Source: a virus. Taken from it: DNA of 46,316 bases. How positions within the stretch are numbered: the first letter of the stretch is position 1; each line of letters opens with the position of its first letter. Location of the stretch: IMG/VR virus record IMGVR_UViG_3300020578_000140, positions 1 through 46,316 of that record; one strand, written 5' to 3'. The notes beneath the pieces are model-generated. The model was not told where the DNA came from, did not search any database, and saw nothing but the letters and a program-made list of their open reading frames with translations. A program made the translations under genes and the position numbers. Shown one piece after another: positions 1-46,316 of this stretch.

Positions 1-78
1 GGTATAGGTTTTGTTATAGGCTACCCAGTTGGATTATTTATAGACAAACTAGACAAAAAAATAAAAAGTAGGACTTGA
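1..78 (+). CDS. C-terminus of a small membrane protein (partial)
   Basis: An open frame enters from the left edge and ends at TGA 76-78. The 25 visible residues begin with a glycine-rich hydrophobic stretch (GIGFVIGYPVGLFI) followed by a charged lysine-rich tail, which fits the last membrane segment and cytoplasmic tail of a small membrane protein. The start lies outside the window, so the family cannot be named. The stop codon overlaps the -35 box of the next promoter. Confidence 0.5.
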   Translation, partial: GIGFVIGYPVGLFIDKLDKKIKSRT

Positions 79-103
79 CTTAAAGCATTTGACTTGCTAT
101 ACT
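75..103 (+). promoter_or_regulatory. Sigma70/SigA-type promoter
   Basis: TTGACT (75-80), a 17-bp spacer, then TATACT (98-103). It lies 27 bp before the HslV-like gene, which has its own AGGA ribosome site at about 120-123. This is one of the few promoters in the left half with both a -35 and a -10 box. Confidence 0.75.
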
Positions 104-130
104 ATTTGAAAGAGAGAAATAGGAACTAAT

Positions 131-664
131 ATGACCTGTATTGTTGTAGTTCGGGACACTGCAAATAATAAAATTTGGATGGCTGGAGATCGTGCTGTAT
201 CAGATGAAAGTACAGTTAGTGTTGGTTCTAGTCCAAAAATATGGAAAAAAGAAGGATATTTGTTTGGTTACGCTGGATCAATGGATGGAGATAGAATAAG
301 ACATTTATTTGTACCACCAATATTTGAAGGTCGTGCCAGTATTGATAAGTTTATGTATAGTAAATTTTTAAAGGCTTTGCGTAATTTTTATGAGGGTTGG
401 TGGGTAGATACGTCCACATCGTCAGATTTTGGAATGATTATTTGTGTGCGTGGAAAAATATATGAACACAATGCATCAGACATGTCGTTGACTCAATACG
501 AACAAGATTATTTGGCAATGGGTTCAGGGGGAGACCTGGCATTAGGTTCATTATATTCAACCCAAAAACAAAAGGACACAAGAAAAAGAGCGGTAACTGC
601 AGTAAATGCTGCTATTAATCATTCTATAACTTGCAAAGGTCCTATTGACATTATAAGCATGTAG
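131..664 (+). CDS. HslV/proteasome-beta-like Ntn peptidase
   Basis: 177 aa. Residues 1-8 (MTCIVVVR) put a threonine at position 2, where Met removal would expose the N-terminal nucleophile of the proteasome/HslV family. GDRAVS (19-24) and K36 (PKIWK) sit where the family has its catalytic Asp and Lys. A later GSGGDLALGSLYS segment and a C-terminal helix ending in HSITCKGPIDIIS also match the fold. No HslU-type ATPase is visible nearby. The start is fixed by AGGA 7 bp upstream. It may process phage or host proteins, but the substrate is unknown. Confident in the fold, not in the biological role. Confidence 0.8.
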   Translation: MTCIVVVRDTANNKIWMAGDRAVSDESTVSVGSSPKIWKKEGYLFGYAGSMDGDRIRHLFVPPIFEGRASIDKFMYSKFLKALRNFYEGWWVDTSTSSDFGMIICVRGKIYEHNASDMSLTQYEQDYLAMGSGGDLALGSLYSTQKQKDTRKRAVTAVNAAINHSITCKGPIDIISM

Positions 665-667
665 GTA

Positions 668-673
668 TATACT
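668..673 (+). promoter_or_regulatory. -10 box for a leaderless gene
   Basis: TATACT followed by 6 bp and then the ATG at 680. No Shine-Dalgarno fits between them, so transcription probably begins at or next to the start codon. Confidence 0.5.
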
Positions 674-679
674 AAATAT

Positions 680-883
680 ATGAATCAGTCCATTATGGAA
701 GATCCATCACCAGACGAACAAGAGTTTGGCATCTGGTTGCGTAACGGCATTGATAGAGGCTGGGTTAGCGAGCCCTATTGCCATACTCACGGTGGAGGCA
801 TTCAATATATGAGTGAAGAAGAACTAGAAGAATGGGAAGCAGGAGGCGACCCATGCGAACATGTATTAAGGATATTTATTTAA
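680..883 (+). CDS. Hypothetical protein, acidic, 67 aa
   Basis: Acidic small protein with a Cys/His pattern (C34, H36, H38, then C59, H61) that could bind a metal. No family recognised. ATG 680 is 6 bp behind a TATACT -10 box, so this start implies a leaderless mRNA; an internal ATG at 698 is the alternative. Confidence 0.55.
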   Translation: MNQSIMEDPSPDEQEFGIWLRNGIDRGWVSEPYCHTHGGGIQYMSEEELEEWEAGGDPCEHVLRIFI

Positions 884-884
884 A

Positions 885-2441
885 ATGTGCGTTGTATGCG
901 TTTCTACAATTACTGTAGCATCTTTATTGTCCCCTACCACAACTCCAGTTACACAAAATAATGTAACAGACTATACAATTACAAGAAATGCTTGTCCAAA
1001 ATCAAAAGTTGGCAAGATAGAAAACAATAGAATTTGTTTAAAAGATGGAACAGTTTATAGGTGGGCGGTTAAAAAAAGAGTTGTTGCTACTCCAAAACCA
1101 ACACCTACACCAACACCTACTCCCACACCGACACCCATTCAAACAGAATCGCCAGCATCTACTAAGAAATATTTTTCAAGTCCATGCGAGTTAGATCCAG
1201 ATACTCCAGCAGAATGGAAAGAGTTTGAGAAAAAGCATATTAATGGAGGCGGATGTCTTAGTCCATTTAGGGTTCCCAAAACACTAGAACTCACATCTTT
1301 GCCTAAAACACAAAATAATTTTTCTGCAAAAAATATTTCAGAGTGTAAGATAAGTCAAAATTTACAAAAACAAAATGTGCTGGGATTCAAAAATAGTGAT
1401 AACTTTTGGATAAACTACTTAAAACATCCATCTCCAAACACTGTATATCAAGTAGTTCCTTTATATTCTGATGATATTTCAAATTCAAATACAAAACCAT
1501 CTGAGGATTTTAAGAAGTATTTTGACTTTATTGTTGATTGGACAAAGCAAGCATCAGATAATGGATCAAAGATACAAATAAGGGTACCTGATAAATATTT
1601 ATATTTTCCTGGAAATATATCTTCTTACAATCTAATTCACGCAAGAAACCAGACAGATGCACAAAGATTTTCTTCAGATTTAATAAGGCATGTAGATAAC
1701 CAGATTGATTTTACTGGTGCTAATGTAGTATTAGTTTTGTTTCCTCCAAGCACAAATAAAGTAATTGGAGACCAAATAGGTATTGGAACAGTAAGAACGA
1801 ACGAGGGTTTTGTAACTATTTCTGTTATGCCAAGTGGTGGTAATTTGGCTTTTGAAAGAAACTTTTCATTTCCTACTTGGTGGATGCATGAGTTAATGCA
1901 TGTTGGTATTGGGTTTGATGACAACAACCATTCTCAAAAGGATTCTCCACAATGGTGGGGACTCATTAACTGGGCATCCGCCTATGATCTTTTAACATGG
2001 CATAAATGGATTGCTGGATATATTTCTGATTCGCAAGTTATTTGTTTAGACAAAAATCTTGAGTCTATTGCATATATAGCACCGTCTACAGTAAAGAGTG
2101 CAAGAAATAAATCAATAGTAATTCCTATAGATAAACAAAAGGCTATTGTTATTGAATCTCAAAGAGCAGAAGGCATAAATTATAAACTTCCACAGGTCTC
2201 TGAAGGTGCTCTAGTATATTTAATTGATACAACATTAACTTCTAAGGCAGACGGCATTAGGCTCATTCTGCCCGAAAATAAAAAAATGATACAAGCATCT
2301 AATATGGACAACAAGTCTCCTGGACACAACTCTAACGCTTCTCTTAAATTAAGAGAAAGTGCAGTGTATAATGGAATTAAGATTACTGTTATTGAGTCTG
2401 GAGAATTTGGGGACGTGATAAAAATTGAGCCAGCAAGATGA
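885..2441 (+). CDS. Zinc metalloprotease-like protein (HELMH motif), Pro/Thr-rich linker
   Basis: 518 aa. The N-terminus is hydrophobic but lacks the usual positive n-region, so export is likely rather than proven. A (TP)n linker lies around residues 64-90. A zincin motif HELMH begins near residue 335, followed by GIGFDD and a Trp-rich segment (WWGLINWASAYDLLTWHKW), a layout reminiscent of M6-type secreted metallopeptidases. The C-terminal ~150 residues are beta-rich. The start follows the previous stop by one base. It could act on host surface proteins or be displayed on the virion. The protease class is supported by the motif; the exact family is not certain. Confidence 0.65.
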   Translation: MCVVCVSTITVASLLSPTTTPVTQNNVTDYTITRNACPKSKVGKIENNRICLKDGTVYRWAVKKRVVATPKPTPTPTPTPTPTPIQTESPASTKKYFSSPCELDPDTPAEWKEFEKKHINGGGCLSPFRVPKTLELTSLPKTQNNFSAKNISECKISQNLQKQNVLGFKNSDNFWINYLKHPSPNTVYQVVPLYSDDISNSNTKPSEDFKKYFDFIVDWTKQASDNGSKIQIRVPDKYLYFPGNISSYNLIHARNQTDAQRFSSDLIRHVDNQIDFTGANVVLVLFPPSTNKVIGDQIGIGTVRTNEGFVTISVMPSGGNLAFERNFSFPTWWMHELMHVGIGFDDNNHSQKDSPQWWGLINWASAYDLLTWHKWIAGYISDSQVICLDKNLESIAYIAPSTVKSARNKSIVIPIDKQKAIVIESQRAEGINYKLPQVSEGALVYLIDTTLTSKADGIRLILPENKKMIQASNMDNKSPGHNSNASLKLRESAVYNGIKITVIESGEFGDVIKIEPAR

Positions 2442-2442
2442 G

Positions 2443-3132
2443 ATGCTTACAGGATTTAAAAAAGATTGGAATATTTGGGAAAATTCTAAAAACGAAAGTT
2501 TTTTATATATCAACAAGATAACAGTTCCATATAAAAAATGGTTGTCTTATGTTCCAGTAAAAGAAAATAAAATATTTAATAATTCAATATTAAAGCCTAT
2601 TAATCATTATGTTGCTACGCTATATCCACCACCAAAATTAATTAATATTAATAATAATGGGTTTACCTTAAGACAGGGAAACCATGCTGAAATGTTTTTA
2701 TTGATAGACCATTATAGAAGAGATGGTGAGTTTTATAATATAGACAGGCCATGGATAAGACAATACTATGCTTCTGCAAAAAATTATAGTTTGCCAGAAA
2801 ATTGTTTTGATGGGATATACAGATTTTATGTTCCATGGGTGATAGATTATGAGGTAAATGTTAACTTTAGACAATCAACAGATAGTCCATTTTTTATATA
2901 TGAAGATTCTATTAAGTTTAATAAAATACCGCCAAATACAACTGAAATAGAGCCTCCATTTATTCATTTTCATTTTAAAAATACTGGATCACACATGCTA
3001 GATGATGAGTTTGGTAAAATAAAAAAGCAGTCCCCTATGTTTGATATTGAAGTTCAAACAACTGATATAATGTTAATAGGGGCAATTAAGGAGTTTTATG
3101 AGTTCACGAAAGATAAAATTTTATCCGTTTAA
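2443..3132 (+). CDS. Hypothetical protein, 229 aa
   Basis: No family recognised. A soluble, aromatic-rich protein with segments such as RPWIRQYYASAKNY and PPFIHFHFKNTG that resemble beta strands. ATG 2443 lies one base past the preceding TGA; an in-frame TTG at 2425 is an alternative. The 3' end overlaps the next gene by 35 bp. It precedes a pair of paralogues with similar aromatic composition and may belong with them. Confidence 0.55.
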   Translation: MLTGFKKDWNIWENSKNESFLYINKITVPYKKWLSYVPVKENKIFNNSILKPINHYVATLYPPPKLININNNGFTLRQGNHAEMFLLIDHYRRDGEFYNIDRPWIRQYYASAKNYSLPENCFDGIYRFYVPWVIDYEVNVNFRQSTDSPFFIYEDSIKFNKIPPNTTEIEPPFIHFHFKNTGSHMLDDEFGKIKKQSPMFDIEVQTTDIMLIGAIKEFYEFTKDKILSV

Positions 3133-3826
3133 CGAAGAAACGGCAATGTTTACGCCACCACCAATTCCAGCATCTAAGATGGTTCCAGAATGGTATAAAA
3201 GACAACCAGCGACGGTAGATGAAGAAAGAGGGTTGGCGTCAGGCTCATTTAACGGAACCGTTAAAAAATGTATTCCGATTTTTGATTTAATGACTGCAGG
3301 ATATATTTTATCTTTGCCTATGGATGTTTATATAGATGCAAGTGATCCAAACAAATTAAATATACAATGTCCAAATCCTATGAAAAGATTTGGAACTGAT
3401 ATGTTTTCAACACACTCTCCAGAACAATACAATCATTATCCTGTCGATACAGACCTGTATCATAAACAACTATTTAGAATAATGCCGTTCTGGGCATTTA
3501 AAACAGAAAAAGGCTATAGCACATTAATTTTGCACCCTAACCATCAGGATGATTTACCCTTTAAGGCTTTGGGTGGATTTGTAGACACTGATAAATTTAT
3601 AACAGATGGACACTTTTCTTTCTTTATTAAAAAAGGTTTTGTTGGTGTAATTAAACAAGGAACACCGCTTCTTCAAATTATACCAATGAAAAGAGATGAT
3701 TGGGAATCAGAAATAGTTTCTCATGAACAAGTTAAAAAAGAAATAGGACATCAAAGAATTTTTTTAAGGTCTACATTTAGTAATGGATACAAGAATAAAT
3801 ATAGAAGTATGAAGAGATTTAAATGA
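3098..3826 (+). CDS. Uncharacterised protein, paralogue of 3823-4605
   Basis: 242 aa. Shares with the next gene an N-terminal proline block then VPEWYK, a central KMC/KKC-IPxFDxxTAGY segment, LPF before a conserved Gly, and a C-terminal GTPxxQIIPxKRDDWE block. The ordered similarity over the full length shows a tandem duplication. I know similar proteins only as phage hypothetical proteins. AAGGAG lies 5 bp before ATG 3098. No catalytic motif is evident; a role in sugar or surface modification is only suggested by context. Confidence 0.65.
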   Translation: MSSRKIKFYPFNEETAMFTPPPIPASKMVPEWYKRQPATVDEERGLASGSFNGTVKKCIPIFDLMTAGYILSLPMDVYIDASDPNKLNIQCPNPMKRFGTDMFSTHSPEQYNHYPVDTDLYHKQLFRIMPFWAFKTEKGYSTLILHPNHQDDLPFKALGGFVDTDKFITDGHFSFFIKKGFVGVIKQGTPLLQIIPMKRDDWESEIVSHEQVKKEIGHQRIFLRSTFSNGYKNKYRSMKRFK

Positions 3827-4605
3827 GCGAAAAGCCATTAGATATAGTTTTTACACCAGCACTAAGCGCACAGCCACACTGGACTGTTTGTCAGACTGCA
3901 CCAGAACCAGCAGTTCGTCATGTTCCAGAATGGTATAAGAGCCTTGCAAAGCATGATAATTGGAATGACGACAGATATTTAAACCCTGTAAATCATTTAG
4001 GGTCCGATGGTGCACAGGTTGCAACAAAGATGTGCTTACCATTTTTTGATGCGTTAACTGCAGGATATATGTATCTTTTGGAAGATGATCTATATGTTGA
4101 ATTAGATCCAGATGGTAGGCCTAAATTATCTTGGAATGGCAGCATAATGCTGTTAGACAAGAGACCCACAAATGATATAGTTGTTCCAGATAATTGTCAT
4201 CCAATGCACTATGGATTTAGAATGAATTGGTTTTATGATACTCCACCAGGATATTCTGTTTTAATTACTCACCCAATGAATAGACATGATTTACCATTTT
4301 ATACTATGTCTGGAATAGTTGAATCAGATATATGGGGGCTACCTGTATTTATTGCATTCTTTTTAAAACGTGGATTCCAGGGAGTAATTCCAAAAGGAAC
4401 CCCTATTATGCAAATAATTCCTTTTAAAAGAGATGATTGGGAAATGAGCATAGATGAATCACATGATTCTGTTGATAAAAAATTATTAAAGGCTGAAGAT
4501 AGAAGATCATTGCTGTATGGATATTATAAAAAAACAACATGGAGAAAAAAAATTTATGGTATAAAAAATATGTTTTCAAAAGATGCAAGTCACGACGATG
4601 AGTAG
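3823..4605 (+). CDS. Uncharacterised protein, paralogue of 3098-3826
   Basis: 260 aa. Overlaps the upstream copy by ATGA (3823-3826). Conserved landmarks are VPEWYKSL, MCLPFFDALTAGYM, HPMNRHDLPF and GTPIMQIIPFKRDDWE. The C-terminal 30 residues are basic (KKTTWRKKIYGIKNMF). The two copies have diverged clearly, so they probably do not have identical roles. Confidence 0.65.
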   Translation: MSEKPLDIVFTPALSAQPHWTVCQTAPEPAVRHVPEWYKSLAKHDNWNDDRYLNPVNHLGSDGAQVATKMCLPFFDALTAGYMYLLEDDLYVELDPDGRPKLSWNGSIMLLDKRPTNDIVVPDNCHPMHYGFRMNWFYDTPPGYSVLITHPMNRHDLPFYTMSGIVESDIWGLPVFIAFFLKRGFQGVIPKGTPIMQIIPFKRDDWEMSIDESHDSVDKKLLKAEDRRSLLYGYYKKTTWRKKIYGIKNMFSKDASHDDE

Positions 4606-5452
4606 CATAGGCGTTGTAATTTATTCTTATAAAGGTAAATTACTTAAGGAAACTGTCAAACAATTAAATGAAAATTTATCTAATAAGCATACAGTTAATA
4701 TTTATATAATAGATCAAACTCCAATTATTAAAAATACGTATTATGATAATATTAAAAATGTAGAATATAAACATAAATTTTGGGATCATCCATATGGTCA
4801 ATGTCATTATAGATTTCAAATTGCAAGGAATATTAAAGAAGATTTTGTGTTAATAATTTCTGATAATGTTTTCCTTTCAAAAGAATGGGATAATATTTTA
4901 ATAGAAAACTATAAAGATAATTCGGTAATATCTGGTAAGGGAATTCCTAATATAACAAATGATAATTTCTTTATATACAATAATCATACAGAATATAATG
5001 ACTTCTATTTATCTCAAATAATAAATAAAGATTTTATATTTCTTAAAACCGAATTATTTAAAAATACAAACTATCCTACATTTTTAAAATATAGAGGAGA
5101 GTCAGAGTACTTATCTCTATACTGGTTCACCAGAGGTATAGACATATATTCATGCCCAGAGTATATTTATTCTGTTGAAGGTAATAATTCTATTGATACG
5201 TTATATGTTCCATATTCTATAAACCATAATTACAATGAAATTATAAAAATTATAAATGGCGAATCTTCTAAATATTTTGATGCTGGAAATATAAGAACTG
5301 TTTCAGATTTTATAGACTATCATAAAATAAATAAAGATTCTATTTCACCATTACCATTTTTAACTAACGATGTGGAATATGATTGCTACAATAATACTTT
5401 TGACAAACTAGATGGAAGAAAGTTTATAGGTAGACTACATTATATTTACTAA
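4598..5452 (+). CDS. GT-A-like glycosyltransferase (GlcNAc-transferase type)
   Basis: 284 aa. N-terminal GVVIYSYKGKLL and NIYIIDQTP resemble the first Rossmann strands of GT-A enzymes; YGQCHYRFQIARN followed by VLIISDNVFLSKEW sits where the family has its substrate contacts and DxD-like strand (here SDNVF). YRGESEYLSLYWFTRGIDIYSCPE resembles the C-terminal acceptor region of GlcNAc/Skp1-type transferases. ATG 4598 gives an 8-bp overlap with the previous gene; ATG 4583 is an alternative. The canonical DxD is not intact, so activity is uncertain. Confidence 0.55.
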   Translation: MSSIGVVIYSYKGKLLKETVKQLNENLSNKHTVNIYIIDQTPIIKNTYYDNIKNVEYKHKFWDHPYGQCHYRFQIARNIKEDFVLIISDNVFLSKEWDNILIENYKDNSVISGKGIPNITNDNFFIYNNHTEYNDFYLSQIINKDFIFLKTELFKNTNYPTFLKYRGESEYLSLYWFTRGIDIYSCPEYIYSVEGNNSIDTLYVPYSINHNYNEIIKIINGESSKYFDAGNIRTVSDFIDYHKINKDSISPLPFLTNDVEYDCYNNTFDKLDGRKFIGRLHYIY

Positions 5453-5457
5453 TAGTG

Positions 5458-5463
5458 TATAAT
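5458..5463 (+). promoter_or_regulatory. -10 box before the first 2OG oxygenase
   Basis: TATAAT 16 bp before ATG 5480, followed by a strong GGAGG ribosome site at about 5471-5475. Suggests an internal promoter that starts the oxygenase-carbamoyltransferase run. Confidence 0.45.
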
Positions 5464-5479
5464 GTTATGAGGAGGAAAA

Positions 5480-6082
5480 ATGCACAGAATACATATTATT
5501 GATAACTTTATAGAACCAATAGACGCTCTAACTTTAATTCAACAACAGAATGATCCTATGTCTGTTAGACTTCCCTATCCAGAATATTACAAGGAAAGAT
5601 TTGGCGGTACATCTTTGCCATACAACCCAACAGTAATGTCTATATTAAAAAAGTATGGGGATAAATCAAATGATGTACACAAAGAACTAAATGGATTTAA
5701 AAGCCCTATTTATGTATTTAAGGCATTCGGATCTCATTGGACAACAGGAACTAAAGGTCCATTGCATTTAGACGCACAAGATCCAGAGTCTTGGATAGAA
5801 TGGAGTACAATTATATATTTAAATGAATCTCCTGAATATGAGGGTGGAAAAATATTTTTCCCAAATCAAGATTTTATGTATCAACCTAAAAGATATTCTG
5901 CAGTATTTTTCCCAAGTGCTGGTAGTGAATATATACATGGAATAACTGAAGTAACATCTGGTCATAGGTATACTGCTTTATATATGCACACGTCTTTACC
6001 ACAACACGCAGATCCTGATTTCTTGGGAGAAGACAAGCATCCAAGATGGAGGGCGGTAGAGCATGAGTTTAATTATGTATGA
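5480..6082 (+). CDS. 2-oxoglutarate/Fe(II) dioxygenase (prolyl-4-hydroxylase type)
   Basis: 200 aa. The double-stranded beta-helix ligands are in order: H96-x-D98 (GPLHLDAQD), distal H153 (YIHG) and R163 (GHRYT), with EGGKIFFPNQ between them, as in prolyl-4-hydroxylase-like enzymes. The family hydroxylates a protein side chain or small molecule using 2-oxoglutarate and O2. It is the first of seven such genes in the window. GGAGG lies upstream of ATG 5480 and the gene overlaps the next oxygenase by 20 bp. Substrate unknown. Confidence 0.85.
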   Translation: MHRIHIIDNFIEPIDALTLIQQQNDPMSVRLPYPEYYKERFGGTSLPYNPTVMSILKKYGDKSNDVHKELNGFKSPIYVFKAFGSHWTTGTKGPLHLDAQDPESWIEWSTIIYLNESPEYEGGKIFFPNQDFMYQPKRYSAVFFPSAGSEYIHGITEVTSGHRYTALYMHTSLPQHADPDFLGEDKHPRWRAVEHEFNYV

Positions 6083-6734
6083 TTATGATATTTTAGATTT
6101 GGGATTAGTTTATTATAAAAATGCCTTACAGAATCCACAAGAAATAATTGATGTTGTTTCTTCTATAGATAAAAAATATAAAAATAACGAACATGGAGAA
6201 TCTTTTACTGAAGTAAGGCCCTGGCATGCATGGCAAAATGAAAGTGCTGGAACTATGGAAACTTTCTGCTGGCAAAAGTTTTTTCCTAAGCCAGAAGATG
6301 TTAAGCAAAATGATTATTATTATGAAGAACAATATTATGTTTCAAAAAGACTTTATGATGCATTAGATGCTGCAACAAATCATTACAGCAATATAATTTA
6401 TCCATTTGCTGGAAGAAACATAAAGTCAAGAGAATATAGTATACATTTATTAAGATATGAAAAAGGCGGATATTTGCCAGCACACCAAGATCATGGAGTT
6501 AGTAGTAGAGTTTTATCAACCGTTATGTATTTAAATAATAATTATGATGGAGGAGAAATATGTTTTCCAAACTCTAATGTTAAAATGAAACCAGATCCTG
6601 GAAGCATTGTTTATTTTCCATCTAACTATCTATATATACATGAGGTTGCTCCTATTACAAATGGAACTAGATATTCAATGCCCCATTGGTATCACAACAT
6701 GAAGACTCCAATTATGTCGACTGGTCAGGAATAA
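6063..6734 (+). CDS. 2-oxoglutarate/Fe(II) dioxygenase
   Basis: 223 aa. Iron ligands H141-Q-D143 (PAHQDHG) and H193 (YIHEV), 2OG-binding R203 (TRYSMP), and the family segment YDGGEICFPN at 161-170. GGAGG about 10 bp upstream supports ATG 6063; an internal ATG at 6075 is possible. The 3' end touches the SGNH-like gene (TAATG). Confidence 0.85.
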   Translation: MSLIMYDYDILDLGLVYYKNALQNPQEIIDVVSSIDKKYKNNEHGESFTEVRPWHAWQNESAGTMETFCWQKFFPKPEDVKQNDYYYEEQYYVSKRLYDALDAATNHYSNIIYPFAGRNIKSREYSIHLLRYEKGGYLPAHQDHGVSSRVLSTVMYLNNNYDGGEICFPNSNVKMKPDPGSIVYFPSNYLYIHEVAPITNGTRYSMPHWYHNMKTPIMSTGQE

Positions 6735-7423
6735 TGAAGTTCTATGAAAAGCATTTATTAGATAATCCACAAATTGCTTCTGTATTCTGGAAAGAAGATG
6801 GAATGCCCGATTATAAAAAACATATAAAAAAAAATAATGTTATTTATAAATTAAATTCTGGCGGACTTAGATGTAATGAATTAACAACAAATCACGAAGG
6901 TAAAACGCATATACTTTTCAATGGATGTTCTGTAACTGCTGGAATTGGTATTAATATGGAAGACACCTGGGCGTATAAAGTATATTCAGATTTTAACAAT
7001 ACTTCTGGATTTTTTAATATAGCATTGCCAGGAGGATCTATAATAGAAATTATAATAAATACTATTAAGTATATTGAGTTATATGGTGTACCAAATTATA
7101 TCTTTATGTTGCTTCCTCCCATACATAGAGAATCAAGATATATTAAAAAACCTTTTATAAATAATTTTATATATAATCATTATTATATTTTAGAAAATTA
7201 TTGTAAAAAAAATAATATAAAACTTGTTTCTACGTCTTGGGCAGATAAAAAAAATTATCAGATGCTTGAACAATTTAAAACATTCAATGCTCCAGATTTT
7301 AATCAGATACAGTATTATGGAGAAGAAATGCACGGAGATGACGATCATCATCCTGGCAAAAGCATACATGATTTCTGGTATAATCAATTTAAGGACAAAT
7401 ATGAAAATTCTTGGAATAAATGA
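6734..7423 (+). CDS. SGNH/GDSL-hydrolase-like protein
   Basis: 229 aa. Block I is HILFNGCSVTAGIG with the candidate nucleophile S66 (GCS instead of GDS). A PGGSI segment could carry the oxyanion glycine, and DDDHHPG near the C-terminus could give the Asp/His pair. Three further paralogues occur at 24720, 31717 and 32634. The family usually removes or transfers acyl groups on glycans or lipids. ATG 6734 overlaps the previous stop; longer in-frame starts exist (6686) but would overlap the oxygenase by 49 bp. Confidence 0.65.
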   Translation: MKFYEKHLLDNPQIASVFWKEDGMPDYKKHIKKNNVIYKLNSGGLRCNELTTNHEGKTHILFNGCSVTAGIGINMEDTWAYKVYSDFNNTSGFFNIALPGGSIIEIIINTIKYIELYGVPNYIFMLLPPIHRESRYIKKPFINNFIYNHYYILENYCKKNNIKLVSTSWADKKNYQMLEQFKTFNAPDFNQIQYYGEEMHGDDDHHPGKSIHDFWYNQFKDKYENSWNK

Positions 7424-8837
7424 AACAACACACGATGCTTCTGTTTCCTTAATAGAGGACGGAGAAATATTATTTTCTGCACATGCTGAACGATTTAGTA
7501 AGCAAAAAAATGATTGGTTTACTAATGACAAATTAATAGACCATGCATTGTCATACGGAACACCAAACAAAATTGCATACTATGAAAACAGATGGCTTAA
7601 AAAAATTAGAATTGCTACTCGTGGTGGTTTTGGAGGAGACAAGCCATATTATTTACAAAGAAAAGAACTTAAAAGTATTCCACGTGAATCATTTAGACAC
7701 CACTATTCTCATGCCTGTGCTGGCTACTATACAAGCAAATTTAATGATGCAGCAATAGTTGTATTAGACGCAATTGGAGAATATAATACTTCAACAATAT
7801 GGGTTGGAGAAAAATCAAATATCAGGCAAGTTTATAAAAAAAATTACCCGTATAGTTTTGGGTTATTTTATTCAGCATTTACCCAACTAGTGGGCTTAAA
7901 ACCAAATGAAGAAGAATATATTTTTATGGGTATGGCAGCCTATGGAGATTGGACTAAATATTATTTAAAAATAAAAGAATATTTTCCAAACATAAGAGAG
8001 CAAAAATATGCATTTCATAATGGAATTTTAGATTGGAATAGTTCAATATCAGAGCAAGATAAATTTGATATTGCTGCTGCGGTTCAAAAAGTATATCAAG
8101 ATAGACTTATTAACTTCATGGCAAAGGCACAAAAACTTACAGGAAAACGTAATTTAGTTTTTATGGGCGGATGTGCTTTAAACTGTGCAGCAAATACAGT
8201 ACTTTGGAAAATGTTTGATGATGTTTGGATTATGCCCAATCCTGGAGATGCTGGGTCCTCTTTGGGTGCAGCAGCAGCATCTTATGGAAGTCATATTAAT
8301 TGGGAGCACCCGTATCTAGGATACGATTTGGGCGGGGAATATCCAGTAACAGAAATTATTACAGAGTTAATTAGAAACAAAATAGCAGCAGTTGCTACTG
8401 GAAAGGCAGAATATGGGCCAAGGGCTTTGGGAAACAGAAGCATTTTAGCGGATCCAAGAGATCCTAATATTAAAGATAAGGTGAACCTTATTAAGAAAAG
8501 AGAGTTGTTTAGACCATTTGCACCAGTAATTATGGAAGAATATGCCAGTAAGTGGTTTGATATGAATTTTACTTCTCCATATATGCAGTATGCGGTCAAA
8601 TGTTTACAGCCTGATAAAATACCATCTGTTGTACATAAAGACGGTACATCAAGAGTTCAAACAGTAAATAAAGAACAGCATCCAGGCTTGTATGACGTTT
8701 TATCAAATTGGTATACAATAACAGGAGTTCCAATATTGTTAAATACAAGTTTGAATATAAAGGGTCAGCCACTATTAAATGATGAAGCAGATATCATTGA
8801 ATGGGAAAAAACATATAACACAAAGATAGTTAGATAA
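7401..8837 (+). CDS. Carbamoyltransferase, NodU/TobZ/CmcH family
   Basis: 478 aa. MKILGINETTHDASVSLIEDG is the typical N-terminus. The YrdC/Kae1-like half has HHYSHA (100-105) and VVLDAIGE, then MGMAAYG, FMGGCALNCAAN and PNPGDAGSSLGAA. The C-terminal half has GKAEYGPRALGNRSILADPR, FRPFAPVI and LNTSLNIKGQP. All hallmark motifs are present. Members O-carbamoylate sugar hydroxyls using carbamoyl phosphate and ATP. The start at 7401 is chosen on homology; the open frame extends further upstream, but only over the previous gene. It overlaps that SGNH-like gene by 23 bp, so they are probably co-expressed. Confidence 0.92.
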   Translation: MKILGINETTHDASVSLIEDGEILFSAHAERFSKQKNDWFTNDKLIDHALSYGTPNKIAYYENRWLKKIRIATRGGFGGDKPYYLQRKELKSIPRESFRHHYSHACAGYYTSKFNDAAIVVLDAIGEYNTSTIWVGEKSNIRQVYKKNYPYSFGLFYSAFTQLVGLKPNEEEYIFMGMAAYGDWTKYYLKIKEYFPNIREQKYAFHNGILDWNSSISEQDKFDIAAAVQKVYQDRLINFMAKAQKLTGKRNLVFMGGCALNCAANTVLWKMFDDVWIMPNPGDAGSSLGAAAASYGSHINWEHPYLGYDLGGEYPVTEIITELIRNKIAAVATGKAEYGPRALGNRSILADPRDPNIKDKVNLIKKRELFRPFAPVIMEEYASKWFDMNFTSPYMQYAVKCLQPDKIPSVVHKDGTSRVQTVNKEQHPGLYDVLSNWYTITGVPILLNTSLNIKGQPLLNDEADIIEWEKTYNTKIVR

Positions 8838-9559
8838 TGAAAAAGGTAATGTTTGCTGCTACCCCAATAGGGGATAATTCTCATATTGCTGTTGCATTAA
8901 AAGATTATTTAAAAATTACAGATATAGCCATAGTTGAGTCAGCAAATGTTTTTAAAAAATTATGCGAGAATAATGACGCCAATGTTTTAAATATATATGA
9001 AATAAAAAATAATATAAAAGATATATTAAATATAATTATAGATGGTATCGGTAATAATAAAAATATATTAGTTGTTTCAAATGATGGCTATCCCACTATA
9101 CAAGATTCAGGAGTAGAGATACTTCATAATTTAATAAAAATGAATATAGAGGTTGACTTAATACCTGGACCAAACTCTATATTGCAATCTTTATTTTTTT
9201 CTGGCTTTGAAGGAAGTCATGGAGAATTTTATTTTGCAGGACGAATTAGAGATAAGAATACTAAAGAATTTTTAAATAATCTTAAAAATCTTACTTGTCC
9301 CATTGTCTTTATATGCATACCATTTTTAGATAAATATATTGATGACATAGCAGAAATTTTTCCAGACAGAGATATAGCGGTTTGCTGTGATATTAGTAAG
9401 CCTACACAAAAAATATTAAGAGGCAAAACCACAGATATGAAAAATCTTATTAGTGACCACAGAAAGTTTCCGTTTAATTTTGATCTTATTTACGGGTGGA
9501 AAACCAATATTCATATGTTTTATTCTCACTACACACTTGTAATATCACAACTAAGGTGA
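8837..9559 (+). CDS. RsmI-like SAM-dependent methyltransferase (divergent copy)
   Basis: 240 aa. MFAATPIGDNSH matches the start of RsmI (16S rRNA C1402 2'-O-methyltransferase, tetrapyrrole-methylase fold). SNDGYPTIQDSG stands where RsmI has SDxGxPxxxDPG, and LIPGPNSI where it has TPGPSA. This is the most divergent of three RsmI-like genes here. ATG overlaps the carbamoyltransferase stop by one base (TAATG). Whether it still methylates rRNA or acts on another substrate cannot be read from sequence. Confidence 0.75.
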   Translation: MKKVMFAATPIGDNSHIAVALKDYLKITDIAIVESANVFKKLCENNDANVLNIYEIKNNIKDILNIIIDGIGNNKNILVVSNDGYPTIQDSGVEILHNLIKMNIEVDLIPGPNSILQSLFFSGFEGSHGEFYFAGRIRDKNTKEFLNNLKNLTCPIVFICIPFLDKYIDDIAEIFPDRDIAVCCDISKPTQKILRGKTTDMKNLISDHRKFPFNFDLIYGWKTNIHMFYSHYTLVISQLR

Positions 9560-9565
9560 TACAAT
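9560..9565 (+). promoter_or_regulatory. -10 box (TACAAT)
   Basis: TACAAT right after the RsmI-like gene stop, 32 bp before the next start, which has its own GGAGG. Confidence 0.35.
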
Positions 9566-9597
9566 ATATATAGTAAAGACTACACATTGGAGGATTC

Positions 9598-9831
9598 TTG
9601 GAATCAAGAAAAAGAAGTTCTGTAAAATCGTTTAGTTTTGTAATATTTCATGTCACTATTGCAACATTAATATTTTCTGCAGCAGTATATGCAATTACTG
9701 GTGAATGGGAATATGAATATTTTAAACCCCTTAGTCTGGCATTTTTAACATACTTGGGCTGGGAAATTATTTCATATTATTGGCATGAAAGACTTTGGAA
9801 CATTATCCCTAAATTGAGGAGGTTTAAATAA
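9598..9831 (+). CDS. DUF2061-like membrane protein
   Basis: 77 aa with two hydrophobic segments (about 12-32 and 44-60) and the family ending YYWHERLWN. The RSSVKSFSF start matches the R-S-x-x-K-x opening of DUF2061 proteins. TTG 9598 is used because GGAGG (9589-9593) lies just upstream and no ATG fits. Function of the family is unknown. Confidence 0.65.
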   Translation: MESRKRSSVKSFSFVIFHVTIATLIFSAAVYAITGEWEYEYFKPLSLAFLTYLGWEIISYYWHERLWNIIPKLRRFK

Positions 9832-9941
9832 TGCGTATTAAAATCATTAAGTTTGTAGTTAAACTACTTGGTTATGAGTGGTCTGGAGATGAATTAAAAC
9901 TTCCAGTATGGCAAGTAAAGGCTAAAACAAAGAAGAAGTAA
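9831..9941 (+). CDS. Hypothetical protein, 36 aa
   Basis: Small basic protein ending KAKTKKK. It starts on the previous stop (AATAATG; GAGGAGG 5-11 bp upstream) and its stop overlaps the next ATG. The strict translational coupling on both sides is the main reason to call it real. Confidence 0.55.
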   Translation: MRIKIIKFVVKLLGYEWSGDELKLPVWQVKAKTKKK

Positions 9942-10126
9942 TGCCAACATACGAATATGATTGTATGTCATGTGCTGTACGATATACAAAAGTTAGAGAA
10001 ATTGCTGATGAAGATCCAGGGTATACCTGCGAAATTTGCAATAAAACTTTAGTTCGTGTATACTCTAATGTAGGAGTTATATTTGATGGCTCTGGATTTT
10101 ATAAAACTGACAATCGGAAGGTATAA
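9941..10126 (+). CDS. FmdB-family zinc-ribbon protein
   Basis: 61 aa. MPTYEYDCMSC and CEIC form a CxxC...CxxC zinc ribbon (C8, C11, C30, C33), and VIFDGSGFYKTDNR is the typical C-terminal signature of FmdB-like regulators. Start overlaps the upstream stop by one base. Likely a small zinc-binding regulator or RNA-associated protein. Confidence 0.85.
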   Translation: MPTYEYDCMSCAVRYTKVREIADEDPGYTCEICNKTLVRVYSNVGVIFDGSGFYKTDNRKV

Positions 10127-10127
10127 T

Positions 10128-10361
10128 ATGTTTAGTATGTTAAAGAACAAACCAGAAGAGAAAGTATGGCTTCTTGATGCAACAGATCGTTGTGATCGTT
10201 GCTATGCTCAGGCTTATGTAAGGGTAATCGGAAAGAGTGGGTCTGGCCTATTGTTCTGTGCACATCATTACAACAAGGTAATGGATAATGCATTGGGCTA
10301 TGATAATATGATGAAGTTTGCATTAGAGATAGTCGATGAAAGAAATAGACTTGAGGAATAA
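10128..10361 (+). CDS. DUF7455-like zinc-binding protein
   Basis: 77 aa. ATDRCDRCYAQAYVRV and LLFCAHHYNKV give the CDRC...CAHH pattern of a small family common in Actinomycetota and their phages. GGAAGG lies 7 bp before ATG 10128. Supports an actinobacterial host; molecular role unknown. Confidence 0.75.
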   Translation: MFSMLKNKPEEKVWLLDATDRCDRCYAQAYVRVIGKSGSGLLFCAHHYNKVMDNALGYDNMMKFALEIVDERNRLEE

Positions 10362-10366
10362 AATAA

Positions 10367-11068
10367 ATGGCTAGAATAGTGCAGTTTTTTGGTATGGACG
10401 AGAAGGCTAGAACCGATATATCTATAGCATATGCAGAGCGAACAAATTCATGGCATGTGCTTGACACAGACCTGCCAATGGCCGAGTTGCAAGCACAGTA
10501 TGCTAGATGGCTTAGAACAATCTCTATATTTTTTACAAAAGATTATAATTCATCAATAGTGGTTAGTGGCTATTTTCCAACCAAAGAATCAAGGGATCAG
10601 TTTAGGGACGTTAGCGGATACATGCATCTGTCAGGTAATACAAAGTTTCCAGATATTTCGGTTTGGGTTGATACAACAGATAAAAAAGAGTTTATTGATA
10701 AGTTTGGAAAAACAATTTCTTGGGAAAGCCCAACCGAAGAAGAGTATGATTTTAAAATAACAAATACTGGTAATGAGTATATTGATGCGCTTCCAACTAG
10801 GGCCTTTAGTATAATTAAAAAATATAAGACCTTTGACTGGAAGCCAGAGCAAACCCTGATGATTGGAAAGTTTCAGCCGTGGTCTAGTGATGATTTAGAA
10901 AAATATAATACGCTTTCTGAAACTAGAAATGTAGTAATAGGAATAAAGCATTGTATGGGTATGACTGAAGAAGATAAATTCTCTATAAATCAGATAAAAG
11001 AGATGATTTTTAAAGATCTTCCTAATGCTGATATAATTGTTCTTCCTAACATAGTAGAGGTGGTGTAG
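10367..11068 (+). CDS. Degenerate APS-kinase/nucleotidylyltransferase-like protein
   Basis: 233 aa. The middle (SIVVSGYFPTKESRDQF, VWVDTTDKKEF, EYDFKIT) follows the C-terminal half of adenylylsulfate kinases, and GKFQPW near residue 166 matches the entry motif of phage nucleotidylyltransferase domains. The P-loop position reads FFGMDEKARTDIS, without GKT, and the HxGH position reads SSDD. Both catalytic sites therefore look dead. It may be a binding or regulatory relic. The link to sulfate activation is interesting because sulfotransferase-like genes occur at 21217 and 23292. Confidence 0.6.
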   Translation: MARIVQFFGMDEKARTDISIAYAERTNSWHVLDTDLPMAELQAQYARWLRTISIFFTKDYNSSIVVSGYFPTKESRDQFRDVSGYMHLSGNTKFPDISVWVDTTDKKEFIDKFGKTISWESPTEEEYDFKITNTGNEYIDALPTRAFSIIKKYKTFDWKPEQTLMIGKFQPWSSDDLEKYNTLSETRNVVIGIKHCMGMTEEDKFSINQIKEMIFKDLPNADIIVLPNIVEVV

Positions 11069-11070
11069 GT

Positions 11071-11487
11071 ATGTATATATATAGAGTAAACAAGATTACG
11101 GGTGTGGTAGATGGAGACACCATTGATGTGGACATCGACCTTGGGTTCAACGTGTCTTACTCCCAGCGAGTACGCCTTGCTGGCATTGACACTCCAGAAT
11201 CACGGACTAAAGATAAGTTTGAAAAAAGTCTTGGACTTGAGTCAAAAGAATATCTTAAAACAAAATTAAAAGATGCAAAATCAATAGTAATTAAAACTGA
11301 AAAGCCAGATTCTTCTGAGAAGTATGGTCGAATTCTGGGATGGCTTTATGTAAATGAAGACACTGTATCTGTTAATGATCACATGATAGAAGAGGGGTAT
11401 GCTTGGGGTTATCTTGGAGAAACAAAAGTAAAAGATTTTGCTGCATTAGCACGACAAAGAGAAAAGGCTAAAAATGCAAAAAAGTAA
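11071..11487 (+). CDS. Thermonuclease-like (SNase) nuclease
   Basis: 138 aa, one SNase domain. VVDGDTI (12-18), R35 in RLAGIDTPES, E43 and R87 in KYGRILGW match the catalytic Arg-Glu-Arg of staphylococcal nuclease, with D16, D21 and D40 available for calcium. There is no clear signal peptide, so it is probably intracellular. ATG 11071 follows a GAGGTGG sequence. It could degrade host DNA. Confidence 0.9.
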   Translation: MYIYRVNKITGVVDGDTIDVDIDLGFNVSYSQRVRLAGIDTPESRTKDKFEKSLGLESKEYLKTKLKDAKSIVIKTEKPDSSEKYGRILGWLYVNEDTVSVNDHMIEEGYAWGYLGETKVKDFAALARQREKAKNAKK

Positions 11488-11794
11488 TGAGTTTGATCAA
11501 TTAATATTATCTGGAGCGATTGAGCCAGCAGGAGTAGATCCAGATACTGGGGAAATGCTTTATAACTTTACTAAAAAATTAAAAAAGGTTAGCCCAGTAT
11601 TACACAGAGAAGTAAACAATATGTTTTCTACACATATTATGGCATTATGGGAAAAAAACATGGTTGAGATGGATATCACAGAAGAAAATCCTATGGTAAA
11701 ACTTACAGAGAAAGCGTTTAATAATGAAGAAATTAAGTTGTTAGATCCAGATATTGCCTACACCTTAAAAGAAATAAAGAGAAACTTATCTTAA
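11474..11794 (+). CDS. Hypothetical protein, 106 aa
   Basis: Charged, helical protein; GVDPDTGEMLYNFT near the start and HREVNNMFSTHIMALWEKNMVEMDI in the middle. Overlaps the nuclease gene by 14 bp. No family named with confidence. Confidence 0.6.
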   Translation: MQKSNEFDQLILSGAIEPAGVDPDTGEMLYNFTKKLKKVSPVLHREVNNMFSTHIMALWEKNMVEMDITEENPMVKLTEKAFNNEEIKLLDPDIAYTLKEIKRNLS

Positions 11795-11807
11795 CAATAA
11801 CAAGTAG

Positions 11808-11813
11808 TATAAT
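11808..11813 (+). promoter_or_regulatory. -10 box (TATAAT)
   Basis: TATAAT 9 bp before ATG 11823, with no ribosome site between. Probably gives a near-leaderless transcript. Confidence 0.45.
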
Positions 11814-11822
11814 AGTGTTGTT

Positions 11823-12260
11823 ATGGAATATCTAATTGGTTTTTTTTCAGCATTTTTATTAATATATATTGTTTTTAAAATACAATTTAAAAATAATATT
11901 TTTCAAGAGTCTAAAATAAAGCCATTAAAATATAGTCAAAGTCACATTCATTCTATAGTTTTCCCCCTATTGCCTAAAAACAAATCTGGTAAAAGAAAAA
12001 AGAAAAGTCAGGCAGTTTTACATGAATTAAACACCTCTGTAAGGGTTATTATTATGGAAAACAGCGCCTACTGGATTAAAGATAATGTATTTTATACGGC
12101 AGACATGAGCACAGAGGGCACCGTTGACAAAGATACAACAAGAAGAGTTGACACAATGGATATGAGTAGGGTACAATTAGATAAAATGATGTTCATCATT
12201 GACAGGCTACGAGAGGAAAATTATAATGATAGTGGTGGTCCAGGGGACAAACAACTTTAA
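11823..12260 (+). CDS. Hypothetical membrane-anchored protein
   Basis: 145 aa. Residues 3-20 form one membrane segment, followed by a basic stretch (KSGKRKKKS) and a soluble acidic tail. Its C-terminus overlaps the next gene. No family recognised. Confidence 0.6.
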   Translation: MEYLIGFFSAFLLIYIVFKIQFKNNIFQESKIKPLKYSQSHIHSIVFPLLPKNKSGKRKKKSQAVLHELNTSVRVIIMENSAYWIKDNVFYTADMSTEGTVDKDTTRRVDTMDMSRVQLDKMMFIIDRLREENYNDSGGPGDKQL

Positions 12261-12576
12261 TGACTATCAAGTTTTTCTACGTGCTATTAGTGTTGCCCTA
12301 TCAAGTCTTCCTAAAGAAGACAAAAGAATAGAAATATGTAGTGTTGGTCCAGCAAAGACAAACACTATGGCCATGGAATTTGTAAATGTTTCAGAAAGAA
12401 GCATGAGGTCCCGTGGCATTAAATTAAAACTAAGATACGTACCACCTTCATGGGTTATTGAAAATGTAAAGTCAATAAACTATTTTGCTTATTTATCAAC
12501 TCCTAGTGAGCCTAAAGGCAACTTAGTTAAAGAGGCAGAAAACAATAATGTTGAAGTGGGAATTTTTAGATACTGA
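12226..12576 (+). CDS. SLOG/DUF2493-like Rossmann protein
   Basis: 116 aa. MIVVVQGTNNFNDYQVFLRAI resembles the glycine-turn opening of SLOG (YspA/DUF2493-like) nucleotide-sensor domains, and STPSEPKGNLVKEAE resembles the second ligand-binding loop. ATG 12226 is preferred over 12199 because GAGAGG lies 8 bp upstream. Ligand unknown. Confidence 0.55.
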   Translation: MIVVVQGTNNFNDYQVFLRAISVALSSLPKEDKRIEICSVGPAKTNTMAMEFVNVSERSMRSRGIKLKLRYVPPSWVIENVKSINYFAYLSTPSEPKGNLVKEAENNNVEVGIFRY

Positions 12577-12584
12577 GGGAAAGT

Positions 12585-12809
12585 ATGTATATTAAATCAT
12601 TAGAACAAATGGAATCAATCGTTTCTGCAAATAAAAGTTTGTCTTGGTCTGGATGGGATGTTGTCAATTCAGAGCCTTCAGATAAAGCCAGAACATCAAA
12701 GTACGGCAAGTACTTGAATGGAAAATGGCATATGGTAAAAATTTTCAAACCAGGTCCAAATGGCTGGGACATACCAGATAGGATCCTGTTGAATGAAAGC
12801 AAACCTTGA
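12585..12809 (+). CDS. Hypothetical protein, 74 aa
   Basis: Contains SLSWSGWDVV and NGKWHMVKIFKPGPNGWDIP, a compact Trp-rich protein of a type common in actinophages. GAGGGAAAG precedes ATG 12585. Function unknown. Confidence 0.65.
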   Translation: MYIKSLEQMESIVSANKSLSWSGWDVVNSEPSDKARTSKYGKYLNGKWHMVKIFKPGPNGWDIPDRILLNESKP

Positions 12810-13383
12810 AGATAAATTAAAAATATCTGACATATTCTTTTTTTGTCCAGGCACATTAAAAAATATACCAGACAATGACTTTAATCTTAATGTATATTCT
12901 AACGTTCAGTCAAAAATAACTGAACTTGGCTATCAAATATCTGATGAGCCTAGTCAAGATAAGTATCATGCGGTGGGATTAGTCATTGAAGAGGACAATA
13001 CCAAAGTTCAATTTTTTGGAAAACTTTTTAGTTTTTCACCAAGAGGTGCTGTAGCAAATGTTGGAGACATGTTTGTTTTTATAGACTCTTTAGGTTGGTC
13101 AATTGAAAAAGGCAAAGCAACCCCATATTTTTTTAAAATTTCAGAAAAAACAATACTTGGTTCTGGATCTAAAACTTACAGGGCACAAATAATTTTTTCA
13201 GATAAATATTACATAGACGTACATGCAAATACAGAGGAAGAAGCAATAGAGACTGCTTATTCTATACCTATGAATTCTTGGACACACGAATGGCCACATG
13301 ATGATGAATTAAATAATTTTCAAGGAATTAGGCAAAGTGTTTGGGGTAAAAAAATGATAGGGGCTTCTGAACTTAATGAATAA
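12793..13383 (+). CDS. Hypothetical protein, 196 aa
   Basis: Overlaps the previous gene by 17 bp and the WhiB-like gene by 8 bp. Beta-rich with a late acidic segment (EEEAIETAYS). No family recognised. Confidence 0.6.
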   Translation: MKANLEDKLKISDIFFFCPGTLKNIPDNDFNLNVYSNVQSKITELGYQISDEPSQDKYHAVGLVIEEDNTKVQFFGKLFSFSPRGAVANVGDMFVFIDSLGWSIEKGKATPYFFKISEKTILGSGSKTYRAQIIFSDKYYIDVHANTEEEAIETAYSIPMNSWTHEWPHDDELNNFQGIRQSVWGKKMIGASELNE

Positions 13384-13660
13384 GATAAAATGGAAAGACA
13401 ATGGTTCTTGTGTTGATTATGATACTAATTTATTTTTTGATAAATATGAAGAGTCTGAAAACTTTAGACCAGCAATAGACAAATTATGCTCAGGGTGCCC
13501 AGTAGTAAAAACATGTTTTTCTGTTGGAGTTTCTCAAAAAGAATGGGGCGTTTGGGGTGGAGTATACTTAGAGGGTGGAGAAATTTCTAAAGAATTTAAT
13601 TCTCATAGATCTCAGGAAGATTGGGGTGAGGTTTGGATTGGACTCACAAATGAGAGGTAA
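13376..13660 (+). CDS. WhiB-like iron-sulfur transcription factor
   Basis: 94 aa. The four cluster cysteines are C12, C38, C41 and C47 (CSGCPVVKTC), followed by the WGVWGG turn (57-62). WhiB proteins carry a [4Fe-4S] cluster, contact the principal sigma factor and are restricted to Actinomycetota and their phages, so this is the best host marker in the window. The basic DNA-binding tail of host WhiBs is short here (SHRSQ). It is a candidate regulator of the unusual promoters at the right end. Confidence 0.9.
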   Translation: MNKIKWKDNGSCVDYDTNLFFDKYEESENFRPAIDKLCSGCPVVKTCFSVGVSQKEWGVWGGVYLEGGEISKEFNSHRSQEDWGEVWIGLTNER

Positions 13661-13665
13661 AAATA

Positions 13666-14592
13666 ATGTTTGTTTATGGAGATTATAATAATCCTGCAAC
13701 GTTACCTGGTAGATACAATGTTACTATACCACAAGAAGGTACTGTTTGGCCTGTATTAACAAGTGTTGAAGAGAAAGATGCACGAGGAAGATTTATAGAT
13801 AAGCCAGAAGTTCATTTAGTTATGTGGCAAAAAAATTTTTTACATGCTTTCTGCAATATGGTTCAGTATATTTTATATTATTTTAAGTTAAACAAAGATG
13901 CACATTTTGTTTTACTGTTTGGATTAGATTTTCATGAAAATGATTTAGAAATAACTCATGGAAAATTTATTTTAGAAATGTTAGATAAAAAAAATATTAA
14001 TTATGAAATTGTAAAATTAAAAGAAGAAGAGATTAATGTACAAAATGCAAATTATATGAAGGTAATACCTTTTTCTTCATACGTATTTTCAGAAGTATAT
14101 GACTATTGTAGTTCTTTTATTGATAGAAATAACATACCAGAAAAGATAGTATATTTAGCAAGATCAAAAGTCCAGCCAAAAGCAATTGGACTTATTCTTA
14201 ATGGTAGAGAAGAAGATACTGTTAAAATAAAAAGTGATTTAAGAATAGATGATGAGGAAGTTTTAATAGATTATTTTATAAAACGTGGTTTTGAAATTGT
14301 ATATCCAGAAGATTTTAAAACTTTTGAAGAACAGGCTATATTTTTTAATAATGTTAAAACTATGATCTGTCCTTCTGGGTCTGGAATGGCAAACCTAATG
14401 TTTATGCAACCAGGGCAAATGGTTATAGAATTACAAACGCCAGTACTTGTAGGAGGAAATCAACAAATACACCCATTTTATGTGGCTTTTTCTTGGGCAA
14501 AAAAACATACTTATATCGCTGTTCCTCATGAAAGAAAATCTGATACAATAATAGAATACTTTAAAAATAAAGGATTTTTAAATTATTTATGA
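13666..14592 (+). CDS. GT61/DUF563 glycosyltransferase, copy 1
   Basis: 308 aa. WQKNFLHAFCNMVQYILYYF, KIVYLARSKVQPK, RIDDEEVLIDYFIKRGFEIVYPE and SGSGMANLMFMQPGQMVIEL follow the GT61 (DUF563) pattern, including the GSG-NLxFM-P loop. Overlaps its paralogue by ATGA. GAGGT precedes ATG 13666. The family transfers pentoses or GlcNAc to polysaccharide or protein; the acceptor here is unknown. Confidence 0.85.
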   Translation: MFVYGDYNNPATLPGRYNVTIPQEGTVWPVLTSVEEKDARGRFIDKPEVHLVMWQKNFLHAFCNMVQYILYYFKLNKDAHFVLLFGLDFHENDLEITHGKFILEMLDKKNINYEIVKLKEEEINVQNANYMKVIPFSSYVFSEVYDYCSSFIDRNNIPEKIVYLARSKVQPKAIGLILNGREEDTVKIKSDLRIDDEEVLIDYFIKRGFEIVYPEDFKTFEEQAIFFNNVKTMICPSGSGMANLMFMQPGQMVIELQTPVLVGGNQQIHPFYVAFSWAKKHTYIAVPHERKSDTIIEYFKNKGFLNYL

Positions 14593-15554
14593 TAAGACAG
14601 CACCCTGTAGAGCCTGTACACTACAAAAGCATCTGTGTAGTTGAAGACGATTTTAATGCTGGCAAGCCAATAATAACAGAAATATTAAAAGATGAATGGC
14701 ATAGTGAAGAGTTTCGTATGAGAACAATAAAACATGCTGATACTTTTATGGATGAAAATGGATTAAGAAAAATAGTGATTAGATTTGAAACAGAATTTTT
14801 TCATAGTTTATTGAATACCATAGCACCAATATTATGGGAATACAAACAAGACCCTAACATGGAAGTAATATTATTACATACTAGCAAAGAAATTTCCGCA
14901 TTTGAGTCATCTGGAACTTTTATTGTTCAAGTATTAAGAAATTATAATATTAAATTTTCTGTTACTCAAACTCATTCAAAATATCCACCAATAATGTCGA
15001 ATTTTTATTATTATGACAAGATAGAAATGTGTGGTGATTACATTAATATACTAGAAGAACTTTTTAATACTTATAGGGACATGGCTTTACCTAATAACAA
15101 AAAAGTATATGTAACTAGAAATGGTCATCAAAATATTTCTGCAACTCAATTACATCTAATGTCTGAAGAAGCAAAAAAGGAATTGCCGTTTTTAAATGAT
15201 TTAAGAATAGATGACGAAGTAAGTTTAGAAAATTTATTTAGAAGTTATGGATTTGAAATAGTTAACCCTAAAAACTTTAAAACTCTTGAAGATCAAATAA
15301 GATTTTTTGATCAGGTAGAAGTTATTGCTGGACTATCTGGATCTGGTTTAACTAATTTATTATTTATGAGGGATAAAACAACAGTAATAGAACTAAGTAC
15401 AATACAGGTAGTTAAGCAAAAAATAGAATTTCACTATCATTTCTTTTTATTGGCAACATTGTGGGCTAACAAAAAATACATTTCTGTACCAAATATTTCA
15501 AGGGAATATGGTAAAATAGAATACGAACTTAAAAGAATGCTTGATACATTATGA
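14589..15554 (+). CDS. GT61/DUF563 glycosyltransferase, copy 2
   Basis: 321 aa. Same landmarks as the previous gene: KVYVTRNGHQ, LRIDDEVSLENLFRSYGFEIVNPK, LSGSGLTNLLFMRDKTTVIELS. ATGA overlap on both sides indicates strict co-translation with copy 1 and with the nucleotidyltransferase. Confidence 0.85.
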   Translation: MIRQHPVEPVHYKSICVVEDDFNAGKPIITEILKDEWHSEEFRMRTIKHADTFMDENGLRKIVIRFETEFFHSLLNTIAPILWEYKQDPNMEVILLHTSKEISAFESSGTFIVQVLRNYNIKFSVTQTHSKYPPIMSNFYYYDKIEMCGDYINILEELFNTYRDMALPNNKKVYVTRNGHQNISATQLHLMSEEAKKELPFLNDLRIDDEVSLENLFRSYGFEIVNPKNFKTLEDQIRFFDQVEVIAGLSGSGLTNLLFMRDKTTVIELSTIQVVKQKIEFHYHFFLLATLWANKKYISVPNISREYGKIEYELKRMLDTL

Positions 15555-16279
15555 CCAACATATTAATTCCAATAGCGGGCCTCGGTAGTAGGTTTCCAGT
15601 AGAAACATATAAAACTACAAAGCCATTAATTAAGATAAATGGCAAAACGATGATAGAGCATGCTGTTGAATCATTATCTATAAAAGGAAACTATCATTTT
15701 GTCGTAAGAGATAGTGTATTTTTTGATGAAATATATTCTGTATTAAAAAATATAGATAGTTCTTGTAATATTATAAAAATAAATAAATTAACAAATGGCC
15801 CAGCAGAGACTTGTTTAATTGCTAAAGAATATATAGATAATGATGATGAGTTGGTAATTGCAAACTCGGATCAAATAATGTGGTGGGATTCTGATTTATT
15901 TTTACAGGTGGCTCGTCATTCTAAGTATGATGGAGTGATAGTAACTTACACCTCAAATACAGACAAAAACAGTTATGCCCAAATTAATAAACAAGGACTT
16001 GTAACTAAAATAAAAGAAAAAGAAGTAATAAGCGATATATCATTAAATGGAATACATTATTGGAAACATGGTAAAGATTTTGTTGATAGTGCAAATAAAA
16101 TGATAAACAATAATGAAAGATATAACAATGAATTTTATGTTGGTCCTACATATAACTCAATGATTATGGACGGTAAAAAAATTGGAATATACCATATACC
16201 GTCATATCAGCATAATGCTGTAGGGGTTCCATCAGATCTAGAACTATATTCGGAGAAATTATGGAAATTAGAAGAATAG
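15551..16279 (+). CDS. Sugar-phosphate nucleotidyltransferase
   Basis: 242 aa. ILIPIAGLGSRFPVETYKTTKPLIKINGKTMIEH is the NTP-binding signature (GLGSRF and the KPLI lysine), NGPAETCLIAKEYI is the second NTP loop, and ELVIANSDQIMWWD carries the metal-binding Asp. Makes an NDP-sugar from NTP and sugar phosphate; likely donor synthesis for the two GT61 enzymes just upstream. Sugar identity unknown. Confidence 0.85.
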   Translation: MTNILIPIAGLGSRFPVETYKTTKPLIKINGKTMIEHAVESLSIKGNYHFVVRDSVFFDEIYSVLKNIDSSCNIIKINKLTNGPAETCLIAKEYIDNDDELVIANSDQIMWWDSDLFLQVARHSKYDGVIVTYTSNTDKNSYAQINKQGLVTKIKEKEVISDISLNGIHYWKHGKDFVDSANKMINNNERYNNEFYVGPTYNSMIMDGKKIGIYHIPSYQHNAVGVPSDLELYSEKLWKLEE

Positions 16280-16584
16280 AAGAATTTACTAGAGGTTGGA
16301 TAATTGGAGACTTTAGTCCATCCATACTAAAGACAGACAAGTTTGAGGTTGGCTTGCTTCAGCATAAGGCTGGAGAGATTTGGCCAAAACATTATCATAA
16401 AGTTGGCACAGAATATAATGTTTTGGTAAGTGGTAAGATGATAATACAGGGTAGAGAATTAAATGCTGGAGATGTATTTGTTTTTAATCCAGACGATATT
16501 GCAGATCCTGTTTTTTTGCAGGATTGTACAGTATTGGTTGTAAAAGTACCTTCTTTACCAGGGGATAAGTATGAAGTTTTATAA
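16261..16584 (+). CDS. Cupin-fold protein
   Basis: 107 aa. GEIWPKHYHKVGTEYNVLVSGKMIIQGRELNAGDVFVFNPDD gives cupin motif 1 (HYHKVGTEYNVLVSG) and motif 2 (GDVFVFNPDD). Only part of the metal ligand set is clear (H-x-H and E). Could be an epimerase, isomerase or binding protein for the sugar made by this operon. Confidence 0.75.
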   Translation: MEIRRIEEFTRGWIIGDFSPSILKTDKFEVGLLQHKAGEIWPKHYHKVGTEYNVLVSGKMIIQGRELNAGDVFVFNPDDIADPVFLQDCTVLVVKVPSLPGDKYEVL

Positions 16585-17776
16585 AGAATTAAACGACCTA
16601 GAAAAAGATAGATGTGTTATTGTTACATACTATATAGAAGTTAATTCGTTATATGGCAGACTTAATGATGCAGCATGGTCACTAGCAATAGGACAAAGTG
16701 TAGGAAATCCAAAACAAAGAAATAGTTGGGAAACAGATGAGATGTTTGAAATGTCTTCTTGTGTCATATACAACGACGAAGAATATCTAAAATCACAATT
16801 AAATGGTTTTGTAAAAATTGGATTTCCAAAAATAAATTCAGATTGGGACAATGATGGCGTGTCCCATTTATTATGTCAAATAATGGGCGGTCAATTGGAT
16901 ATAGATGTATTTAAAGTATGTCGTGTTGTAGATATAGAATTCCCAGAGTCTGTAAAAAATAGTTTCTTGAAACCAAAATATGGAATGTCTGGCATAAGGA
17001 AATTTACTGGACAATATGACAAACCTTTGTTTGGGGGCATAGTAAAACCTAAAACTGGCCTTTCTGTAAAACAACTTGGATATTTAGTAAAAGAATTAAT
17101 AGATGGTGGCGTTGATTTTATTAAAGAAGATGAAATTTTATCTAATCCAATTTTTTGTAGATTAGAAGAGCGTGTTGAACATATTGCAAATATAATTTCA
17201 GATTCTGGAAGAAAGATAGTCTTTGCACATTGCATTAATTCTGATCCACATGCTATTTTAGACAGGGCAAAACTAGTATATAAAAACGGTGGAAACGGTG
17301 TACATGTAAATTTTTGGAGTGGATTGGGATCGTATAATTCTATACGTAAACTAGATCTTCCATTATTTATGCATTTTCAGAAAAGTGGAGATAAGATATT
17401 GACTAACTCACAGCATAATTTTAAAATAGACTGGTACGTTATTTGTAAACTTGCTGCCTTGATGGGCGTAGATACAATACATGTTGGTATGTGGGGTGGA
17501 TATCTCAGTGATGATGAAGAAAGATTAGGTAAATCTATGAGATTATTAAACGATAATAACGTTGTTCCTGCCTTAAGTTGTGGTATGCATCCTGGGCTTG
17601 TGGAGGCCATTACAAGGCGTTTTGGTAAGGAGTATATGGCAAACGTTGGTGGTGCCATTCACGGTCATCCTGAAGGCACTACGGGGGGTTCTAGGGCAAT
17701 GAGGCAGGCCATCGATAAGGATTATGGTCAGGAATACATTAAAGCAATTGAAAAGTGGGGACTTGTTAATGATTAA
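16571..17776 (+). CDS. RuBisCO-like protein (form IV type)
   Basis: 401 aa. GIVKPKTG retains K159 and K161 (K175/K177 of plant RuBisCO). VDFIKEDE keeps the carbamylated-lysine site K185 with D187 and E188 (K201, D203, E204). H268, H304, S336 and the phosphate loop NVGGAIHGHPEG are present. The loop-6 lysine (K334) is replaced by Y311 in HVGMWGGYLSDD and R295 by F269. It should bind a phosphorylated sugar and do enolisation, but not carboxylation. It overlaps the cupin by 14 bp and sits in the NDP-sugar cassette. Confidence 0.85.
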   Translation: MKFYKELNDLEKDRCVIVTYYIEVNSLYGRLNDAAWSLAIGQSVGNPKQRNSWETDEMFEMSSCVIYNDEEYLKSQLNGFVKIGFPKINSDWDNDGVSHLLCQIMGGQLDIDVFKVCRVVDIEFPESVKNSFLKPKYGMSGIRKFTGQYDKPLFGGIVKPKTGLSVKQLGYLVKELIDGGVDFIKEDEILSNPIFCRLEERVEHIANIISDSGRKIVFAHCINSDPHAILDRAKLVYKNGGNGVHVNFWSGLGSYNSIRKLDLPLFMHFQKSGDKILTNSQHNFKIDWYVICKLAALMGVDTIHVGMWGGYLSDDEERLGKSMRLLNDNNVVPALSCGMHPGLVEAITRRFGKEYMANVGGAIHGHPEGTTGGSRAMRQAIDKDYGQEYIKAIEKWGLVND

Positions 17777-18206
17777 AATATCACATAGAGGTAACTTAAT
17801 TGGACCAAATCAAGAACTAGAAAATAATCCTGAATACATAAGGAAGGCTATCAATGCTGGATATGAGGTAGAGGTTGATTTTCGGGTGCTAGATGGCTTA
17901 TTATATTTTGGTCATGACTATCCACAATATGAAGTTGATAAATTTTTTATAGACCTATATGTAAAAAAAATATGGCTTCATTGTAAAAATTTAGAAGCGC
18001 TAGATTATATAACTAACATGCCAAAATATTATAAAGGGTTTTGGCATGAAAATGATAAGTATACGCTGACAACTAACAATTATATTTGGACATATCCTAA
18101 CATGCCAGTTACAAACAAAAGCATACTTGTGCATTTAGATAAGCCAACAAATGATATTCCAAATTATATTTTTGGAATTTGTAGTGATTATGTTAGTCTG
18201 ATATAA
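17769..18206 (+). CDS. GDPD-like (PI-PLC superfamily) protein
   Basis: 145 aa, short for the family. ISHRGN (4-9), ENNPEYIRKAINAGYEVEVDFR and LLYFGHDYP provide the His, the Glu/Asp metal ligands and the second His of glycerophosphodiesterase-like enzymes. The C-terminal half of the barrel appears shortened. ATG 17769 lies inside the end of the RuBisCO-like gene, so they are co-translated. Likely a phosphodiesterase or a sugar-phosphate binding relative. Confidence 0.65.
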   Translation: MIKISHRGNLIGPNQELENNPEYIRKAINAGYEVEVDFRVLDGLLYFGHDYPQYEVDKFFIDLYVKKIWLHCKNLEALDYITNMPKYYKGFWHENDKYTLTTNNYIWTYPNMPVTNKSILVHLDKPTNDIPNYIFGICSDYVSLI

Positions 18207-18207
18207 T
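18202..18207 (+). promoter_or_regulatory. -10 box for a leaderless gene
   Basis: TATAAT followed by 6 bp and ATG 18214. No ribosome site fits. Confidence 0.55.
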
Positions 18208-18213
18208 CAATAA

Positions 18214-18450
18214 ATGTATACAGATGCTATGCGTAAGGCATTCAGGTCACTAGATCATTTTGCCCCCAAAGGTTTTAGTTTAGATTTAATAGATAATGAT
18301 AATTTTATTACAGTTCGTGCTTCAGAAAAATCTTTTATGTCTTTACTTGACGAGGATAAGCGTCGTGCTGTAGAATATATGGTACGGGTTAAAAAAGCCC
18401 TTGAAGACAATGGCGCAGTTGTTCTTTTAGTACGTGGAGGCGGATATTAA
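18214..18450 (+). CDS. Hypothetical protein, 78 aa
   Basis: Charged helical protein ending in NGAVVLLVRGGGY. Probably leaderless. Its stop abuts the next start. No family recognised. Confidence 0.6.
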   Translation: MYTDAMRKAFRSLDHFAPKGFSLDLIDNDNFITVRASEKSFMSLLDEDKRRAVEYMVRVKKALEDNGAVVLLVRGGGY

Positions 18451-18695
18451 TGTTGGATAATTCAATTGTGACACATAAATCTAAGCCACCATTACGATGG
18501 ATCGCAAATTGGGCGGGATCCATAGCATCTTCTGGGCTGTTAGAAATATCCTATATGGAAGATGAAGGCATGACTGATACATTTAGATATAAATTTCAGG
18601 GATGGAAATGGGATACATTCTGGCCTTTATACGAAAAATATGGAACACACTACACTTTAGATATAGATATGAGTGGAGGCGAATGGGATGATTGA
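18450..18695 (+). CDS. Hypothetical protein, 81 aa
   Basis: Trp-rich small protein (WIANWAGS, FQGWKWDTFWPLYEKYG). TAATG junction with the previous gene, 8-bp overlap with the next. No family recognised. Confidence 0.6.
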   Translation: MLDNSIVTHKSKPPLRWIANWAGSIASSGLLEISYMEDEGMTDTFRYKFQGWKWDTFWPLYEKYGTHYTLDIDMSGGEWDD

Positions 18696-19053
18696 TTTAT
18701 TAATTTTTGTAATTGTGGTAACAGTTGTTGCTGGTGCAGTAATAGAAAACATAAGACTAAAAAATAAAAACGTTGAACTAATGTTTTTATTGGCACAGTC
18801 AACTTTAGATATAAATGCCGTCAAAGATAAAATAAGTAATTTAAAAGATAATCCAGAAAAAGATCATTTTATTGCATTTTTAAATGATACAAGAAACATG
18901 GCATATAAATATATCGAAGAGTTACAGGGTGAATTAATTACTTTTGCAAAAGTATTAGAAAAAGAACTTGAATCTCCAAATGATTTGTCAGTTCCGAGAA
19001 TAGCAAAAGCCTTTGAGCAAGTAGAAAAAATGAGGCCACGTGAAGGCGAATAA
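18688..19053 (+). CDS. Single-pass membrane protein with coiled coil
   Basis: 121 aa. Residues 2-20 (IDLLIFVIVVTVVAGAVI) form a membrane segment, followed by a long charged helix likely to be coiled coil. GGAGG (18675-18679) 8 bp upstream fixes the start at 18688. Possibly a Rz-like or scaffold membrane protein; not certain. Confidence 0.6.
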   Translation: MIDLLIFVIVVTVVAGAVIENIRLKNKNVELMFLLAQSTLDINAVKDKISNLKDNPEKDHFIAFLNDTRNMAYKYIEELQGELITFAKVLEKELESPNDLSVPRIAKAFEQVEKMRPREGE

Positions 19054-20575
19054 AATAGTTATTGTTGGAGGTGGATCTGCTGGTTGGATGACGGCATCTG
19101 CTTTAATAAAAGCGTATCCAGAAAAAAATATAAGTGTAATTGAAAGCAAAGATATTTCAATAATTGGCGTTGGCGAAAGTACTACTTTTGAAATCAATGG
19201 ATTTTTTAATTTTCTAGGTATTGATTATTCTAGTATCATGAAATATACCAATGCTGCATACAAAGTTGCAATTGGATTTACTAATTTTAAAACAAAAGAC
19301 TCGCCTACTTTTTATTATCCTTTTGGACACCCCAATTTAGATAAAGATTTAACGTGTTTTGGATTAGATGATTGGTATTATAAAAAATCATTTTATCCAG
19401 ATACAGAAGACCAAGATTATGTAAGGTATTTTTTTCCACAAGCAAAAAGCATGGAAACTAATAAAATAGTTATTGATAATATTGAAGAAATGAAGCCATA
19501 TCAACCACATAGGGATTTAGCATTACAAATGGATGCAACAAAACTAGGAAACTGGCTTGCAGAGTTTTATGCAATACCCCGTGGTGTAAAAAGAATTTAT
19601 GGCACGGTAAAGAAAATTAATCCGTCAAATAAAGGCATAGAGTCTTTAGTGTTAGACGATGACACAGAGATAGTTGCTGATTTGTTTGTAGATTGTTCTG
19701 GTTTTAATAGTATTTTGCTAGGCAAATTTATGAATGAAAGATTTGTATCGACTGCAGAATTTTTGCCCAACAACAGAGCCTGGACAGCCCATGTTCCATA
19801 TACAGATAAAGAAAAAGAACTGCAAACTTTTACAAATTGTACTGCCATTAATAATGGTTGGGTATGGAATATACCACTTTGGAATAGAATAGGGTCTGGA
19901 TATGTATACTGTAATCAGTTTATTAGTGATGAAGACGCCCTTGAAGAATATAAAAATTATTTAGATTCTGAAAAAATGGTTGTGCATAATCCAGAAAGAT
20001 CAAAGTCATTAAGTTTTAAAAATATAAAAATTCATAACGGATATTATGAAAGGTTTTGGGTTGGAAACGTAGTGGCTGTTGGATTAGCAGCAGGATTTTT
20101 AGAACCTCTTGAAAGTACGGGCTTATTGCTTACACATCAAAACTGTTTTACTTTAATAGATGCTCTTGAGCGAGGACAGGTAACTCAATACGATATAGAT
20201 AATTTTAATTATAAAACTAAAACTAGAATAGAAAAAATGTTTGATTTTGTAGGCATTCATTATGCCTTATCACAAAGAGATGATACAGAATATTGGAAAA
20301 GTGTTACATCAAAATTTTATCCAAAAAATTATTTTAAATCAGATATTCAATGGGCAAACAATAATGTTGATACAATAAAGTCTGGTTTTGGTATAAGGCC
20401 TTTTTATAATACATACATAAGTTTATTAGAAAGTATGTCAGATAAAAATTACAACATTAAAAACAAGATAGAAATATATTTTCAGAAAAGGGCAAAAGCA
20501 AAACAAACTTGGGATAATATTGTAGACAACTCTAAAACACATTTTCAGATTTTAAAGGAAAAGTTTTATGAATAG
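19040..20575 (+). CDS. Flavin-dependent (tryptophan-type) halogenase
   Basis: 511 aa. FAD motif GGGSAGWMTA (10-19), catalytic lysine K75 in NAAYKVAIGF (K79 of PrnA/RebH), GWVWNIP (273-279) matching the WxWxIP halogenase signature, and EPLEST (355-360) with the partner glutamate. These set it apart from monooxygenases. Such enzymes need FADH2 from a reductase, O2 and halide; no flavin reductase is seen nearby. GTG 19040 follows GAGG and overlaps the previous gene by 14 bp. A phage halogenase, VirX1 from a cyanophage, is known. Substrate is unknown and need not be tryptophan. Confidence 0.88.
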   Translation: MKANKIVIVGGGSAGWMTASALIKAYPEKNISVIESKDISIIGVGESTTFEINGFFNFLGIDYSSIMKYTNAAYKVAIGFTNFKTKDSPTFYYPFGHPNLDKDLTCFGLDDWYYKKSFYPDTEDQDYVRYFFPQAKSMETNKIVIDNIEEMKPYQPHRDLALQMDATKLGNWLAEFYAIPRGVKRIYGTVKKINPSNKGIESLVLDDDTEIVADLFVDCSGFNSILLGKFMNERFVSTAEFLPNNRAWTAHVPYTDKEKELQTFTNCTAINNGWVWNIPLWNRIGSGYVYCNQFISDEDALEEYKNYLDSEKMVVHNPERSKSLSFKNIKIHNGYYERFWVGNVVAVGLAAGFLEPLESTGLLLTHQNCFTLIDALERGQVTQYDIDNFNYKTKTRIEKMFDFVGIHYALSQRDDTEYWKSVTSKFYPKNYFKSDIQWANNNVDTIKSGFGIRPFYNTYISLLESMSDKNYNIKNKIEIYFQKRAKAKQTWDNIVDNSKTHFQILKEKFYE

Positions 20576-20774
20576 TGGTGTTGATCTAAGAGGAATTCCG
20601 TCTTCATGTTGTCCATTATGTGGTTCAACAGTAATAAAGGTTAAGGTTATTTTTGACCCAATAGACTATGAGGTAGGAATGTATTTTCTAGATGGAGAAT
20701 GTAGCGAATGTGGTGCTTTAATGACAGTTCCAACTCCATTAGATCATCCTAACAATATAAAAGGAGAAACGTGA
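20568..20774 (+). CDS. Zinc-ribbon protein, 68 aa
   Basis: CPLCGS and CSECGA form two CxxC knuckles about 30 residues apart. Overlaps the halogenase stop by 8 bp. Small zinc-binding protein of unknown role. Confidence 0.7.
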   Translation: MNSGVDLRGIPSSCCPLCGSTVIKVKVIFDPIDYEVGMYFLDGECSECGALMTVPTPLDHPNNIKGET

Positions 20775-20929
20775 AACAAATATTATTATCAACTATTACA
20801 GGATTTGGATGTGGCGTTATATTTGCTGCATTTAAATTACCAGTTCCTGCTCCACCAGTTTTTGCAGGAGTGGCTGGTATAATTGGTTTATGGCTCGGTT
20901 ACGACGCCATAGCAAAGTTCATATCCTAG
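20771..20929 (+). CDS. XapX-domain membrane protein
   Basis: 52 aa. KLPVPAPPVFAGVAGIIGLWLGYDAI is the XapX (DUF1427) signature, with two membrane segments around it. GTG 20771 overlaps the previous stop (GTGA). Family function unknown. Confidence 0.8.
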   Translation: MKQILLSTITGFGCGVIFAAFKLPVPAPPVFAGVAGIIGLWLGYDAIAKFIS

Positions 20930-20940
20930 GAGGAAAATAA

Positions 20941-21198
20941 ATGGACGCAAAACTAAAAGCAATGTTAGCATCATACGGACGATCTGTTCTTGGTGCAGCA
21001 CTTGCATTATACATGTCTGGAGTTACAGACCCTAAGACTCTTGCATACTCATTATTGGCTGCTATTGCACCAGTTGGGTTGAGAGCGCTTAATCCAAACG
21101 ATAAAGCATTTGGAAGATTACCTGCAATTTCTGCTATTGAAGCAGCGCTTGCAGATGTAAAGGTTAAGTCTCCTGCAAAGAAAGCAAAGAAGAAGTAA
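20941..21198 (+). CDS. Small membrane protein, holin-like
   Basis: 85 aa with two weakly hydrophobic helices (about 10-26 and 33-47), then a lysine-rich tail. Strong AGGAGG ribosome site. Size, topology and charged tail fit a holin, but no lysin gene is adjacent, so this is only a suggestion. Confidence 0.55.
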   Translation: MDAKLKAMLASYGRSVLGAALALYMSGVTDPKTLAYSLLAAIAPVGLRALNPNDKAFGRLPAISAIEAALADVKVKSPAKKAKKK

Positions 21199-21210
21199 TG
21201 CTATAAGTAG

Positions 21211-21239
21211 GATGGGTTATTGTTTGTAATAGCCCATCT
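21211..21239. terminator. Bidirectional intrinsic terminator
   Basis: GATGGGTTATT, a 7-base loop, AATAGCCCATC, then TTTACTTTTT on the + strand and a T-rich run on the other side. The 11-bp stem has one wobble pair. It lies between two convergent genes and its stem overlaps the last codons of the - strand gene. Confidence 0.8.
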
Positions 21240-22101
21240 TTACTTTTTCATATAATTCATAATCTAAATTTTGATTTTCTTTAATTTTATTCATTATTGA
21301 TTTAGGTATTTTATTAATAAAATTTTTATTTTCTCCAACATTTTGAAGTGGTTTTGTTGTTGGTACAGAAACGCCAAATTTTTCTGAAATAACTGAATTT
21401 AGTTTTGATAAATCTTTTTCATTTTCTAAAATTTCAATATAATTAATGTTTTGTAATGCATCATCTATATTGTTGTACACTTTAACTAAGTTATGATAAA
21501 ACAATGTCTGCGCTCTGTATTCATCCAATGTTATTTTATTTTCACATAATAGATTATAGTTAACTGTAATATCTTTTATATTTAATGTACAGGTAAGATG
21601 TTTGTGTTGAATATTATTTTGTTTAAAATCGTTCATATGAAACTCTAAATCATCTATTGTTGGATTATCTTTTTTATATAAATAATTACTCAGAAATCTT
21701 TCTGTGGGTTCTCTTAATATTGTATATGTTAATAACTCTTGATTAAAAGTTTTAAATAACTCTATCGGGTACAGGGCAAAATGACCACTAATAAAATCAC
21801 ATTTTATCATTTCATCATCATTAATATATTGTATAAAATTACTATACGCTCTGCGTTTATTAAATGCATGTAATAGGGGAACCTTTATAGACATTCCAGA
21901 AGTTTTGGGTATATGAAGAAAATAAAATGATTTTTTAGGAATGTATTCTTCATCATCTATATGACTAGTTTTATAGACTATTTGATTATTTTTTAAAATA
22001 AATCCAGGGTGAACAAACCATGCTGGAAATGTATTTTCTAAACATTCTACTTTATCTTCTAAATTATATACAGTTTCGTTTATAATTTTTTTTAAAGTCA
22101 T
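21217..22101 (-). CDS. Sulfotransferase-family protein
   Basis: 294 aa. FYFLHIPKTSGMSIKVPL is the PAPS 5'-phosphosulfate loop (HIPKTGG type), and YTILREPTERFLSNYLY is the 3'-phosphate motif (RxPxxRxxSxY). Transfers sulfate from PAPS to a sugar or other hydroxyl. Start overlaps the oxygenase upstream by ATGA. Ends inside the shared terminator. Confidence 0.8.
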   Translation of the reverse strand: MTLKKIINETVYNLEDKVECLENTFPAWFVHPGFILKNNQIVYKTSHIDDEEYIPKKSFYFLHIPKTSGMSIKVPLLHAFNKRRAYSNFIQYINDDEMIKCDFISGHFALYPIELFKTFNQELLTYTILREPTERFLSNYLYKKDNPTIDDLEFHMNDFKQNNIQHKHLTCTLNIKDITVNYNLLCENKITLDEYRAQTLFYHNLVKVYNNIDDALQNINYIEILENEKDLSKLNSVISEKFGVSVPTTKPLQNVGENKNFINKIPKSIMNKIKENQNLDYELYEKVKMGYYKQ

Positions 22102-22790
22102 AAATTTTTATCTTGAAACTGATACTGTAGGTCTGTTGTATATGGAAATTCTATTCCTGCAAATCTTGTTTGTCTTTCTTTTTCTGATATCTCTGAGAAA
22201 AAAGATACAAAGGTGTACCTAATGCCAGATTTTATTGCATGAATTTGGTGCATATAACTATATGCTGAAGGAAATACAAAAAGTTGTCCAGCCTTTGGTT
22301 TTATTGTAACTCCAAAGTGCACAAACTCTAACTCCCCGCCCTCATAGTCATCGTTGGGATAATAAACCATGGACACGGTTCGTGGTGTTCCATATGAATC
22401 ATCTGCATGCATAGAGAACCATTCTCCTGGCTCATATCTTGATATTCTCATTGCTTCTCTACTTAATGGAGCAAGATCCCATTGCCATAAATAGGAGTCA
22501 ATAACTTCTTGAAAGTTTTCAACAAACTTAGGATGATTCCAAATCCAACATGTTTCTGATCTTTTGCCATTTACTTCATCATAATAATCTTCACGAATCC
22601 ATTTTCTATTACCAGGGTGAGAAATTTCCCAAAATTTATCATCTTCTATTTCTTTGATAAAAGCCATCGAATCTGGCCAAATGTTGCCATAAATGTGCAT
22701 ACCAGGAAATGGTGAGGAAAAATAAAATCTTTCTCCACTTCTGCTTTCTGTAAATCCCTCTTGCTGGTGTTTAAATTTAAGCGGATCCAT
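22098..22790 (-). CDS. 2-oxoglutarate/Fe(II) dioxygenase
   Basis: 230 aa. H128-A-D130 (SMHADD), H181 (MHQIH) and R191 (IRYTF) with DYEGGELEFVH between. An upstream GTG or ATG at 22838 would overlap the previous gene by 28 bp; ATG 22790 leaves a 20-bp gap with a purine-rich site and is preferred. Co-transcribed with the sulfotransferase. Confidence 0.85.
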   Translation of the reverse strand: MDPLKFKHQQEGFTESRSGERFYFSSPFPGMHIYGNIWPDSMAFIKEIEDDKFWEISHPGNRKWIREDYYDEVNGKRSETCWIWNHPKFVENFQEVIDSYLWQWDLAPLSREAMRISRYEPGEWFSMHADDSYGTPRTVSMVYYPNDDYEGGELEFVHFGVTIKPKAGQLFVFPSAYSYMHQIHAIKSGIRYTFVSFFSEISEKERQTRFAGIEFPYTTDLQYQFQDKNL

Positions 22791-22810
22791 TTCATTTCTC
22801 TTTTCTCTTT

Positions 22811-23059
22811 TTAGGCCATATTTGAAAAAGTATGACACCAGGTTCCGTCTGGCTTTAATGCTAAAGCATGTCTTGAAGTTACTTCTTCTGGCAGAGTATA
22901 GTCAAATGCGTTTATAGAAATGGCACCCATCTCTTTTGCTTTTGCTGCTGCATCTTTTGGATATTCAAAACATTCAATACAAACATCATCTACTAAAAGT
23001 GGATACTTTCCGTCTTCACAACCATTAGAAGCGGCTCTCTCAATTCTAAAGGTAGGCAT
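22811..23059 (-). CDS. Hypothetical protein, tandem duplicate B
   Basis: 82 aa. FRIERAASNGCEDGKYPLLVDD...CFEYPKDAAAKAKE aligns end to end with the upstream gene (FKVGRAASGGCRERQYPLFKDD...CFYLPKDAANHARDE). Conserved single Cys pair. TAATG junction with its copy. No family recognised. Confidence 0.65.
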   Translation of the reverse strand: MPTFRIERAASNGCEDGKYPLLVDDVCIECFEYPKDAAAKAKEMGAISINAFDYTLPEEVTSRHALALKPDGTWCHTFSNMA

Positions 23060-23289
23060 TACTTAAGAACCCATTTACCTTCTTCTTGAACTACAGTAAA
23101 CAAGGCGTCTGATTCAAGATTGTCAACATCAAAAACAATTACTTCTGTTGCGCCATATTCATCTCTTGCATGATTTGCTGCATCTTTGGGCAAATAAAAA
23201 CATCCCACTTGCTCGTCATCTTTAAATAACGGGTATTGTCTTTCACGGCAGCCCCCCGAAGCAGCACGTCCTACTTTAAAAGTACTCAT
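23059..23289 (-). CDS. Hypothetical protein, tandem duplicate A
   Basis: 76 aa, starting MSTFKVGRAASGG. Paralogue of the following gene. ATG 23289 stands 6 bp behind TATAAT (23301-23296), so leaderless; a GTG at 23295 is less likely. Confidence 0.65.
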   Translation of the reverse strand: MSTFKVGRAASGGCRERQYPLFKDDEQVGCFYLPKDAANHARDEYGATEVIVFDVDNLESDALFTVVQEEGKWVLK

Positions 23290-23291
23290 AT

Positions 23292-24047
23292 TCACATTAT
23301 AGCATATTTTTTATCGCTGGATTTAACCTTTTCATAAAGATAATAGTCCGCATGATTTAATTCGTTTATTCTACCTATCCAAGAGTCTGGTATAGAAAAA
23401 TCTAAAGGGTTGGGGATAGGGGTATTATGACCAGACCATTCGTAATCTGAAATTGCTTTTGTTATTTTATATTTCTTTAGAAAAATAGTGTTTAGAAAGT
23501 CTATTAGACGATCTCTACTCTCAACAGTTTCTACAATATAAGAGTCTAAGGCTTTATCTATTTCTGAAGGCTCAATGTTGTATTCTTTTAAACACCAATC
23601 TGATCTCATCTTATCAATAGGCTCTGCAACCTTATTCCAAAGTTCTACGTCAACATAACCCAACAAAAATTTTGATTGTATGTTTGACGTTCCTCTATAA
23701 TAAGACTCATCGTATAAAAATTTTTCCATGAAGGACTGCGGTGTTCCGTATTCAGAACCAACAATTTTTGAATCTACTACCGTAAGACCTTGCCTGTACA
23801 TAAGCCAAAACCAACTAAGCCATTGTTCTTTTGGATTTCTAACTAATGAAAAAGAGATTATTCCGTCTACATATTTTTGTGGCAATTGCCCTATGTGTCC
23901 AGAAATATACTGTTTGTTTTTAAAATTATCTGTGTCTATTTTATCTGTGGGCTCTATAATATATTGAGCAAGTTCTTTTACTTGTTTAATGTAATGATTT
24001 ATAACTCCGCCAGACGTTCTTGGTATATGATTATGAAATATTGTCAT
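23292..24047 (-). CDS. Sulfotransferase-like protein
   Basis: 251 aa. NHIPRTSGGVINHYI at the N-terminus is a PAPS-loop match and ISFSLVRNPKEQWLSWFW the 3'-phosphate motif. HTPIPNP near residue 210 is a further family-like block. Start lies 6 bp behind a TATAAT box. Second sulfotransferase of the window. Confidence 0.7.
   Translation of the reverse strand: MTIFHNHIPRTSGGVINHYIKQVKELAQYIIEPTDKIDTDNFKNKQYISGHIGQLPQKYVDGIISFSLVRNPKEQWLSWFWLMYRQGLTVVDSKIVGSEYGTPQSFMEKFLYDESYYRGTSNIQSKFLLGYVDVELWNKVAEPIDKMRSDWCLKEYNIEPSEIDKALDSYIVETVESRDRLIDFLNTIFLKKYKITKAISDYEWSGHNTPIPNPLDFSIPDSWIGRINELNHADYYLYEKVKSSDKKYAIM
23296..23301 (-). promoter_or_regulatory. -10 box for a leaderless gene
   Basis: TGCTATAAT extended -10, 6 bp before ATG 23289, lying within the end of the upstream sulfotransferase gene. 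Confidence 0.55.
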
Positions 24048-24053
24048 TAAATA

Positions 24054-24073
24054 ATTATATCATATGATACAAT
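24054..24073. promoter_or_regulatory. Divergent back-to-back -10 boxes
   Basis: TATAAT on the - strand (24059-24054) and TACAAT on the + strand (24068-24073), 8 bp apart. They lie 6 and 5 bp from the two start codons. Any -35 boxes would have to sit over the opposite gene. Confidence 0.6.
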
Positions 24074-24078
24074 AAATT

Positions 24079-24645
24079 ATGCACAAAATATTAGGTCCAG
24101 GAATTGTATTATTTTATAATGTTTTTGATCAAGAGTACGTTGATTTTATAGAAACAAACTTTGCTGAACTTTTTCAATTAAAAATTAATAATCAAAATGG
24201 GAGTTTAGTCAGAAAATCTTATTCGATACAAATGAGTGATTTCAAAAAAAATAATGAATATGTAAATGTTTTATATCAAGATTTTCAAAATAAACTACAG
24301 GACTGTATTAATTTATACAAGTCAATATACGATGTTCAGAACATGGTTTTTGAATATGATGATGAAAACAATTCAATAGTTACTTTATTAAAATATGAAA
24401 TAGACAATTCTGTTATATTTCATAGCGACACTTTAGGAATGGATAACAGGGTTGGCGCTGCACTTGCGTATTTAAATGACAATTATGAGGGCGGAGAATT
24501 AGAATTTAAACATTTTGATATTAAAATAACTCCTCCAAAAAATAGTTTAATAATTTTTCCATCTAATTGGCCTTATGTCCATAGGTCAAGTCCAATACTT
24601 AATGGTAAAAAATATGCATTAAGATGTTTTTTGGTTAGTAAATAA
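24079..24645 (+). CDS. 2-oxoglutarate/Fe(II) dioxygenase
   Basis: 188 aa. H115-S-D117 (FHSDT), H168 (VHRSS), and YEGGELEFKHF between them. The usual 2OG arginine is a lysine here (GKKYALR, K178), with R182 a possible substitute. Leaderless start. Closest in layout to the 22098 oxygenase. Confidence 0.82.
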   Translation: MHKILGPGIVLFYNVFDQEYVDFIETNFAELFQLKINNQNGSLVRKSYSIQMSDFKKNNEYVNVLYQDFQNKLQDCINLYKSIYDVQNMVFEYDDENNSIVTLLKYEIDNSVIFHSDTLGMDNRVGAALAYLNDNYEGGELEFKHFDIKITPPKNSLIIFPSNWPYVHRSSPILNGKKYALRCFLVSK

Positions 24646-24719
24646 AATTTGGAGGATCTTTTAGTTGTTTTTTTAATTTTCTCATATAATTCCATTTTTT
24701 AAATTTTCTATATATTGTT

Positions 24720-25610
24720 TTAAAAAACATTCCATTTCTCCTTTGCTGCTTTTAAAAAGCAATCAGCATAATACATGTTTATTAAAGTGCCAGCGTGACC
24801 GTCTCTCTTCCTTAGATCATGCTCTGTTTTTTGCCAACCAGACTGGTATTGAGTTGCAATATAGTCTACCTGACTATCTATATCCATACTAACATACGAA
24901 CTATCTAACATATTTAAAGTTTTTAAATTTTCTAAATCATTATAATACCAAGTAGACCATAAAATTTTGATATTGTTTAAGTTGCAATAATCTATAAAAA
25001 ATCTCCAGCCAATAACAAAATTCATCAATGACTCAAAATATTCGCTGTTAGAAAGTATATTTGCGTCTTCTTTTTGAGACGGTCCACCAGGCAATTTTGG
25101 ATATCTCTGCATATAGCAATAATCATTTGCGTTCATAGTGTTAAACTCAAACCTTCTAGATATATTGGGCAGTAAAATAAAAACATAGTCTGGCTTACTA
25201 TATTCACGTATATATATTCTTATATTGTCCATTATCATTTGCCATCCCCAGCCCGATTTAGACAAACTATACAAAGTTTTGTCTTCAATATTAGAATTTT
25301 GTAAAAAAATTGTTGGCCAAACTGTATCTAGGTTTCCACCTATCCCTTCGGTTTGAGAACATCCAGCAAACAAAACATGTGGTCTTAAAGGATTTTTTGT
25401 AAATTCATTAGATCTAAAAAAGTTTGAGTTGTATTTATATAAAACAGTTTTGTCGTCTATTACACCGATTTTCATTTCAGACTTAGTTATGGTTTCTTCT
25501 AAGACATCCGTTCCTTTATGCCAAGACAAATCAAACTTATCTGATATTGTTTCAGAAAGACCCCCCGTTACAATATTTTTTTTTAAAAGATATTCTTTGT
25601 CTATGCTCAC
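24720..25610 (-). CDS. SGNH-hydrolase-like protein
   Basis: 296 aa. PHVLFAGCSQTEGIGGNLDTVWP is block I (GCSQT), LSKSGWGWQ block II and LLPNISRR block III; RDGHAGT provides the C-terminal D..H. GTG 25610 has AGGAG 6 bp upstream and overlaps the methyltransferase stop (GTGA). Confidence 0.65.
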   Translation of the reverse strand: MSIDKEYLLKKNIVTGGLSETISDKFDLSWHKGTDVLEETITKSEMKIGVIDDKTVLYKYNSNFFRSNEFTKNPLRPHVLFAGCSQTEGIGGNLDTVWPTIFLQNSNIEDKTLYSLSKSGWGWQMIMDNIRIYIREYSKPDYVFILLPNISRRFEFNTMNANDYCYMQRYPKLPGGPSQKEDANILSNSEYFESLMNFVIGWRFFIDYCNLNNIKILWSTWYYNDLENLKTLNMLDSSYVSMDIDSQVDYIATQYQSGWQKTEHDLRKRDGHAGTLINMYYADCFLKAAKEKWNVF

Positions 25611-26365
25611 CAGTTTCTCCTAAGATATATATCATAAAAATTTAATTTATGAAGAGCAATTGCGTCAACAGACCAGTTTTTATTATAATATAAAAACTCA
25701 TTTACTGTTTGATATGTGCCATACTGAACCCCATCAATTATTCCGTCATAAATTAAATAATCATTTAGTCCTATTATTCCATCTACTGGTATTAATTTAG
25801 AGGCGTCATTTAAAACTTTTCTTGTTGCTGCTCTTCCATTATGTATGTCTATATAAATATAATCATATTCTTTACCGATAAAATTCGGAAGAATGTCTTC
25901 TGCATCACCCTTATATGTGGTCACGTTTCCATATTTACTAAATTTATTTTTAATAAAATCTTCTGATTCTTCGGCAGAAAAATCGTATGTATGCTTTATT
26001 GGTTTACATTGACATTCACCAAACCTTCTCCAAGACCAACATTTCATATCTTGATCAAACCTGCAAACCAAATCAATAACTGACGGGCTGGCACTTTTGC
26101 AAACTATTTCAGAATAATATCCCCATGCCACACCAACTTCCATATATCTAATATTCTTTTTAAGGTTTTTGGCATACTCTTCTCTAGATTTATATATTTT
26201 GGCACTGTTTAATTGTTCTTGATTCAATTCTCTGGGATCTTCAATCTCATCTTTATTTAATTGTCGTATCTCATCTCGGCCAAAAGACTCTACTATCTTT
26301 TTGGATTTTCCGCTACTCTGTTCGACTTGTGCAATTATTTGTTTTTGCTCTTCTGTTAATGGCAT
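25607..26365 (-). CDS. Class I SAM-dependent methyltransferase
   Basis: 252 aa. RYMEVGVAWGYYSEIV is motif I; YKGDAEDILPNF and YDYIYIDIHNGRAATRKVL fit motifs II-IV of a methyltransferase-24-like fold. The first 65 residues are a charged helical extension. Start is 7 bp behind TATAAT. Co-transcribed with the SGNH-like gene. Acceptor unknown. Confidence 0.75.
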   Translation of the reverse strand: MPLTEEQKQIIAQVEQSSGKSKKIVESFGRDEIRQLNKDEIEDPRELNQEQLNSAKIYKSREEYAKNLKKNIRYMEVGVAWGYYSEIVCKSASPSVIDLVCRFDQDMKCWSWRRFGECQCKPIKHTYDFSAEESEDFIKNKFSKYGNVTTYKGDAEDILPNFIGKEYDYIYIDIHNGRAATRKVLNDASKLIPVDGIIGLNDYLIYDGIIDGVQYGTYQTVNEFLYYNKNWSVDAIALHKLNFYDIYLRRNW

Positions 26366-26372
26366 AATAATG

Positions 26373-26392
26373 ATTATACACTATGATATAAT
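26373..26392. promoter_or_regulatory. Divergent back-to-back -10 boxes
   Basis: TATAAT on the - strand (26378-26373) and on the + strand (26387-26392), 8 bp apart, 7 and 8 bp from the two ATGs. Same layout as 24054-24073. Confidence 0.6.
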
Positions 26393-26400
26393 AAAGTATT

Positions 26401-27063
26401 ATGAAATCTCCCAAAAAAGGACCTGCATATGAGCAATATATGCAACTTAAAAAATCACAAGAGTCAATTTCTAATCAAGATTTTGAACCTATAATTGTTA
26501 ATAATATTTTTTCTACAGAAGACATAGAGCATTTGTATGAGATAGTTAACAATACTCCAGAAGAAAAAACACAAATTCAAAAATGGGGTGGGATGAAGGC
26601 TTGGCATATAGACTTAGGTCCAAGAATTAAAGAAAAAATTAATGAGGCAGTAAAAAGATCTTTGGGGGATTACGTTAGATTAGTAGAAGATCATTCTTTT
26701 TGCAGATATAGTATGGAATATGGTTGGATGACTAAACTGTTTCCACACACAGACATGAGAGACTCGCAAAGAATAACTTTTGACATACAAGTTAAAGCAG
26801 ACGAAGAATGGGGAGTTGTAGTAGAAGATGTAGAATATTTTTTAGAAGATAATCAAGCATTAGTTTTTGCTGGCACACAACAGCCTCATTGGAGAAGAGC
26901 AAAAGAATTAAAACCAGGAAGTCATCAAGATATGATATTTTGTCATTTAGAGTATGTAAACGATACACCATACGATGAGCATCAAGATCAAATACTTAAT
27001 GAAAGAAATAGATTTTTTTCTGAGTATTATGATATGCATCCAGATCCTAGCACTTTTTATTAA
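26401..27063 (+). CDS. 2OG/Fe(II) oxygenase, Asp/Asn beta-hydroxylase-like
   Basis: 220 aa. FPHTDMRDSQRITFDIQV gives H116-x-D118 and the Arg that follows in this family; ALVFAGTQQPHWRRA gives distal H163. This differs from the other copies and resembles aspartyl/asparaginyl beta-hydroxylases and proline hydroxylases. Substrate unknown. Confidence 0.78.
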   Translation: MKSPKKGPAYEQYMQLKKSQESISNQDFEPIIVNNIFSTEDIEHLYEIVNNTPEEKTQIQKWGGMKAWHIDLGPRIKEKINEAVKRSLGDYVRLVEDHSFCRYSMEYGWMTKLFPHTDMRDSQRITFDIQVKADEEWGVVVEDVEYFLEDNQALVFAGTQQPHWRRAKELKPGSHQDMIFCHLEYVNDTPYDEHQDQILNERNRFFSEYYDMHPDPSTFY

Positions 27064-27064
27064 A

Positions 27065-27244
27065 ATGAAAAATTTAGAAGAATCAATTAAAAATATATTA
27101 TTTAATATAGGAAAAGAAATTAAAGTTCATAAATTAATAGACGGAAACTTTATATTAGAAATAGATTACGACAAATACTGTAATGAAATTATTAAAGTTT
27201 TTAATGAATGTTTAGAAGAAAGTGACTCAAAAGATGTTCGGTAA
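27065..27244 (+). CDS. Hypothetical protein, 59 aa
   Basis: Small charged protein that starts 1 bp after the oxygenase stop and overlaps the RsmI-like gene. No family recognised. Confidence 0.5.
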   Translation: MKNLEESIKNILFNIGKEIKVHKLIDGNFILEIDYDKYCNEIIKVFNECLEESDSKDVR

Positions 27245-27998
27245 ACTACATTTAATAGGATCTCCAATAGGCAATATGGTCGATGTCTCTAAAAGACTTA
27301 CTGATGCATTGCTTGATGCAAAGTATATATGTGTTGAAGATATAGAAAGATTTAAAGAATATTGTAGTTTTAATAATTTTTCTTACACTGCCGAATTAAT
27401 AGATATATGTTTTTCTTTAAATAACAATAGAGAAAAAGACAGCAAAGACAGAGTTATATCTTTGCTTAAAAGCGGTCAAGATGTTTATATTGTTTCAGAT
27501 GAAGGGATGCCAGGGTTGGCAGATCCTGGAGAAGTTTTAGTAAAAGAAGCAATAATAAATAATATAGAAATTATAACAACTCCAGGCCCGTCAGTTGCTC
27601 TTGCTGCAGCATCTATTTCAAATACATTAAACAATTTTATATTTGAAGGGTTTATGTCAAATTTGGATGAAGACAGACACAGTAAGTTTAAGTTTCTACA
27701 AATGTCTTCTATACCCATGATTTTTCTTTTACATAATCCAAACAATAGACCCATAGACAAAGACGATAAAATTCATATGATACACAATTGTTTTGATTAT
27801 GATGTATTTGTTGAAGAGTGTATTTATTTTTTTGGAGAAGAAAGAAATGCTGTTTTTTGTATAGATCTAACTACAGAAAAACAAAAAATAATTAGAGGAA
27901 AATTAAAAGATATTAAAAAATATTTTACAGATAATAAAATTTTAGGAAACATTTGCTTGGTTGTTGACGGCAAAACAAATCAAAAAATAACTATTTAG
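27234..27998 (+). CDS. RsmI-like SAM-dependent methyltransferase
   Basis: 254 aa. GKLHLIGSPIGNMVD, YIVSDEGMPGLADPGEVLV and ITTPGPSVALAAAS are the classic RsmI motifs, nearly intact. ATG 27234 is preferred over GTG 27222 because it puts GKLHLIGSPIGN at the usual position. Length is near that of the catalytic part of RsmI, without the usual C-terminal tail. Confidence 0.82.
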   Translation: MFGKLHLIGSPIGNMVDVSKRLTDALLDAKYICVEDIERFKEYCSFNNFSYTAELIDICFSLNNNREKDSKDRVISLLKSGQDVYIVSDEGMPGLADPGEVLVKEAIINNIEIITTPGPSVALAAASISNTLNNFIFEGFMSNLDEDRHSKFKFLQMSSIPMIFLLHNPNNRPIDKDDKIHMIHNCFDYDVFVEECIYFFGEERNAVFCIDLTTEKQKIIRGKLKDIKKYFTDNKILGNICLVVDGKTNQKITI

Positions 27999-28131
27999 TT
28001 TTTTTATTGTACTCTCCGTATTTACCTAGGATTGCCTTTATTCTTCCATCTTTTCTTAATCTTACAATCATTCCGTCTTTGATCTGAATTGGATTAAATT
28101 TATGATTTGGTTTATATTGTCCAGAAGACAT
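27991..28131 (-). CDS. Hypothetical basic protein, 46 aa
   Basis: Starts MSSGQYKPNHKFNPIQIKDG and ends GKYGEYNKKTK. Overlaps the upstream gene by 20 bp and the convergent RsmI-like gene by 8 bp. IKDGMIVRLRKDGRIKAILGKYGEY looks like a small beta protein. Coding call rests on frame and context. Confidence 0.5.
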   Translation of the reverse strand: MSSGQYKPNHKFNPIQIKDGMIVRLRKDGRIKAILGKYGEYNKKTK

Positions 28132-28702
28132 TTCCGCTACCACGTTTTCTTGTACTTTGTTTTTGTATAGGATTAAATATGTCTGAAAATATTTTTTTAT
28201 CTTTTTCAGAATTTACAATTCTCCTTGACCAAGAATAGCCAGCATCCCCACCCCATGCCAACCACATAATATACCCATTAGACGGATTAGATTGATTTCC
28301 CCAATCCTTCCCCTTTTTATCTACTTCGTGACGAGAAAAATAAGAATACATTCTTTTAACTGTGCTTAGTGAAAGTGATTCGCCTCTTGCTAATTGTCCT
28401 GCACGAGTCCATCCTACTGATGTACCTGCACCTTTTGCTTTACCTTGTTCTTTAAGTCTAATTGCTTTTTTTGCTGCTGCTCTCGCACCTGCTGGTGGAG
28501 AATAGCCGTCTGCTTTTTCTACAAAATCTGTTTCGTATGTAACTGTGTCATCATCTTCCCAAAGATCATCTGCTTTTTTTGCAGGAATACAATTAGGAAC
28601 TGGCTTACCATTTTTTCCAGGCTTCATTCCTCTTTGAACATATCCTTCCCAGCAAGGAGCCTTCTTTTCTACTTCATCTGGGCAGCATTCATGATATGGC
28701 AT
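28112..28702 (-). CDS. Phage protein of the 'YSPP...AWGGD' type
   Basis: 196 aa. N-terminal Cys-rich PCWEGYVQRGMKPGKNGKPVPNC, then YSPPAGARAAAKKAIRLKEQGKAKGAGTSVGWTRAGQLARGESLS, TVKRMYSYFSRHEVDKKG and YIMWLAWGGDAGYSWSRRIV. This arrangement recurs in phage proteins I know only as uncharacterised. Start is 6 bp behind a TATAAT box. Function unknown; DNA or nucleoid association is possible. Confidence 0.65.
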   Translation of the reverse strand: MPYHECCPDEVEKKAPCWEGYVQRGMKPGKNGKPVPNCIPAKKADDLWEDDDTVTYETDFVEKADGYSPPAGARAAAKKAIRLKEQGKAKGAGTSVGWTRAGQLARGESLSLSTVKRMYSYFSRHEVDKKGKDWGNQSNPSNGYIMWLAWGGDAGYSWSRRIVNSEKDKKIFSDIFNPIQKQSTRKRGSGNVFWTI

Positions 28703-28708
28703 AAGAAT

Positions 28709-28714
28709 ATTATA
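28709..28714 (-). promoter_or_regulatory. -10 box for a leaderless gene
   Basis: TGCTATAAT, 6 bp before ATG 28702. Lies directly downstream of the stem-loop that ends the Hsp20 unit. Confidence 0.55.
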
Positions 28715-28724
28715 GCATGTTAAA

Positions 28725-28749
28725 AGAGCAGTTTATGCACATGCTCAGG
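28725..28749 (-). terminator. CTGAGCA...AAACTGCTC stem-loop, copy 1
   Basis: Read on the - strand, CTGAGCA, a short A/T loop and AAACTGCTC, then TTTTA. It lies just 3' of the Hsp20 gene. The same element follows genes at 38.2, 40.6 and 41.2 kb. Confidence 0.6.
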
Positions 28750-28772
28750 TGCTCAGTATGACCTACTGTTAT

Positions 28773-29192
28773 TTATTTGATTTTGATTGTTTTTGGTTTC
28801 TTTTCTTCGGGAATGTTTCGTTCCACAAAGATGTCAAGAATACCATCTGCCATTTCAGCACGATCTACCTCCATATACTCTCCAAGAGCAAAGGTGCGTG
28901 TGAATTTTCTGGTTGCGATACCCTTATGTAGAACCTCATTTGAGGACTCTTCGGTTTTCTCACCCTTTACCACCAAACTTCCATTATCCACAGAAACCTC
29001 TACCTCATCCTTGCTGAATCCAGCAATTGCTAAAGATAGTTTGTAAGTATCCTCATCAAGTTTTACCAAATCATACGGTGGGTAGGATTGACGAGTTGCC
29101 TCACGATGGATATTTGAAAGACGGTCCAACTCTCTGTTGAAACCAATAAAAAAAGGATCCTTAAAAAGATCCAATGACCATGAACTTACCAT
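28773..29192 (-). CDS. Hsp20/alpha-crystallin small heat-shock protein
   Basis: 139 aa. Alpha-crystallin domain with YKLSLAIAGFSKDEVEVSVDNGSLVVKGEKTEE, FTRTFALGEYMEVDRAEMADGILDIFVERNIPEE, and the IxI-like tail IKIK. GGAGG 5 bp before the start. Small heat-shock proteins also occur in cyanophages; likely holds unfolded proteins during infection. Confidence 0.92.
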   Translation of the reverse strand: MVSSWSLDLFKDPFFIGFNRELDRLSNIHREATRQSYPPYDLVKLDEDTYKLSLAIAGFSKDEVEVSVDNGSLVVKGEKTEESSNEVLHKGIATRKFTRTFALGEYMEVDRAEMADGILDIFVERNIPEEKKPKTIKIK

Positions 29193-29255
29193 TTTTCCTC
29201 CTTGTTAAGCGAGTCATGTTGTACCCCCCTTTGAGCAGGTACATTAATATTATAT
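29193..29255 (-). promoter_or_regulatory. Leader of the Hsp20 gene
   Basis: TATAAT near 29250 is followed by a leader of about 50 bp with an inverted repeat TGTACC-N12-GGTACA and then GGAGG. The repeat could be an operator or a leader hairpin. No HAIR (CTTGAGT) or CIRCE site seen. Confidence 0.4.
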
Positions 29256-29836
29256 CATAAACTTCCAGTAAAGTCTATATTAATAACACATCTAAAATCA
29301 CTGTTTATTGGGTTAGATGAAGCATGATATGTTAAGCCATCAAAAACTACAGCCTTTCCAGATTCTGGAGATATGCTTGTCATAATACTTAAATCATTAA
29401 TTTTAGAACCATTATATTTTTCATTAAAAAAAATCGTATCTCCATCTGAATCGTTTACATAATATAAAAAAACTAAATGATCTTTGTCCGCATCAACGTG
29501 TGGATAATGTATTCCTTTGTTGCCATTTTTTAATATCATATTTGCTTTAATTCTAACTATATCTTTTACGGTTATATTATTTTTAACAGCAAATTTATTT
29601 AATATAGATATACAATTATCTGCAAATGGTGATTTTTTTTGTTTATTAAACATTGCCATATGAACAAACTGTAGACTATCCACTACATCATTTCTATCAA
29701 TTATTGCATAACTATCTGTTTTTATATTTGTAGATTTATTAAATATCCAAGGAAAATTCCATTTTGGTTCTTCATACATAACATTTTGTAAGTATTTAAT
29801 TTCTTCAATTGATAAAAACTCTTTATCTATAATCAT
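29255..29836 (-). CDS. 2-oxoglutarate/Fe(II) dioxygenase
   Basis: 193 aa. H113-V-D115 (YPHVDADKDH), H171 (YHASS) and R182 (DFRCV). The start at 29836 is 6 bp behind TACAAT (29848-29843); longer frames reach into the divergent gene and are rejected. Confidence 0.82.
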   Translation of the reverse strand: MIIDKEFLSIEEIKYLQNVMYEEPKWNFPWIFNKSTNIKTDSYAIIDRNDVVDSLQFVHMAMFNKQKKSPFADNCISILNKFAVKNNITVKDIVRIKANMILKNGNKGIHYPHVDADKDHLVFLYYVNDSDGDTIFFNEKYNGSKINDLSIMTSISPESGKAVVFDGLTYHASSNPINSDFRCVINIDFTGSL

Positions 29837-29842
29837 TAAATC

Positions 29843-29864
29843 ATTGTACCACATAGTGTATAAT
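29843..29864. promoter_or_regulatory. Divergent back-to-back -10 boxes
   Basis: TACAAT on the - strand (29848-29843) and TATAAT on the + strand (29859-29864), 10 bp apart, each 6 bp from its start codon. Third example of this layout. Confidence 0.6.
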
Positions 29865-29870
29865 TTATAT

Positions 29871-30626
29871 ATGACATACGGAAAATTATTTTTAGTTGGA
29901 TTGCCAATAGGTAATTGGGAAGACATGTCTGTTAGATCATATCAATATATTAAAAATGCAAAAAATATAGTTATTGAAAGAGAAGAAGCATTTGAAAAAA
30001 TTTGGCCACGGTTAGGTCTTGAAAAGCCAAATGTAAATACTATATCAATAGAGTATGATTCTGATGGAGGAGAACCAGGGGAAGCATATGAATTACATAA
30101 TATGGAAAAAATATTACAATTATTAAAAAATGGAGAGGATGTATATTTAATTTCTGATGAAGGAATGCCAGGTGTGGCTGATCCAGGGGCTAGGATTGTA
30201 AAAAGATGTATATCAGAAGGTATTGATGTTACGTCTACACCAGGACCATCTGTTGTGATGGCAGCAGTTGCAGTCACAGGTACTATGCACAACTTTATAT
30301 TTGAATCTTTTTTACCTTTTGTCAAAGATGAAAGGTTGTTGTTCTTAGAAGAAAGAAAAGATTATAGATACCCAATGGTTTTGATGCTAAGAAATGCAAA
30401 ACGTGGTCAAGAGTTTCATGATGAAATACCAAACTTTTTAGAAGAGGCAATTATTGTTTTAGGAAAAACAAGAAGGGCTGCACTTTGTTACAATTTAACA
30501 ATGAAAAATGAAAAAGTAATTCATAACACTTTAGAAGGTTTAAAATTATATTTTAATAATGAACAAAGAAACATATTAGATCAGATATGTATTGTTATAG
30601 ACGGAAAACATAATACTATGATTTAA
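29871..30626 (+). CDS. RsmI-like SAM-dependent methyltransferase
   Basis: 251 aa. GKLFLVGLPIGNWEDMSVR, YLISDEGMPGVADPGARIV and TSTPGPSVVMAAVAVTG are strong RsmI motifs. Third RsmI-like gene, divergent from a 2OG oxygenase and leaderless. ATG 29871 is consistent with the family N-terminus. Confidence 0.84.
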   Translation: MTYGKLFLVGLPIGNWEDMSVRSYQYIKNAKNIVIEREEAFEKIWPRLGLEKPNVNTISIEYDSDGGEPGEAYELHNMEKILQLLKNGEDVYLISDEGMPGVADPGARIVKRCISEGIDVTSTPGPSVVMAAVAVTGTMHNFIFESFLPFVKDERLLFLEERKDYRYPMVLMLRNAKRGQEFHDEIPNFLEEAIIVLGKTRRAALCYNLTMKNEKVIHNTLEGLKLYFNNEQRNILDQICIVIDGKHNTMI

Positions 30627-30844
30627 AACAGCCCAGCATGCGAACCGTCGCAAAATGGTTTGTTTTTTGATGCATTGCAAACGCATAATTTTTTTCTTTT
30701 TAAATTACTAGATTTTAAAACTATTATTTCACCAGTGTCACACACCTTAACGGTAAAATTATCATTTTCCAAAGATATAATTTCTGCAGCCTTTTTATTA
30801 TGCTGTCCTTCGTCAGTTATCATGACTATCATTCCTGGTTTCAT
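30623..30844 (-). CDS. CDGSH iron-sulfur protein with an N-terminal extra domain
   Basis: 73 aa. KLCVCNASKNKPFCDGSHAGLF gives C54, C56, C65 and H69, the 3Cys-1His ligands of a [2Fe-2S] CDGSH cluster. The first 50 residues look like a small beta barrel (KOW/SH3-like), which is not usual for the family. AAAGG precedes the ATG. Possibly redox or cluster transfer. Confidence 0.78.
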   Translation of the reverse strand: MKPGMIVMITDEGQHNKKAAEIISLENDNFTVKVCDTGEIIVLKSSNLKRKKLCVCNASKNKPFCDGSHAGLF

Positions 30845-30847
30845 AAA

Positions 30848-30988
30848 CTACCTTTCATAATCGTCTTCTTCTTTATCCCAAGCATCTTCCAAGTCGTCCA
30901 TTGATTGTGCTAATTTAGCAAAAGAAATTGAAATAAATGTAGCAGCAATGCCAACGGCAACAAACAATGATATAAATATTTTTTTCAT
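30848..30988 (-). CDS. Small exported or membrane protein, 46 aa
   Basis: MKKIFISLFVAVGIAATFISISFAKLAQ is one membrane or signal segment, then an acidic tail. Overlaps the AdoMet decarboxylase gene by ATGA. Coding call rests on coupling and composition. Confidence 0.6.
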   Translation of the reverse strand: MKKIFISLFVAVGIAATFISISFAKLAQSMDDLEDAWDKEEDDYER

Positions 30989-31371
30989 CTGTAATCCTTT
31001 CCTGAGACCTCTTCAACAAATCCATTTTCTCTATCAAACAAAACAAATTCTAAAGAATCAACTGTAAAAGTTTGTTTAAAAATTTGTAATACTTTTTCAA
31101 GTTCTAAACTTCCGCAGGTATAAAGATCAAACTGAACTAAAGCAGGGTCAGCCTCATCCCATATATGAAATGCTATATGGCTAGTCTCTATCATAACTAC
31201 GGCAGTTAAGCCCCTGTTACCCTTCTTGTCAACATAACTTGCAAAAGGACCTTGTACAATCTTCATATCGATTTTGTCTACAAGGTTTTTTAGAAACTCA
31301 ATACCCTGTTGTTCCGTATCAATTGGATTCTTAACTTTGGCATTAACCAATAAATGTTTGTGATATATCAT
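30985..31371 (-). CDS. speD: S-adenosylmethionine decarboxylase
   Basis: 128 aa. IETSHIAFHIWDE contains S64, which would become the pyruvoyl group after self-cleavage, with H65 and H69; FDLYTCG gives C86. These match class 1B AdoMetDC (S63, H68, C83 in Thermotoga). Makes decarboxylated AdoMet for spermidine synthesis; no SpeE partner is seen here. GAGG 7 bp upstream fixes the start at 31371. Confidence 0.85.
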   Translation of the reverse strand: MIYHKHLLVNAKVKNPIDTEQQGIEFLKNLVDKIDMKIVQGPFASYVDKKGNRGLTAVVMIETSHIAFHIWDEADPALVQFDLYTCGSLELEKVLQIFKQTFTVDSLEFVLFDRENGFVEEVSGKDYR

Positions 31372-31392
31372 TTTGTTTTCCTCATATAACAA

Positions 31393-31566
31393 TTATAGCG
31401 CATGCGCCAACACTCCTAATAAAAAGCCAATTAAAAAAGATCCAAGAGCAACAGACCAATAGTAAGTTTTTTGTAGGTGGTCACGAATAATATCTCGTAT
31501 TACATTATCAGGAATGATAAGATCAGGACCAAGGCCATCTAAATCTGAAAAACGGTATTCTTTCAT
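31393..31566 (-). CDS. Small tail-anchored membrane protein, 57 aa
   Basis: Begins MKEYRFSDLDGLGPDLIIPD; residues 37-54 (YWSVALGSFLIGFLLGVL) form a C-terminal membrane segment. ATGA overlap with the zinc-finger gene. Its stop overlaps the TATAAT that drives speD. Confidence 0.55.
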   Translation of the reverse strand: MKEYRFSDLDGLGPDLIIPDNVIRDIIRDHLQKTYYWSVALGSFLIGFLLGVLAHAL

Positions 31567-31667
31567 TTATGCTCCTTCATATGTCTATTAAGTGTATCAT
31601 GGGCAAAAATACCAAATCTAACCTGAATTTCTTTTTTGCATACGGGACACACAACAAATCGATTCAT
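31563..31667 (-). CDS. Small C2H2-type zinc-finger protein, 34 aa
   Basis: Starts MNRFVVCPVCKKEIQVRFG and ends DTLNRHMKEHK: a CxxC...H-x4-H finger. The -10 TATAAT is 6 bp before the ATG, so leaderless. Too short for a routine ORF cut-off. Confidence 0.6.
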   Translation of the reverse strand: MNRFVVCPVCKKEIQVRFGIFAHDTLNRHMKEHK

Positions 31668-31673
31668 ATAACC

Positions 31674-31709
31674 ATTATATACTTTATGATTATAAAAGTC
31701 AAGTACAAT
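31674..31709. promoter_or_regulatory. Divergent -10 boxes
   Basis: TATAAT on the - strand (31679-31674) 6 bp from ATG 31667, and TACAAT on the + strand (31704-31709) 7 bp from ATG 31717. Confidence 0.55.
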
Positions 31710-31716
31710 AGATTAT

Positions 31717-32637
31717 ATGGATCATGAAAAATTGTTTGGTGATGTTATTATTCATAATAGGGACATTCTTAGTCCAAAGACCATAGTAAACGCTAGAATG
31801 CAAAATGTATTTGATAAGGATGAAGAATTAAGGCAGAAGGCCCACCCTTACGTTCCCGACAGCATTGGACGCTGGGAAGATGACTATTACTATACATATA
31901 ACGTACATACAGGGTTGTCGCAATTTAATAAAATACTGTACAAATTAAATAAACAAGGTTTTAGATCTAACAATTTTAATACTGTAAATAAAGAAAAATT
32001 TACAGTTTTGTATAGTGGATGTTCAGTAACATTTGGACAAGACTTACCAGAAGAAATGTTATGGACAAAACTAGTAACAAAAGAATTATCTAAAAATAAA
32101 GAAGTTGAAGAATACAATTTATCTATAATGGGTGGTTCTATATTTTTAACACTTAGCAATATATGTGCCTTTATTAATACTTATGGAATGCCAAATTTAA
32201 TAATTGCATTAATGCCAGACATAACAAGAACAATAACTTTTGATCCAACCACTTCAGAGTTTTTTGATTTAACTCCAAAAATGATAAATGCTAACGCTAA
32301 AGATTTTATTCATCAATTAATGCCAGAAAATTTATTATTAAATGATTTGTTAATGTTTAAATTGTTGGAGTTATTATGTAAAAATTCTGGTTCTAGATTT
32401 TTATTTTCTTCATATGAAAAATTAACTAATGATTGTTTTGTTATGTTTGCAGACGATCTAGATTGCTGGTTTGAGTCTGGATTGATTTTTCCGAGACCAC
32501 CAGTGCTAAGTGCATTTGCTGTTAAACCAGATTACGGAGATCACGAATCCCCATATTGGGAAATAGCAGGAGATAAAAAACATCCAGGCGGTGGGTGGCA
32601 CGATAAATTTGCCAAAAGAGTATTTGAGATTTTATGA
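31717..32637 (+). CDS. SGNH-hydrolase-like protein
   Basis: 306 aa. FTVLYSGCSVTFGQDLPEEMLW (block I), LSIMGGSI (block II), LMPDITRT (block III) and DKKHPGGGWH (C-terminal D..H). Adjacent paralogue overlaps by ATGA. Leaderless. Confidence 0.68.
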   Translation: MDHEKLFGDVIIHNRDILSPKTIVNARMQNVFDKDEELRQKAHPYVPDSIGRWEDDYYYTYNVHTGLSQFNKILYKLNKQGFRSNNFNTVNKEKFTVLYSGCSVTFGQDLPEEMLWTKLVTKELSKNKEVEEYNLSIMGGSIFLTLSNICAFINTYGMPNLIIALMPDITRTITFDPTTSEFFDLTPKMINANAKDFIHQLMPENLLLNDLLMFKLLELLCKNSGSRFLFSSYEKLTNDCFVMFADDLDCWFESGLIFPRPPVLSAFAVKPDYGDHESPYWEIAGDKKHPGGGWHDKFAKRVFEIL

Positions 32638-33521
32638 CTTTAGATATTACTAAAAGTATATATGATAATATAACCGCTTTTGATCATTCGCAATTTCATA
32701 TCAAAAGTGTCGGTGGCTCCATGCTCACAAGAGAGGGTTATTGGGAAAATGATTATTTTTATACTAAAAGTACTAATGCTGAAGATGTAATATATAAGAT
32801 AAATAAAGATGGATTTAGAACAGATAATTTTGAGCCTTTAGATAAGAATAACTTTAACATATTGTACAGCGGATGCTCTTTTAGTTTTGGACAGGATATC
32901 CCACAAGAATTTAGATGGTCTGATTTTACAACAGAGTACTTTCAAAACACAACAAATGCTAAAGGCTATAACCTTTCTATTATGGGGGCTTCAATTCATT
33001 TAATAATAAAAAATATATGTGCCTTTATCAATAGATATGGAATACCAGATGTGTTAGTAATGATGTTGCCAGACATTCACCGAAAGATGATTTACAGTAC
33101 ATATAAAGATCAGTTTATACCAGCCCAACTAAACGTTGATAAAAACAGTACGATTGACTGGATGTATGAAGAGTTATTAAAATATAAAGAAAATTATATA
33201 CCGCAAGAAAATGCAATAGTTTATCTAACAATGATAGATTTATTAGAAAATATGTTTAAAGCAAATGGTTCTATATTTTTGTGGAGCACGTGGCACATTG
33301 ATTCTGAATCAGTATTTCGTAATTTTGCTGACAAGTACAGTTCTTATTTTAAAATACCCACACTTTATCCAGACTATACTAAAAAGGATTACGGCAACAA
33401 AGAATTAAAATATTGGTTTCTCGCTGGGGACGGTCAGCATCCTGGCGGTGGTTGGAATAAAGAAGTTTCTGAAACAGTTATAGAACTAATAAACAAACGC
33501 TTAAAGTTCGGCGGAAAATAG
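32634..33521 (+). CDS. SGNH-hydrolase-like protein, tandem copy
   Basis: 295 aa. FNILYSGCSFSFGQDIPQEFRW, LSIMGASI, MLPDIHRK and DGQHPGGGWN align with the upstream copy throughout, so this is a local duplication. Confidence 0.68.
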   Translation: MTLDITKSIYDNITAFDHSQFHIKSVGGSMLTREGYWENDYFYTKSTNAEDVIYKINKDGFRTDNFEPLDKNNFNILYSGCSFSFGQDIPQEFRWSDFTTEYFQNTTNAKGYNLSIMGASIHLIIKNICAFINRYGIPDVLVMMLPDIHRKMIYSTYKDQFIPAQLNVDKNSTIDWMYEELLKYKENYIPQENAIVYLTMIDLLENMFKANGSIFLWSTWHIDSESVFRNFADKYSSYFKIPTLYPDYTKKDYGNKELKYWFLAGDGQHPGGGWNKEVSETVIELINKRLKFGGK

Positions 33522-33528
33522 AAATGTC

Positions 33529-33563
33529 AAACCATTTTATGCTAGACACTAGCACTAAGGTTT
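33529..33563. terminator. Nested stem-loop between convergent genes
   Basis: AAACC...GGTTT encloses a GCTAG-ACA-CTAGC hairpin. It spans the junction of two convergent genes and may act as a terminator, although no long T run follows. Confidence 0.4.
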
Positions 33564-34091
33564 AATAGTTCTACTATCCACCTTATTATAATATTCTGAT
33601 AACCTCTTATCCATAATACTCTTCAATACTATTTCTGGATACATCGATTCTTTAAATGCATCTTGATAAGGTTCTGACCACACCTCAAAAGAGATCTCTC
33701 TGCCCATAATTTCATTAAATAAAGAATCTTTGCCTGTCTTGGTTTTCCAATTTGTATCTTCAAGGGCAAAATGATCAAACAAGGCCTTGGTCAAAATATC
33801 TAAATGTTTGAAGGATTCATAGTTAATAATGGTTTTAGCATTTTCATATATGTAATCTGAATATATCCTATATTTTTCTATAGCAGCAGAAGTTTCACAT
33901 CCTAAGTAAATTAGATCAGCAACTGCCTCATGTGGTTTTCTACATATTCCAATGACGTGATCTACACTGTCTTCTGGCATATCTGGTCCAAAGGTATATT
34001 TAAACGATACGTGAGGTATCTCAAATTTAATCTGTATATATTCCCCAACAGTGGATTTTGTTCCAGGTAGGGTAAGAAGATGTACTCTCAT
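33555..34091 (-). CDS. Hypothetical protein, 178 aa, possibly sulfotransferase-like
   Basis: LLTLPGTKSTVGEYIQI near the N-terminus and HVIGICRKPHEAVADLIYLG later loosely recall the PAPS loop and RxP motif of sulfotransferases, but the key residues are weak. Overlaps the upstream gene by ATGA. No firm assignment. Confidence 0.5.
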   Translation of the reverse strand: MRVHLLTLPGTKSTVGEYIQIKFEIPHVSFKYTFGPDMPEDSVDHVIGICRKPHEAVADLIYLGCETSAAIEKYRIYSDYIYENAKTIINYESFKHLDILTKALFDHFALEDTNWKTKTGKDSLFNEIMGREISFEVWSEPYQDAFKESMYPEIVLKSIMDKRLSEYYNKVDSRTIKP

Positions 34092-34210
34092 TGAATATCC
34101 TTTATGACTGGATCAAGCCTATCCCAATGACCACCATTGTTTCCTTGATAGACCTGTCCTGTTTCTTTATCTACAAGAAGCCATTTAGTGGGTGCTTTGG
34201 TTTTTACCAT
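34088..34210 (-). CDS. Hypothetical protein, 40 aa
   Basis: Starts MVKTKAPTKWLLVDKETGQ and ends DRLDPVIKDIQ. ATG 34210 chosen; a TTG at 34270 would add 20 residues and overlap the previous gene. Function unknown. Confidence 0.5.
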   Translation of the reverse strand: MVKTKAPTKWLLVDKETGQVYQGNNGGHWDRLDPVIKDIQ

Positions 34211-34256
34211 AAGTTCGACGGGATTTATAAGTTCTTCGTAATCCCTATTATCTCTA

Positions 34257-34355
34257 TTACCCAATAGCAATGCCTATTCCAGTAAACACCAATACAATAA
34301 TACCTATCAGGAATAAAAAGGTTCTAAAGTTAGCATCAGCCTTATTCTTGTTCAT
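34257..34355 (-). CDS. Single-pass membrane peptide, 32 aa
   Basis: MNKNKADANFRT then one membrane helix (FLFLIGIIVLVFTGIGIAIG). Starts 2 bp after the upstream stop. Too short for homology. Confidence 0.45.
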   Translation of the reverse strand: MNKNKADANFRTFLFLIGIIVLVFTGIGIAIG

Positions 34356-34357
34356 AA

Positions 34358-34483
34358 TCACCCCATATACATATATTTAAAATGTTTTTTACAGACATCG
34401 ATGATAGCGCCAGTAATTTTGTCTGGTTGAATATACTCTGCTGCGTTATCGCAATAGTAACATTTTGTTAACGTGTCTGCCAT
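34358..34483 (-). CDS. Small zinc-binding protein, 41 aa
   Basis: MADTLTKCYYCDNAA followed by DVCKKHF forms a CxxC...CxxH knuckle similar to that of the DUF7455-like protein at 10128. TATAAT (34495-34490) stands 6 bp before the ATG. Confidence 0.55.
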   Translation of the reverse strand: MADTLTKCYYCDNAAEYIQPDKITGAIIDVCKKHFKYMYMG

Positions 34484-34489
34484 ATTTCT

Positions 34490-34495
34490 ATTATA
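34490..34495 (-). promoter_or_regulatory. -10 box for a leaderless gene
   Basis: TGCTATAAT extended -10, 6 bp before ATG 34483, overlapping the end of the next upstream gene. Confidence 0.55.
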
Positions 34496-34498
34496 GCA

Positions 34499-34654
34499 CT
34501 ATGCATGAGTATACCATGATGGTGTAGGTTCGTCATCTATGGCCTCAACTATCTGTTCCGCCAATTTTTTAGATAAGGCATCCTTGTGTTTGCCTTTTAT
34601 ATGGTCATATATTATTTCTACGATAATGTCTATTTTGGATTCACGAGATATCAT
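34499..34654 (-). CDS. Hypothetical protein, 51 aa
   Basis: MISRESKIDIIVEIIYDHIKG then a helical acidic tail. Start overlaps the oxygenase stop by one base (TAATG). Confidence 0.55.
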   Translation of the reverse strand: MISRESKIDIIVEIIYDHIKGKHKDALSKKLAEQIVEAIDDEPTPSWYTHA

Positions 34655-35145
34655 TATTTTGTCCTTACATAAAAAAATAAAATCTTAACATAATCTCCAT
34701 CATTGAAGATTAGTTCTGGTCTATGGTGATATTGGTTACATGGACTAAAAATAATAGCACTATTATTTTCTAAGGTAAAGCAGTCCTTTTCTATGCATAT
34801 TGGCCAATCTACGTTTGCATCTATTAGATAATCAAAAGTTAAACCCTGCTCAGTATGAATAGGATCTTTGTGTGGTGGAAGGTTAGGGTTTGTGTGTTTG
34901 TTATTATATTCACTGTAGGTTATGTTATCTAGGAATGTACCCTCATCAAAAAATGAAAGCACTCTATCACATATCTCTTTTGCTATAGGGTGTGTTTTTT
35001 CAAATACAGGAACACCATCAGTTGTTAAAACGATGTCTTCTCTACCTCGTTCTAAAGCATATTGAGTACTTACCTTATCACTGCTGTCTAAGATTAGTTG
35101 ATTAATAAAATCTATCTGAGCCTGTGTAAATACGTCTTTTATCAT
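34654..35145 (-). CDS. 2-oxoglutarate/Fe(II) dioxygenase
   Basis: 163 aa, the shortest copy. H92-K-D94 (PPHKDP) and H140 or H141 (YHHRP) are the iron ligands; the usual 2OG arginine is absent and K154 (DYVKILF) may replace it. ATG 35145 lies 10 bp behind TATAAT; ATG 35157 overlaps the -10 itself and is rejected. Confidence 0.7.
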   Translation of the reverse strand: MIKDVFTQAQIDFINQLILDSSDKVSTQYALERGREDIVLTTDGVPVFEKTHPIAKEICDRVLSFFDEGTFLDNITYSEYNNKHTNPNLPPHKDPIHTEQGLTFDYLIDANVDWPICIEKDCFTLENNSAIIFSPCNQYHHRPELIFNDGDYVKILFFYVRTK

Positions 35146-35157
35146 GGCAAAGTCCAT

Positions 35158-35482
35158 TATAGCATTGCTTATTCTAAAAAATAAATCTTACTGTTATTTT
35201 ATATGTGGAGTAAAGTGGAGCAAAGTGGAGAGGTATGGGTAATGGAGCGTTTTTGAGGGCGGGCTCGTAATGTCAAACCATCAAACCATATACCACATAT
35301 CCCCCATATCCGTCAAACCATGGTATAAAGGTTTGGCATTATACATCCAAAACCATGGTTTGTCAAGTATCTTCGTAATCTATTTTGGATTAAAAATTGC
35401 CAAAAATCTGGGAAAATTCTAATAATATCGTAATATGTTTTAAAAAGTTTGAAAACATTTAAAAACCAGAAAATATGGTTTG
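35158..35482. other. Non-coding, repeat-rich region
   Basis: No gene seen in about 320 bp. It holds three 10-bp-spaced GTGGAG repeats, several AAACCAT/ATGGTTTG sites including the palindrome AAACCATGGTTT, and TCGTAAT repeats. The layout suits an origin or an operator region. Confidence 0.5.
35205..35230 (+). repeat. Iteron-like direct repeats
   Basis: GTGGAGTAAA, GTGGAGCAAA and GTGGAG at 35205, 35215 and 35225, an exact 10-bp period (one helical turn). Confidence 0.6.
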
Positions 35483-35772
35483 TTATTCCTTATTAGGGGG
35501 ATTATGGGAATGATCGTAATCTTTTTTATACCCGCCATTTTCGGCCCCAAAATCGCCCCCGTTAAAATCGAGCGGGGTAAATGAAAAGAACTTACTAAGA
35601 CCTATCATATGAGTAAAGGCTACAAAAGAGTTATGTAAATTATCACTAAAGGTTTTATATCCTTTTGGATCTCTTTTGCTATAAGTATAAAAATGTCTTG
35701 GCATAATATAGATAATCATAACACGAATTTATTATGGTTTGGGGAAAAAATGGTTTGTATCGTAATGGTTTG
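35275..35772. repeat. AAACCAT/ATGGTTTG repeat cluster
   Basis: Heptamer AAACCAT or its complement occurs at least eight times, including 35275, 35282, about 35316, the palindrome near 35352, about 35474, and three times between 35733 and 35772. The cluster surrounds the 35483-35704 gene. Confidence 0.55.
35483..35704 (-). CDS. Hypothetical protein, 73 aa
   Basis: MPRHFYTYSKRDPKGYKTF...NGGDFGAENGGYKKDYDHSHNPPNKE. His/Asp-rich tail. Lies inside the repeat cluster. Start at 35704 preferred over upstream codons. No family. Confidence 0.55.
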   Translation of the reverse strand: MPRHFYTYSKRDPKGYKTFSDNLHNSFVAFTHMIGLSKFFSFTPLDFNGGDFGAENGGYKKDYDHSHNPPNKE

Positions 35773-35803
35773 TATGCCTTGAAAAATACACCGACCACTT
35801 TTG
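35758..35803 (-). repeat. Bipartite element CGTAA/GTCGGGC, copy 1
   Basis: TATCGTAA and CCGACCACTTTTG, whose starts are 32 bp apart. Sits just 3' of the 35807 gene. Confidence 0.6.
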
Positions 35804-35806
35804 TGG

Positions 35807-36076
35807 CTAATTGTCAAATCGTTTTAACAATTCATCAAGTGTAGAAAATCCAGTATCTTCTGTTTTCAATGATTCTAAAAATAAATCCCAAGTTTCGTTA
35901 ATATATTTTGTTACTAAGTCATTGGTTGGAATTATCTCTTGACTAATAAAAAATGCTAGAGGCAAACCCAAGTCATTGTATTCTACAAAATCAGCAAACT
36001 CACCATCATGTTTATAATTCATCCACAGGTCAGCAAGTATATTACAACGACTAGAAAAGTCTGTATTGGTGCTCAT
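35807..36076 (-). CDS. Hypothetical actinophage protein, 89 aa
   Basis: RCNILADLWMNYKHDGEFADFVEYNDLGLPLAFFI and ETWDLFLESL are typical of a widespread small actinophage family. Function unknown. Confidence 0.65.
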   Translation of the reverse strand: MSTNTDFSSRCNILADLWMNYKHDGEFADFVEYNDLGLPLAFFISQEIIPTNDLVTKYINETWDLFLESLKTEDTGFSTLDELLKRFDN

Positions 36077-36266
36077 GTGTATAGTTCTCCTCTTTGTGAT
36101 ACTGTGCGCTCTCTGCGATAGTAATAAGCCTATTATACGATACTGTTGGTGCTATTTTTGCTAAATACTCGCCTATCTGCTCAATGTCAAGGCGAAGGTC
36201 AGACACAATGGCAACAAGGCGCATGGCTACCCTCTCCTCCTCAGTAAGTCGTCTGCGTATGGACAT
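36051..36266 (-). CDS. Hypothetical protein, 71 aa
   Basis: MSIRRRLTEEERVAMRLVAIVSDLRLDIEQIGEYLAKIAP: helical, basic N-terminus. GAGGAG 5 bp before ATG 36266 and TATAAT (36282-36277) just upstream fix the start. Confidence 0.6.
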   Translation of the reverse strand: MSIRRRLTEEERVAMRLVAIVSDLRLDIEQIGEYLAKIAPTVSYNRLITIAESAQYHKEENYTHEHQYRLF

Positions 36267-36350
36267 AGTTCTCCTCATTATAGCAAAAAAGTGAGAGGAG
36301 CGCAAGGCCAACAAAGAAAGGTGGAATCTTTACCTCACGCTCCAATATTA

Positions 36351-36710
36351 TTATCCTTTAACTAACTGAGAACTATGATAGTTAATATAGTCCTCTATTG
36401 AATGCCATTGGTTTCCAGTGCCCACAGTCATATTTGTGAAATCAATAGTGATTGGATGGTCTAAGTAACCAGGGTCCGACGGATTCATGGCTGTAATGCC
36501 ATAGCCAGTCTCTTCTAAGATACTATCCTGCATGATATAACTAATAGCCATTCGAGTTGCATACGGGATGTCATTCATCTGTATACGTGGCGTTGCATGC
36601 TGCAGGGCTGCTGCCAGGAGTGTATCCATATGGTCTTCATCCCAATGACTATACAAGGCCACGGCGTGGTCCTCTGATTGTTTAAAGATAAAATTACAAC
36701 GTGCTCCCAT
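36351..36710 (-). CDS. 'MGARCNF' phage protein, 119 aa
   Basis: MGARCNFIFKQSEDHAVALYSHWDEDHMDTLLAAALQHATPR matches a family common in actinophages. Promoter with both boxes directly upstream. Function unknown. Confidence 0.7.
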   Translation of the reverse strand: MGARCNFIFKQSEDHAVALYSHWDEDHMDTLLAAALQHATPRIQMNDIPYATRMAISYIMQDSILEETGYGITAMNPSDPGYLDHPITIDFTNMTVGTGNQWHSIEDYINYHSSQLVKG

Positions 36711-36742
36711 TGCTAGGCCTTTCTGTAGTAGGGTTTATTCCA

Positions 36743-36771
36743 ATGATATCAAGTTCTAGGTCCAATGTCAA
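36743..36771 (-). promoter_or_regulatory. SigA-type promoter
   Basis: On the - strand TTGACA (36771-36766), 17-bp spacer, TATCAT (36748-36743). Drives the 36351-36710 gene, which has AAAGG before its ATG. Confidence 0.75.
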
Positions 36772-36781
36772 CTGGATCCAT

Positions 36782-37060
36782 TCATTCATTCGCTGCCTCC
36801 TTTGCAGCAATGGCAAATGATAGGTCATATGTCAAACCATATAAATTTCCTAGAGCGTCAAGTTGACCTTCCCAATACCTACGCTCCATAGAATCTAAGG
36901 CCTCTTCAGTGTGGTCCTCTTCTTCCTGTGCTGCCTCTAGTTCCTTCTCAGCCTCTAGCATTAGGAACTTAAGGTGCCCATGCATGATATCAATTCCGCT
37001 AATACCATTGCTTACCTGTCTCTGCAGGTATGGGTCTAGAGTTGTTGGCGTTACTTCCAT
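36782..37060 (-). CDS. Hypothetical coiled-coil protein, 92 aa
   Basis: LEAEKELEAAQEEEDHTEEALDSMERRYWEGQL is a strongly charged helix. Overlaps the Api92-like stop by one base. Function unknown. Confidence 0.6.
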   Translation of the reverse strand: MEVTPTTLDPYLQRQVSNGISGIDIMHGHLKFLMLEAEKELEAAQEEEDHTEEALDSMERRYWEGQLDALGNLYGLTYDLSFAIAAKEAANE

Positions 37061-37797
37061 TATGTGGTTGGCTCCATTCTATAACTAGGCACGTGCTCGT
37101 CGTCTAAGTATATCTTGTGGTGTTCGCATTCCGCAACTGCTTCTAAGTCTGCCTCACCCATGTAGTGGCAGTCACTGCAGATTTCTCCACAGTCATTGTC
37201 ACAATACTCCATTGTGTTTATACTGTCACAATCTCTGCATTTGTTGTCATAAGATTCTATTTCACTACCCTGACCATTTATGAATAGGTGCTCTCCACCC
37301 CAACCAGTCTCTTCTTCATAAGATAAAGACATCTCAAGGTCAGGATACTGTTCTGATAGTTTTGTTATAGCCTCAATAGGTGGAGACCATGCGGTATTGA
37401 AGCGGTATGCAAGAGTATCAGGAGTATCAATCGTTATCTCAGTATCAGAATACTCTTCTCCGTCATGAACTGCAACATCCCATTTAGTTCCCCAGTTACG
37501 CACATTCCAGTCATACCAATTATTACCCTTAAACATAATAGCCTCTGATATAGGTTGCGTATGGTCTGATTGTTTGTTGTATTCCTCGTCTGATACGCCT
37601 GCTTGTTTATGGTTATAAATGTTGTGGAATGCAAATACAGGATTTGAATATGTAGTATCTGATAACTCCATTTTACCTGTTGTTTGATTCCATGAGTCGT
37701 GTGTTTGTGTGAATGGCCTATTGAGCATGCGCTTTACATCTGCAATAAGTTCTTCGCTACCCTCCATAGTTAGAGAGTTGTAGCACCAATTTGGCAT
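37060..37797 (-). CDS. Api92-like/YubB ferredoxin-fold protein with zinc ribbon
   Basis: 245 aa. MPNWCYNSLTMEG, the WNVRNWGTKWD block and FNTAWSPPIEAI mark the Api92-like ferredoxin fold. The C-terminal 60 residues carry CRDC, CDNDC and CSDC, an added zinc ribbon. Leader contains the CAACAACAAAGAAAGG cassette. Function unknown. Confidence 0.78.
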   Translation of the reverse strand: MPNWCYNSLTMEGSEELIADVKRMLNRPFTQTHDSWNQTTGKMELSDTTYSNPVFAFHNIYNHKQAGVSDEEYNKQSDHTQPISEAIMFKGNNWYDWNVRNWGTKWDVAVHDGEEYSDTEITIDTPDTLAYRFNTAWSPPIEAITKLSEQYPDLEMSLSYEEETGWGGEHLFINGQGSEIESYDNKCRDCDSINTMEYCDNDCGEICSDCHYMGEADLEAVAECEHHKIYLDDEHVPSYRMEPTT

Positions 37798-37804
37798 TGG
37801 GGGC

Positions 37805-37820
37805 CCTTTCTTTGTTGTTG
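37805..37820 (-). promoter_or_regulatory. Shared leader cassette CAACAACAAAGAAAGG, copy 1
   Basis: Identical 16 bp occur at 41109-41124 and 41670-41685, always just before a start codon and containing the AAAGG ribosome site. A TAGAAT -10 box lies upstream. Confidence 0.6.
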
Positions 37821-37850
37821 GTATTATTCTAGCAAAATATCAGGGTGTTG

Positions 37851-38015
37851 TCAAATACGTCCTTCAGCAATTAAGCCATTCAGGAAATCCTCTAGTTCTC
37901 TCAATGTTTCCCTATCCTCATCTGCAAACCTTCCAGTCATGTGATGATGAATAGTATAGTTTAAAGTCATCATCATTTTATCTATCTGTTCTTCTGTATA
38001 TCCCATTAATCCCAT
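37851..38015 (-). CDS. Hypothetical protein, 54 aa
   Basis: MGLMGYTEEQIDKMMMTLNYTIHHHM...ETLRELEDFLNGLIAEGRI. Helical. TATGAT box (38027-38022) 6 bp before the ATG indicates a leaderless mRNA. Confidence 0.55.
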   Translation of the reverse strand: MGLMGYTEEQIDKMMMTLNYTIHHHMTGRFADEDRETLRELEDFLNGLIAEGRI

Positions 38016-38053
38016 AGATAAATCATAGCAAAAATTATGGGAAAAAGCAAGTT

Positions 38054-38090
38054 CTACGTAATAAAAAAATTTTGTGAGATTTTTAATCGG
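38054..38090 (-). repeat. Bipartite element, partial tandem copy
   Basis: CTACGTAATAAAA...TTTTTAATCGG repeats the first two thirds of the next copy in direct tandem (about 37-bp unit). Confidence 0.55.
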
Positions 38091-38136
38091 CTACGTAATA
38101 AAATAAAATTATGATATTTTTAGTCGGGCACTTGCG
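38091..38136 (-). repeat. Bipartite element CGTAA/GTCGGGC, copy 2
   Basis: CTACGTAA at 38091 and GTCGGGCACTTG at 38123, 32 bp apart. Its end abuts the 3' end of tRNA-Asp. Confidence 0.6.
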
Positions 38137-38210
38137 ATGCGTATGGGATTTGAACCCATGATCTCTACCGTGACAGGGTAGCGATTTAAACCAAACTAAT
38201 CTAACGCACC
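38135..38210 (-). tRNA. tRNA-Asp (GTC)
   Basis: 76 nt. Acceptor stem GGTGCGT pairs with ACGCATC (one G-T). D arm GATT/AATC, anticodon stem CTACC/GGTAG with loop CTGTCAC (anticodon GTC), T arm ATGGG-TTCAAAT-CCCAT. CCA is not encoded. It lies downstream of the DUF932 gene and its stem-loop, so it may be processed from that transcript. Confidence 0.93.
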
Positions 38211-38220
38211 AAATAAATTG

Positions 38221-38243
38221 TGAGCAGTTTATACTCTTGCTCA
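38221..38243 (-). terminator. CTGAGCA...AAACTGCTC stem-loop, copy 2
   Basis: TGAGCA/TGCTCA 6-bp stem just 3' of the DUF932 gene. There is no T run, and the tRNA follows, so it may be a processing or stability hairpin rather than a strong terminator. Confidence 0.55.
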
Positions 38244-38257
38244 GGAGTTGCAATTAC

Positions 38258-39274
38258 TTACGCAACTGCTAGAACATCTTTCACTACTTTGAGCAGACGA
38301 TTTTTTTCTGCTGTGATAGCAGGGTCAAAACCACTTGAACCCATTAGTATTGATTCAGTAAGACCACGCTTACCTCCACGATACCAATCAATTCTTTCTG
38401 TGAGTGCGTTCCAAGCACCCCAAGCAGTTCCAGAAATCATGCCGTTAAACTCACCAGTATAGATGTCATTGATTGTGTCAACTTTTTTAGTCCATTTAGT
38501 GAGAGCCTGTTTAGCATTTTTATCAGGCTTTGGATAAGCAGCGAGAACAATATCATTGAATTGTTGCGCTGTGATTTCTTTCTCAATCATAGCCTTAGCC
38601 ATTATTGAAAACTCATCCATGTAAGCATTAGCAACAGCAAGAGCCTCACGAGCCTGTTGCACTTTACCATTGGCAGATTGCGTATGACGAATCTTGAAAG
38701 ATTGCTTAACGCCATCCTTCTTTTTCTTGCCACCTAGAGCAACAGCAAGAGTGTTAGCGCATACAACACGAACAGGGGTGACAGACGCTTGAATTGCAAT
38801 AGAGCCATCGTGTGATGTATTAACAAGAAGATAAGTCTTGATAACATCAGCAACACCACTAGGGTCTAATACAGTTTCACGCTGTAAGGCAAGAGAGCCA
38901 AATACAACACGACCACCACGCAACGAGCCAGCAGTTTCCCAACGACCTCCGCCATCAAGAATTGCATCACCAAATGAGAATAGGTCTTCGTTTTGTAGTG
39001 GAACATAGCGCTCACCTACAACACCAAGAACATCTGTCTGAGTGTTATCTGTGGGGTTAGTTCTCACAACATACTGATAAGATTTATCTGAGGTGAGATA
39101 ATTTGGAATATCTAATTCCTCTAATCTAACATTCCAATTATTTAGATTAGCAGCAACTAACATTTCGTTAGTATTTTTTTCTTCTGTGAAAACTGTGCCT
39201 AAGCCATGCCAAGCAGGTTCTCTGAAAGAAGCAAATGAAGCAACGCCATTTTGCGTTTCTAATTCATGAGCCAT
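38258..39274 (-). CDS. DUF932 phage/plasmid-like protein
   Basis: 338 aa. AWHGLGTVFTEEKNTNEMLVAANLNNWNV, VGERYVPLQNEDLFSFGDAIL and VRVVCANTLAVAL are the DUF932 (TIGR03299) landmarks. Full family length. Promoter TTGCAT-17-TAAGAT upstream. Role unknown; the family is often found on mobile DNA. Confidence 0.88.
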   Translation of the reverse strand: MAHELETQNGVASFASFREPAWHGLGTVFTEEKNTNEMLVAANLNNWNVRLEELDIPNYLTSDKSYQYVVRTNPTDNTQTDVLGVVGERYVPLQNEDLFSFGDAILDGGGRWETAGSLRGGRVVFGSLALQRETVLDPSGVADVIKTYLLVNTSHDGSIAIQASVTPVRVVCANTLAVALGGKKKKDGVKQSFKIRHTQSANGKVQQAREALAVANAYMDEFSIMAKAMIEKEITAQQFNDIVLAAYPKPDKNAKQALTKWTKKVDTINDIYTGEFNGMISGTAWGAWNALTERIDWYRGGKRGLTESILMGSSGFDPAITAEKNRLLKVVKDVLAVA

Positions 39275-39303
39275 TTTTTTCCTTCCTATTTGTAGTTATT
39301 CTA

Positions 39304-39332
39304 ATCTTAGCATAATGTATAGGAAAATGCAA
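39304..39332 (-). promoter_or_regulatory. SigA-type promoter for the DUF932 gene
   Basis: TTGCAT (39332-39327), 17-bp spacer ending TGC, TAAGAT (39309-39304). Confidence 0.65.
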
Positions 39333-39357
39333 ATCTTAAATGAGGAAAACATATAAT

Positions 39358-39404
39358 CTACGTAAAACGGACATTTAGGTATAAAACGGGCCGACCACTT
39401 TTTG
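39358..39404 (-). repeat. Bipartite element CGTAA/GTCGGGC, copy 3
   Basis: CTACGTAA at 39358 and GCCGACCACTTTTTG from 39390, 32 bp apart. The inner ACGTAAAACGGACATTTAG (19 bp) is identical in the 42.8-kb copy. Confidence 0.65.
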
Positions 39405-39415
39405 AAGAAAAACTT

Positions 39416-39440
39416 TAAGCAGTTTCACTGGACGTGCTTA
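39416..39440 (-). terminator. TAAGCA...TGCTTA stem-loop with T run
   Basis: TAAGCA-N13-TGCTTA followed by AAGTTTTTC on the - strand. It keeps the AAACTGCTT loop side of the CTGAGCA family but with a compensatory G-C to A-T change. Ends the putative structured RNA. Confidence 0.7.
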
Positions 39441-39640
39441 GGTCCCATGCTGCTACAGCCAGAAAGGATCAATCAACTGCAGCACCGATTCTCTACGAAA
39501 TCACGCACCGCCAAGGTCATAGGCCGACGGTTATGACGCCCGTCGGGTTGGTGCGCTAAAAATAGAGCCTCTAGGCTTGCATATCCAGACATCCCAAGGT
39601 CAACGGATAGCGACATTGACCTTAGCATTGTCAGGAATTC
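39416..39640 (-). ncRNA. Candidate structured non-coding RNA with pseudoknot
   Basis: No open frame, and visibly more GC-rich than its surroundings. It contains AAGGTCAA-N12-TTGACCTT (39596-39623) and a TGCTGC/GCAGCA stem (39448-39484). A CGCACC/GGTGCG stem (39504-39555) encloses GTCATA, CCGACGG, TATGAC and CCGTCGG in interleaved order, which is an H-type pseudoknot if both helices form. It ends at a terminator hairpin. Strand is inferred from the terminator and from neighbouring genes. Family not recognised; not tRNA or tmRNA. Confidence 0.55.
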
Positions 39641-39645
39641 TTATT

Positions 39646-40113
39646 TCAGTATTCTGCAGTAGAAATATTATCTACTTCTACTTCTACATCAACATCATGA
39701 GACGAAGAATCAGCCCAAACATTTAAATCAATATCCTCGACATCAAATGTTGAAAGTTCATTAAATGGCACCCTTACAACTCCTGTGATTGTTGCAGTTG
39801 CTTCAAAGTGAATTTCCTTTTCAGGGGCAAATCCAAATATTTGACAAATCTCAGATACAATATCTTCTGCAGATGTGTCGTTTTCTAACCATCCGTGAAG
39901 TTCGCCTTCTAACTGGCGATGAAGTTTGTTGTGATTGTCAACCACTCGTTGGTAATAACGAGCATTTTCTAATTGATATTCAATATCAGTTACTTTTACT
40001 GTGGGGTAGTGGTTTGTTACCCCTCTTCCTTCATCATTATCAATAACTTTATAAGTTACTAATTGATTTGGGTTGTAGTGGTCAGGCACTACGATTTCAT
40101 TAGTCGTTTCCAT
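39646..40113 (-). CDS. Hypothetical actinophage protein, 155 aa
   Basis: Charged N-terminal half with LENARYYQRVVDNHNKLHRQLEGELHGWL and a C-terminal beta half ending in repeated VDVEVEVD. Overlaps the upstream gene by 14 bp. Function unknown. Confidence 0.65.
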   Translation of the reverse strand: METTNEIVVPDHYNPNQLVTYKVIDNDEGRGVTNHYPTVKVTDIEYQLENARYYQRVVDNHNKLHRQLEGELHGWLENDTSAEDIVSEICQIFGFAPEKEIHFEATATITGVVRVPFNELSTFDVEDIDLNVWADSSSHDVDVEVEVDNISTAEY

Positions 40114-40372
40114 TTACTATATCCTCCATAGATTCTATTTCATTTATAGTAGATAGCATATCATTTAATTCTGATTCTGTCAATAATGCGCTAGTTACTA
40201 AACTTGTTGTTAAAGAAGCAAGCAGAGCAGAATACTGATACAGTTCTTTAATAAACTCCTCGTCATTAACTTCATTTCTAATGTCTAGAATGTGCTTAAC
40301 ACACACCAACATCATTTCGTCATGAACGGCGTCTCTTGACGCTTCTTGTAATTTGATAGCGGTTGCTAACAT
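40100..40372 (-). CDS. Hypothetical protein, 90 aa
   Basis: MLATAIKLQEASRDAVHDEMMLVCVKHIL...helical throughout. AAAGGA 8 bp before ATG 40372; upstream in-frame codons rejected. Confidence 0.6.
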   Translation of the reverse strand: MLATAIKLQEASRDAVHDEMMLVCVKHILDIRNEVNDEEFIKELYQYSALLASLTTSLVTSALLTESELNDMLSTINEIESMEDIVNGND

Positions 40373-40478
40373 TTGTTTATCCTTTCTTATATAATCTAAT
40401 AATATCACTTATGACTGACAAATACAAACTGGAGTCGTAAATAATCTCACATAATGGACTGTGTTTTACATCACATGT

Positions 40479-40493
40479 GGTCGGGCACTTTTG
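40479..40493 (-). repeat. GTCGGGCACTTTT element, copy 4 (half)
   Basis: GGTCGGGCACTTTTG. The CGTAA partner (40436) lies about 46 bp away, longer than in other copies. Confidence 0.5.
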
Positions 40494-40640
40494 AGGTGGA
40501 GCAGTTTAGACACTAAAGGATTTCCTCCATACTCAGGTGTTTGGGAGTGTCAAGGGACATTGATAACAAGATCAACATAGTTGCAACTACATCGCAGGTT
40601 ATCGTGAACGCAGACTGGCACCCAATTCTATTTAGTTTTA
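40494..40640 (-). other. Non-coding region with inverted repeats
   Basis: No gene seen. GATAAC (about 40564) and GTTATC (about 40599) enclose the palindrome TAGTTGCAACTA; a degenerate CTGAGTA...AAACTGCTC stem-loop (40499-40547) follows on the - strand. May be a second small structured RNA. Confidence 0.4.
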
Positions 40641-40645
40641 TTTGG

Positions 40646-40668
40646 TGAGCAGTTTTATTTCATGCTCA
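40646..40668 (-). terminator. CTGAGCA...AAACTGCTC stem-loop, copy 3
   Basis: TGAGCA/TGCTCA stem 12 bp after the 40680 gene stop. No T run. Confidence 0.55.
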
Positions 40669-40679
40669 GGAAAGTAATT

Positions 40680-41102
40680 TTACAAGTATCTTGCGATAGA
40701 ATTGTAAGTAGAAGTAGAAACTACTTCCTCATCAGTCATTTTGAGAATACGAATTGCGTTCTCAATTTCCTCTACGATTTCTTTATACTGCCAATCGTTG
40801 AGAGTATCAAAGTCCTTTTCAGGCATTTCAGGAACTACAATACAACCTTTAGGTAAATTGAAATCTACATTGACCTCGCCATTGTAGCGAACATTAGCCG
40901 TTAGGTCTGTTGCCTTAGAGAGTTTAGCAAGTGCTAATTCGCCTACCTCTTTACGCCAAGCCAATAAAGCCTTTTCGTGTTTGTCCTCGTTTGCTTTTTG
41001 GTTGTCCTTATCTTTCTTGATTTGGACTAACTTACTTTCAAGTGCCTTGATTACTTTGGAGGTAGCAATCTTGACATTTATACTTTTGCCATTTCTAGCC
41101 AT
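40680..41102 (-). CDS. Hypothetical actinophage protein, 140 aa
   Basis: MARNGKSINVKIATSKVIKALESKLVQIKKDKDNQ, a lysine-rich coiled coil, then a small beta part and an acidic helical tail. Leader cassette CAACAACAAAGAAAGG; promoter TTGATT-17-TAAGAT (41158-41130). Common actinophage protein of unknown role. Confidence 0.68.
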   Translation of the reverse strand: MARNGKSINVKIATSKVIKALESKLVQIKKDKDNQKANEDKHEKALLAWRKEVGELALAKLSKATDLTANVRYNGEVNVDFNLPKGCIVVPEMPEKDFDTLNDWQYKEIVEEIENAIRILKMTDEEVVSTSTYNSIARYL

Positions 41103-41129
41103 TTATTTCCTTTCTTTGTTGTTGTATCT

Positions 41130-41158
41130 ATCTTAGCATTTCTACGATAGAAAATCAA
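41130..41158 (-). promoter_or_regulatory. SigA-type promoter
   Basis: TTGATT (41158-41153), 17-bp spacer ending TGC, TAAGAT (41135-41130). Confidence 0.6.
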
Positions 41159-41159
41159 G

Positions 41160-41184
41160 TGAGCAGTTTTGGTTGTCATGCTCA
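41160..41184 (-). terminator. CTGAGCA...AAACTGCTC stem-loop, copy 4
   Basis: TGAGCA/TGCTCA stem about 33 bp after the 41217 gene stop, just before the next promoter. Confidence 0.55.
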
Positions 41185-41216
41185 GGACAATTAGCCCAAC
41201 TTCGGATAGTGGCGGG

Positions 41217-41390
41217 CTAAGACTGTTTTGCTGTCCAAGTAGTCCAGCGTGGTGAGCCATTGACATCAAGTTTTACACGAACGCTTGTTCCGTCTGTGTT
41301 TGGCTTGATTTCAGTAATGACTCCAGTTATCTTAGACTTCTGTGAAGTATAAGTATCGCCCACTTTGTATAGTGCGTTTTTTACTGACAT
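41217..41390 (-). CDS. Small beta protein, 57 aa
   Basis: Starts MSVKNALYKVGDTYTSQKSK and ends GSPRWTTWTAKQS. Similar in layout to the 41493 gene (YxxGDxxTSxxxxITGxI), so the two are probably paralogues with a KOW/SH3-like barrel. Uses promoter 41433-41461. Confidence 0.6.
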   Translation of the reverse strand: MSVKNALYKVGDTYTSQKSKITGVITEIKPNTDGTSVRVKLDVNGSPRWTTWTAKQS

Positions 41391-41432
41391 GTGTTCCTTT
41401 CAGAGCATAGTGTTTTTGGTATTACATGTATT

Positions 41433-41461
41433 ATTATGACATTTATGGGATTATTTGTCAA
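41433..41461 (-). promoter_or_regulatory. SigA-type promoter
   Basis: TTGACA (41461-41456), 17-bp spacer, CATAAT (41438-41433). Confidence 0.7.
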
Positions 41462-41492
41462 ATCCCACAAATACCATAAAATGTGATTTACC

Positions 41493-41663
41493 TCACTTAG
41501 AGGTTTTGACCATAGCAAAACGGCGAGAACCATTTGCTAGGATAAGATTTACACGAGTGACCTTATTACTAAGAGGTGAGAACGAGGCAATTCTGCCTGT
41601 AATTCCTGTCCTAGAAGTAGTGAACAGGTCGCCTAGTTGATAAGTGTATCCGCCTAGAGTCAT
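41493..41663 (-). CDS. Small beta protein, 56 aa
   Basis: Starts MTLGGYTYQLGDLFTTSRTG and ends GSRRFAMVKTSK. Leader cassette precedes ATG 41663. Paralogue-like to the 41217 gene. Possible nucleic-acid-binding barrel; inference only. Confidence 0.6.
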   Translation of the reverse strand: MTLGGYTYQLGDLFTTSRTGITGRIASFSPLSNKVTRVNLILANGSRRFAMVKTSK

Positions 41664-41770
41664 GTCCGTCCTTTCTTTGTTGTTGTTGTATAAGTTTATC
41701 AAAAAAATACAAGAAATACAAATCAATCAGGGGATTTAGGGTGTATTTTTAATGTGTCCTTAATCACAGA

Positions 41771-41815
41771 GTCGTAACTTGACAAATAAGATTTTGTGGG
41801 GCCGACCACTTTTGC
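41771..41815 (-). repeat. Bipartite element CGTAA/GTCGGGC, copy 5
   Basis: GTCGTAA at 41771 and GCCGACCACTTTTGC from 41801, 30 bp apart. Confidence 0.6.
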
Positions 41816-41888
41816 GGGGGATCTATTGATAAACGAAAAAGTAAAATATTAACCAGAGAAGAAACCAATATTCTATTTTCACAAAATT

Positions 41889-42608
41889 TTATTTTTTCTT
41901 AGCAGAAAAAACTATATCTGCTTTGTTGTAAACACATAGACTACATTTTACACATGCAGACCCCTCTTTGTCAATTAAGGGAATTGCTTTTTTATTCTCA
42001 GGACACTTAGCGCCTACTTTGCCAATCATGGCTTTGAGGTCTGCCTGCCCAATTGCAAAAGTGTCTGCAAGATATGCTAGTCTTATTCCTTTATCTTTGT
42101 TTAGACCAATAGCAATATCTTTGTTATCTTTATCTGTTGAGAAATAAAGAGATAGGTTTTCAATATTCTTGAGCATGTCTGCAGCGGTAGCCACACGAGT
42201 ATAAACCCAAAATTGTATATCAGGATTATTAAGGATTACATATTGCCATGCTCTTGTGTAGGTATCACTAAAGAAATCTCCGTCCCAGTGAATACGGAAT
42301 AACTTCTCAGCATTGCGCTTATCGCAATCAGACTTAAAATCTGTAATCATATCCTCTAATAAATCTACCATAGTGGGCTCATCCGCATTGCGTAGTAATT
42401 CCCAATTATGGAGCAGGTTATCTCTTACTCCCTTGTATATCTTTTCAAGTTTTCCTGCGTAGCATACACTCTCGCAAGTATTAGTGGCACCAGGACACGA
42501 GAAAGCCTTTCCAGCAGGCAATCCAAAAGTGTTGGCAATTGTTGGGGTCTTTCCGTTTTTAGATACGGCATTAGCAACCTTCCTATCCATAGAGCGTTTT
42601 AATTTCAT
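41889..42608 (-). CDS. Gp88-like phage protein
   Basis: 239 aa. TFGLPAGKAFSCPGATNTCESVCYAGKLEKIYKGV is the Gp88 signature; RIHWDGDFFSDTYTRAW, FWVYTRV and CPENKKAIPL with CVKCSLC complete it. The Cys-rich ends suggest metal binding. ATG overlaps the previous gene (ATGA). Function unknown. Confidence 0.85.
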   Translation of the reverse strand: MKLKRSMDRKVANAVSKNGKTPTIANTFGLPAGKAFSCPGATNTCESVCYAGKLEKIYKGVRDNLLHNWELLRNADEPTMVDLLEDMITDFKSDCDKRNAEKLFRIHWDGDFFSDTYTRAWQYVILNNPDIQFWVYTRVATAADMLKNIENLSLYFSTDKDNKDIAIGLNKDKGIRLAYLADTFAIGQADLKAMIGKVGAKCPENKKAIPLIDKEGSACVKCSLCVYNKADIVFSAKKK

Positions 42609-42751
42609 TTAGGCCTTTCTTTCTTTTCCAATTCTAACATTTCTTTATTGCTTTGTCTAGTGTATCTTTTTTTATTTGGCAAGGCGGAGGCAGCATTAGA
42701 TCGACGTAATTCTTGAATACGCTTTAATTCCTCTTTACTTTTTCTAAACAT
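42605..42751 (-). CDS. Small basic protein, 48 aa
   Basis: MFRKSKEELKRIQELRRSN...KEMLELEKKERPK, strongly basic helix. ATGA overlap with the Gp88-like gene. TATTAT box 5 bp before the ATG. Confidence 0.55.
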   Translation of the reverse strand: MFRKSKEELKRIQELRRSNAASALPNKKRYTRQSNKEMLELEKKERPK

Positions 42752-42807
42752 AACAAATAATAATATCATAAAAACATTACAAAATCAAACTGGGAGGTTC
42801 TTAACAA

Positions 42808-42857
42808 TTAACGTAAAACGGACATTTAGTACAAATTGGTCGGGCGGTTTTTGCGGG
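42808..42857 (-). repeat. Bipartite element CGTAA/GTCGGGC, copy 6
   Basis: TTAACGTAA from 42808 and GGTCGGGCGGTTTTTGCGGG to 42857, spacing about 30 bp. Just 3' of the 42861 gene. Confidence 0.6.
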
Positions 42858-42860
42858 ATT

Positions 42861-43088
42861 TTATTCTACAAAAACATACCATTCAATTTTGACATCATCT
42901 AAAACAAAGTGTTCAACTTCATCATCAAAGTCATCAACCAAAATTAATTTAAATCCATCACGAGTTTCAGTTATAGTTTTAACTGTTAAATATTCCTCAT
43001 TTATTTTGATTAAGTCACCTTCTGCTAATTGATTGGGCAGAAGGTAGTCAGCGAATACTAGATCCATATTCATCATTGTATCAGACAT
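42861..43088 (-). CDS. Hypothetical small beta protein, 75 aa
   Basis: LAEGDLIKINEEYLTVKTITETRDGFKLILVDDFDDEVEHFVLDD: beta-barrel-like, a frequent actinophage small protein. Last gene of a four-gene run. Confidence 0.6.
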   Translation of the reverse strand: MSDTMMNMDLVFADYLLPNQLAEGDLIKINEEYLTVKTITETRDGFKLILVDDFDDEVEHFVLDDVKIEWYVFVE

Positions 43089-43298
43089 TTATTTCACCAA
43101 TACATTTCCATTAGCATAGAAGGTTTTGGTATACATTTTACCCATTGGGTCAGATAGATTATAGGTTGCGTATTCTTTAGCGTTTCCGTGGTCTACGCAT
43201 TTATCCCACGCTTTCACCGCTTCAAGCAAATCTGATACTCGCAGGGTATTTACCAATTCTCCGTCATACGAAGTGGTAAGCGCATAAGTGTATTCCAT
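43089..43298 (-). CDS. Hypothetical protein, 69 aa
   Basis: MEYTYALTTSYDGELVNTLRVSDLLEAVKAWDKCVDHGNA...Adjacent to both neighbours without a gap. Confidence 0.6.
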   Translation of the reverse strand: MEYTYALTTSYDGELVNTLRVSDLLEAVKAWDKCVDHGNAKEYATYNLSDPMGKMYTKTFYANGNVLVK

Positions 43299-43580
43299 TT
43301 AGTAGTCCTCTCTTTCAATTAGCCACTCGTTTAAGTGGTGTTGTTCAATAATAGCCCAAGCAGGGGCAGTAGTCAAACCCTTATAGGTTATGCCTTCGGG
43401 CATTGGTATTTCCAAATCCCATAAGCCTAAGTCATTTACGGCATCTATGGCTTCAACACAAGGCTGAATCATAGACTTAGGAACGGGAGGGAAGTGATTA
43501 GCAGTTAAGTGAATTGCTAACTGCCTTTCAATAGTCATGTCATCAAGGTTGGCTAAGTCGTGAGCGAAGTTGCTTCCCAT
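43299..43580 (-). CDS. Hypothetical protein, 93 aa
   Basis: LAIHLTANHFPPVPKSMIQPCVEAIDAVN is a recognisable block of an actinophage small-protein family. Function unknown. Confidence 0.62.
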   Translation of the reverse strand: MGSNFAHDLANLDDMTIERQLAIHLTANHFPPVPKSMIQPCVEAIDAVNDLGLWDLEIPMPEGITYKGLTTAPAWAIIEQHHLNEWLIEREDY

Positions 43581-43582
43581 TA

Positions 43583-43792
43583 TTAGTTAGCCTCCGCAGT
43601 TTCCCAAATAGTTTTCTCAAGGCTTTTATCTGCCCAAATAACTTCTCCGTCATAGTCAAAGATTATTTCGTGTGGATTACACTCGCAATTCTCAAAGTCA
43701 TAGTCCTCGCCATTTCCCCAATAGTGAGTGCCTCTGCCATCACAATAAGAGCAGTTTCTAATTCTTTCTACTGCTAGTTCTAAAGTATTCAT
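43583..43792 (-). CDS. Zinc-knuckle protein, 69 aa
   Basis: CSYCDGRGTHYWGNGEDYDFENCECNP has a CxxC...CxC pattern like a DnaJ-type zinc repeat (CxxCxGxG). ATG 43792 has AAAGGA upstream. Confidence 0.65.
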   Translation of the reverse strand: MNTLELAVERIRNCSYCDGRGTHYWGNGEDYDFENCECNPHEIIFDYDGEVIWADKSLEKTIWETAEAN

Positions 43793-43802
43793 GTATTCTT
43801 TT

Positions 43803-43850
43803 TCCTTTCTTTCATACTGAAATCTTATCATAGGGGGCTGACATTATCAA
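43803..43850 (-). promoter_or_regulatory. TGTCAG-N10-TAAGAT promoter
   Basis: TGTCAG (43843-43838), exactly 10 bp, TAAGAT (43827-43822), preceded by TGA. Its leader shares 20 identical bp with 44537-44556. Confidence 0.6.
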
Positions 43851-43864
43851 ACCCCCACGCCCCT

Positions 43865-44362
43865 TTACCAAGAAGAAGTGTAGTAAAAGGACAATTTGGA
43901 CTTTTCGGACAATTCAAGGACATGCTTTAATTGCTTGATAGTGTCTTTTATATCCTCCCAATACCATTGGTCGATATCTGTTCCGCCAAAGAAAAAGCCT
44001 TCTCTTGGTGGCAATAGGCTAGGGTCTTTCTTGGATAGAGCCTGTTGGCAGGTAGTAAGTAATTCTCTAAGTTTCTCCTTAGATACATAGTATTCACCGC
44101 AGTCATCTTTACCGCCTTGAACATTCTCAACAAACCATGCGTGTATCTGATTAGACTTGCGCCAATAAGCGCAGGTGACTGAAACCTCTACACCATAGAT
44201 ACCATGGGCAACATCTTCCATTCCAGAAGTCTTTACAATATCATTAAATAAATCTGTCACTACTTCGGGACTGTCAAAGCCAATATCATTATCTCTATCT
44301 AACTTTTTCCAGTCAATTTTTTCTACATGCTTTTTAGCAGCAAGATACATATCTAATCCCAT
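43865..44362 (-). CDS. 'MGLDMYL' phage protein, 165 aa
   Basis: MGLDMYLAAKKHV and YWRKSNQIHAWFVENVQGGKDDCGEYYVSKEKLREL are landmarks of a phage family of unknown role. Start at 44362 fits; the longer frame is rejected. Confidence 0.75.
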   Translation of the reverse strand: MGLDMYLAAKKHVEKIDWKKLDRDNDIGFDSPEVVTDLFNDIVKTSGMEDVAHGIYGVEVSVTCAYWRKSNQIHAWFVENVQGGKDDCGEYYVSKEKLRELLTTCQQALSKKDPSLLPPREGFFFGGTDIDQWYWEDIKDTIKQLKHVLELSEKSKLSFYYTSSW

Positions 44363-44363
44363 T

Positions 44364-44531
44364 TTAGTTATTTTCCTTTCCAAAAACTTTTTCCATTATA
44401 TTTAAGTTTTCCTCTGTTAGAAAACTCTGGGCACTTCCCCAAAGACCATAAATATAATTATCTCCGTATTTATCTTTCGCTAATTTTTCAATATTAGCAA
44501 TTCTATCCATTTTTTCTTTAACTGTCAACAT
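44364..44531 (-). CDS. Hypothetical protein, 55 aa
   Basis: MLTVKEKMDRIANIEKLAKDKYGDNYIYGLWGSAQSFL. AAAGGA before ATG 44531. One base from the next gene. Confidence 0.58.
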   Translation of the reverse strand: MLTVKEKMDRIANIEKLAKDKYGDNYIYGLWGSAQSFLTEENLNIMEKVFGKENN

Positions 44532-44536
44532 GACTG

Positions 44537-44580
44537 TCCTTTCTTTCATACTGAAAGCCTATCATTTTCTACTGACATTT
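44537..44580 (-). promoter_or_regulatory. TGTCAG-N10-TAGGCT promoter
   Basis: TGTCAG (44577-44572), 10 bp ending TGA, TAGGCT (44561-44556). Confidence 0.6.
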
Positions 44581-44581
44581 T

Positions 44582-44677
44582 CAATTTAGACACGCCTAAT
44601 TTTTGTGAGAAAAATCACAGGCCCCTTAAAGTGTAACGTAATTCACATTGTGGATAAGTCTGTGGAAAACCCCCCGA
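44582..44677. other. Non-coding region with DnaA boxes
   Basis: TTATCCACA (44657-44649, - strand) is a perfect DnaA box and TTTTCCACA (44669-44661) a near match, 3 bp apart. No gene in this part. May be a replication start or a DnaA-responsive site. Confidence 0.45.
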
Positions 44678-44720
44678 CTACGTAAACCAAACAAAACAAA
44701 AATTTAGTCGGGCACTTTTA
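44678..44720 (-). repeat. Bipartite element CGTAA/GTCGGGC, copy 7
   Basis: CTACGTAA at 44678 and AGTCGGGCACTTTTA from 44706, about 29 bp apart. Confidence 0.65.
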
Positions 44721-44825
44721 TTGTTTAGCAGCACACGCAAAACATTTTAGATCTGCGATGTAAATTCTACCGCAGACCTCACATGTTAGGAATTTAGTTT
44801 TCTTAGTAATTCTATTCTTTCTGAT
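44718..44825 (-). CDS. Possible zinc-ribbon ORF without a canonical start
   Basis: The frame reads KKTKFLTCEVCGRIYIADL then KCFACAAKQ before TAA, a CxxC...CxxC ribbon. No ATG, GTG or TTG lies between the previous in-frame stop and the first Cys. ATT at 44810 or ATC at 44825 could start it, or it could be translated by frameshift from the overlapping gene. Confidence 0.35.
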   Translation of the reverse strand: MRKNRITKKTKFLTCEVCGRIYIADLKCFACAAKQ

Positions 44826-44923
44826 TCTAAATTTCTAATTCTAATTAAACTAAAAACAGTTAAAGTTATTAGCCCGCCAAGAGCAATAATAATTGCAAGA
44901 ATATCAGTTGTCAAAAGTGTCAT
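44786..44923 (-). CDS. Small membrane protein, 45 aa
   Basis: MTLLTTDILAIIIALGGLITLTVFSLIRI is one membrane helix, followed by a charged tail. ATGA overlap with the upstream gene. Confidence 0.6.
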   Translation of the reverse strand: MTLLTTDILAIIIALGGLITLTVFSLIRIRNLESERIELLRKLNS

Positions 44924-45114
44924 GATGGAATTAATCCTAACTCATCAACACCGCAAGCAGTTTCAAATCTTGCTTTGTCAAAATTTTCGTTTCTAGTTCC
45001 GAAATAAGTTGAGAAGCCATCTACTAAATCTTCGTAGACCTGTGGGTGAATGTCATCTTTTACATCATTTAGAATTGAGGCGATAGCCTTGAAGTGTGCT
45101 TTAGTTAAACTCAT
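44920..45114 (-). CDS. Hypothetical protein, 64 aa
   Basis: MSLTKAHFKAIASILNDVKDDI and FDKARFETACGV are typical of a small actinophage family. ATGA overlaps on both sides. Confidence 0.65.
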   Translation of the reverse strand: MSLTKAHFKAIASILNDVKDDIHPQVYEDLVDGFSTYFGTRNENFDKARFETACGVDELGLIPS

Positions 45115-45374
45115 ACTAACACCTCATCGTTTAGCATGACGAAAGAGTGAGAGCCACCCTCATTTAAGCAGGCTAACTCATGCTCTAATTCTTCACGAGT
45201 TAAGAGAGAAGGGTTGCCTATTAATTCGTCAATAGCCTCAACATTAAGGTTAGCGAAATCAGCAAGAGGCATTTCTGAAATCTCTTTTGCGAGTGGTGAG
45301 TCAGAATAAACTCTTGAAATGAAATTAACACCATCTTTTGTGAATGGGTAATCTGTGTAAGTTGCGTTAGTCAT
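45111..45374 (-). CDS. Hypothetical protein, 87 aa
   Basis: Acidic, helical: LAKEISEMPLADFANLNVEAIDELIGNPSLLTREELEHELACLNEGG. TAATG-type spacing to the previous gene. Unknown. Confidence 0.6.
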   Translation of the reverse strand: MTNATYTDYPFTKDGVNFISRVYSDSPLAKEISEMPLADFANLNVEAIDELIGNPSLLTREELEHELACLNEGGSHSFVMLNDEVLV

Positions 45375-45488
45375 TTATTTTTTTTCCTTTTCTTTTGTTT
45401 TAATAATTGTAGCGATTTTTTCTAAATTAGTCAAGCGTGTCGCTTCACGCTCTTTTCTAACTAATTCTTGAAATTCATGAAGTTTCAT
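45375..45488 (-). CDS. Short basic helical protein, 37 aa
   Basis: Starts MKLHEFQELVRKEREATRL and ends IKTKEKEKK. TAATG junction with the upstream gene. Confidence 0.5.
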   Translation of the reverse strand: MKLHEFQELVRKEREATRLTNLEKIATIIKTKEKEKK

Positions 45489-45688
45489 TATTCCTTATCC
45501 TTAACTGCTACTGTGCGATAGTGATAGTTAGCACCCTCGCTACGAACACGAACGAGATAGGGGGTAGCATTTTCATACCATACGGCGTAAGGGTGCGCCT
45601 CAACATCTACGATTTCTCCTGTTAGAGAATTTGAACGATAGGTTTTGCCAATAAGTAGGCTTTCGATACTGTATAAATTAGCAGACAT
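45488..45688 (-). CDS. Hypothetical small beta protein, 66 aa
   Basis: LLIGKTYRSNSLTGEIVDVEAHPYAVWYENATPYLVRVRSEG: barrel-like. AGAAAGG before the ATG. Its long leader holds the paired TGAGCCTAGC motif. First gene of the run ending at 44718. Confidence 0.6.
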   Translation of the reverse strand: MSANLYSIESLLIGKTYRSNSLTGEIVDVEAHPYAVWYENATPYLVRVRSEGANYHYRTVAVKDKE

Positions 45689-45706
45689 TTAATTTCCTTT
45701 CTAGTC

Positions 45707-45765
45707 TGAGGGTTTTATTTGCTAGGCTCACCTTTCGGATTATTTGCTAGGCTCACACCCTGTAA
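45707..45765 (-). promoter_or_regulatory. Leader RNA element: two TGAGCCTAGCAAATAA motifs
   Basis: On the - strand, motif copies at 45756-45740 and 45731-45715 flank CCGAAAGG. AGGGT and ACCCT close a stem around them. Lies between promoter 45788-45816 and the 45688 start. Confidence 0.5.
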
Positions 45766-45787
45766 TTTTATTTAATTTTACTCTGTA

Positions 45788-45816
45788 ATTATTTCATATT
45801 TTTACGAAAATGTCAA
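45788..45816 (-). promoter_or_regulatory. SigA-type promoter
   Basis: TTGACA (45816-45811), 17-bp spacer, AATAAT (45793-45788). It gives a leader of about 90-95 bp. Confidence 0.6.
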
Positions 45817-45832
45817 AACGACACGCCGTAAA

Positions 45833-45952
45833 TTAACAATAAATTTTCTCAAATTCTGTGATAGTCATCACACCTTTGTATTCCATACAATTCGGACAAA
45901 ACAGACTCTCATCTGAAAGTTCTAATTCGCAAAAACAACAAATTTTGTTCAT
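45833..45952 (-). CDS. Small zinc-ribbon protein, 39 aa
   Basis: MNKICCFCELELSDESLFCPNCMEYKG has two CxxC knuckles. Start at 45952 chosen; the upstream frame would cross the promoter. Confidence 0.65.
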   Translation of the reverse strand: MNKICCFCELELSDESLFCPNCMEYKGVMTITEFEKIYC

Positions 45953-45980
45953 TTTATTTCCTTTCTTTTTAACTACCGAA

Positions 45981-46002
45981 ATTCTAGCAGGGGGGACTGA
46001 CA
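45981..46002 (-). promoter_or_regulatory. TGTCAG-N10-TAGAAT promoter
   Basis: TGTCAG (46002-45997), 10 bp ending TGC, TAGAAT (45986-45981). Drives the 45952 zinc-ribbon gene. Confidence 0.6.
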
Positions 46003-46196
46003 TTTTGCGGGAACAAATCATAACAAATCGGACATCTTAAAAAATTATTTTTGTGATTTTAACCACATAAACTTAAACAGACAAAACGGACATTTTGCCG
46101 ACGCTATCGGGCGTGTCTACAGAAAATCGGACATTTAGGACATGTGATACAGAACACAAAAAAACTTTTACAAGAATCGGCGTGTCGCCTTGATTT
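46003..46196. other. Non-coding divergent intergenic region
   Basis: No gene seen. Four CGGACAT repeats (46029, 46087, 46128 and a related GGACATG) and a GGCG-TGT-CGCC hairpin (46179-46189) lie between the two divergent TGTCAG promoters. Confidence 0.45.
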
Positions 46197-46218
46197 TGTC
46201 AGTCCCTTCTGTTATTAT
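46197..46218 (+). promoter_or_regulatory. TGTCAG-N10-TATTAT promoter, + strand
   Basis: TGTCAG (46197-46202), 10 bp ending TGT, TATTAT (46213-46218). Same geometry as the three - strand copies. Its gene lies beyond the window. Confidence 0.55.
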
Positions 46219-46232
46219 TCTCCTATAAATAA

Positions 46233-46316
46233 ATAGCGACATTTGGCTAATGAGCCTAGCAAATAAATGTGATACAACTCACAGTGAGCCTAGCGAATAA
46301 GTAGCCAAAATGTCAG
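46233..46316 (+). promoter_or_regulatory. Leader RNA element: paired TGAGCCTAGC motifs, + strand
   Basis: TGAGCCTAGCAAATAA (46251-46266) and TGAGCCTAGCGAATAA (46285-46300) flank a GTGA/TCAC hairpin. GACATTTGGCTA and TAGCCAAAATGTC close a long stem around them. Cut by the window end. Confidence 0.5.

Follow-up and report, generated by a model that had tools for sequence, protein, structure and literature searches.

A two-part intergenic phage element whose variable half appears to change in step with a small phage protein

Introduction

What reads a two-part DNA element that recurs, always in one orientation, between the genes of a phage, and what would its binding do there? The question arises from a 46,316-bp IMG/VR virus contig with a GC content of 33%, referred to here in its entirety as the window, in which an initial annotation had noticed such an element. 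Genes for WhiB, DUF932, and GP88 proteins are present in the window, and its relatives are other IMG/VR phage contigs of up to 123 kb. Judged by DUF932/GP88/WhiB-type proteins, the nearest isolates are Streptomyces cluster BE phages and cluster A mycobacteriophages; therefore, the host is likely an actinobacterium, and we read the contig family as one of large actinophages from freshwater. No match to the tyrosine integrase (PF00589) or large serine recombinase (PF07508) models was obtained in 17 related records, some of which are perhaps incomplete, and by this measure the family appears to show no sign of lysogeny. The window also carries auxiliary metabolic genes for a RuBisCO-large-like protein (16571-17776, plus strand), tryptophan halogenase (19040-20575, plus), S-adenosylmethionine decarboxylase (30985-31392, minus), and Hsp20 (28773-29192, minus).

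Sites of the bipartite element

The element in the window is real and far above chance. Its gene-strand consensus consists of box 1, AAAA(G/C)NG-SYCGRC, a spacer of 22-24 bp (~23), and box 2, TTACG(T/A). A position matrix trained on four relatives alone (G001, G002, G004, and G005), with the window sequence excluded from training, placed seven window sites at the top of its ranking (scores of 39.8, 38.0, 32.6, 28.3, 27.2, 26.5, and 19.3), the next independent match scoring 9.1. Block-wise dinucleotide shuffles had a mean maximum of 10.3 and yielded 0.04 matches per window above 18. The six principal copies of the initial annotation were all recovered, with plus-strand box starts at 35758/35790, 38091/38123, 39358/39390, 41771/41801, 42808/42839, and 44678/44707 (distances of 32, 32, 32, 30, 31, and 29 bp, respectively), as was the partial tandem copy at 38054. 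Box 1 is also present in the copy described as looser, at 40480, where the distance to TTACG is 40 bp instead of ~25.

The orientation and spacing claimed for the element hold in the window and beyond it. All seven window sites are on the minus strand, which is gene-sense, and the same is true of 37 of 37 pattern matches in relatives, where spacers of 22, 23, and 24 bp occur in 2, 16, and 19 cases. Sites are confined to 35.8-44.7 kb of the window, the first 35.7 kb having none; the long relatives G001, G002, and G004 have 3-6 good sites each, clustered within ~12 kb. As expected of an operator, multiple copies stand beside the promoters of one gene module.

Site 1 (44678-44719; score 32.6) lies immediately after a stop codon, with box 1 AAAAGTGCCCGAC at 44707-44719 and box 2 TTACGTAG at 44678-44685. 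Site 2 (42808-42851; score 28.3), with box 1 AAAACCGCCCGAC at 42839-42851 and box 2 TTACGTTA, precedes the gene for a 45-aa basic protein and the GP88 gene. In site 3 (41770-41813), box 1 AAAAGTGGTCGGC (41801-41813) and box 2 TTACGA are accompanied by a CRP-like palindrome at 41753 and a promoter, TTGTAT (41721) - TAAACT (41698). The loose site 4 (40435-40492) combines box 1 AAAAGTGCCCGAC (40480-40492) with TTACGA at 40440-40435, ahead of TTGTAT (40427) - TATTAT (40404). Site 5 (39358-39402), conserved in relatives, is upstream of the DUF932 gene and has box 1 AAAAGTGGTCGGC (39390-39402), box 2 TTACGTAG, and the promoter TTGCAT (39332) - TAAGAT (39309). Site 6 with its partial tandem copy (38054-38135) begins with box 1 AAGTGCCCGAC (38123-38135) adjoining the 3' end of tRNA-Asp, contains TTACGTAG at 38098 and 38061, and is followed by TTGCTT (38050) - TATGAT (38027). 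The lowest-scoring one, site 7 (35758-35802; 19.3), has box 1 AAAAGTGGTCGGT (35790-35802) and box 2 TTACGATA and is located upstream of the gene at 35483-35719.

The strict element does not occur in actinobacterial genomes: a scan of 84,980 species genomes gave only 17 matches, which were taxonomically scattered and chance-like; an origin of the element in host genomes was rejected on this basis.

Position of the sites relative to promoters

The intergenic placement given in the initial annotation was borne out, and sites are often <20 bp from a stop codon, but the description "just 3' of a gene" is incomplete: every site is followed by a sigma70-like promoter that belongs to the next gene and usually has a TGn extended -10, so that the element stands between this promoter and the end of the gene or tRNA upstream. 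Across 51 typed genomes, the core is found at -140 to -50 from the start and never at -40 to +120, promoters and starts being predictions and orthologous promoters not being independent. A TTGACA -35 is present in 7 of 124 promoters with an operator and in 75 of 299 without one (Fisher 8e-7; orthologs not independent). The lack of sites over the promoter and the rarity of TTGACA argue against simple promoter occlusion and fit an upstream-acting factor; such a factor at box 1 is more likely to be activating than occluding. Neither box is helically phased to the promoter (for box 1, R 0.09, p 0.67), and box 1 therefore lacks the phasing that marks class I activator sites. This counts against an activator, since one acting by contact would usually show such phasing.

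Other motifs in the same promoter regions

Several other signals share these regions. CRP/GlxR-like palindromes (TGTGA-N6-TCACA, at most one mismatch) occur in the window at 40460, 41482, 41753, 44604, 44632, 45857, 46052, 46143, and 46268. In 1190 upstream regions of relatives there are 174 such palindromes vs 9.7 in shuffles, and they are phased to predicted starts, with peaks near -63, -75, and -85 (R 0.32, p 0.013); this suggests that the early promoters use a host activator of the cAMP-receptor type. DnaA-box-like TTATCCACA words are found on the minus strand of the window at 44657 and 44669 and upstream of DUF932 in L050 and L052 (14 sense and 7 antisense vs 1.7 in shuffles). The word TGTCCG is enriched ~tenfold in upstream regions of relatives, mostly in sense orientation (153 sense, 71 antisense, 16 in shuffles), and the window has it on the minus strand at 46133, 46092, 46034, 45898, 43911, 42824, and 39373; in BE phages, CGGACA follows the operator described below.

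There are also signs of structured RNA. A compact pseudoknot motif (a stem, a CTGAGCA loop, and AAAACTGCTC) recurs at 3' ends, immediately ahead of the element or of a promoter, on the minus strand at 41161-41185, 40647-40669, 39417-39441, 38222-38244, and 28726-28756. Its stem 1 pairs in 80.5% of cases vs 54% with shuffled partners, with four kinds of pair, and co-variation is seen in stem 2. Two long non-coding stretches on the minus strand, 39420-39640 upstream of site 5 and 40500-40640 upstream of site 4, look structured and have no Rfam match. The sole Rfam match was tRNA-Asp; there was none in 38200-41220 even at an E value of 5, and the pseudoknot motif was unmatched.

One half of the element switches between phages

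In ~80 related phages, the place of the element and box 2 persist, and the core of box 1 differs: GYCGRC, CYCGRG, CCTAGG, CACGT, GACGTC, GGCGCC, CCCGGG, TTCGAA, and others. The core is common to the sites of one genome and different between genomes. Upstream of the DUF932 gene, relatives retain the promoter and the layout with box 1 changed, and the replaced core recurs at other promoters of the same genome (CCTAGG in L035 and L067, CACGT in L045, and CCCGAGG in G003). Other cores recur within genomes as well, mostly between genes: GGGCCC (7 of 7 occurrences intergenic), GGCGCC (7 of 7), GCCGGC (6 of 6), CCCGGG (7 of 8), TTCGAA (7 of 8), and GACGTC. Among 167 sites of ten other core types, TTACG follows downstream in sense orientation at 112 and as antisense CGTAA at 5, with distance peaks at +25 to +30 and at +40 to +45, the latter forming a second class near 44. 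The bipartite layout is therefore family-wide, with one variable and one constant half. Exceptions are G003 and L006, which differ in both halves and have TTAAG in place of TTACG. Comparison of G003 with G004 shows the promoter flank kept and the DUF932 proteins 88% identical, with CCCGAGG..TTAAGA in the one vs GTGGTCGGC..TTACGT in the other.

A variable box 1, a mostly constant box 2, and a second spacing class fit two different readers or two domains. For the same reasons, a single dimer that contacts both boxes from one face of the DNA, as the initial annotation had it, is not favored. The cores are also more diverse than simple palindromes: L010 and L131 use the non-palindromic TTGCCGCC, and a purely palindromic model was dropped on that account. 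Calling cores from counts of every palindrome behind an A-tract proved too noisy where cores are degenerate, and repeated-word core calling and the label-free test described below were used instead.

A candidate regulator

Two overlapping genes of the window track the type of box 1. The first, which we call reg (36054-36266, minus strand), encodes a 71-aa three-helix protein and is the best candidate for the reader of box 1; it has its own predicted promoter, TTGCGC-N17-TATAAT (36305-36277), with no element. The second, g35807 (35807-36076, minus strand), overlaps reg and encodes an acidic 89-aa helical protein, whose tree tracks box 1 type equally well. Homologs of reg were found in 145 of the 169 sequences searched, with a family length of 55-80 aa. 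On the reg gene tree, core type changes 14 times (minimum 10; mean of 36.8 with shuffled labels), and on the g35807 tree 13 times (minimum 9), whereas 13 other genes of the region require 7-23 changes above their minimum. The core labels for the trees were assigned by hand with the reg sequences already seen; therefore, a label-free k-mer test on non-orthologous upstream slots was also run, and this Mantel test alone is blind. In it, reg led the 17 genes (partial rho 0.176, the next gene 0.093; Mantel p 0.001), and g35807 did not match it there. The CACGT and TTCCGG types correspond to two reg clades each, and the reg protein of G003 is ~51% identical to that of the GYCGRC type. The site sequence and a phage gene thus vary together (with labels that were partly hand-assigned), as would be expected of an operator for a phage-encoded regulator, and the association of core type with reg/g35807 is supported statistically by these sequence comparisons; linkage could carry either gene.

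The AlphaFold2 model of reg has three helices (pLDDT 86). Several of its most type-informative residues (38, 39, 41, and 43) are grouped around P40, an invariant residue where helix 3 begins. No convincing match to reg was found in Pfam, PHROGs, or PDB, and structure searches gave weak viral matches at most, so its description as a DNA-binding protein draws on the three-helix model and the co-variation. From these, we infer that reg may bind box 1. Structure searches with g35807 gave weak matches only (E values of 0.9 and above), and both genes are absent from the isolated phages in INPHARED.

Two other genes were considered and rejected. A Cas4-like nuclease gene (32006-32869 in G004, 60076-60924 in G003) is an outlier in G003 and does not follow core type elsewhere; its G003 allele stands at 54% vs 82-85% among GYCGRC genomes, which suggests a swap. 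A 53-aa helix-turn-helix (HTH) protein (33711-33872 in G004) is too conserved across core types to be the reader.

Proposed mechanism and alternatives

We propose that the element is an upstream site of early promoters, where a type-specific DNA-binding regulator encoded by the phage (the best candidate being reg, possibly with its overlapping acidic partner g35807) would read box 1, together with a constant factor or a second domain at box 2; in our judgment, this proposal has about an even chance of being correct. With the site standing clear of the promoter core, 50-140 bp ahead of the start, its occupation would most likely stimulate or license initiation at promoters with a weak -35, the main alternative being an upstream-acting repressor. 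Box 1 specificity would have been replaced repeatedly between phages, the regulator gene changing along with it.

As a repressor operator of the stoperator kind, box 1 would bind a phage protein that stops early transcription or blocks read-through from upstream, and switching might then reflect exclusion between related phages. The single orientation, the proximity to stop codons, the predicted strong and operator-free promoter of reg, and the resemblance of type switching to cluster A immunity systems (PMC6550527) all agree with this. On the other hand, no site overlaps a promoter core, the analogous operator of Streptomyces BE phages follows an intrinsic terminator and would have little read-through left to block, and neither an L5-type repressor nor an integrase was found in the relatives searched; we consider repression unlikely, but a serious contender. 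It is more doubtful still that reg and g35807 are mere fellow travelers, carried along with intergenic regions by mosaic exchange, with another protein reading box 1. The region is indeed mosaic, and the gene for the 45-aa basic protein and g42861 partly track the core (excess of 7 and 9 changes); however, simple linkage explains poorly how sites keep in step over ~9 kb when the genes lying among them show no such tracking.

The directionality, the location upstream of genes, and the narrow spacing of the two boxes would also suit recognition by an alternative sigma factor, or by one that the phage encodes, with box 1 as the -35 and box 2 as the -10 of a promoter. However, a spacer of 22-24 bp with a second class near 44 bp compares poorly with the normal 16-19 bp, most sites have a good sigma70-type promoter downstream, and the supposed -35 varies between genomes, so we regard this as very improbable. 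We give hardly any credence to box 1 being the site of a host regulator captured by the phage: promoter-phased CRP/GlxR-like palindromes do abound in these regions, but the strict element is chance-like in species genomes, and a core recognized by a host factor would not vary between phages in parallel with one of their own genes.

A two-part signal with one half rewritten in step with a small phage protein points to a regulator-target pair that is changing its code. Extending the preferred reading of an upstream site with a type-specific regulator, we tentatively suggest, as a possibility that may well prove wrong, that virulent phages use a code in which a constant half, TTACG, is joined to an exchangeable core of 4-6 bp (at least 11 kinds), read by undescribed helical regulators of 55-80 aa in which the core would be specified by a few residues near an invariant proline. 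Lytic phages that co-infect a cell, and their satellites, might then fall by type into groups of compatibility or exclusion. Temperate phages are already known to switch repressor and site specificity, for which prophage immunity accounts; the present family shows this pattern without sign of lysogeny, at early promoters of what appear to be large freshwater actinophages. Along with a candidate regulator that has no annotation, the family supplies dozens of naturally occurring protein-core pairs. Should the pairing be right, these are a ready-made data set for the DNA-recognition code of a very small protein, and the reason why lytic phages diversify their early control becomes testable.

Comparison with known systems

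Cluster A mycobacteriophages such as L5 and TipsytheTRex have many short, asymmetric operator or stoperator sites in one orientation (PMC9283540, PMC6550527), and the initial annotation had been reminded of them. As an analogy this stands: the element of the window also occurs in many copies, in one orientation, and often near stop codons, and its motif differs between phages together with a candidate phage regulator. Membership does not: the element has another sequence and a second, constant box, is always upstream of a promoter, and has sites in the early cluster only, unlike the genome-wide stoperators. The 13-bp GGTGGMTGTCAAG-type stoperator has no exact site and 13 matches at up to three mismatches vs 10.8 expected, and searches of relatives with the two-domain repressor of the L5/TipsytheTRex type (183 aa) by phmmer and tblastn gave a best E value of 3.6. 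The element thus resembles cluster A stoperators to some extent in its working, but sequence, repressor, genome-wide spread, and integrase all place it outside that system.

Two other kinds of site invite comparison. The start-associated sequences of cluster K mycobacteriophages are a short, repeated, asymmetric motif before many genes; they are directly at start codons and tied to translation starts, whereas the element is upstream of promoters. The CRP/GlxR sites of actinobacterial promoters are comparable as palindromic activator sites with an upstream position, and genuine CRP-like palindromes are found next to the element, but box 1 is not TGTGA-N6-TCACA and varies between phages.

A further parallel comes from Streptomyces cluster BE phages, which are presumed virulent (PMC10690885) and have syntenic genes in terminal repeats of ~11 kb (PMC5764925). 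In L236 and L275-L279 (positions 1-11000), we found ~12-18 copies of an operator, GTCSGGNCCSGAC, in the terminal repeats, located after hairpin terminators and before TTG..TAGACT promoters, with a different form in phage Bmoc; no description of it was found in the open papers searched. This operator differs from the element in having another core and no A-tract, and no homolog of reg or g35807 was detected in BE phages. Shared with the window are the syntenic DUF932 and GP88 genes, the high copy number (>10 in BE phages), the placement between terminator and promoter, and the variation between phages seen in Bmoc. Because the BE phages are in culture, their analogous operator permits direct experiments.

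Follow-up and report, generated by a model that had tools for sequence, protein, structure and literature searches.

Large freshwater viruses of Actinobacteria appear, from their genome sequences, to start an early-type block of genes from promoters that match those of PafBC, the DNA-damage activator of their hosts. Copies of this promoter occur in the window, by which we mean the whole stretch of viral DNA analyzed here (46,316 nucleotides, IMG/VR record IMGVR_UViG_3300020578_000140). We consider it likely that in these sites the phage has copied the actinobacterial RecA-NDp/PafBC promoter and that it captures the PafBC of its host. This reading is based on the identity of the motif, the locked 10-bp spacing between its two parts, the placement of the box at positions -28 to -23, the clustering of the sites, the presence of the motif before recA, and a pair of WYL genes in the putative host family.

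The TGTCAG promoter element in the window and its relatives

The window contains five TGTCAG-N10-TANNNT sites where 0.60 are expected, a number reached in none of 100 shuffles (Table 1). An earlier note on this DNA had listed four of them, and both their coordinates and the spacing of exactly 10 bp between TGTCAG and TANNNT were correct, as was the observation of TG-A/C/T before the -10 box (TGA, TGA, TGC, and TGT, respectively). The total was one short: a fifth site on the minus strand (40399-40420; TGTCAG-N7-TGA-TATTAT), 27 nt 5′ of an ATG, had been overlooked. Bare TGTCAG was found 16 times in the window against 16.2 expected; since the hexamer alone is not enriched, the signal resides in the fixed geometry. 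TGTCAG at N10 ranked first (5 occurrences) among all combinations of hexamer and spacing 5′ of TGNTANNNT in the window, and it accompanies 5 of the 47 TGNTANNNT -10 boxes within the final 8.3 kb. The earlier note had also argued that the spacing leaves no room for a -35 element. This is true of TGTCAG, which is not itself a -35 hexamer, but not of the promoters as a whole: four of the five carry a TTG hexamer (TTGTAT, TTGATA, TTGAAA, or TTGATT) at the canonical spacing of 17 bp, one base 5′ of TGTCAG. The site at 45997 is the only one in the window without TTG at -35 (CGCAAA is found there). Megablast of the window's right arm against cultured phages gave no match.

Table 1. Predicted promoters, upstream elements, and the WhiB-like gene in the window
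Feature	Position	Strand	Sequence or remark
PafBC-type promoter, missed by the earlier note	40399..40427	-	TTGTAT-t-TGTCAG-tcataag-TGA-TATTAT; ATG 40372, CDS 40100-40372
PafBC-type promoter	43822..43850	-	TTGATA-a-TGTCAG-cccccta-TGA-TAAGAT; ATG 43792, CDS 43583-43792
PafBC-type promoter	44556..44584	-	TTGAAA-a-TGTCAG-tagaaaa-TGA-TAGGCT; probable ATG 44531, CDS 44364-44531
PafBC-type promoter without -35	45981..46009	-	CGCAAA-a-TGTCAG-tcccccc-TGC-TAGAAT; probable ATG 45952, CDS 45833-45952
PafBC-type promoter, divergent	46190..46218	+	TTGATT-t-TGTCAG-tcccttc-TGT-TATTAT; gene past contig end
TGTCAG after AAAA, contig terminus	46311..46316	+	Possibly a sixth site; contig ends before the -10 box
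CRP/GlxR-type palindrome TGTGA-N6-TCACA	44604..44619		Upstream of the 44556-44584 promoter
CRP/GlxR-type palindrome TGTGA-N6-TCACA	45857..45872		Sequence match
CRP/GlxR-type palindrome TGTGA-N6-TCACA	46268..46283		Truncated site at 46311 follows after about 30 bp
GGCGTGTC (GACACGCC) box	44589..44596	-	About 15 bp upstream of TGTCAG
GGCGTGTC box	46179..46186	+	Just upstream of TTGATT in the 46190 promoter
WhiB-like protein, activator proposed in the earlier note	13376..13660	+	Probably not the reader of TGTCAG

Because the pattern had been picked after the data were seen, held-out relatives provided the real test: 80 related IMG/VR loci (1.34 Mb) recruited with the window's DUF932 protein (38258-39274). 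The pattern search in relatives that the earlier note had proposed as a check yielded 431 matches to TGTCAGN10TANNNT in these 80 loci, 335 of them distinct; spacings other than N10 mostly gave 4-25 matches, typically about 10. N5, N15, and N16 showed minor peaks, probably as shadows of adjacent T/A-rich bases. When the box was reversed, no spacing was preferred in the relatives, which leaves a single orientation. When every hexamer at N10 before TGNTANNNT was ranked in the relatives, TGTCAG came first (237 versus a background of 0.54) and TGTCGG second (11 versus 0.15), with TGTCAC also raised (8 versus 0.92). The dinucleotide following TGTCAG was most commonly TG (82/338 in the relatives), as it is in recA promoters (TGTCAGTGG).

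Read from 5′ to 3′, the de-redundant logos begin with a TTG at -35 that is optional, continue through an A/T run (-32 to -29), TGTCAG (-28 to -23), C/G (-21/-20), and TG (-15/-14) to the -10 box, and end in a leader that is rich in A and includes a ribosome site. A ribosome-binding site and ATG followed within 60 bp of 96.5% of the sites in the relatives, compared to 54% for control -10 boxes, and the median distance from the -10 box to this start was 31 bp. TTG was present at -35 in 66 of the 180 de-redundant sites (37%) and absent from the other 114, as expected for promoters with a dispensable -35 element; where it is retained, basal activity is likely. TTGAC occurred at -35 in 10 of the 180, too few for the class to be defined by a canonical, TTGACA-like sigma-A hexamer at 17 bp, and perfect TTGACA was found in 2% of TGTCAG promoters versus 11% of other extended -10 promoters. 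When IMG/VR was scanned blindly with a 15-base version of the promoter (at least 120 matches), the matches listed came mostly from members of this clade; the rest of those listed were single chance matches or belonged to a small number of distant relatives, each of which had several sites. These sequence data support a genuine promoter element that is position-locked and strand-specific.

The sites are confined to one part of the genome. A block of about 3-10 kb contains every promoter-like copy in three relatives (117-123 kb), and the one or two matches in coding DNA outside that block probably arose by chance. In Streptomyces phage NootNoot (Stanwilliamsviridae), the homolog of the promoter-bearing block comprises genes 1-22, which are repeated at both genome ends as a terminal-repeat block. 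Early host-takeover genes typically occupy such a position, from which we infer early timing. In the NootNoot block, promoters carry TGTCC[CT] where the relatives have TGTCAG: TGTC-N12-TAGACT is present 12 times (six distinct sites, two copies each), with 0-2 occurrences at every other spacing. TGTCCY corresponds to no published PafBC variant, and the NootNoot-type TGTCY-N11-TAGACT was not found in 15 other records tested. Nine cultured actinophages (TM4, Stinger, Magritte, Dropshot, NHagos, Annadreamy, Coruscant, BarretLemon, and Atuin) had no excess of the promoter class over control counts, and crAssphage, in the same panel, had no clear excess. The TGTCCY box of NootNoot and the nine actinophages lacking the class both speak against recognition by PafBC.

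The PafBC motif and the putative host

The earlier note had presented the element as a new promoter class. However, the identical string, TGTCAG-10xN-TA-3xN-T, is already in print as a PafBC motif, the published forms of which run from TGTCGG-10xN-TA-3xN-T to TGTCAG-10xN-TA-3xN-T or TGTCAC-10xN-TA-3xN-T, and the orientation of which is essential (PMC8151990). PafBC is the actinobacterial DNA-damage activator at RecA-NDp promoters (PMC8151990, PMC11804915). PafBC wedges itself between sigma-A region 4 and the promoter, with PafB contacting the -26 motif and PafC holding sigma region 4, and it is switched on by single-stranded DNA (ssDNA) bound at its WYL domains (PMC11804915). RecA-NDp promoters are known outside mycobacteria (PMC8223512), and Streptomyces coelicolor is among the bacteria that have them (PMC5087735); one study did not find conservation of the motif in Streptomyces venezuelae (PMC9380542).

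The phage sites share with RecA-NDp/PafBC promoters (mycobacterial recA P1) the hexamer and its variants, the N10 spacing to TANNNT, the orientation, a center near -26, and an optional -35 element (PMC8151990, PMC11804915). They differ in their surroundings, since RecA-NDp/PafBC promoters adjoin repair genes whereas the phage sites lie in an early-type block. In addition, the phage sites more often keep the -35 TTG and the extended -10 TG and, unlike RecA-NDp/PafBC promoters, have CRP-type and GACACGCC sites upstream.

TGTC[AG]G-N10-TANNNT was detected upstream of recA in 12 of the 14 actinobacterial genomes that were readable there; its distance is conserved in the large, high-GC genomes, which use TGTCAG. 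A putative host family was chosen via one metagenome-assembled (MAG) contig carrying a phage relative, a link that may be a binning artifact; the MAG genome behind this choice also encodes a WYL protein. In this family, the motif precedes recA and a YneA-like LysM gene, adjoining a LexA box in both cases, and is also found before genes for a DnaQ-type exonuclease and a DnaE-type (error-prone) polymerase. Tandem WYL genes adjoin tatC in four genomes of the family, and this pair matched PafB (E = 5e-30) and PafC (E = 1e-31) of the solved initiation complex (7p5x/9fnd; values for 7p5x). The strict composite TTG-N4-TGTCAG-N7-TG had only 2 matches in 396 genomes of the host phylum (Actinobacteria), and bare TGTCAG-N10-TANNNT was near control counts in 61 genomes of one family, results that speak against a simple host housekeeping promoter class. 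It was the recurrence of TGTCAGTGG sites among the matches in these 61 genomes that led to the identification of PafBC. Given the near absence of the composite form from the 396 genomes, the phage promoters do not appear to be simple copies of host ones.

If PafBC is the reader, infection would activate the host's PafBC through ssDNA, whether this comes from phage DNA as it enters or replicates or from host DNA that is damaged. With PafB on the box (about -28 to -23) and PafC on sigma-A region 4, the housekeeping RNA polymerase could then start phage genes without need of a -35 box. At sites with a -35 TTG, basal transcription without PafBC would be expected. Many of the 66 TTG sites among the 180 could fire as plain sigma-A promoters, an observation that counts against a role for PafBC.

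Other candidate readers of TGTCAG

None of 33 phage records encodes a WYL protein, which speaks against a phage-encoded WYL activator, and in 12 phage records no Sigma70_r4 match rose above the curated cut-off (the control was found in 14/14 genomes). With neither a WYL protein nor sigma region 4 found in these records, the host's own PafBC is the likely activator. We think it unlikely that a phage-encoded activator unrelated to PafBC has instead evolved to read TGTCAG by a MotA-like appropriation of sigma, although the element is dense in one clade, nearly all non-chance IMG/VR matches listed belong to this clade or its distant kin, the clade is rich in uncharacterized small proteins, and the NootNoot box is shifted as if box and reader had co-evolved. 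The box, its variants, its spacing, and its orientation all equal those of a host system that works without any protein from the phage. The MotA_activ profile matched nothing in 12 phage records, nor in the controls, so that this search had no positive control.

T4 middle promoters have an activator box at around -26 to -30 that replaces a -35 element or lessens the need for one through changed use of sigma region 4. The likeness to these MotA/AsiA promoters drawn in the earlier note was right in kind, as an activator bound to a box near -26 would re-route sigma region 4 here too. However, box sequence and spacing differ, and the activator, an early phage product in T4, is likely a host protein in this case. 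Activation by AfsR/SARP at Streptomyces promoters with an imperfect -35 is also said to resemble sigma adaptation (PMC11804915); AfsR, however, contacts the alpha subunits and has no WYL domains.

The sites could also be ordinary sigma-A promoters of the extended -10/-35 kind, in which TGTCAG would be a repressor operator or a by-product of spacer composition. This we judge improbable: the extended -10 is strong and -35 TTG is frequent, but TGTCAG is the most constrained part of the promoter, -35 is optional, and perfect TTGACA is rarer than in other extended -10 promoters. As a single-copy, one-orientation, promoter-locked sequence, TGTCAG is unlike free-standing operators. Stoperators of the mycobacteriophage L5 type place a TGTCA-like core in phage intergenic DNA; these are scattered, whereas the box described here is locked to the -10 element in spacing and orientation, a geometry that argues against a repressor operator or stoperator.

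For the WhiB-like protein favored in the earlier note, activation at TGTCAG, perhaps together with host WhiA, seems very doubtful. Its gene is present in 19 of 30 clade records, most of the others being fragments; Wbl proteins bind sigma region 4 (PMC6282962), and the WhiA core GACAC takes up sharp positions (-53 and -43/-44) upstream of the promoters. Nevertheless, the reviewed Wbl proteins except WhiB7 have no known sequence-specific DNA reader (PMC6282962), TGTCAG matches neither the WhiB7 AT-hook site nor WhiA GACAC, and NootNoot encodes WhiB, yet its box is TGTCCY. WhiA itself had been raised as the reader through the common GACA core and was rejected, as GACAC peaks outside the -26 box. 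WhiB appears not to be needed, although with a partner protein, for example at GACAC boxes, it could act. Phage-specific sigma factors exist elsewhere, but one that recognizes TGTCAG plus the -10 box is extremely improbable here, given the lack of a sigma region 4 match over the cut-off in 12 records and a 10-bp gap too short for sigma regions 4 and 2 to span.

Upstream elements and implications for infection

In the relatives, 213 distinct TGTGA-N6-TCACA palindromes were counted, against 0-4 at other spacings. Their centers peak at about -64, -74, and -85 from the start, a helical phasing like that of CRP class I activation, with a smaller half-turn peak at -69. GACACGCC was present in 201 copies in the relatives, compared to a mean of 6 for shuffled 8-mers, and peaks sharply at -53 (as GACAC) and at -43/-44 (as GTGTC); GACAC is the WhiA core (PMC3781837). 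The CRP-type and GACACGCC sites suggest composite promoters, in which they would probably supply extra host input. More tentatively, the early block of this clade may be wired simultaneously to three stress and nutrient inputs of the host, namely PafBC (at -26), a CRP/GlxR-type cAMP regulator (at helically phased positions upstream), and a GACAC-reading (WhiA-like) factor, with ssDNA from infection turning the block on.

The match of these promoters to those of PafBC suggests that the virus turns on genes via the damage alarm of its host. Phage use of PafBC promoters on such a scale seems undescribed in the open literature that we searched. If this is true, a whole block of phage genes would be under the host's PafBC damage regulator, and entry or replication of phage DNA would be tied directly to early transcription; should the three-input reading also hold, the host damage response would be the phage's early activator. 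Natural PafBC promoter variants from uncultured Actinobacteria would then be available by the hundreds to work out the -26 code, and the element would give a sequence handle for recognizing early genes of uncultured actinophages. Both pafBC status and DNA damage would be predicted to alter the susceptibility of the host to these phages.

Boxes associated with the TGTCAG promoters

CRP/GlxR-type palindromes occurred both in the window and in 80 held-out related viral loci (L006-L085); in these loci they lay upstream of the TGTCAG promoters and were helically phased. The relatives held 213 distinct copies of TGTGA-N6-TCACA, compared with 0 to 4 at other spacings, and in three relatives of ~120 kb these palindromes were confined to the gene block carrying the TGTCAG promoters. 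GACACGCC/GGCGTGTC boxes, also present in the relatives (201 distinct copies versus about 6 for shuffled 8-mers), occupied fixed positions at -53 or -43/-44 from the predicted transcription start; their core, GACAC, is the consensus of the host factor WhiA.

Features of the window by position
Feature	Window position	Strand
TGTGA-N6-TCACA palindrome	44604-44619, 45857-45872, 46268-46283	
GACACGCC/GGCGTGTC box	44589, 45820, 46110, 46179	
AATGTCCG box	39368, 42819, 46029, 46087, 46128	minus
GGCCGACCACTTTT/GGTCGGGCACTTTT string, repeated, intergenic	39390, 40478, 41800, 42839, 44705	

Other repeats and genes

The relatives were also enriched in AATGTCCG-type boxes (164 distinct copies of CGGACATT), with a weak preference there for positions near -60 of the TGTCAG promoters. 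The GGCCGACCACTTTT/GGTCGGGCACTTTT strings are possibly terminators or RNA elements. Elsewhere, window positions 7224-33521 carry metabolic genes unusual for a phage, encoding a carbamoyltransferase, a RuBisCO-large-like protein, a tryptophan halogenase, 2OG-Fe(II) oxygenases, tetrapyrrole methylases and an AdoMet decarboxylase; an HslV-family peptidase-like protein (PHROG 1040) is encoded at 131-664.

Promoters of Streptomyces phage NootNoot

In NootNoot (L115-L117), CCGGACA boxes related to AATGTCCG are placed after the terminators. Most small genes of its terminal-repeat block have their own promoter, and the block contains TTGNNN-TGTCCY-N10-TAGACT promoters, possibly the Streptomyces counterpart of the TGTCAG class.

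Follow-up and report, generated by a model that had tools for sequence, protein, structure and literature searches.

A new family of modular structured leader RNAs in the early operons of environmental phages

The put sites of phage HK022 (putL and putR) are structured RNAs of about 70 nt that contain non-canonical A.G pairs and occur once or twice per phage genome (PMC9378689). Their two adjacent stem-loops adopt a V shape with a triple helix, and their activity has been shown: they act on the β′ zinc-binding domain to suppress pausing and termination, and no dedicated protein is needed (PMC9378689). Simple conserved units, often in tandem, are found in the pan and STAXI motif RNAs, of which the first lies before pantothenate genes and has been read as a likely dimeric protein-binding site, and the second is a pseudoknot (PMC2864571). 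The element analyzed here resembles pan and STAXI in being built of simple units, often in tandem; its consensus and structure differ from theirs, and neither matched in an Rfam scan. With the nutL and nutR sites of phage λ it shares the form of a short RNA hairpin site in divergent early leaders; a nut site has a single boxB hairpin, whereas the unit of the present element is a two-stem internal-loop motif.

The DNA examined (hereafter "the window") comprises 46,316 bases and corresponds to an entire IMG/VR record. It looks like a genome fragment, because the protein family most widely shared by 18 related genomes is absent from it. For several genes of its early operons, the nearest annotated relatives belong to Mycobacterium and Streptomyces phages, which makes an actinobacterial host likely; the viruses that carry the element probably infect actinobacteria. 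When the window was searched for the 16-mer UGAGCCUAGCAAAUAA with three or fewer mismatches, four matches were obtained, all at its right end (Table 1). The preliminary description had placed this motif exactly twice in each of two divergent leaders; that count was accurate for the minus leader, but in the plus leader the second copy carries an A-to-G change. The rest of that account was confirmed, in that all four copies are sense to the leader transcript, each pair flanks a hairpin and is closed by an outer stem, and the outer-stem sequences differ between the two leaders.

Table 1. Features of the two leaders at the right end of the window. The covariance model was trained on 37 sequences that included both window copies, and its scores for the window are therefore high by construction.
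Feature	Position	Strand	Basis or remark
First ORF downstream of the minus element (66 aa; small β-rich protein)	45488..45688	-	AlphaFold pLDDT 82
Minus-leader double element	45705..45764	-	Covariance-model match, 68.7 bits, E 5e-16 (by construction)
Minus outer stem, 3′ arm ACCCT (RNA ACCCU)	45709-45713	-	Sequence; flanking purine A at 45714
Minus second core strand UGAGCCUAGCAAAUAA	45715..45730	-	16-mer match
Minus inner hairpin TCCGAAAGG, U-CC-GAAA-GG	45731-45739	-	Sequence; GNRA loop
Minus first core strand UGAGCCUAGCAAAUAA	45740..45755	-	16-mer match
Minus outer stem, 5′ arm AGGGT (RNA AGGGU)	45757-45761	-	Pairs with 45709-45713; flanking purine G at 45756 (G.A flank)
Minus-leader promoter TTGACA-17-AATAAT, TG before -10	45788..45816	-	11/12 consensus match
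CRP/GlxR-like site TGTGATAGTCATCACA	45857..45872		Center about 72 bp from start of minus -10; fits 52/62/72 series
Imperfect CRP/GlxR-like site TGTGATACAGAACACA	46143..46158		Center about 62 bp from start of plus -10
Plus-leader promoter TTGATT-17-TATTAT, TG before -10	46190..46218	+	Sequence
Plus outer stem, 5′ arm GACATTTGGCTA / GACAUUUGGCUA	46238-46249	+	Sequence; flanking purine A at 46250
Plus-leader double element	46242..46310	+	Covariance-model match, 70.3 bits, E 1.8e-16 (by construction)
Plus first core strand UGAGCCUAGCAAAUAA	46251..46266	+	16-mer match
Plus inner hairpin ATGTGATACAACTCACAG / AUGUGAUACAACUCACAG	46267-46284	+	Sequence; 46268-46283 doubles as CRP/GlxR-like DNA site
CRP/GlxR-like site TGTGA-N6-TCACA inside plus inner hairpin	46268-46283		Sequence
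Plus second core strand TGAGCCTAGCGAATAA / UGAGCCUAGCGAAUAA	46285-46300	+	16-mer copy with a single A-to-G change
Plus outer stem, 3′ arm TAGCCAAAATGTC / UAGCCAAAAUGUC	46302-46314	+	Sequence; flanking purine G at 46301
16-mer copies	45715-45730 (-), 45740-45755 (-), 46251-46266 (+)		Exact

Further copies were abundant outside the window, both in IMG/VR and among relatives fetched through an early protein, in many of which the covariance model recovers the element. A scan of IMG/VR for the 16-mer yielded at least 120 stretches, nearly all with paired copies, and pairs 25–36 nt apart were present in more than 100 contigs. The 257 Gb of bacterial and archaeal genomes contained 57 isolated single matches, i.e. 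a chance background, and no pair occurred in the 84,980 genomes concerned (GTDB). The pairing is therefore far beyond chance. Because the relatives were fetched using the early protein only, the bias of an exact search was avoided; 50 of 78 carried the element, compared to none of the 78 when the sequences were reversed, and the other 28 had no element within the DNA stretch examined. In a strict scan of 18 phage genomes, one or two elements were found in most, along with a few weak, chance-like hits comparable to the three in the reversed control. Element-bearing genomes span 36–110 kb, with one or two elements each. Low-scoring model hits within a coding region (L313, L317, L322 and L326) were judged to be chance plus homology. 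The Rfam 15 covariance models, applied to the whole window at the gathering threshold, matched a tRNA alone, and a relaxed E-value over 45640–46316 gave no plausible match. No convincing copy was returned from INPHARED phages by blastn with two element versions, a database in which such short queries are weakly sensitive, and the element sequence was not found in the literature searched. By these comparisons, the RNA is a new family of a known type, the structured phage leader RNA; strongly conserved, and absent from Rfam and the GTDB genomes searched, it marks early-operon starts in the environmental phage contigs.

Comparison of the copies showed that the actual unit is shorter than the 16-mer. 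Its 5′ side reads stem, R UGAG, bulged C, stem, and its returning side C AAAUAA R, stem. In the single-unit form (L333, L321), a GNRA loop caps the second stem, and the strand returns through C AAAUAA R to the outer stem. Some leaders carry half of the double form, and the 16-mer therefore represents a pair of half-units connected through a short helix. In a unit, the outer stem is followed by two opposed purines (A.G or G.A), by 5′-UGA-3′ facing 5′-AAAUAA-3′, by a G-C pair adjoining the bulged C, and by a second stem; in the double form, which is the usual one, two facing units share a central helix of 4–5 bp and are capped by the inner hairpin. Units occur singly, doubly and triply, and also nested head to tail. 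A scan with the single-unit pattern identified 96 stretches, and the outer stem had at least 4 bp in 76 of 100 matches, the remainder being triples read at the inner layer or chance-like matches. In one sub-lineage, a single unit is located mid-operon between early genes (L367, L416, L429, L144 (G020)), directly after a small gene starting MKELIGYTI; in some of these a second inverted repeat then follows.

Ordinary minimum-free-energy folding misfolds the short form (z -0.92), and the structure thus rests on comparison. Outer arms with at least 4 bp were present in 44 of 51 distinct elements (shuffled arms: mean 8, maximum 16), and all 46 distinct inner hairpins pair. In the 37-sequence alignment, both sides had changed in each of the six outer pairs and in both inner pairs; the covariation score was 0.452, compared to 0.112 when shuffled and at most 0.146 when slid. 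The protein-found relatives further revealed that the two 16-mers pair together via a covarying central helix, for which nine complementary versions were counted (contexts: CUAG/CUAG, 88; CUAC/GUAG, 18; CUAAG/CUUAG, 15; CUUAG/CUAAG, 7; CUAU/AUAG, 3; CUAAU/AUUAG, 2; and others), with a constant bulged C adjoining it. A scan for another base at the first central position, which gave two GC-rich chance hits, had suggested an invariant center; this was an artefact of the pattern, and the idea was rejected because the center covaries in these relatives. At the positions flanking the core, an A.G or G.A combination was counted in 104 of 113 outer cases and in 114 of 116 inner ones (218 of 229 together), and the mismatch switches as a pair. 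Covariation is decisive for all three helical parts, namely outer stem, inner hairpin and central helix, and the comparison establishes a conserved structured RNA in the early-operon leaders. The preliminary description had taken a constant core within differing stems as a sign of RNA structure, provided that more copies existed and that their outer stems covaried; both proved to be so, the latter at every outer pair.

Two other readings of the repeated 16-mer were weighed against these data. As direct repeats bound by a repressor or activator, the pair would form a DNA operator, and its location near promoters that bear other DNA sites is in keeping with this. It is contradicted, however, by stems that covary around a constant repeat, by spacing that follows no helical phase, by the GNRA loops among the terminal loops, by single units that form long hairpins and by the sense orientation to the leader, and we regard a DNA operator as very improbable. 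An upstream peptide is more improbable still. The frequent [A/G]UG AGC CUA GCA AAU AA could be read as a short ORF, and the R before UGAGCC gives AUG or GUG in most copies, but the A.G or G.A pair accounts for that purine; further, no frame is kept, because the inner lengths take all residues modulo 3 (81, 31 and 21), which contradicts a leader peptide.

The element sits about 30 nt 3′ of a strong promoter. A -10 box, mostly extended, was located 20–62 nt upstream of the core (median 34) in 124 of 137 distinct leaders; the loose test also succeeded antisense in 61, and the association is therefore an enrichment, not proof. In 125 of 137 leaders, the next 140 nt contain a Shine-Dalgarno sequence and a start codon, and the distance from element to start codon is 27–75 nt (10th to 90th percentile). 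Long co-directional runs of small genes are commonly headed by the element. Genomes with two elements differ in arrangement: the window, G019 and G023 have a divergent pair, whereas in others the two lie in tandem or on one strand. A long class of leaders has a second promoter-like sequence between element and gene. In L277 (7081) and L319 (6947), a similar promoter is followed directly by a Shine-Dalgarno sequence without the element, which constitutes a natural with/without pair. The element is dispensable in the lineage, given that 28 of the 78 relatives show none and that some have a similar promoter without it; its function could be put to a direct test in natural relatives that have or lack the cassette.

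The product of the first ORF downstream of the minus element is a member of a family that is common in the early operons of these phages, including relatives without the element. A structural search with it returned no significant fold match; the best were eIF5A/EF-P domains at E 0.27 or worse, and an SH3/KOW-like, eIF5A/EF-P link was dropped on that account. The minus early operon (33555–45700, -) contains many more strong σ70-like promoter matches on its coding strand, and the other strand has none of comparable strength; none of the operon-internal matches is followed by the RNA element. A conserved promoter type was noted at 46197–46218 and in L012, L013 and L047, with TGTCAG about 11 nt before the extended -10 (TGNTAGNNT). 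It often has no good -35, lies before short elements and after long ones, and could need a dedicated activator. In addition, a box (CGGCGTGTCG / CGACACGCCG) was observed in either orientation close upstream of the -35 at 45820–45830, at 46178–46190 and at most leader promoters; other leaders have TGTCCG direct repeats about 10 bp apart instead.

We tentatively propose, at somewhat less than even probability, that early phage operons carry the element as a modular leader RNA acting in cis, which is bound as it emerges and alters elongation in a nut/put-like manner. The RNA would emerge about 20 nt after the transcript start, from strong σ70-type promoters heading divergent early operons (promoters and starts were predicted from the sequence). 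The partner that then binds its units would be RNA polymerase itself or an RNA-binding factor of phage or host origin, and elongation in the early operon would change as a result, as at λ nut or HK022 put sites. A factor acting on transcript or polymerase is favored because the element lies just after the promoter, has one or two sites per genome and is indifferent to the first gene. That the ligand is a protein or the polymerase, rather than a small molecule, is reasonably probable; elongation control as the role is a possibility held with more reserve. HK022 put is the closest analogue in placement, the present element occupying the early leader shortly after a strong promoter with a predicted start. 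The two share size, A.G pairs, copy number, early leaders, divergent operons where there are two, and the lack of a fixed downstream gene. They differ in that put forms a V of two stem-loops, whereas covariation supports one coaxial irregular hairpin of repeated units for the element, which has no Rfam match. The variable number and orientation of units argues against a rigid, put-like docking on polymerase and suggests a bound protein. A boxA-like sequence of the E. coli type was found near none of 164 elements, and no λ N-like protein was identified. Few terminator-like sites were found. A single long antiterminated transcript is not obligatory, because the minus operon holds many promoter-like matches on the same strand. 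In a weak search for partner genes, with imperfect calls of small ORFs, the families obtained were all associated with lineage, and none was specific to element-bearing relatives or loci. If the element controls elongation, it would be a put/nut-like system outside the lambdoid phages, in probable actinobacterial viruses; if it binds a protein, it would offer a ready-made modular RNA-protein pair.

A role in mRNA protection or as a post-transcriptional switch is almost as likely as elongation control. Here, a phage or host RNA-binding protein would alter the stability or translation of early mRNA, or the fold itself would be a barrier to nucleases, both close to the 5′ end and at a site between cistrons. 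The element's indifference to gene identity, its position near the 5′ end in any unit number and orientation, its dispensability as a cassette and the mid-operon single units after one gene in a sub-lineage all agree with such a role, whereas most other promoter-like sites of the same operon lack the element, and its highly specific core suggests a dedicated ligand. Direct occlusion of a start site fits poorly, and start-site repression of one gene is disfavored, because the distance to the start is variable and a promoter-like sequence intervenes in the long class. Of the two functions suggested in the preliminary description, an autoregulatory RNA-binding protein may hold in part: a leader that binds protein or polymerase fits better than a riboswitch, but nothing points to autoregulation of a single gene at the level of translation.

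The other suggestion, a metabolite-binding riboswitch with one or two cooperative sites, is weakly supported and appears improbable. In its favor, the core is compact and strongly conserved, lies in a 5′ leader and is frequently duplicated, as tandem aptamers are. The mini-ykkC (guanidine-II) riboswitch likewise has a small conserved motif twice in its leader; there the copies form separate hairpins with ACGR loops, whereas the present element has its conserved bases in internal loops and variable terminal loops. The first genes are unrelated small ORFs and make up no consistent gene class, and a terminator-like T tract lies within 80 nt downstream in just 8 of 133 leaders. Riboswitch classes are usually present in cells too, whereas the paired element has no Rfam relative and no copy in the 84,980 bacterial and archaeal genomes.

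In the long class, the CRP/GlxR-type consensus TGTGR-N6-YCACA is present in 40 of 45 leaders with an 18-nt inner hairpin, and in 34 of those 40, the promoter-like sequence that follows has its -10 at a distance of 52 bp from the center of the site. Separate CRP-like sites upstream of leader promoters are centered at 52 bp (30), 62 bp (8) and 72–73 bp (7). A turn-by-turn spacing of the 52/62/72 type is known for class I CRP activation, and CRP or GlxR may bind these candidate sites. The elongation-control RNA could accordingly be drawn more specifically, as a new and widespread type of phage antitermination or elongation-control RNA. It would be assembled from one to three interchangeable units of either orientation, and in one sub-class its hairpin would double as a site for a host CRP-family activator of a nested second promoter; taken whole, this is rather unlikely. 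If the dual use is real, one DNA stretch would encode an RNA fold and a transcription-factor site at once. A further CRP/GlxR-like site, TGTGA-N6-TCACA, was noted at 46052–46067 in the divergent promoter region.

Other features of the window were recorded in passing. A tRNA-Asp gene with a GTC anticodon (38134–38210, -) lies in the early region. Auxiliary genes in 7224–8837 (+), 19040–20575 (+) and 21217–24047 (-) include a Nol-like carbamoyltransferase and a tryptophan halogenase, and weak sulfotransferase and 2OG-Fe(II) oxygenase matches were obtained in the same three regions.
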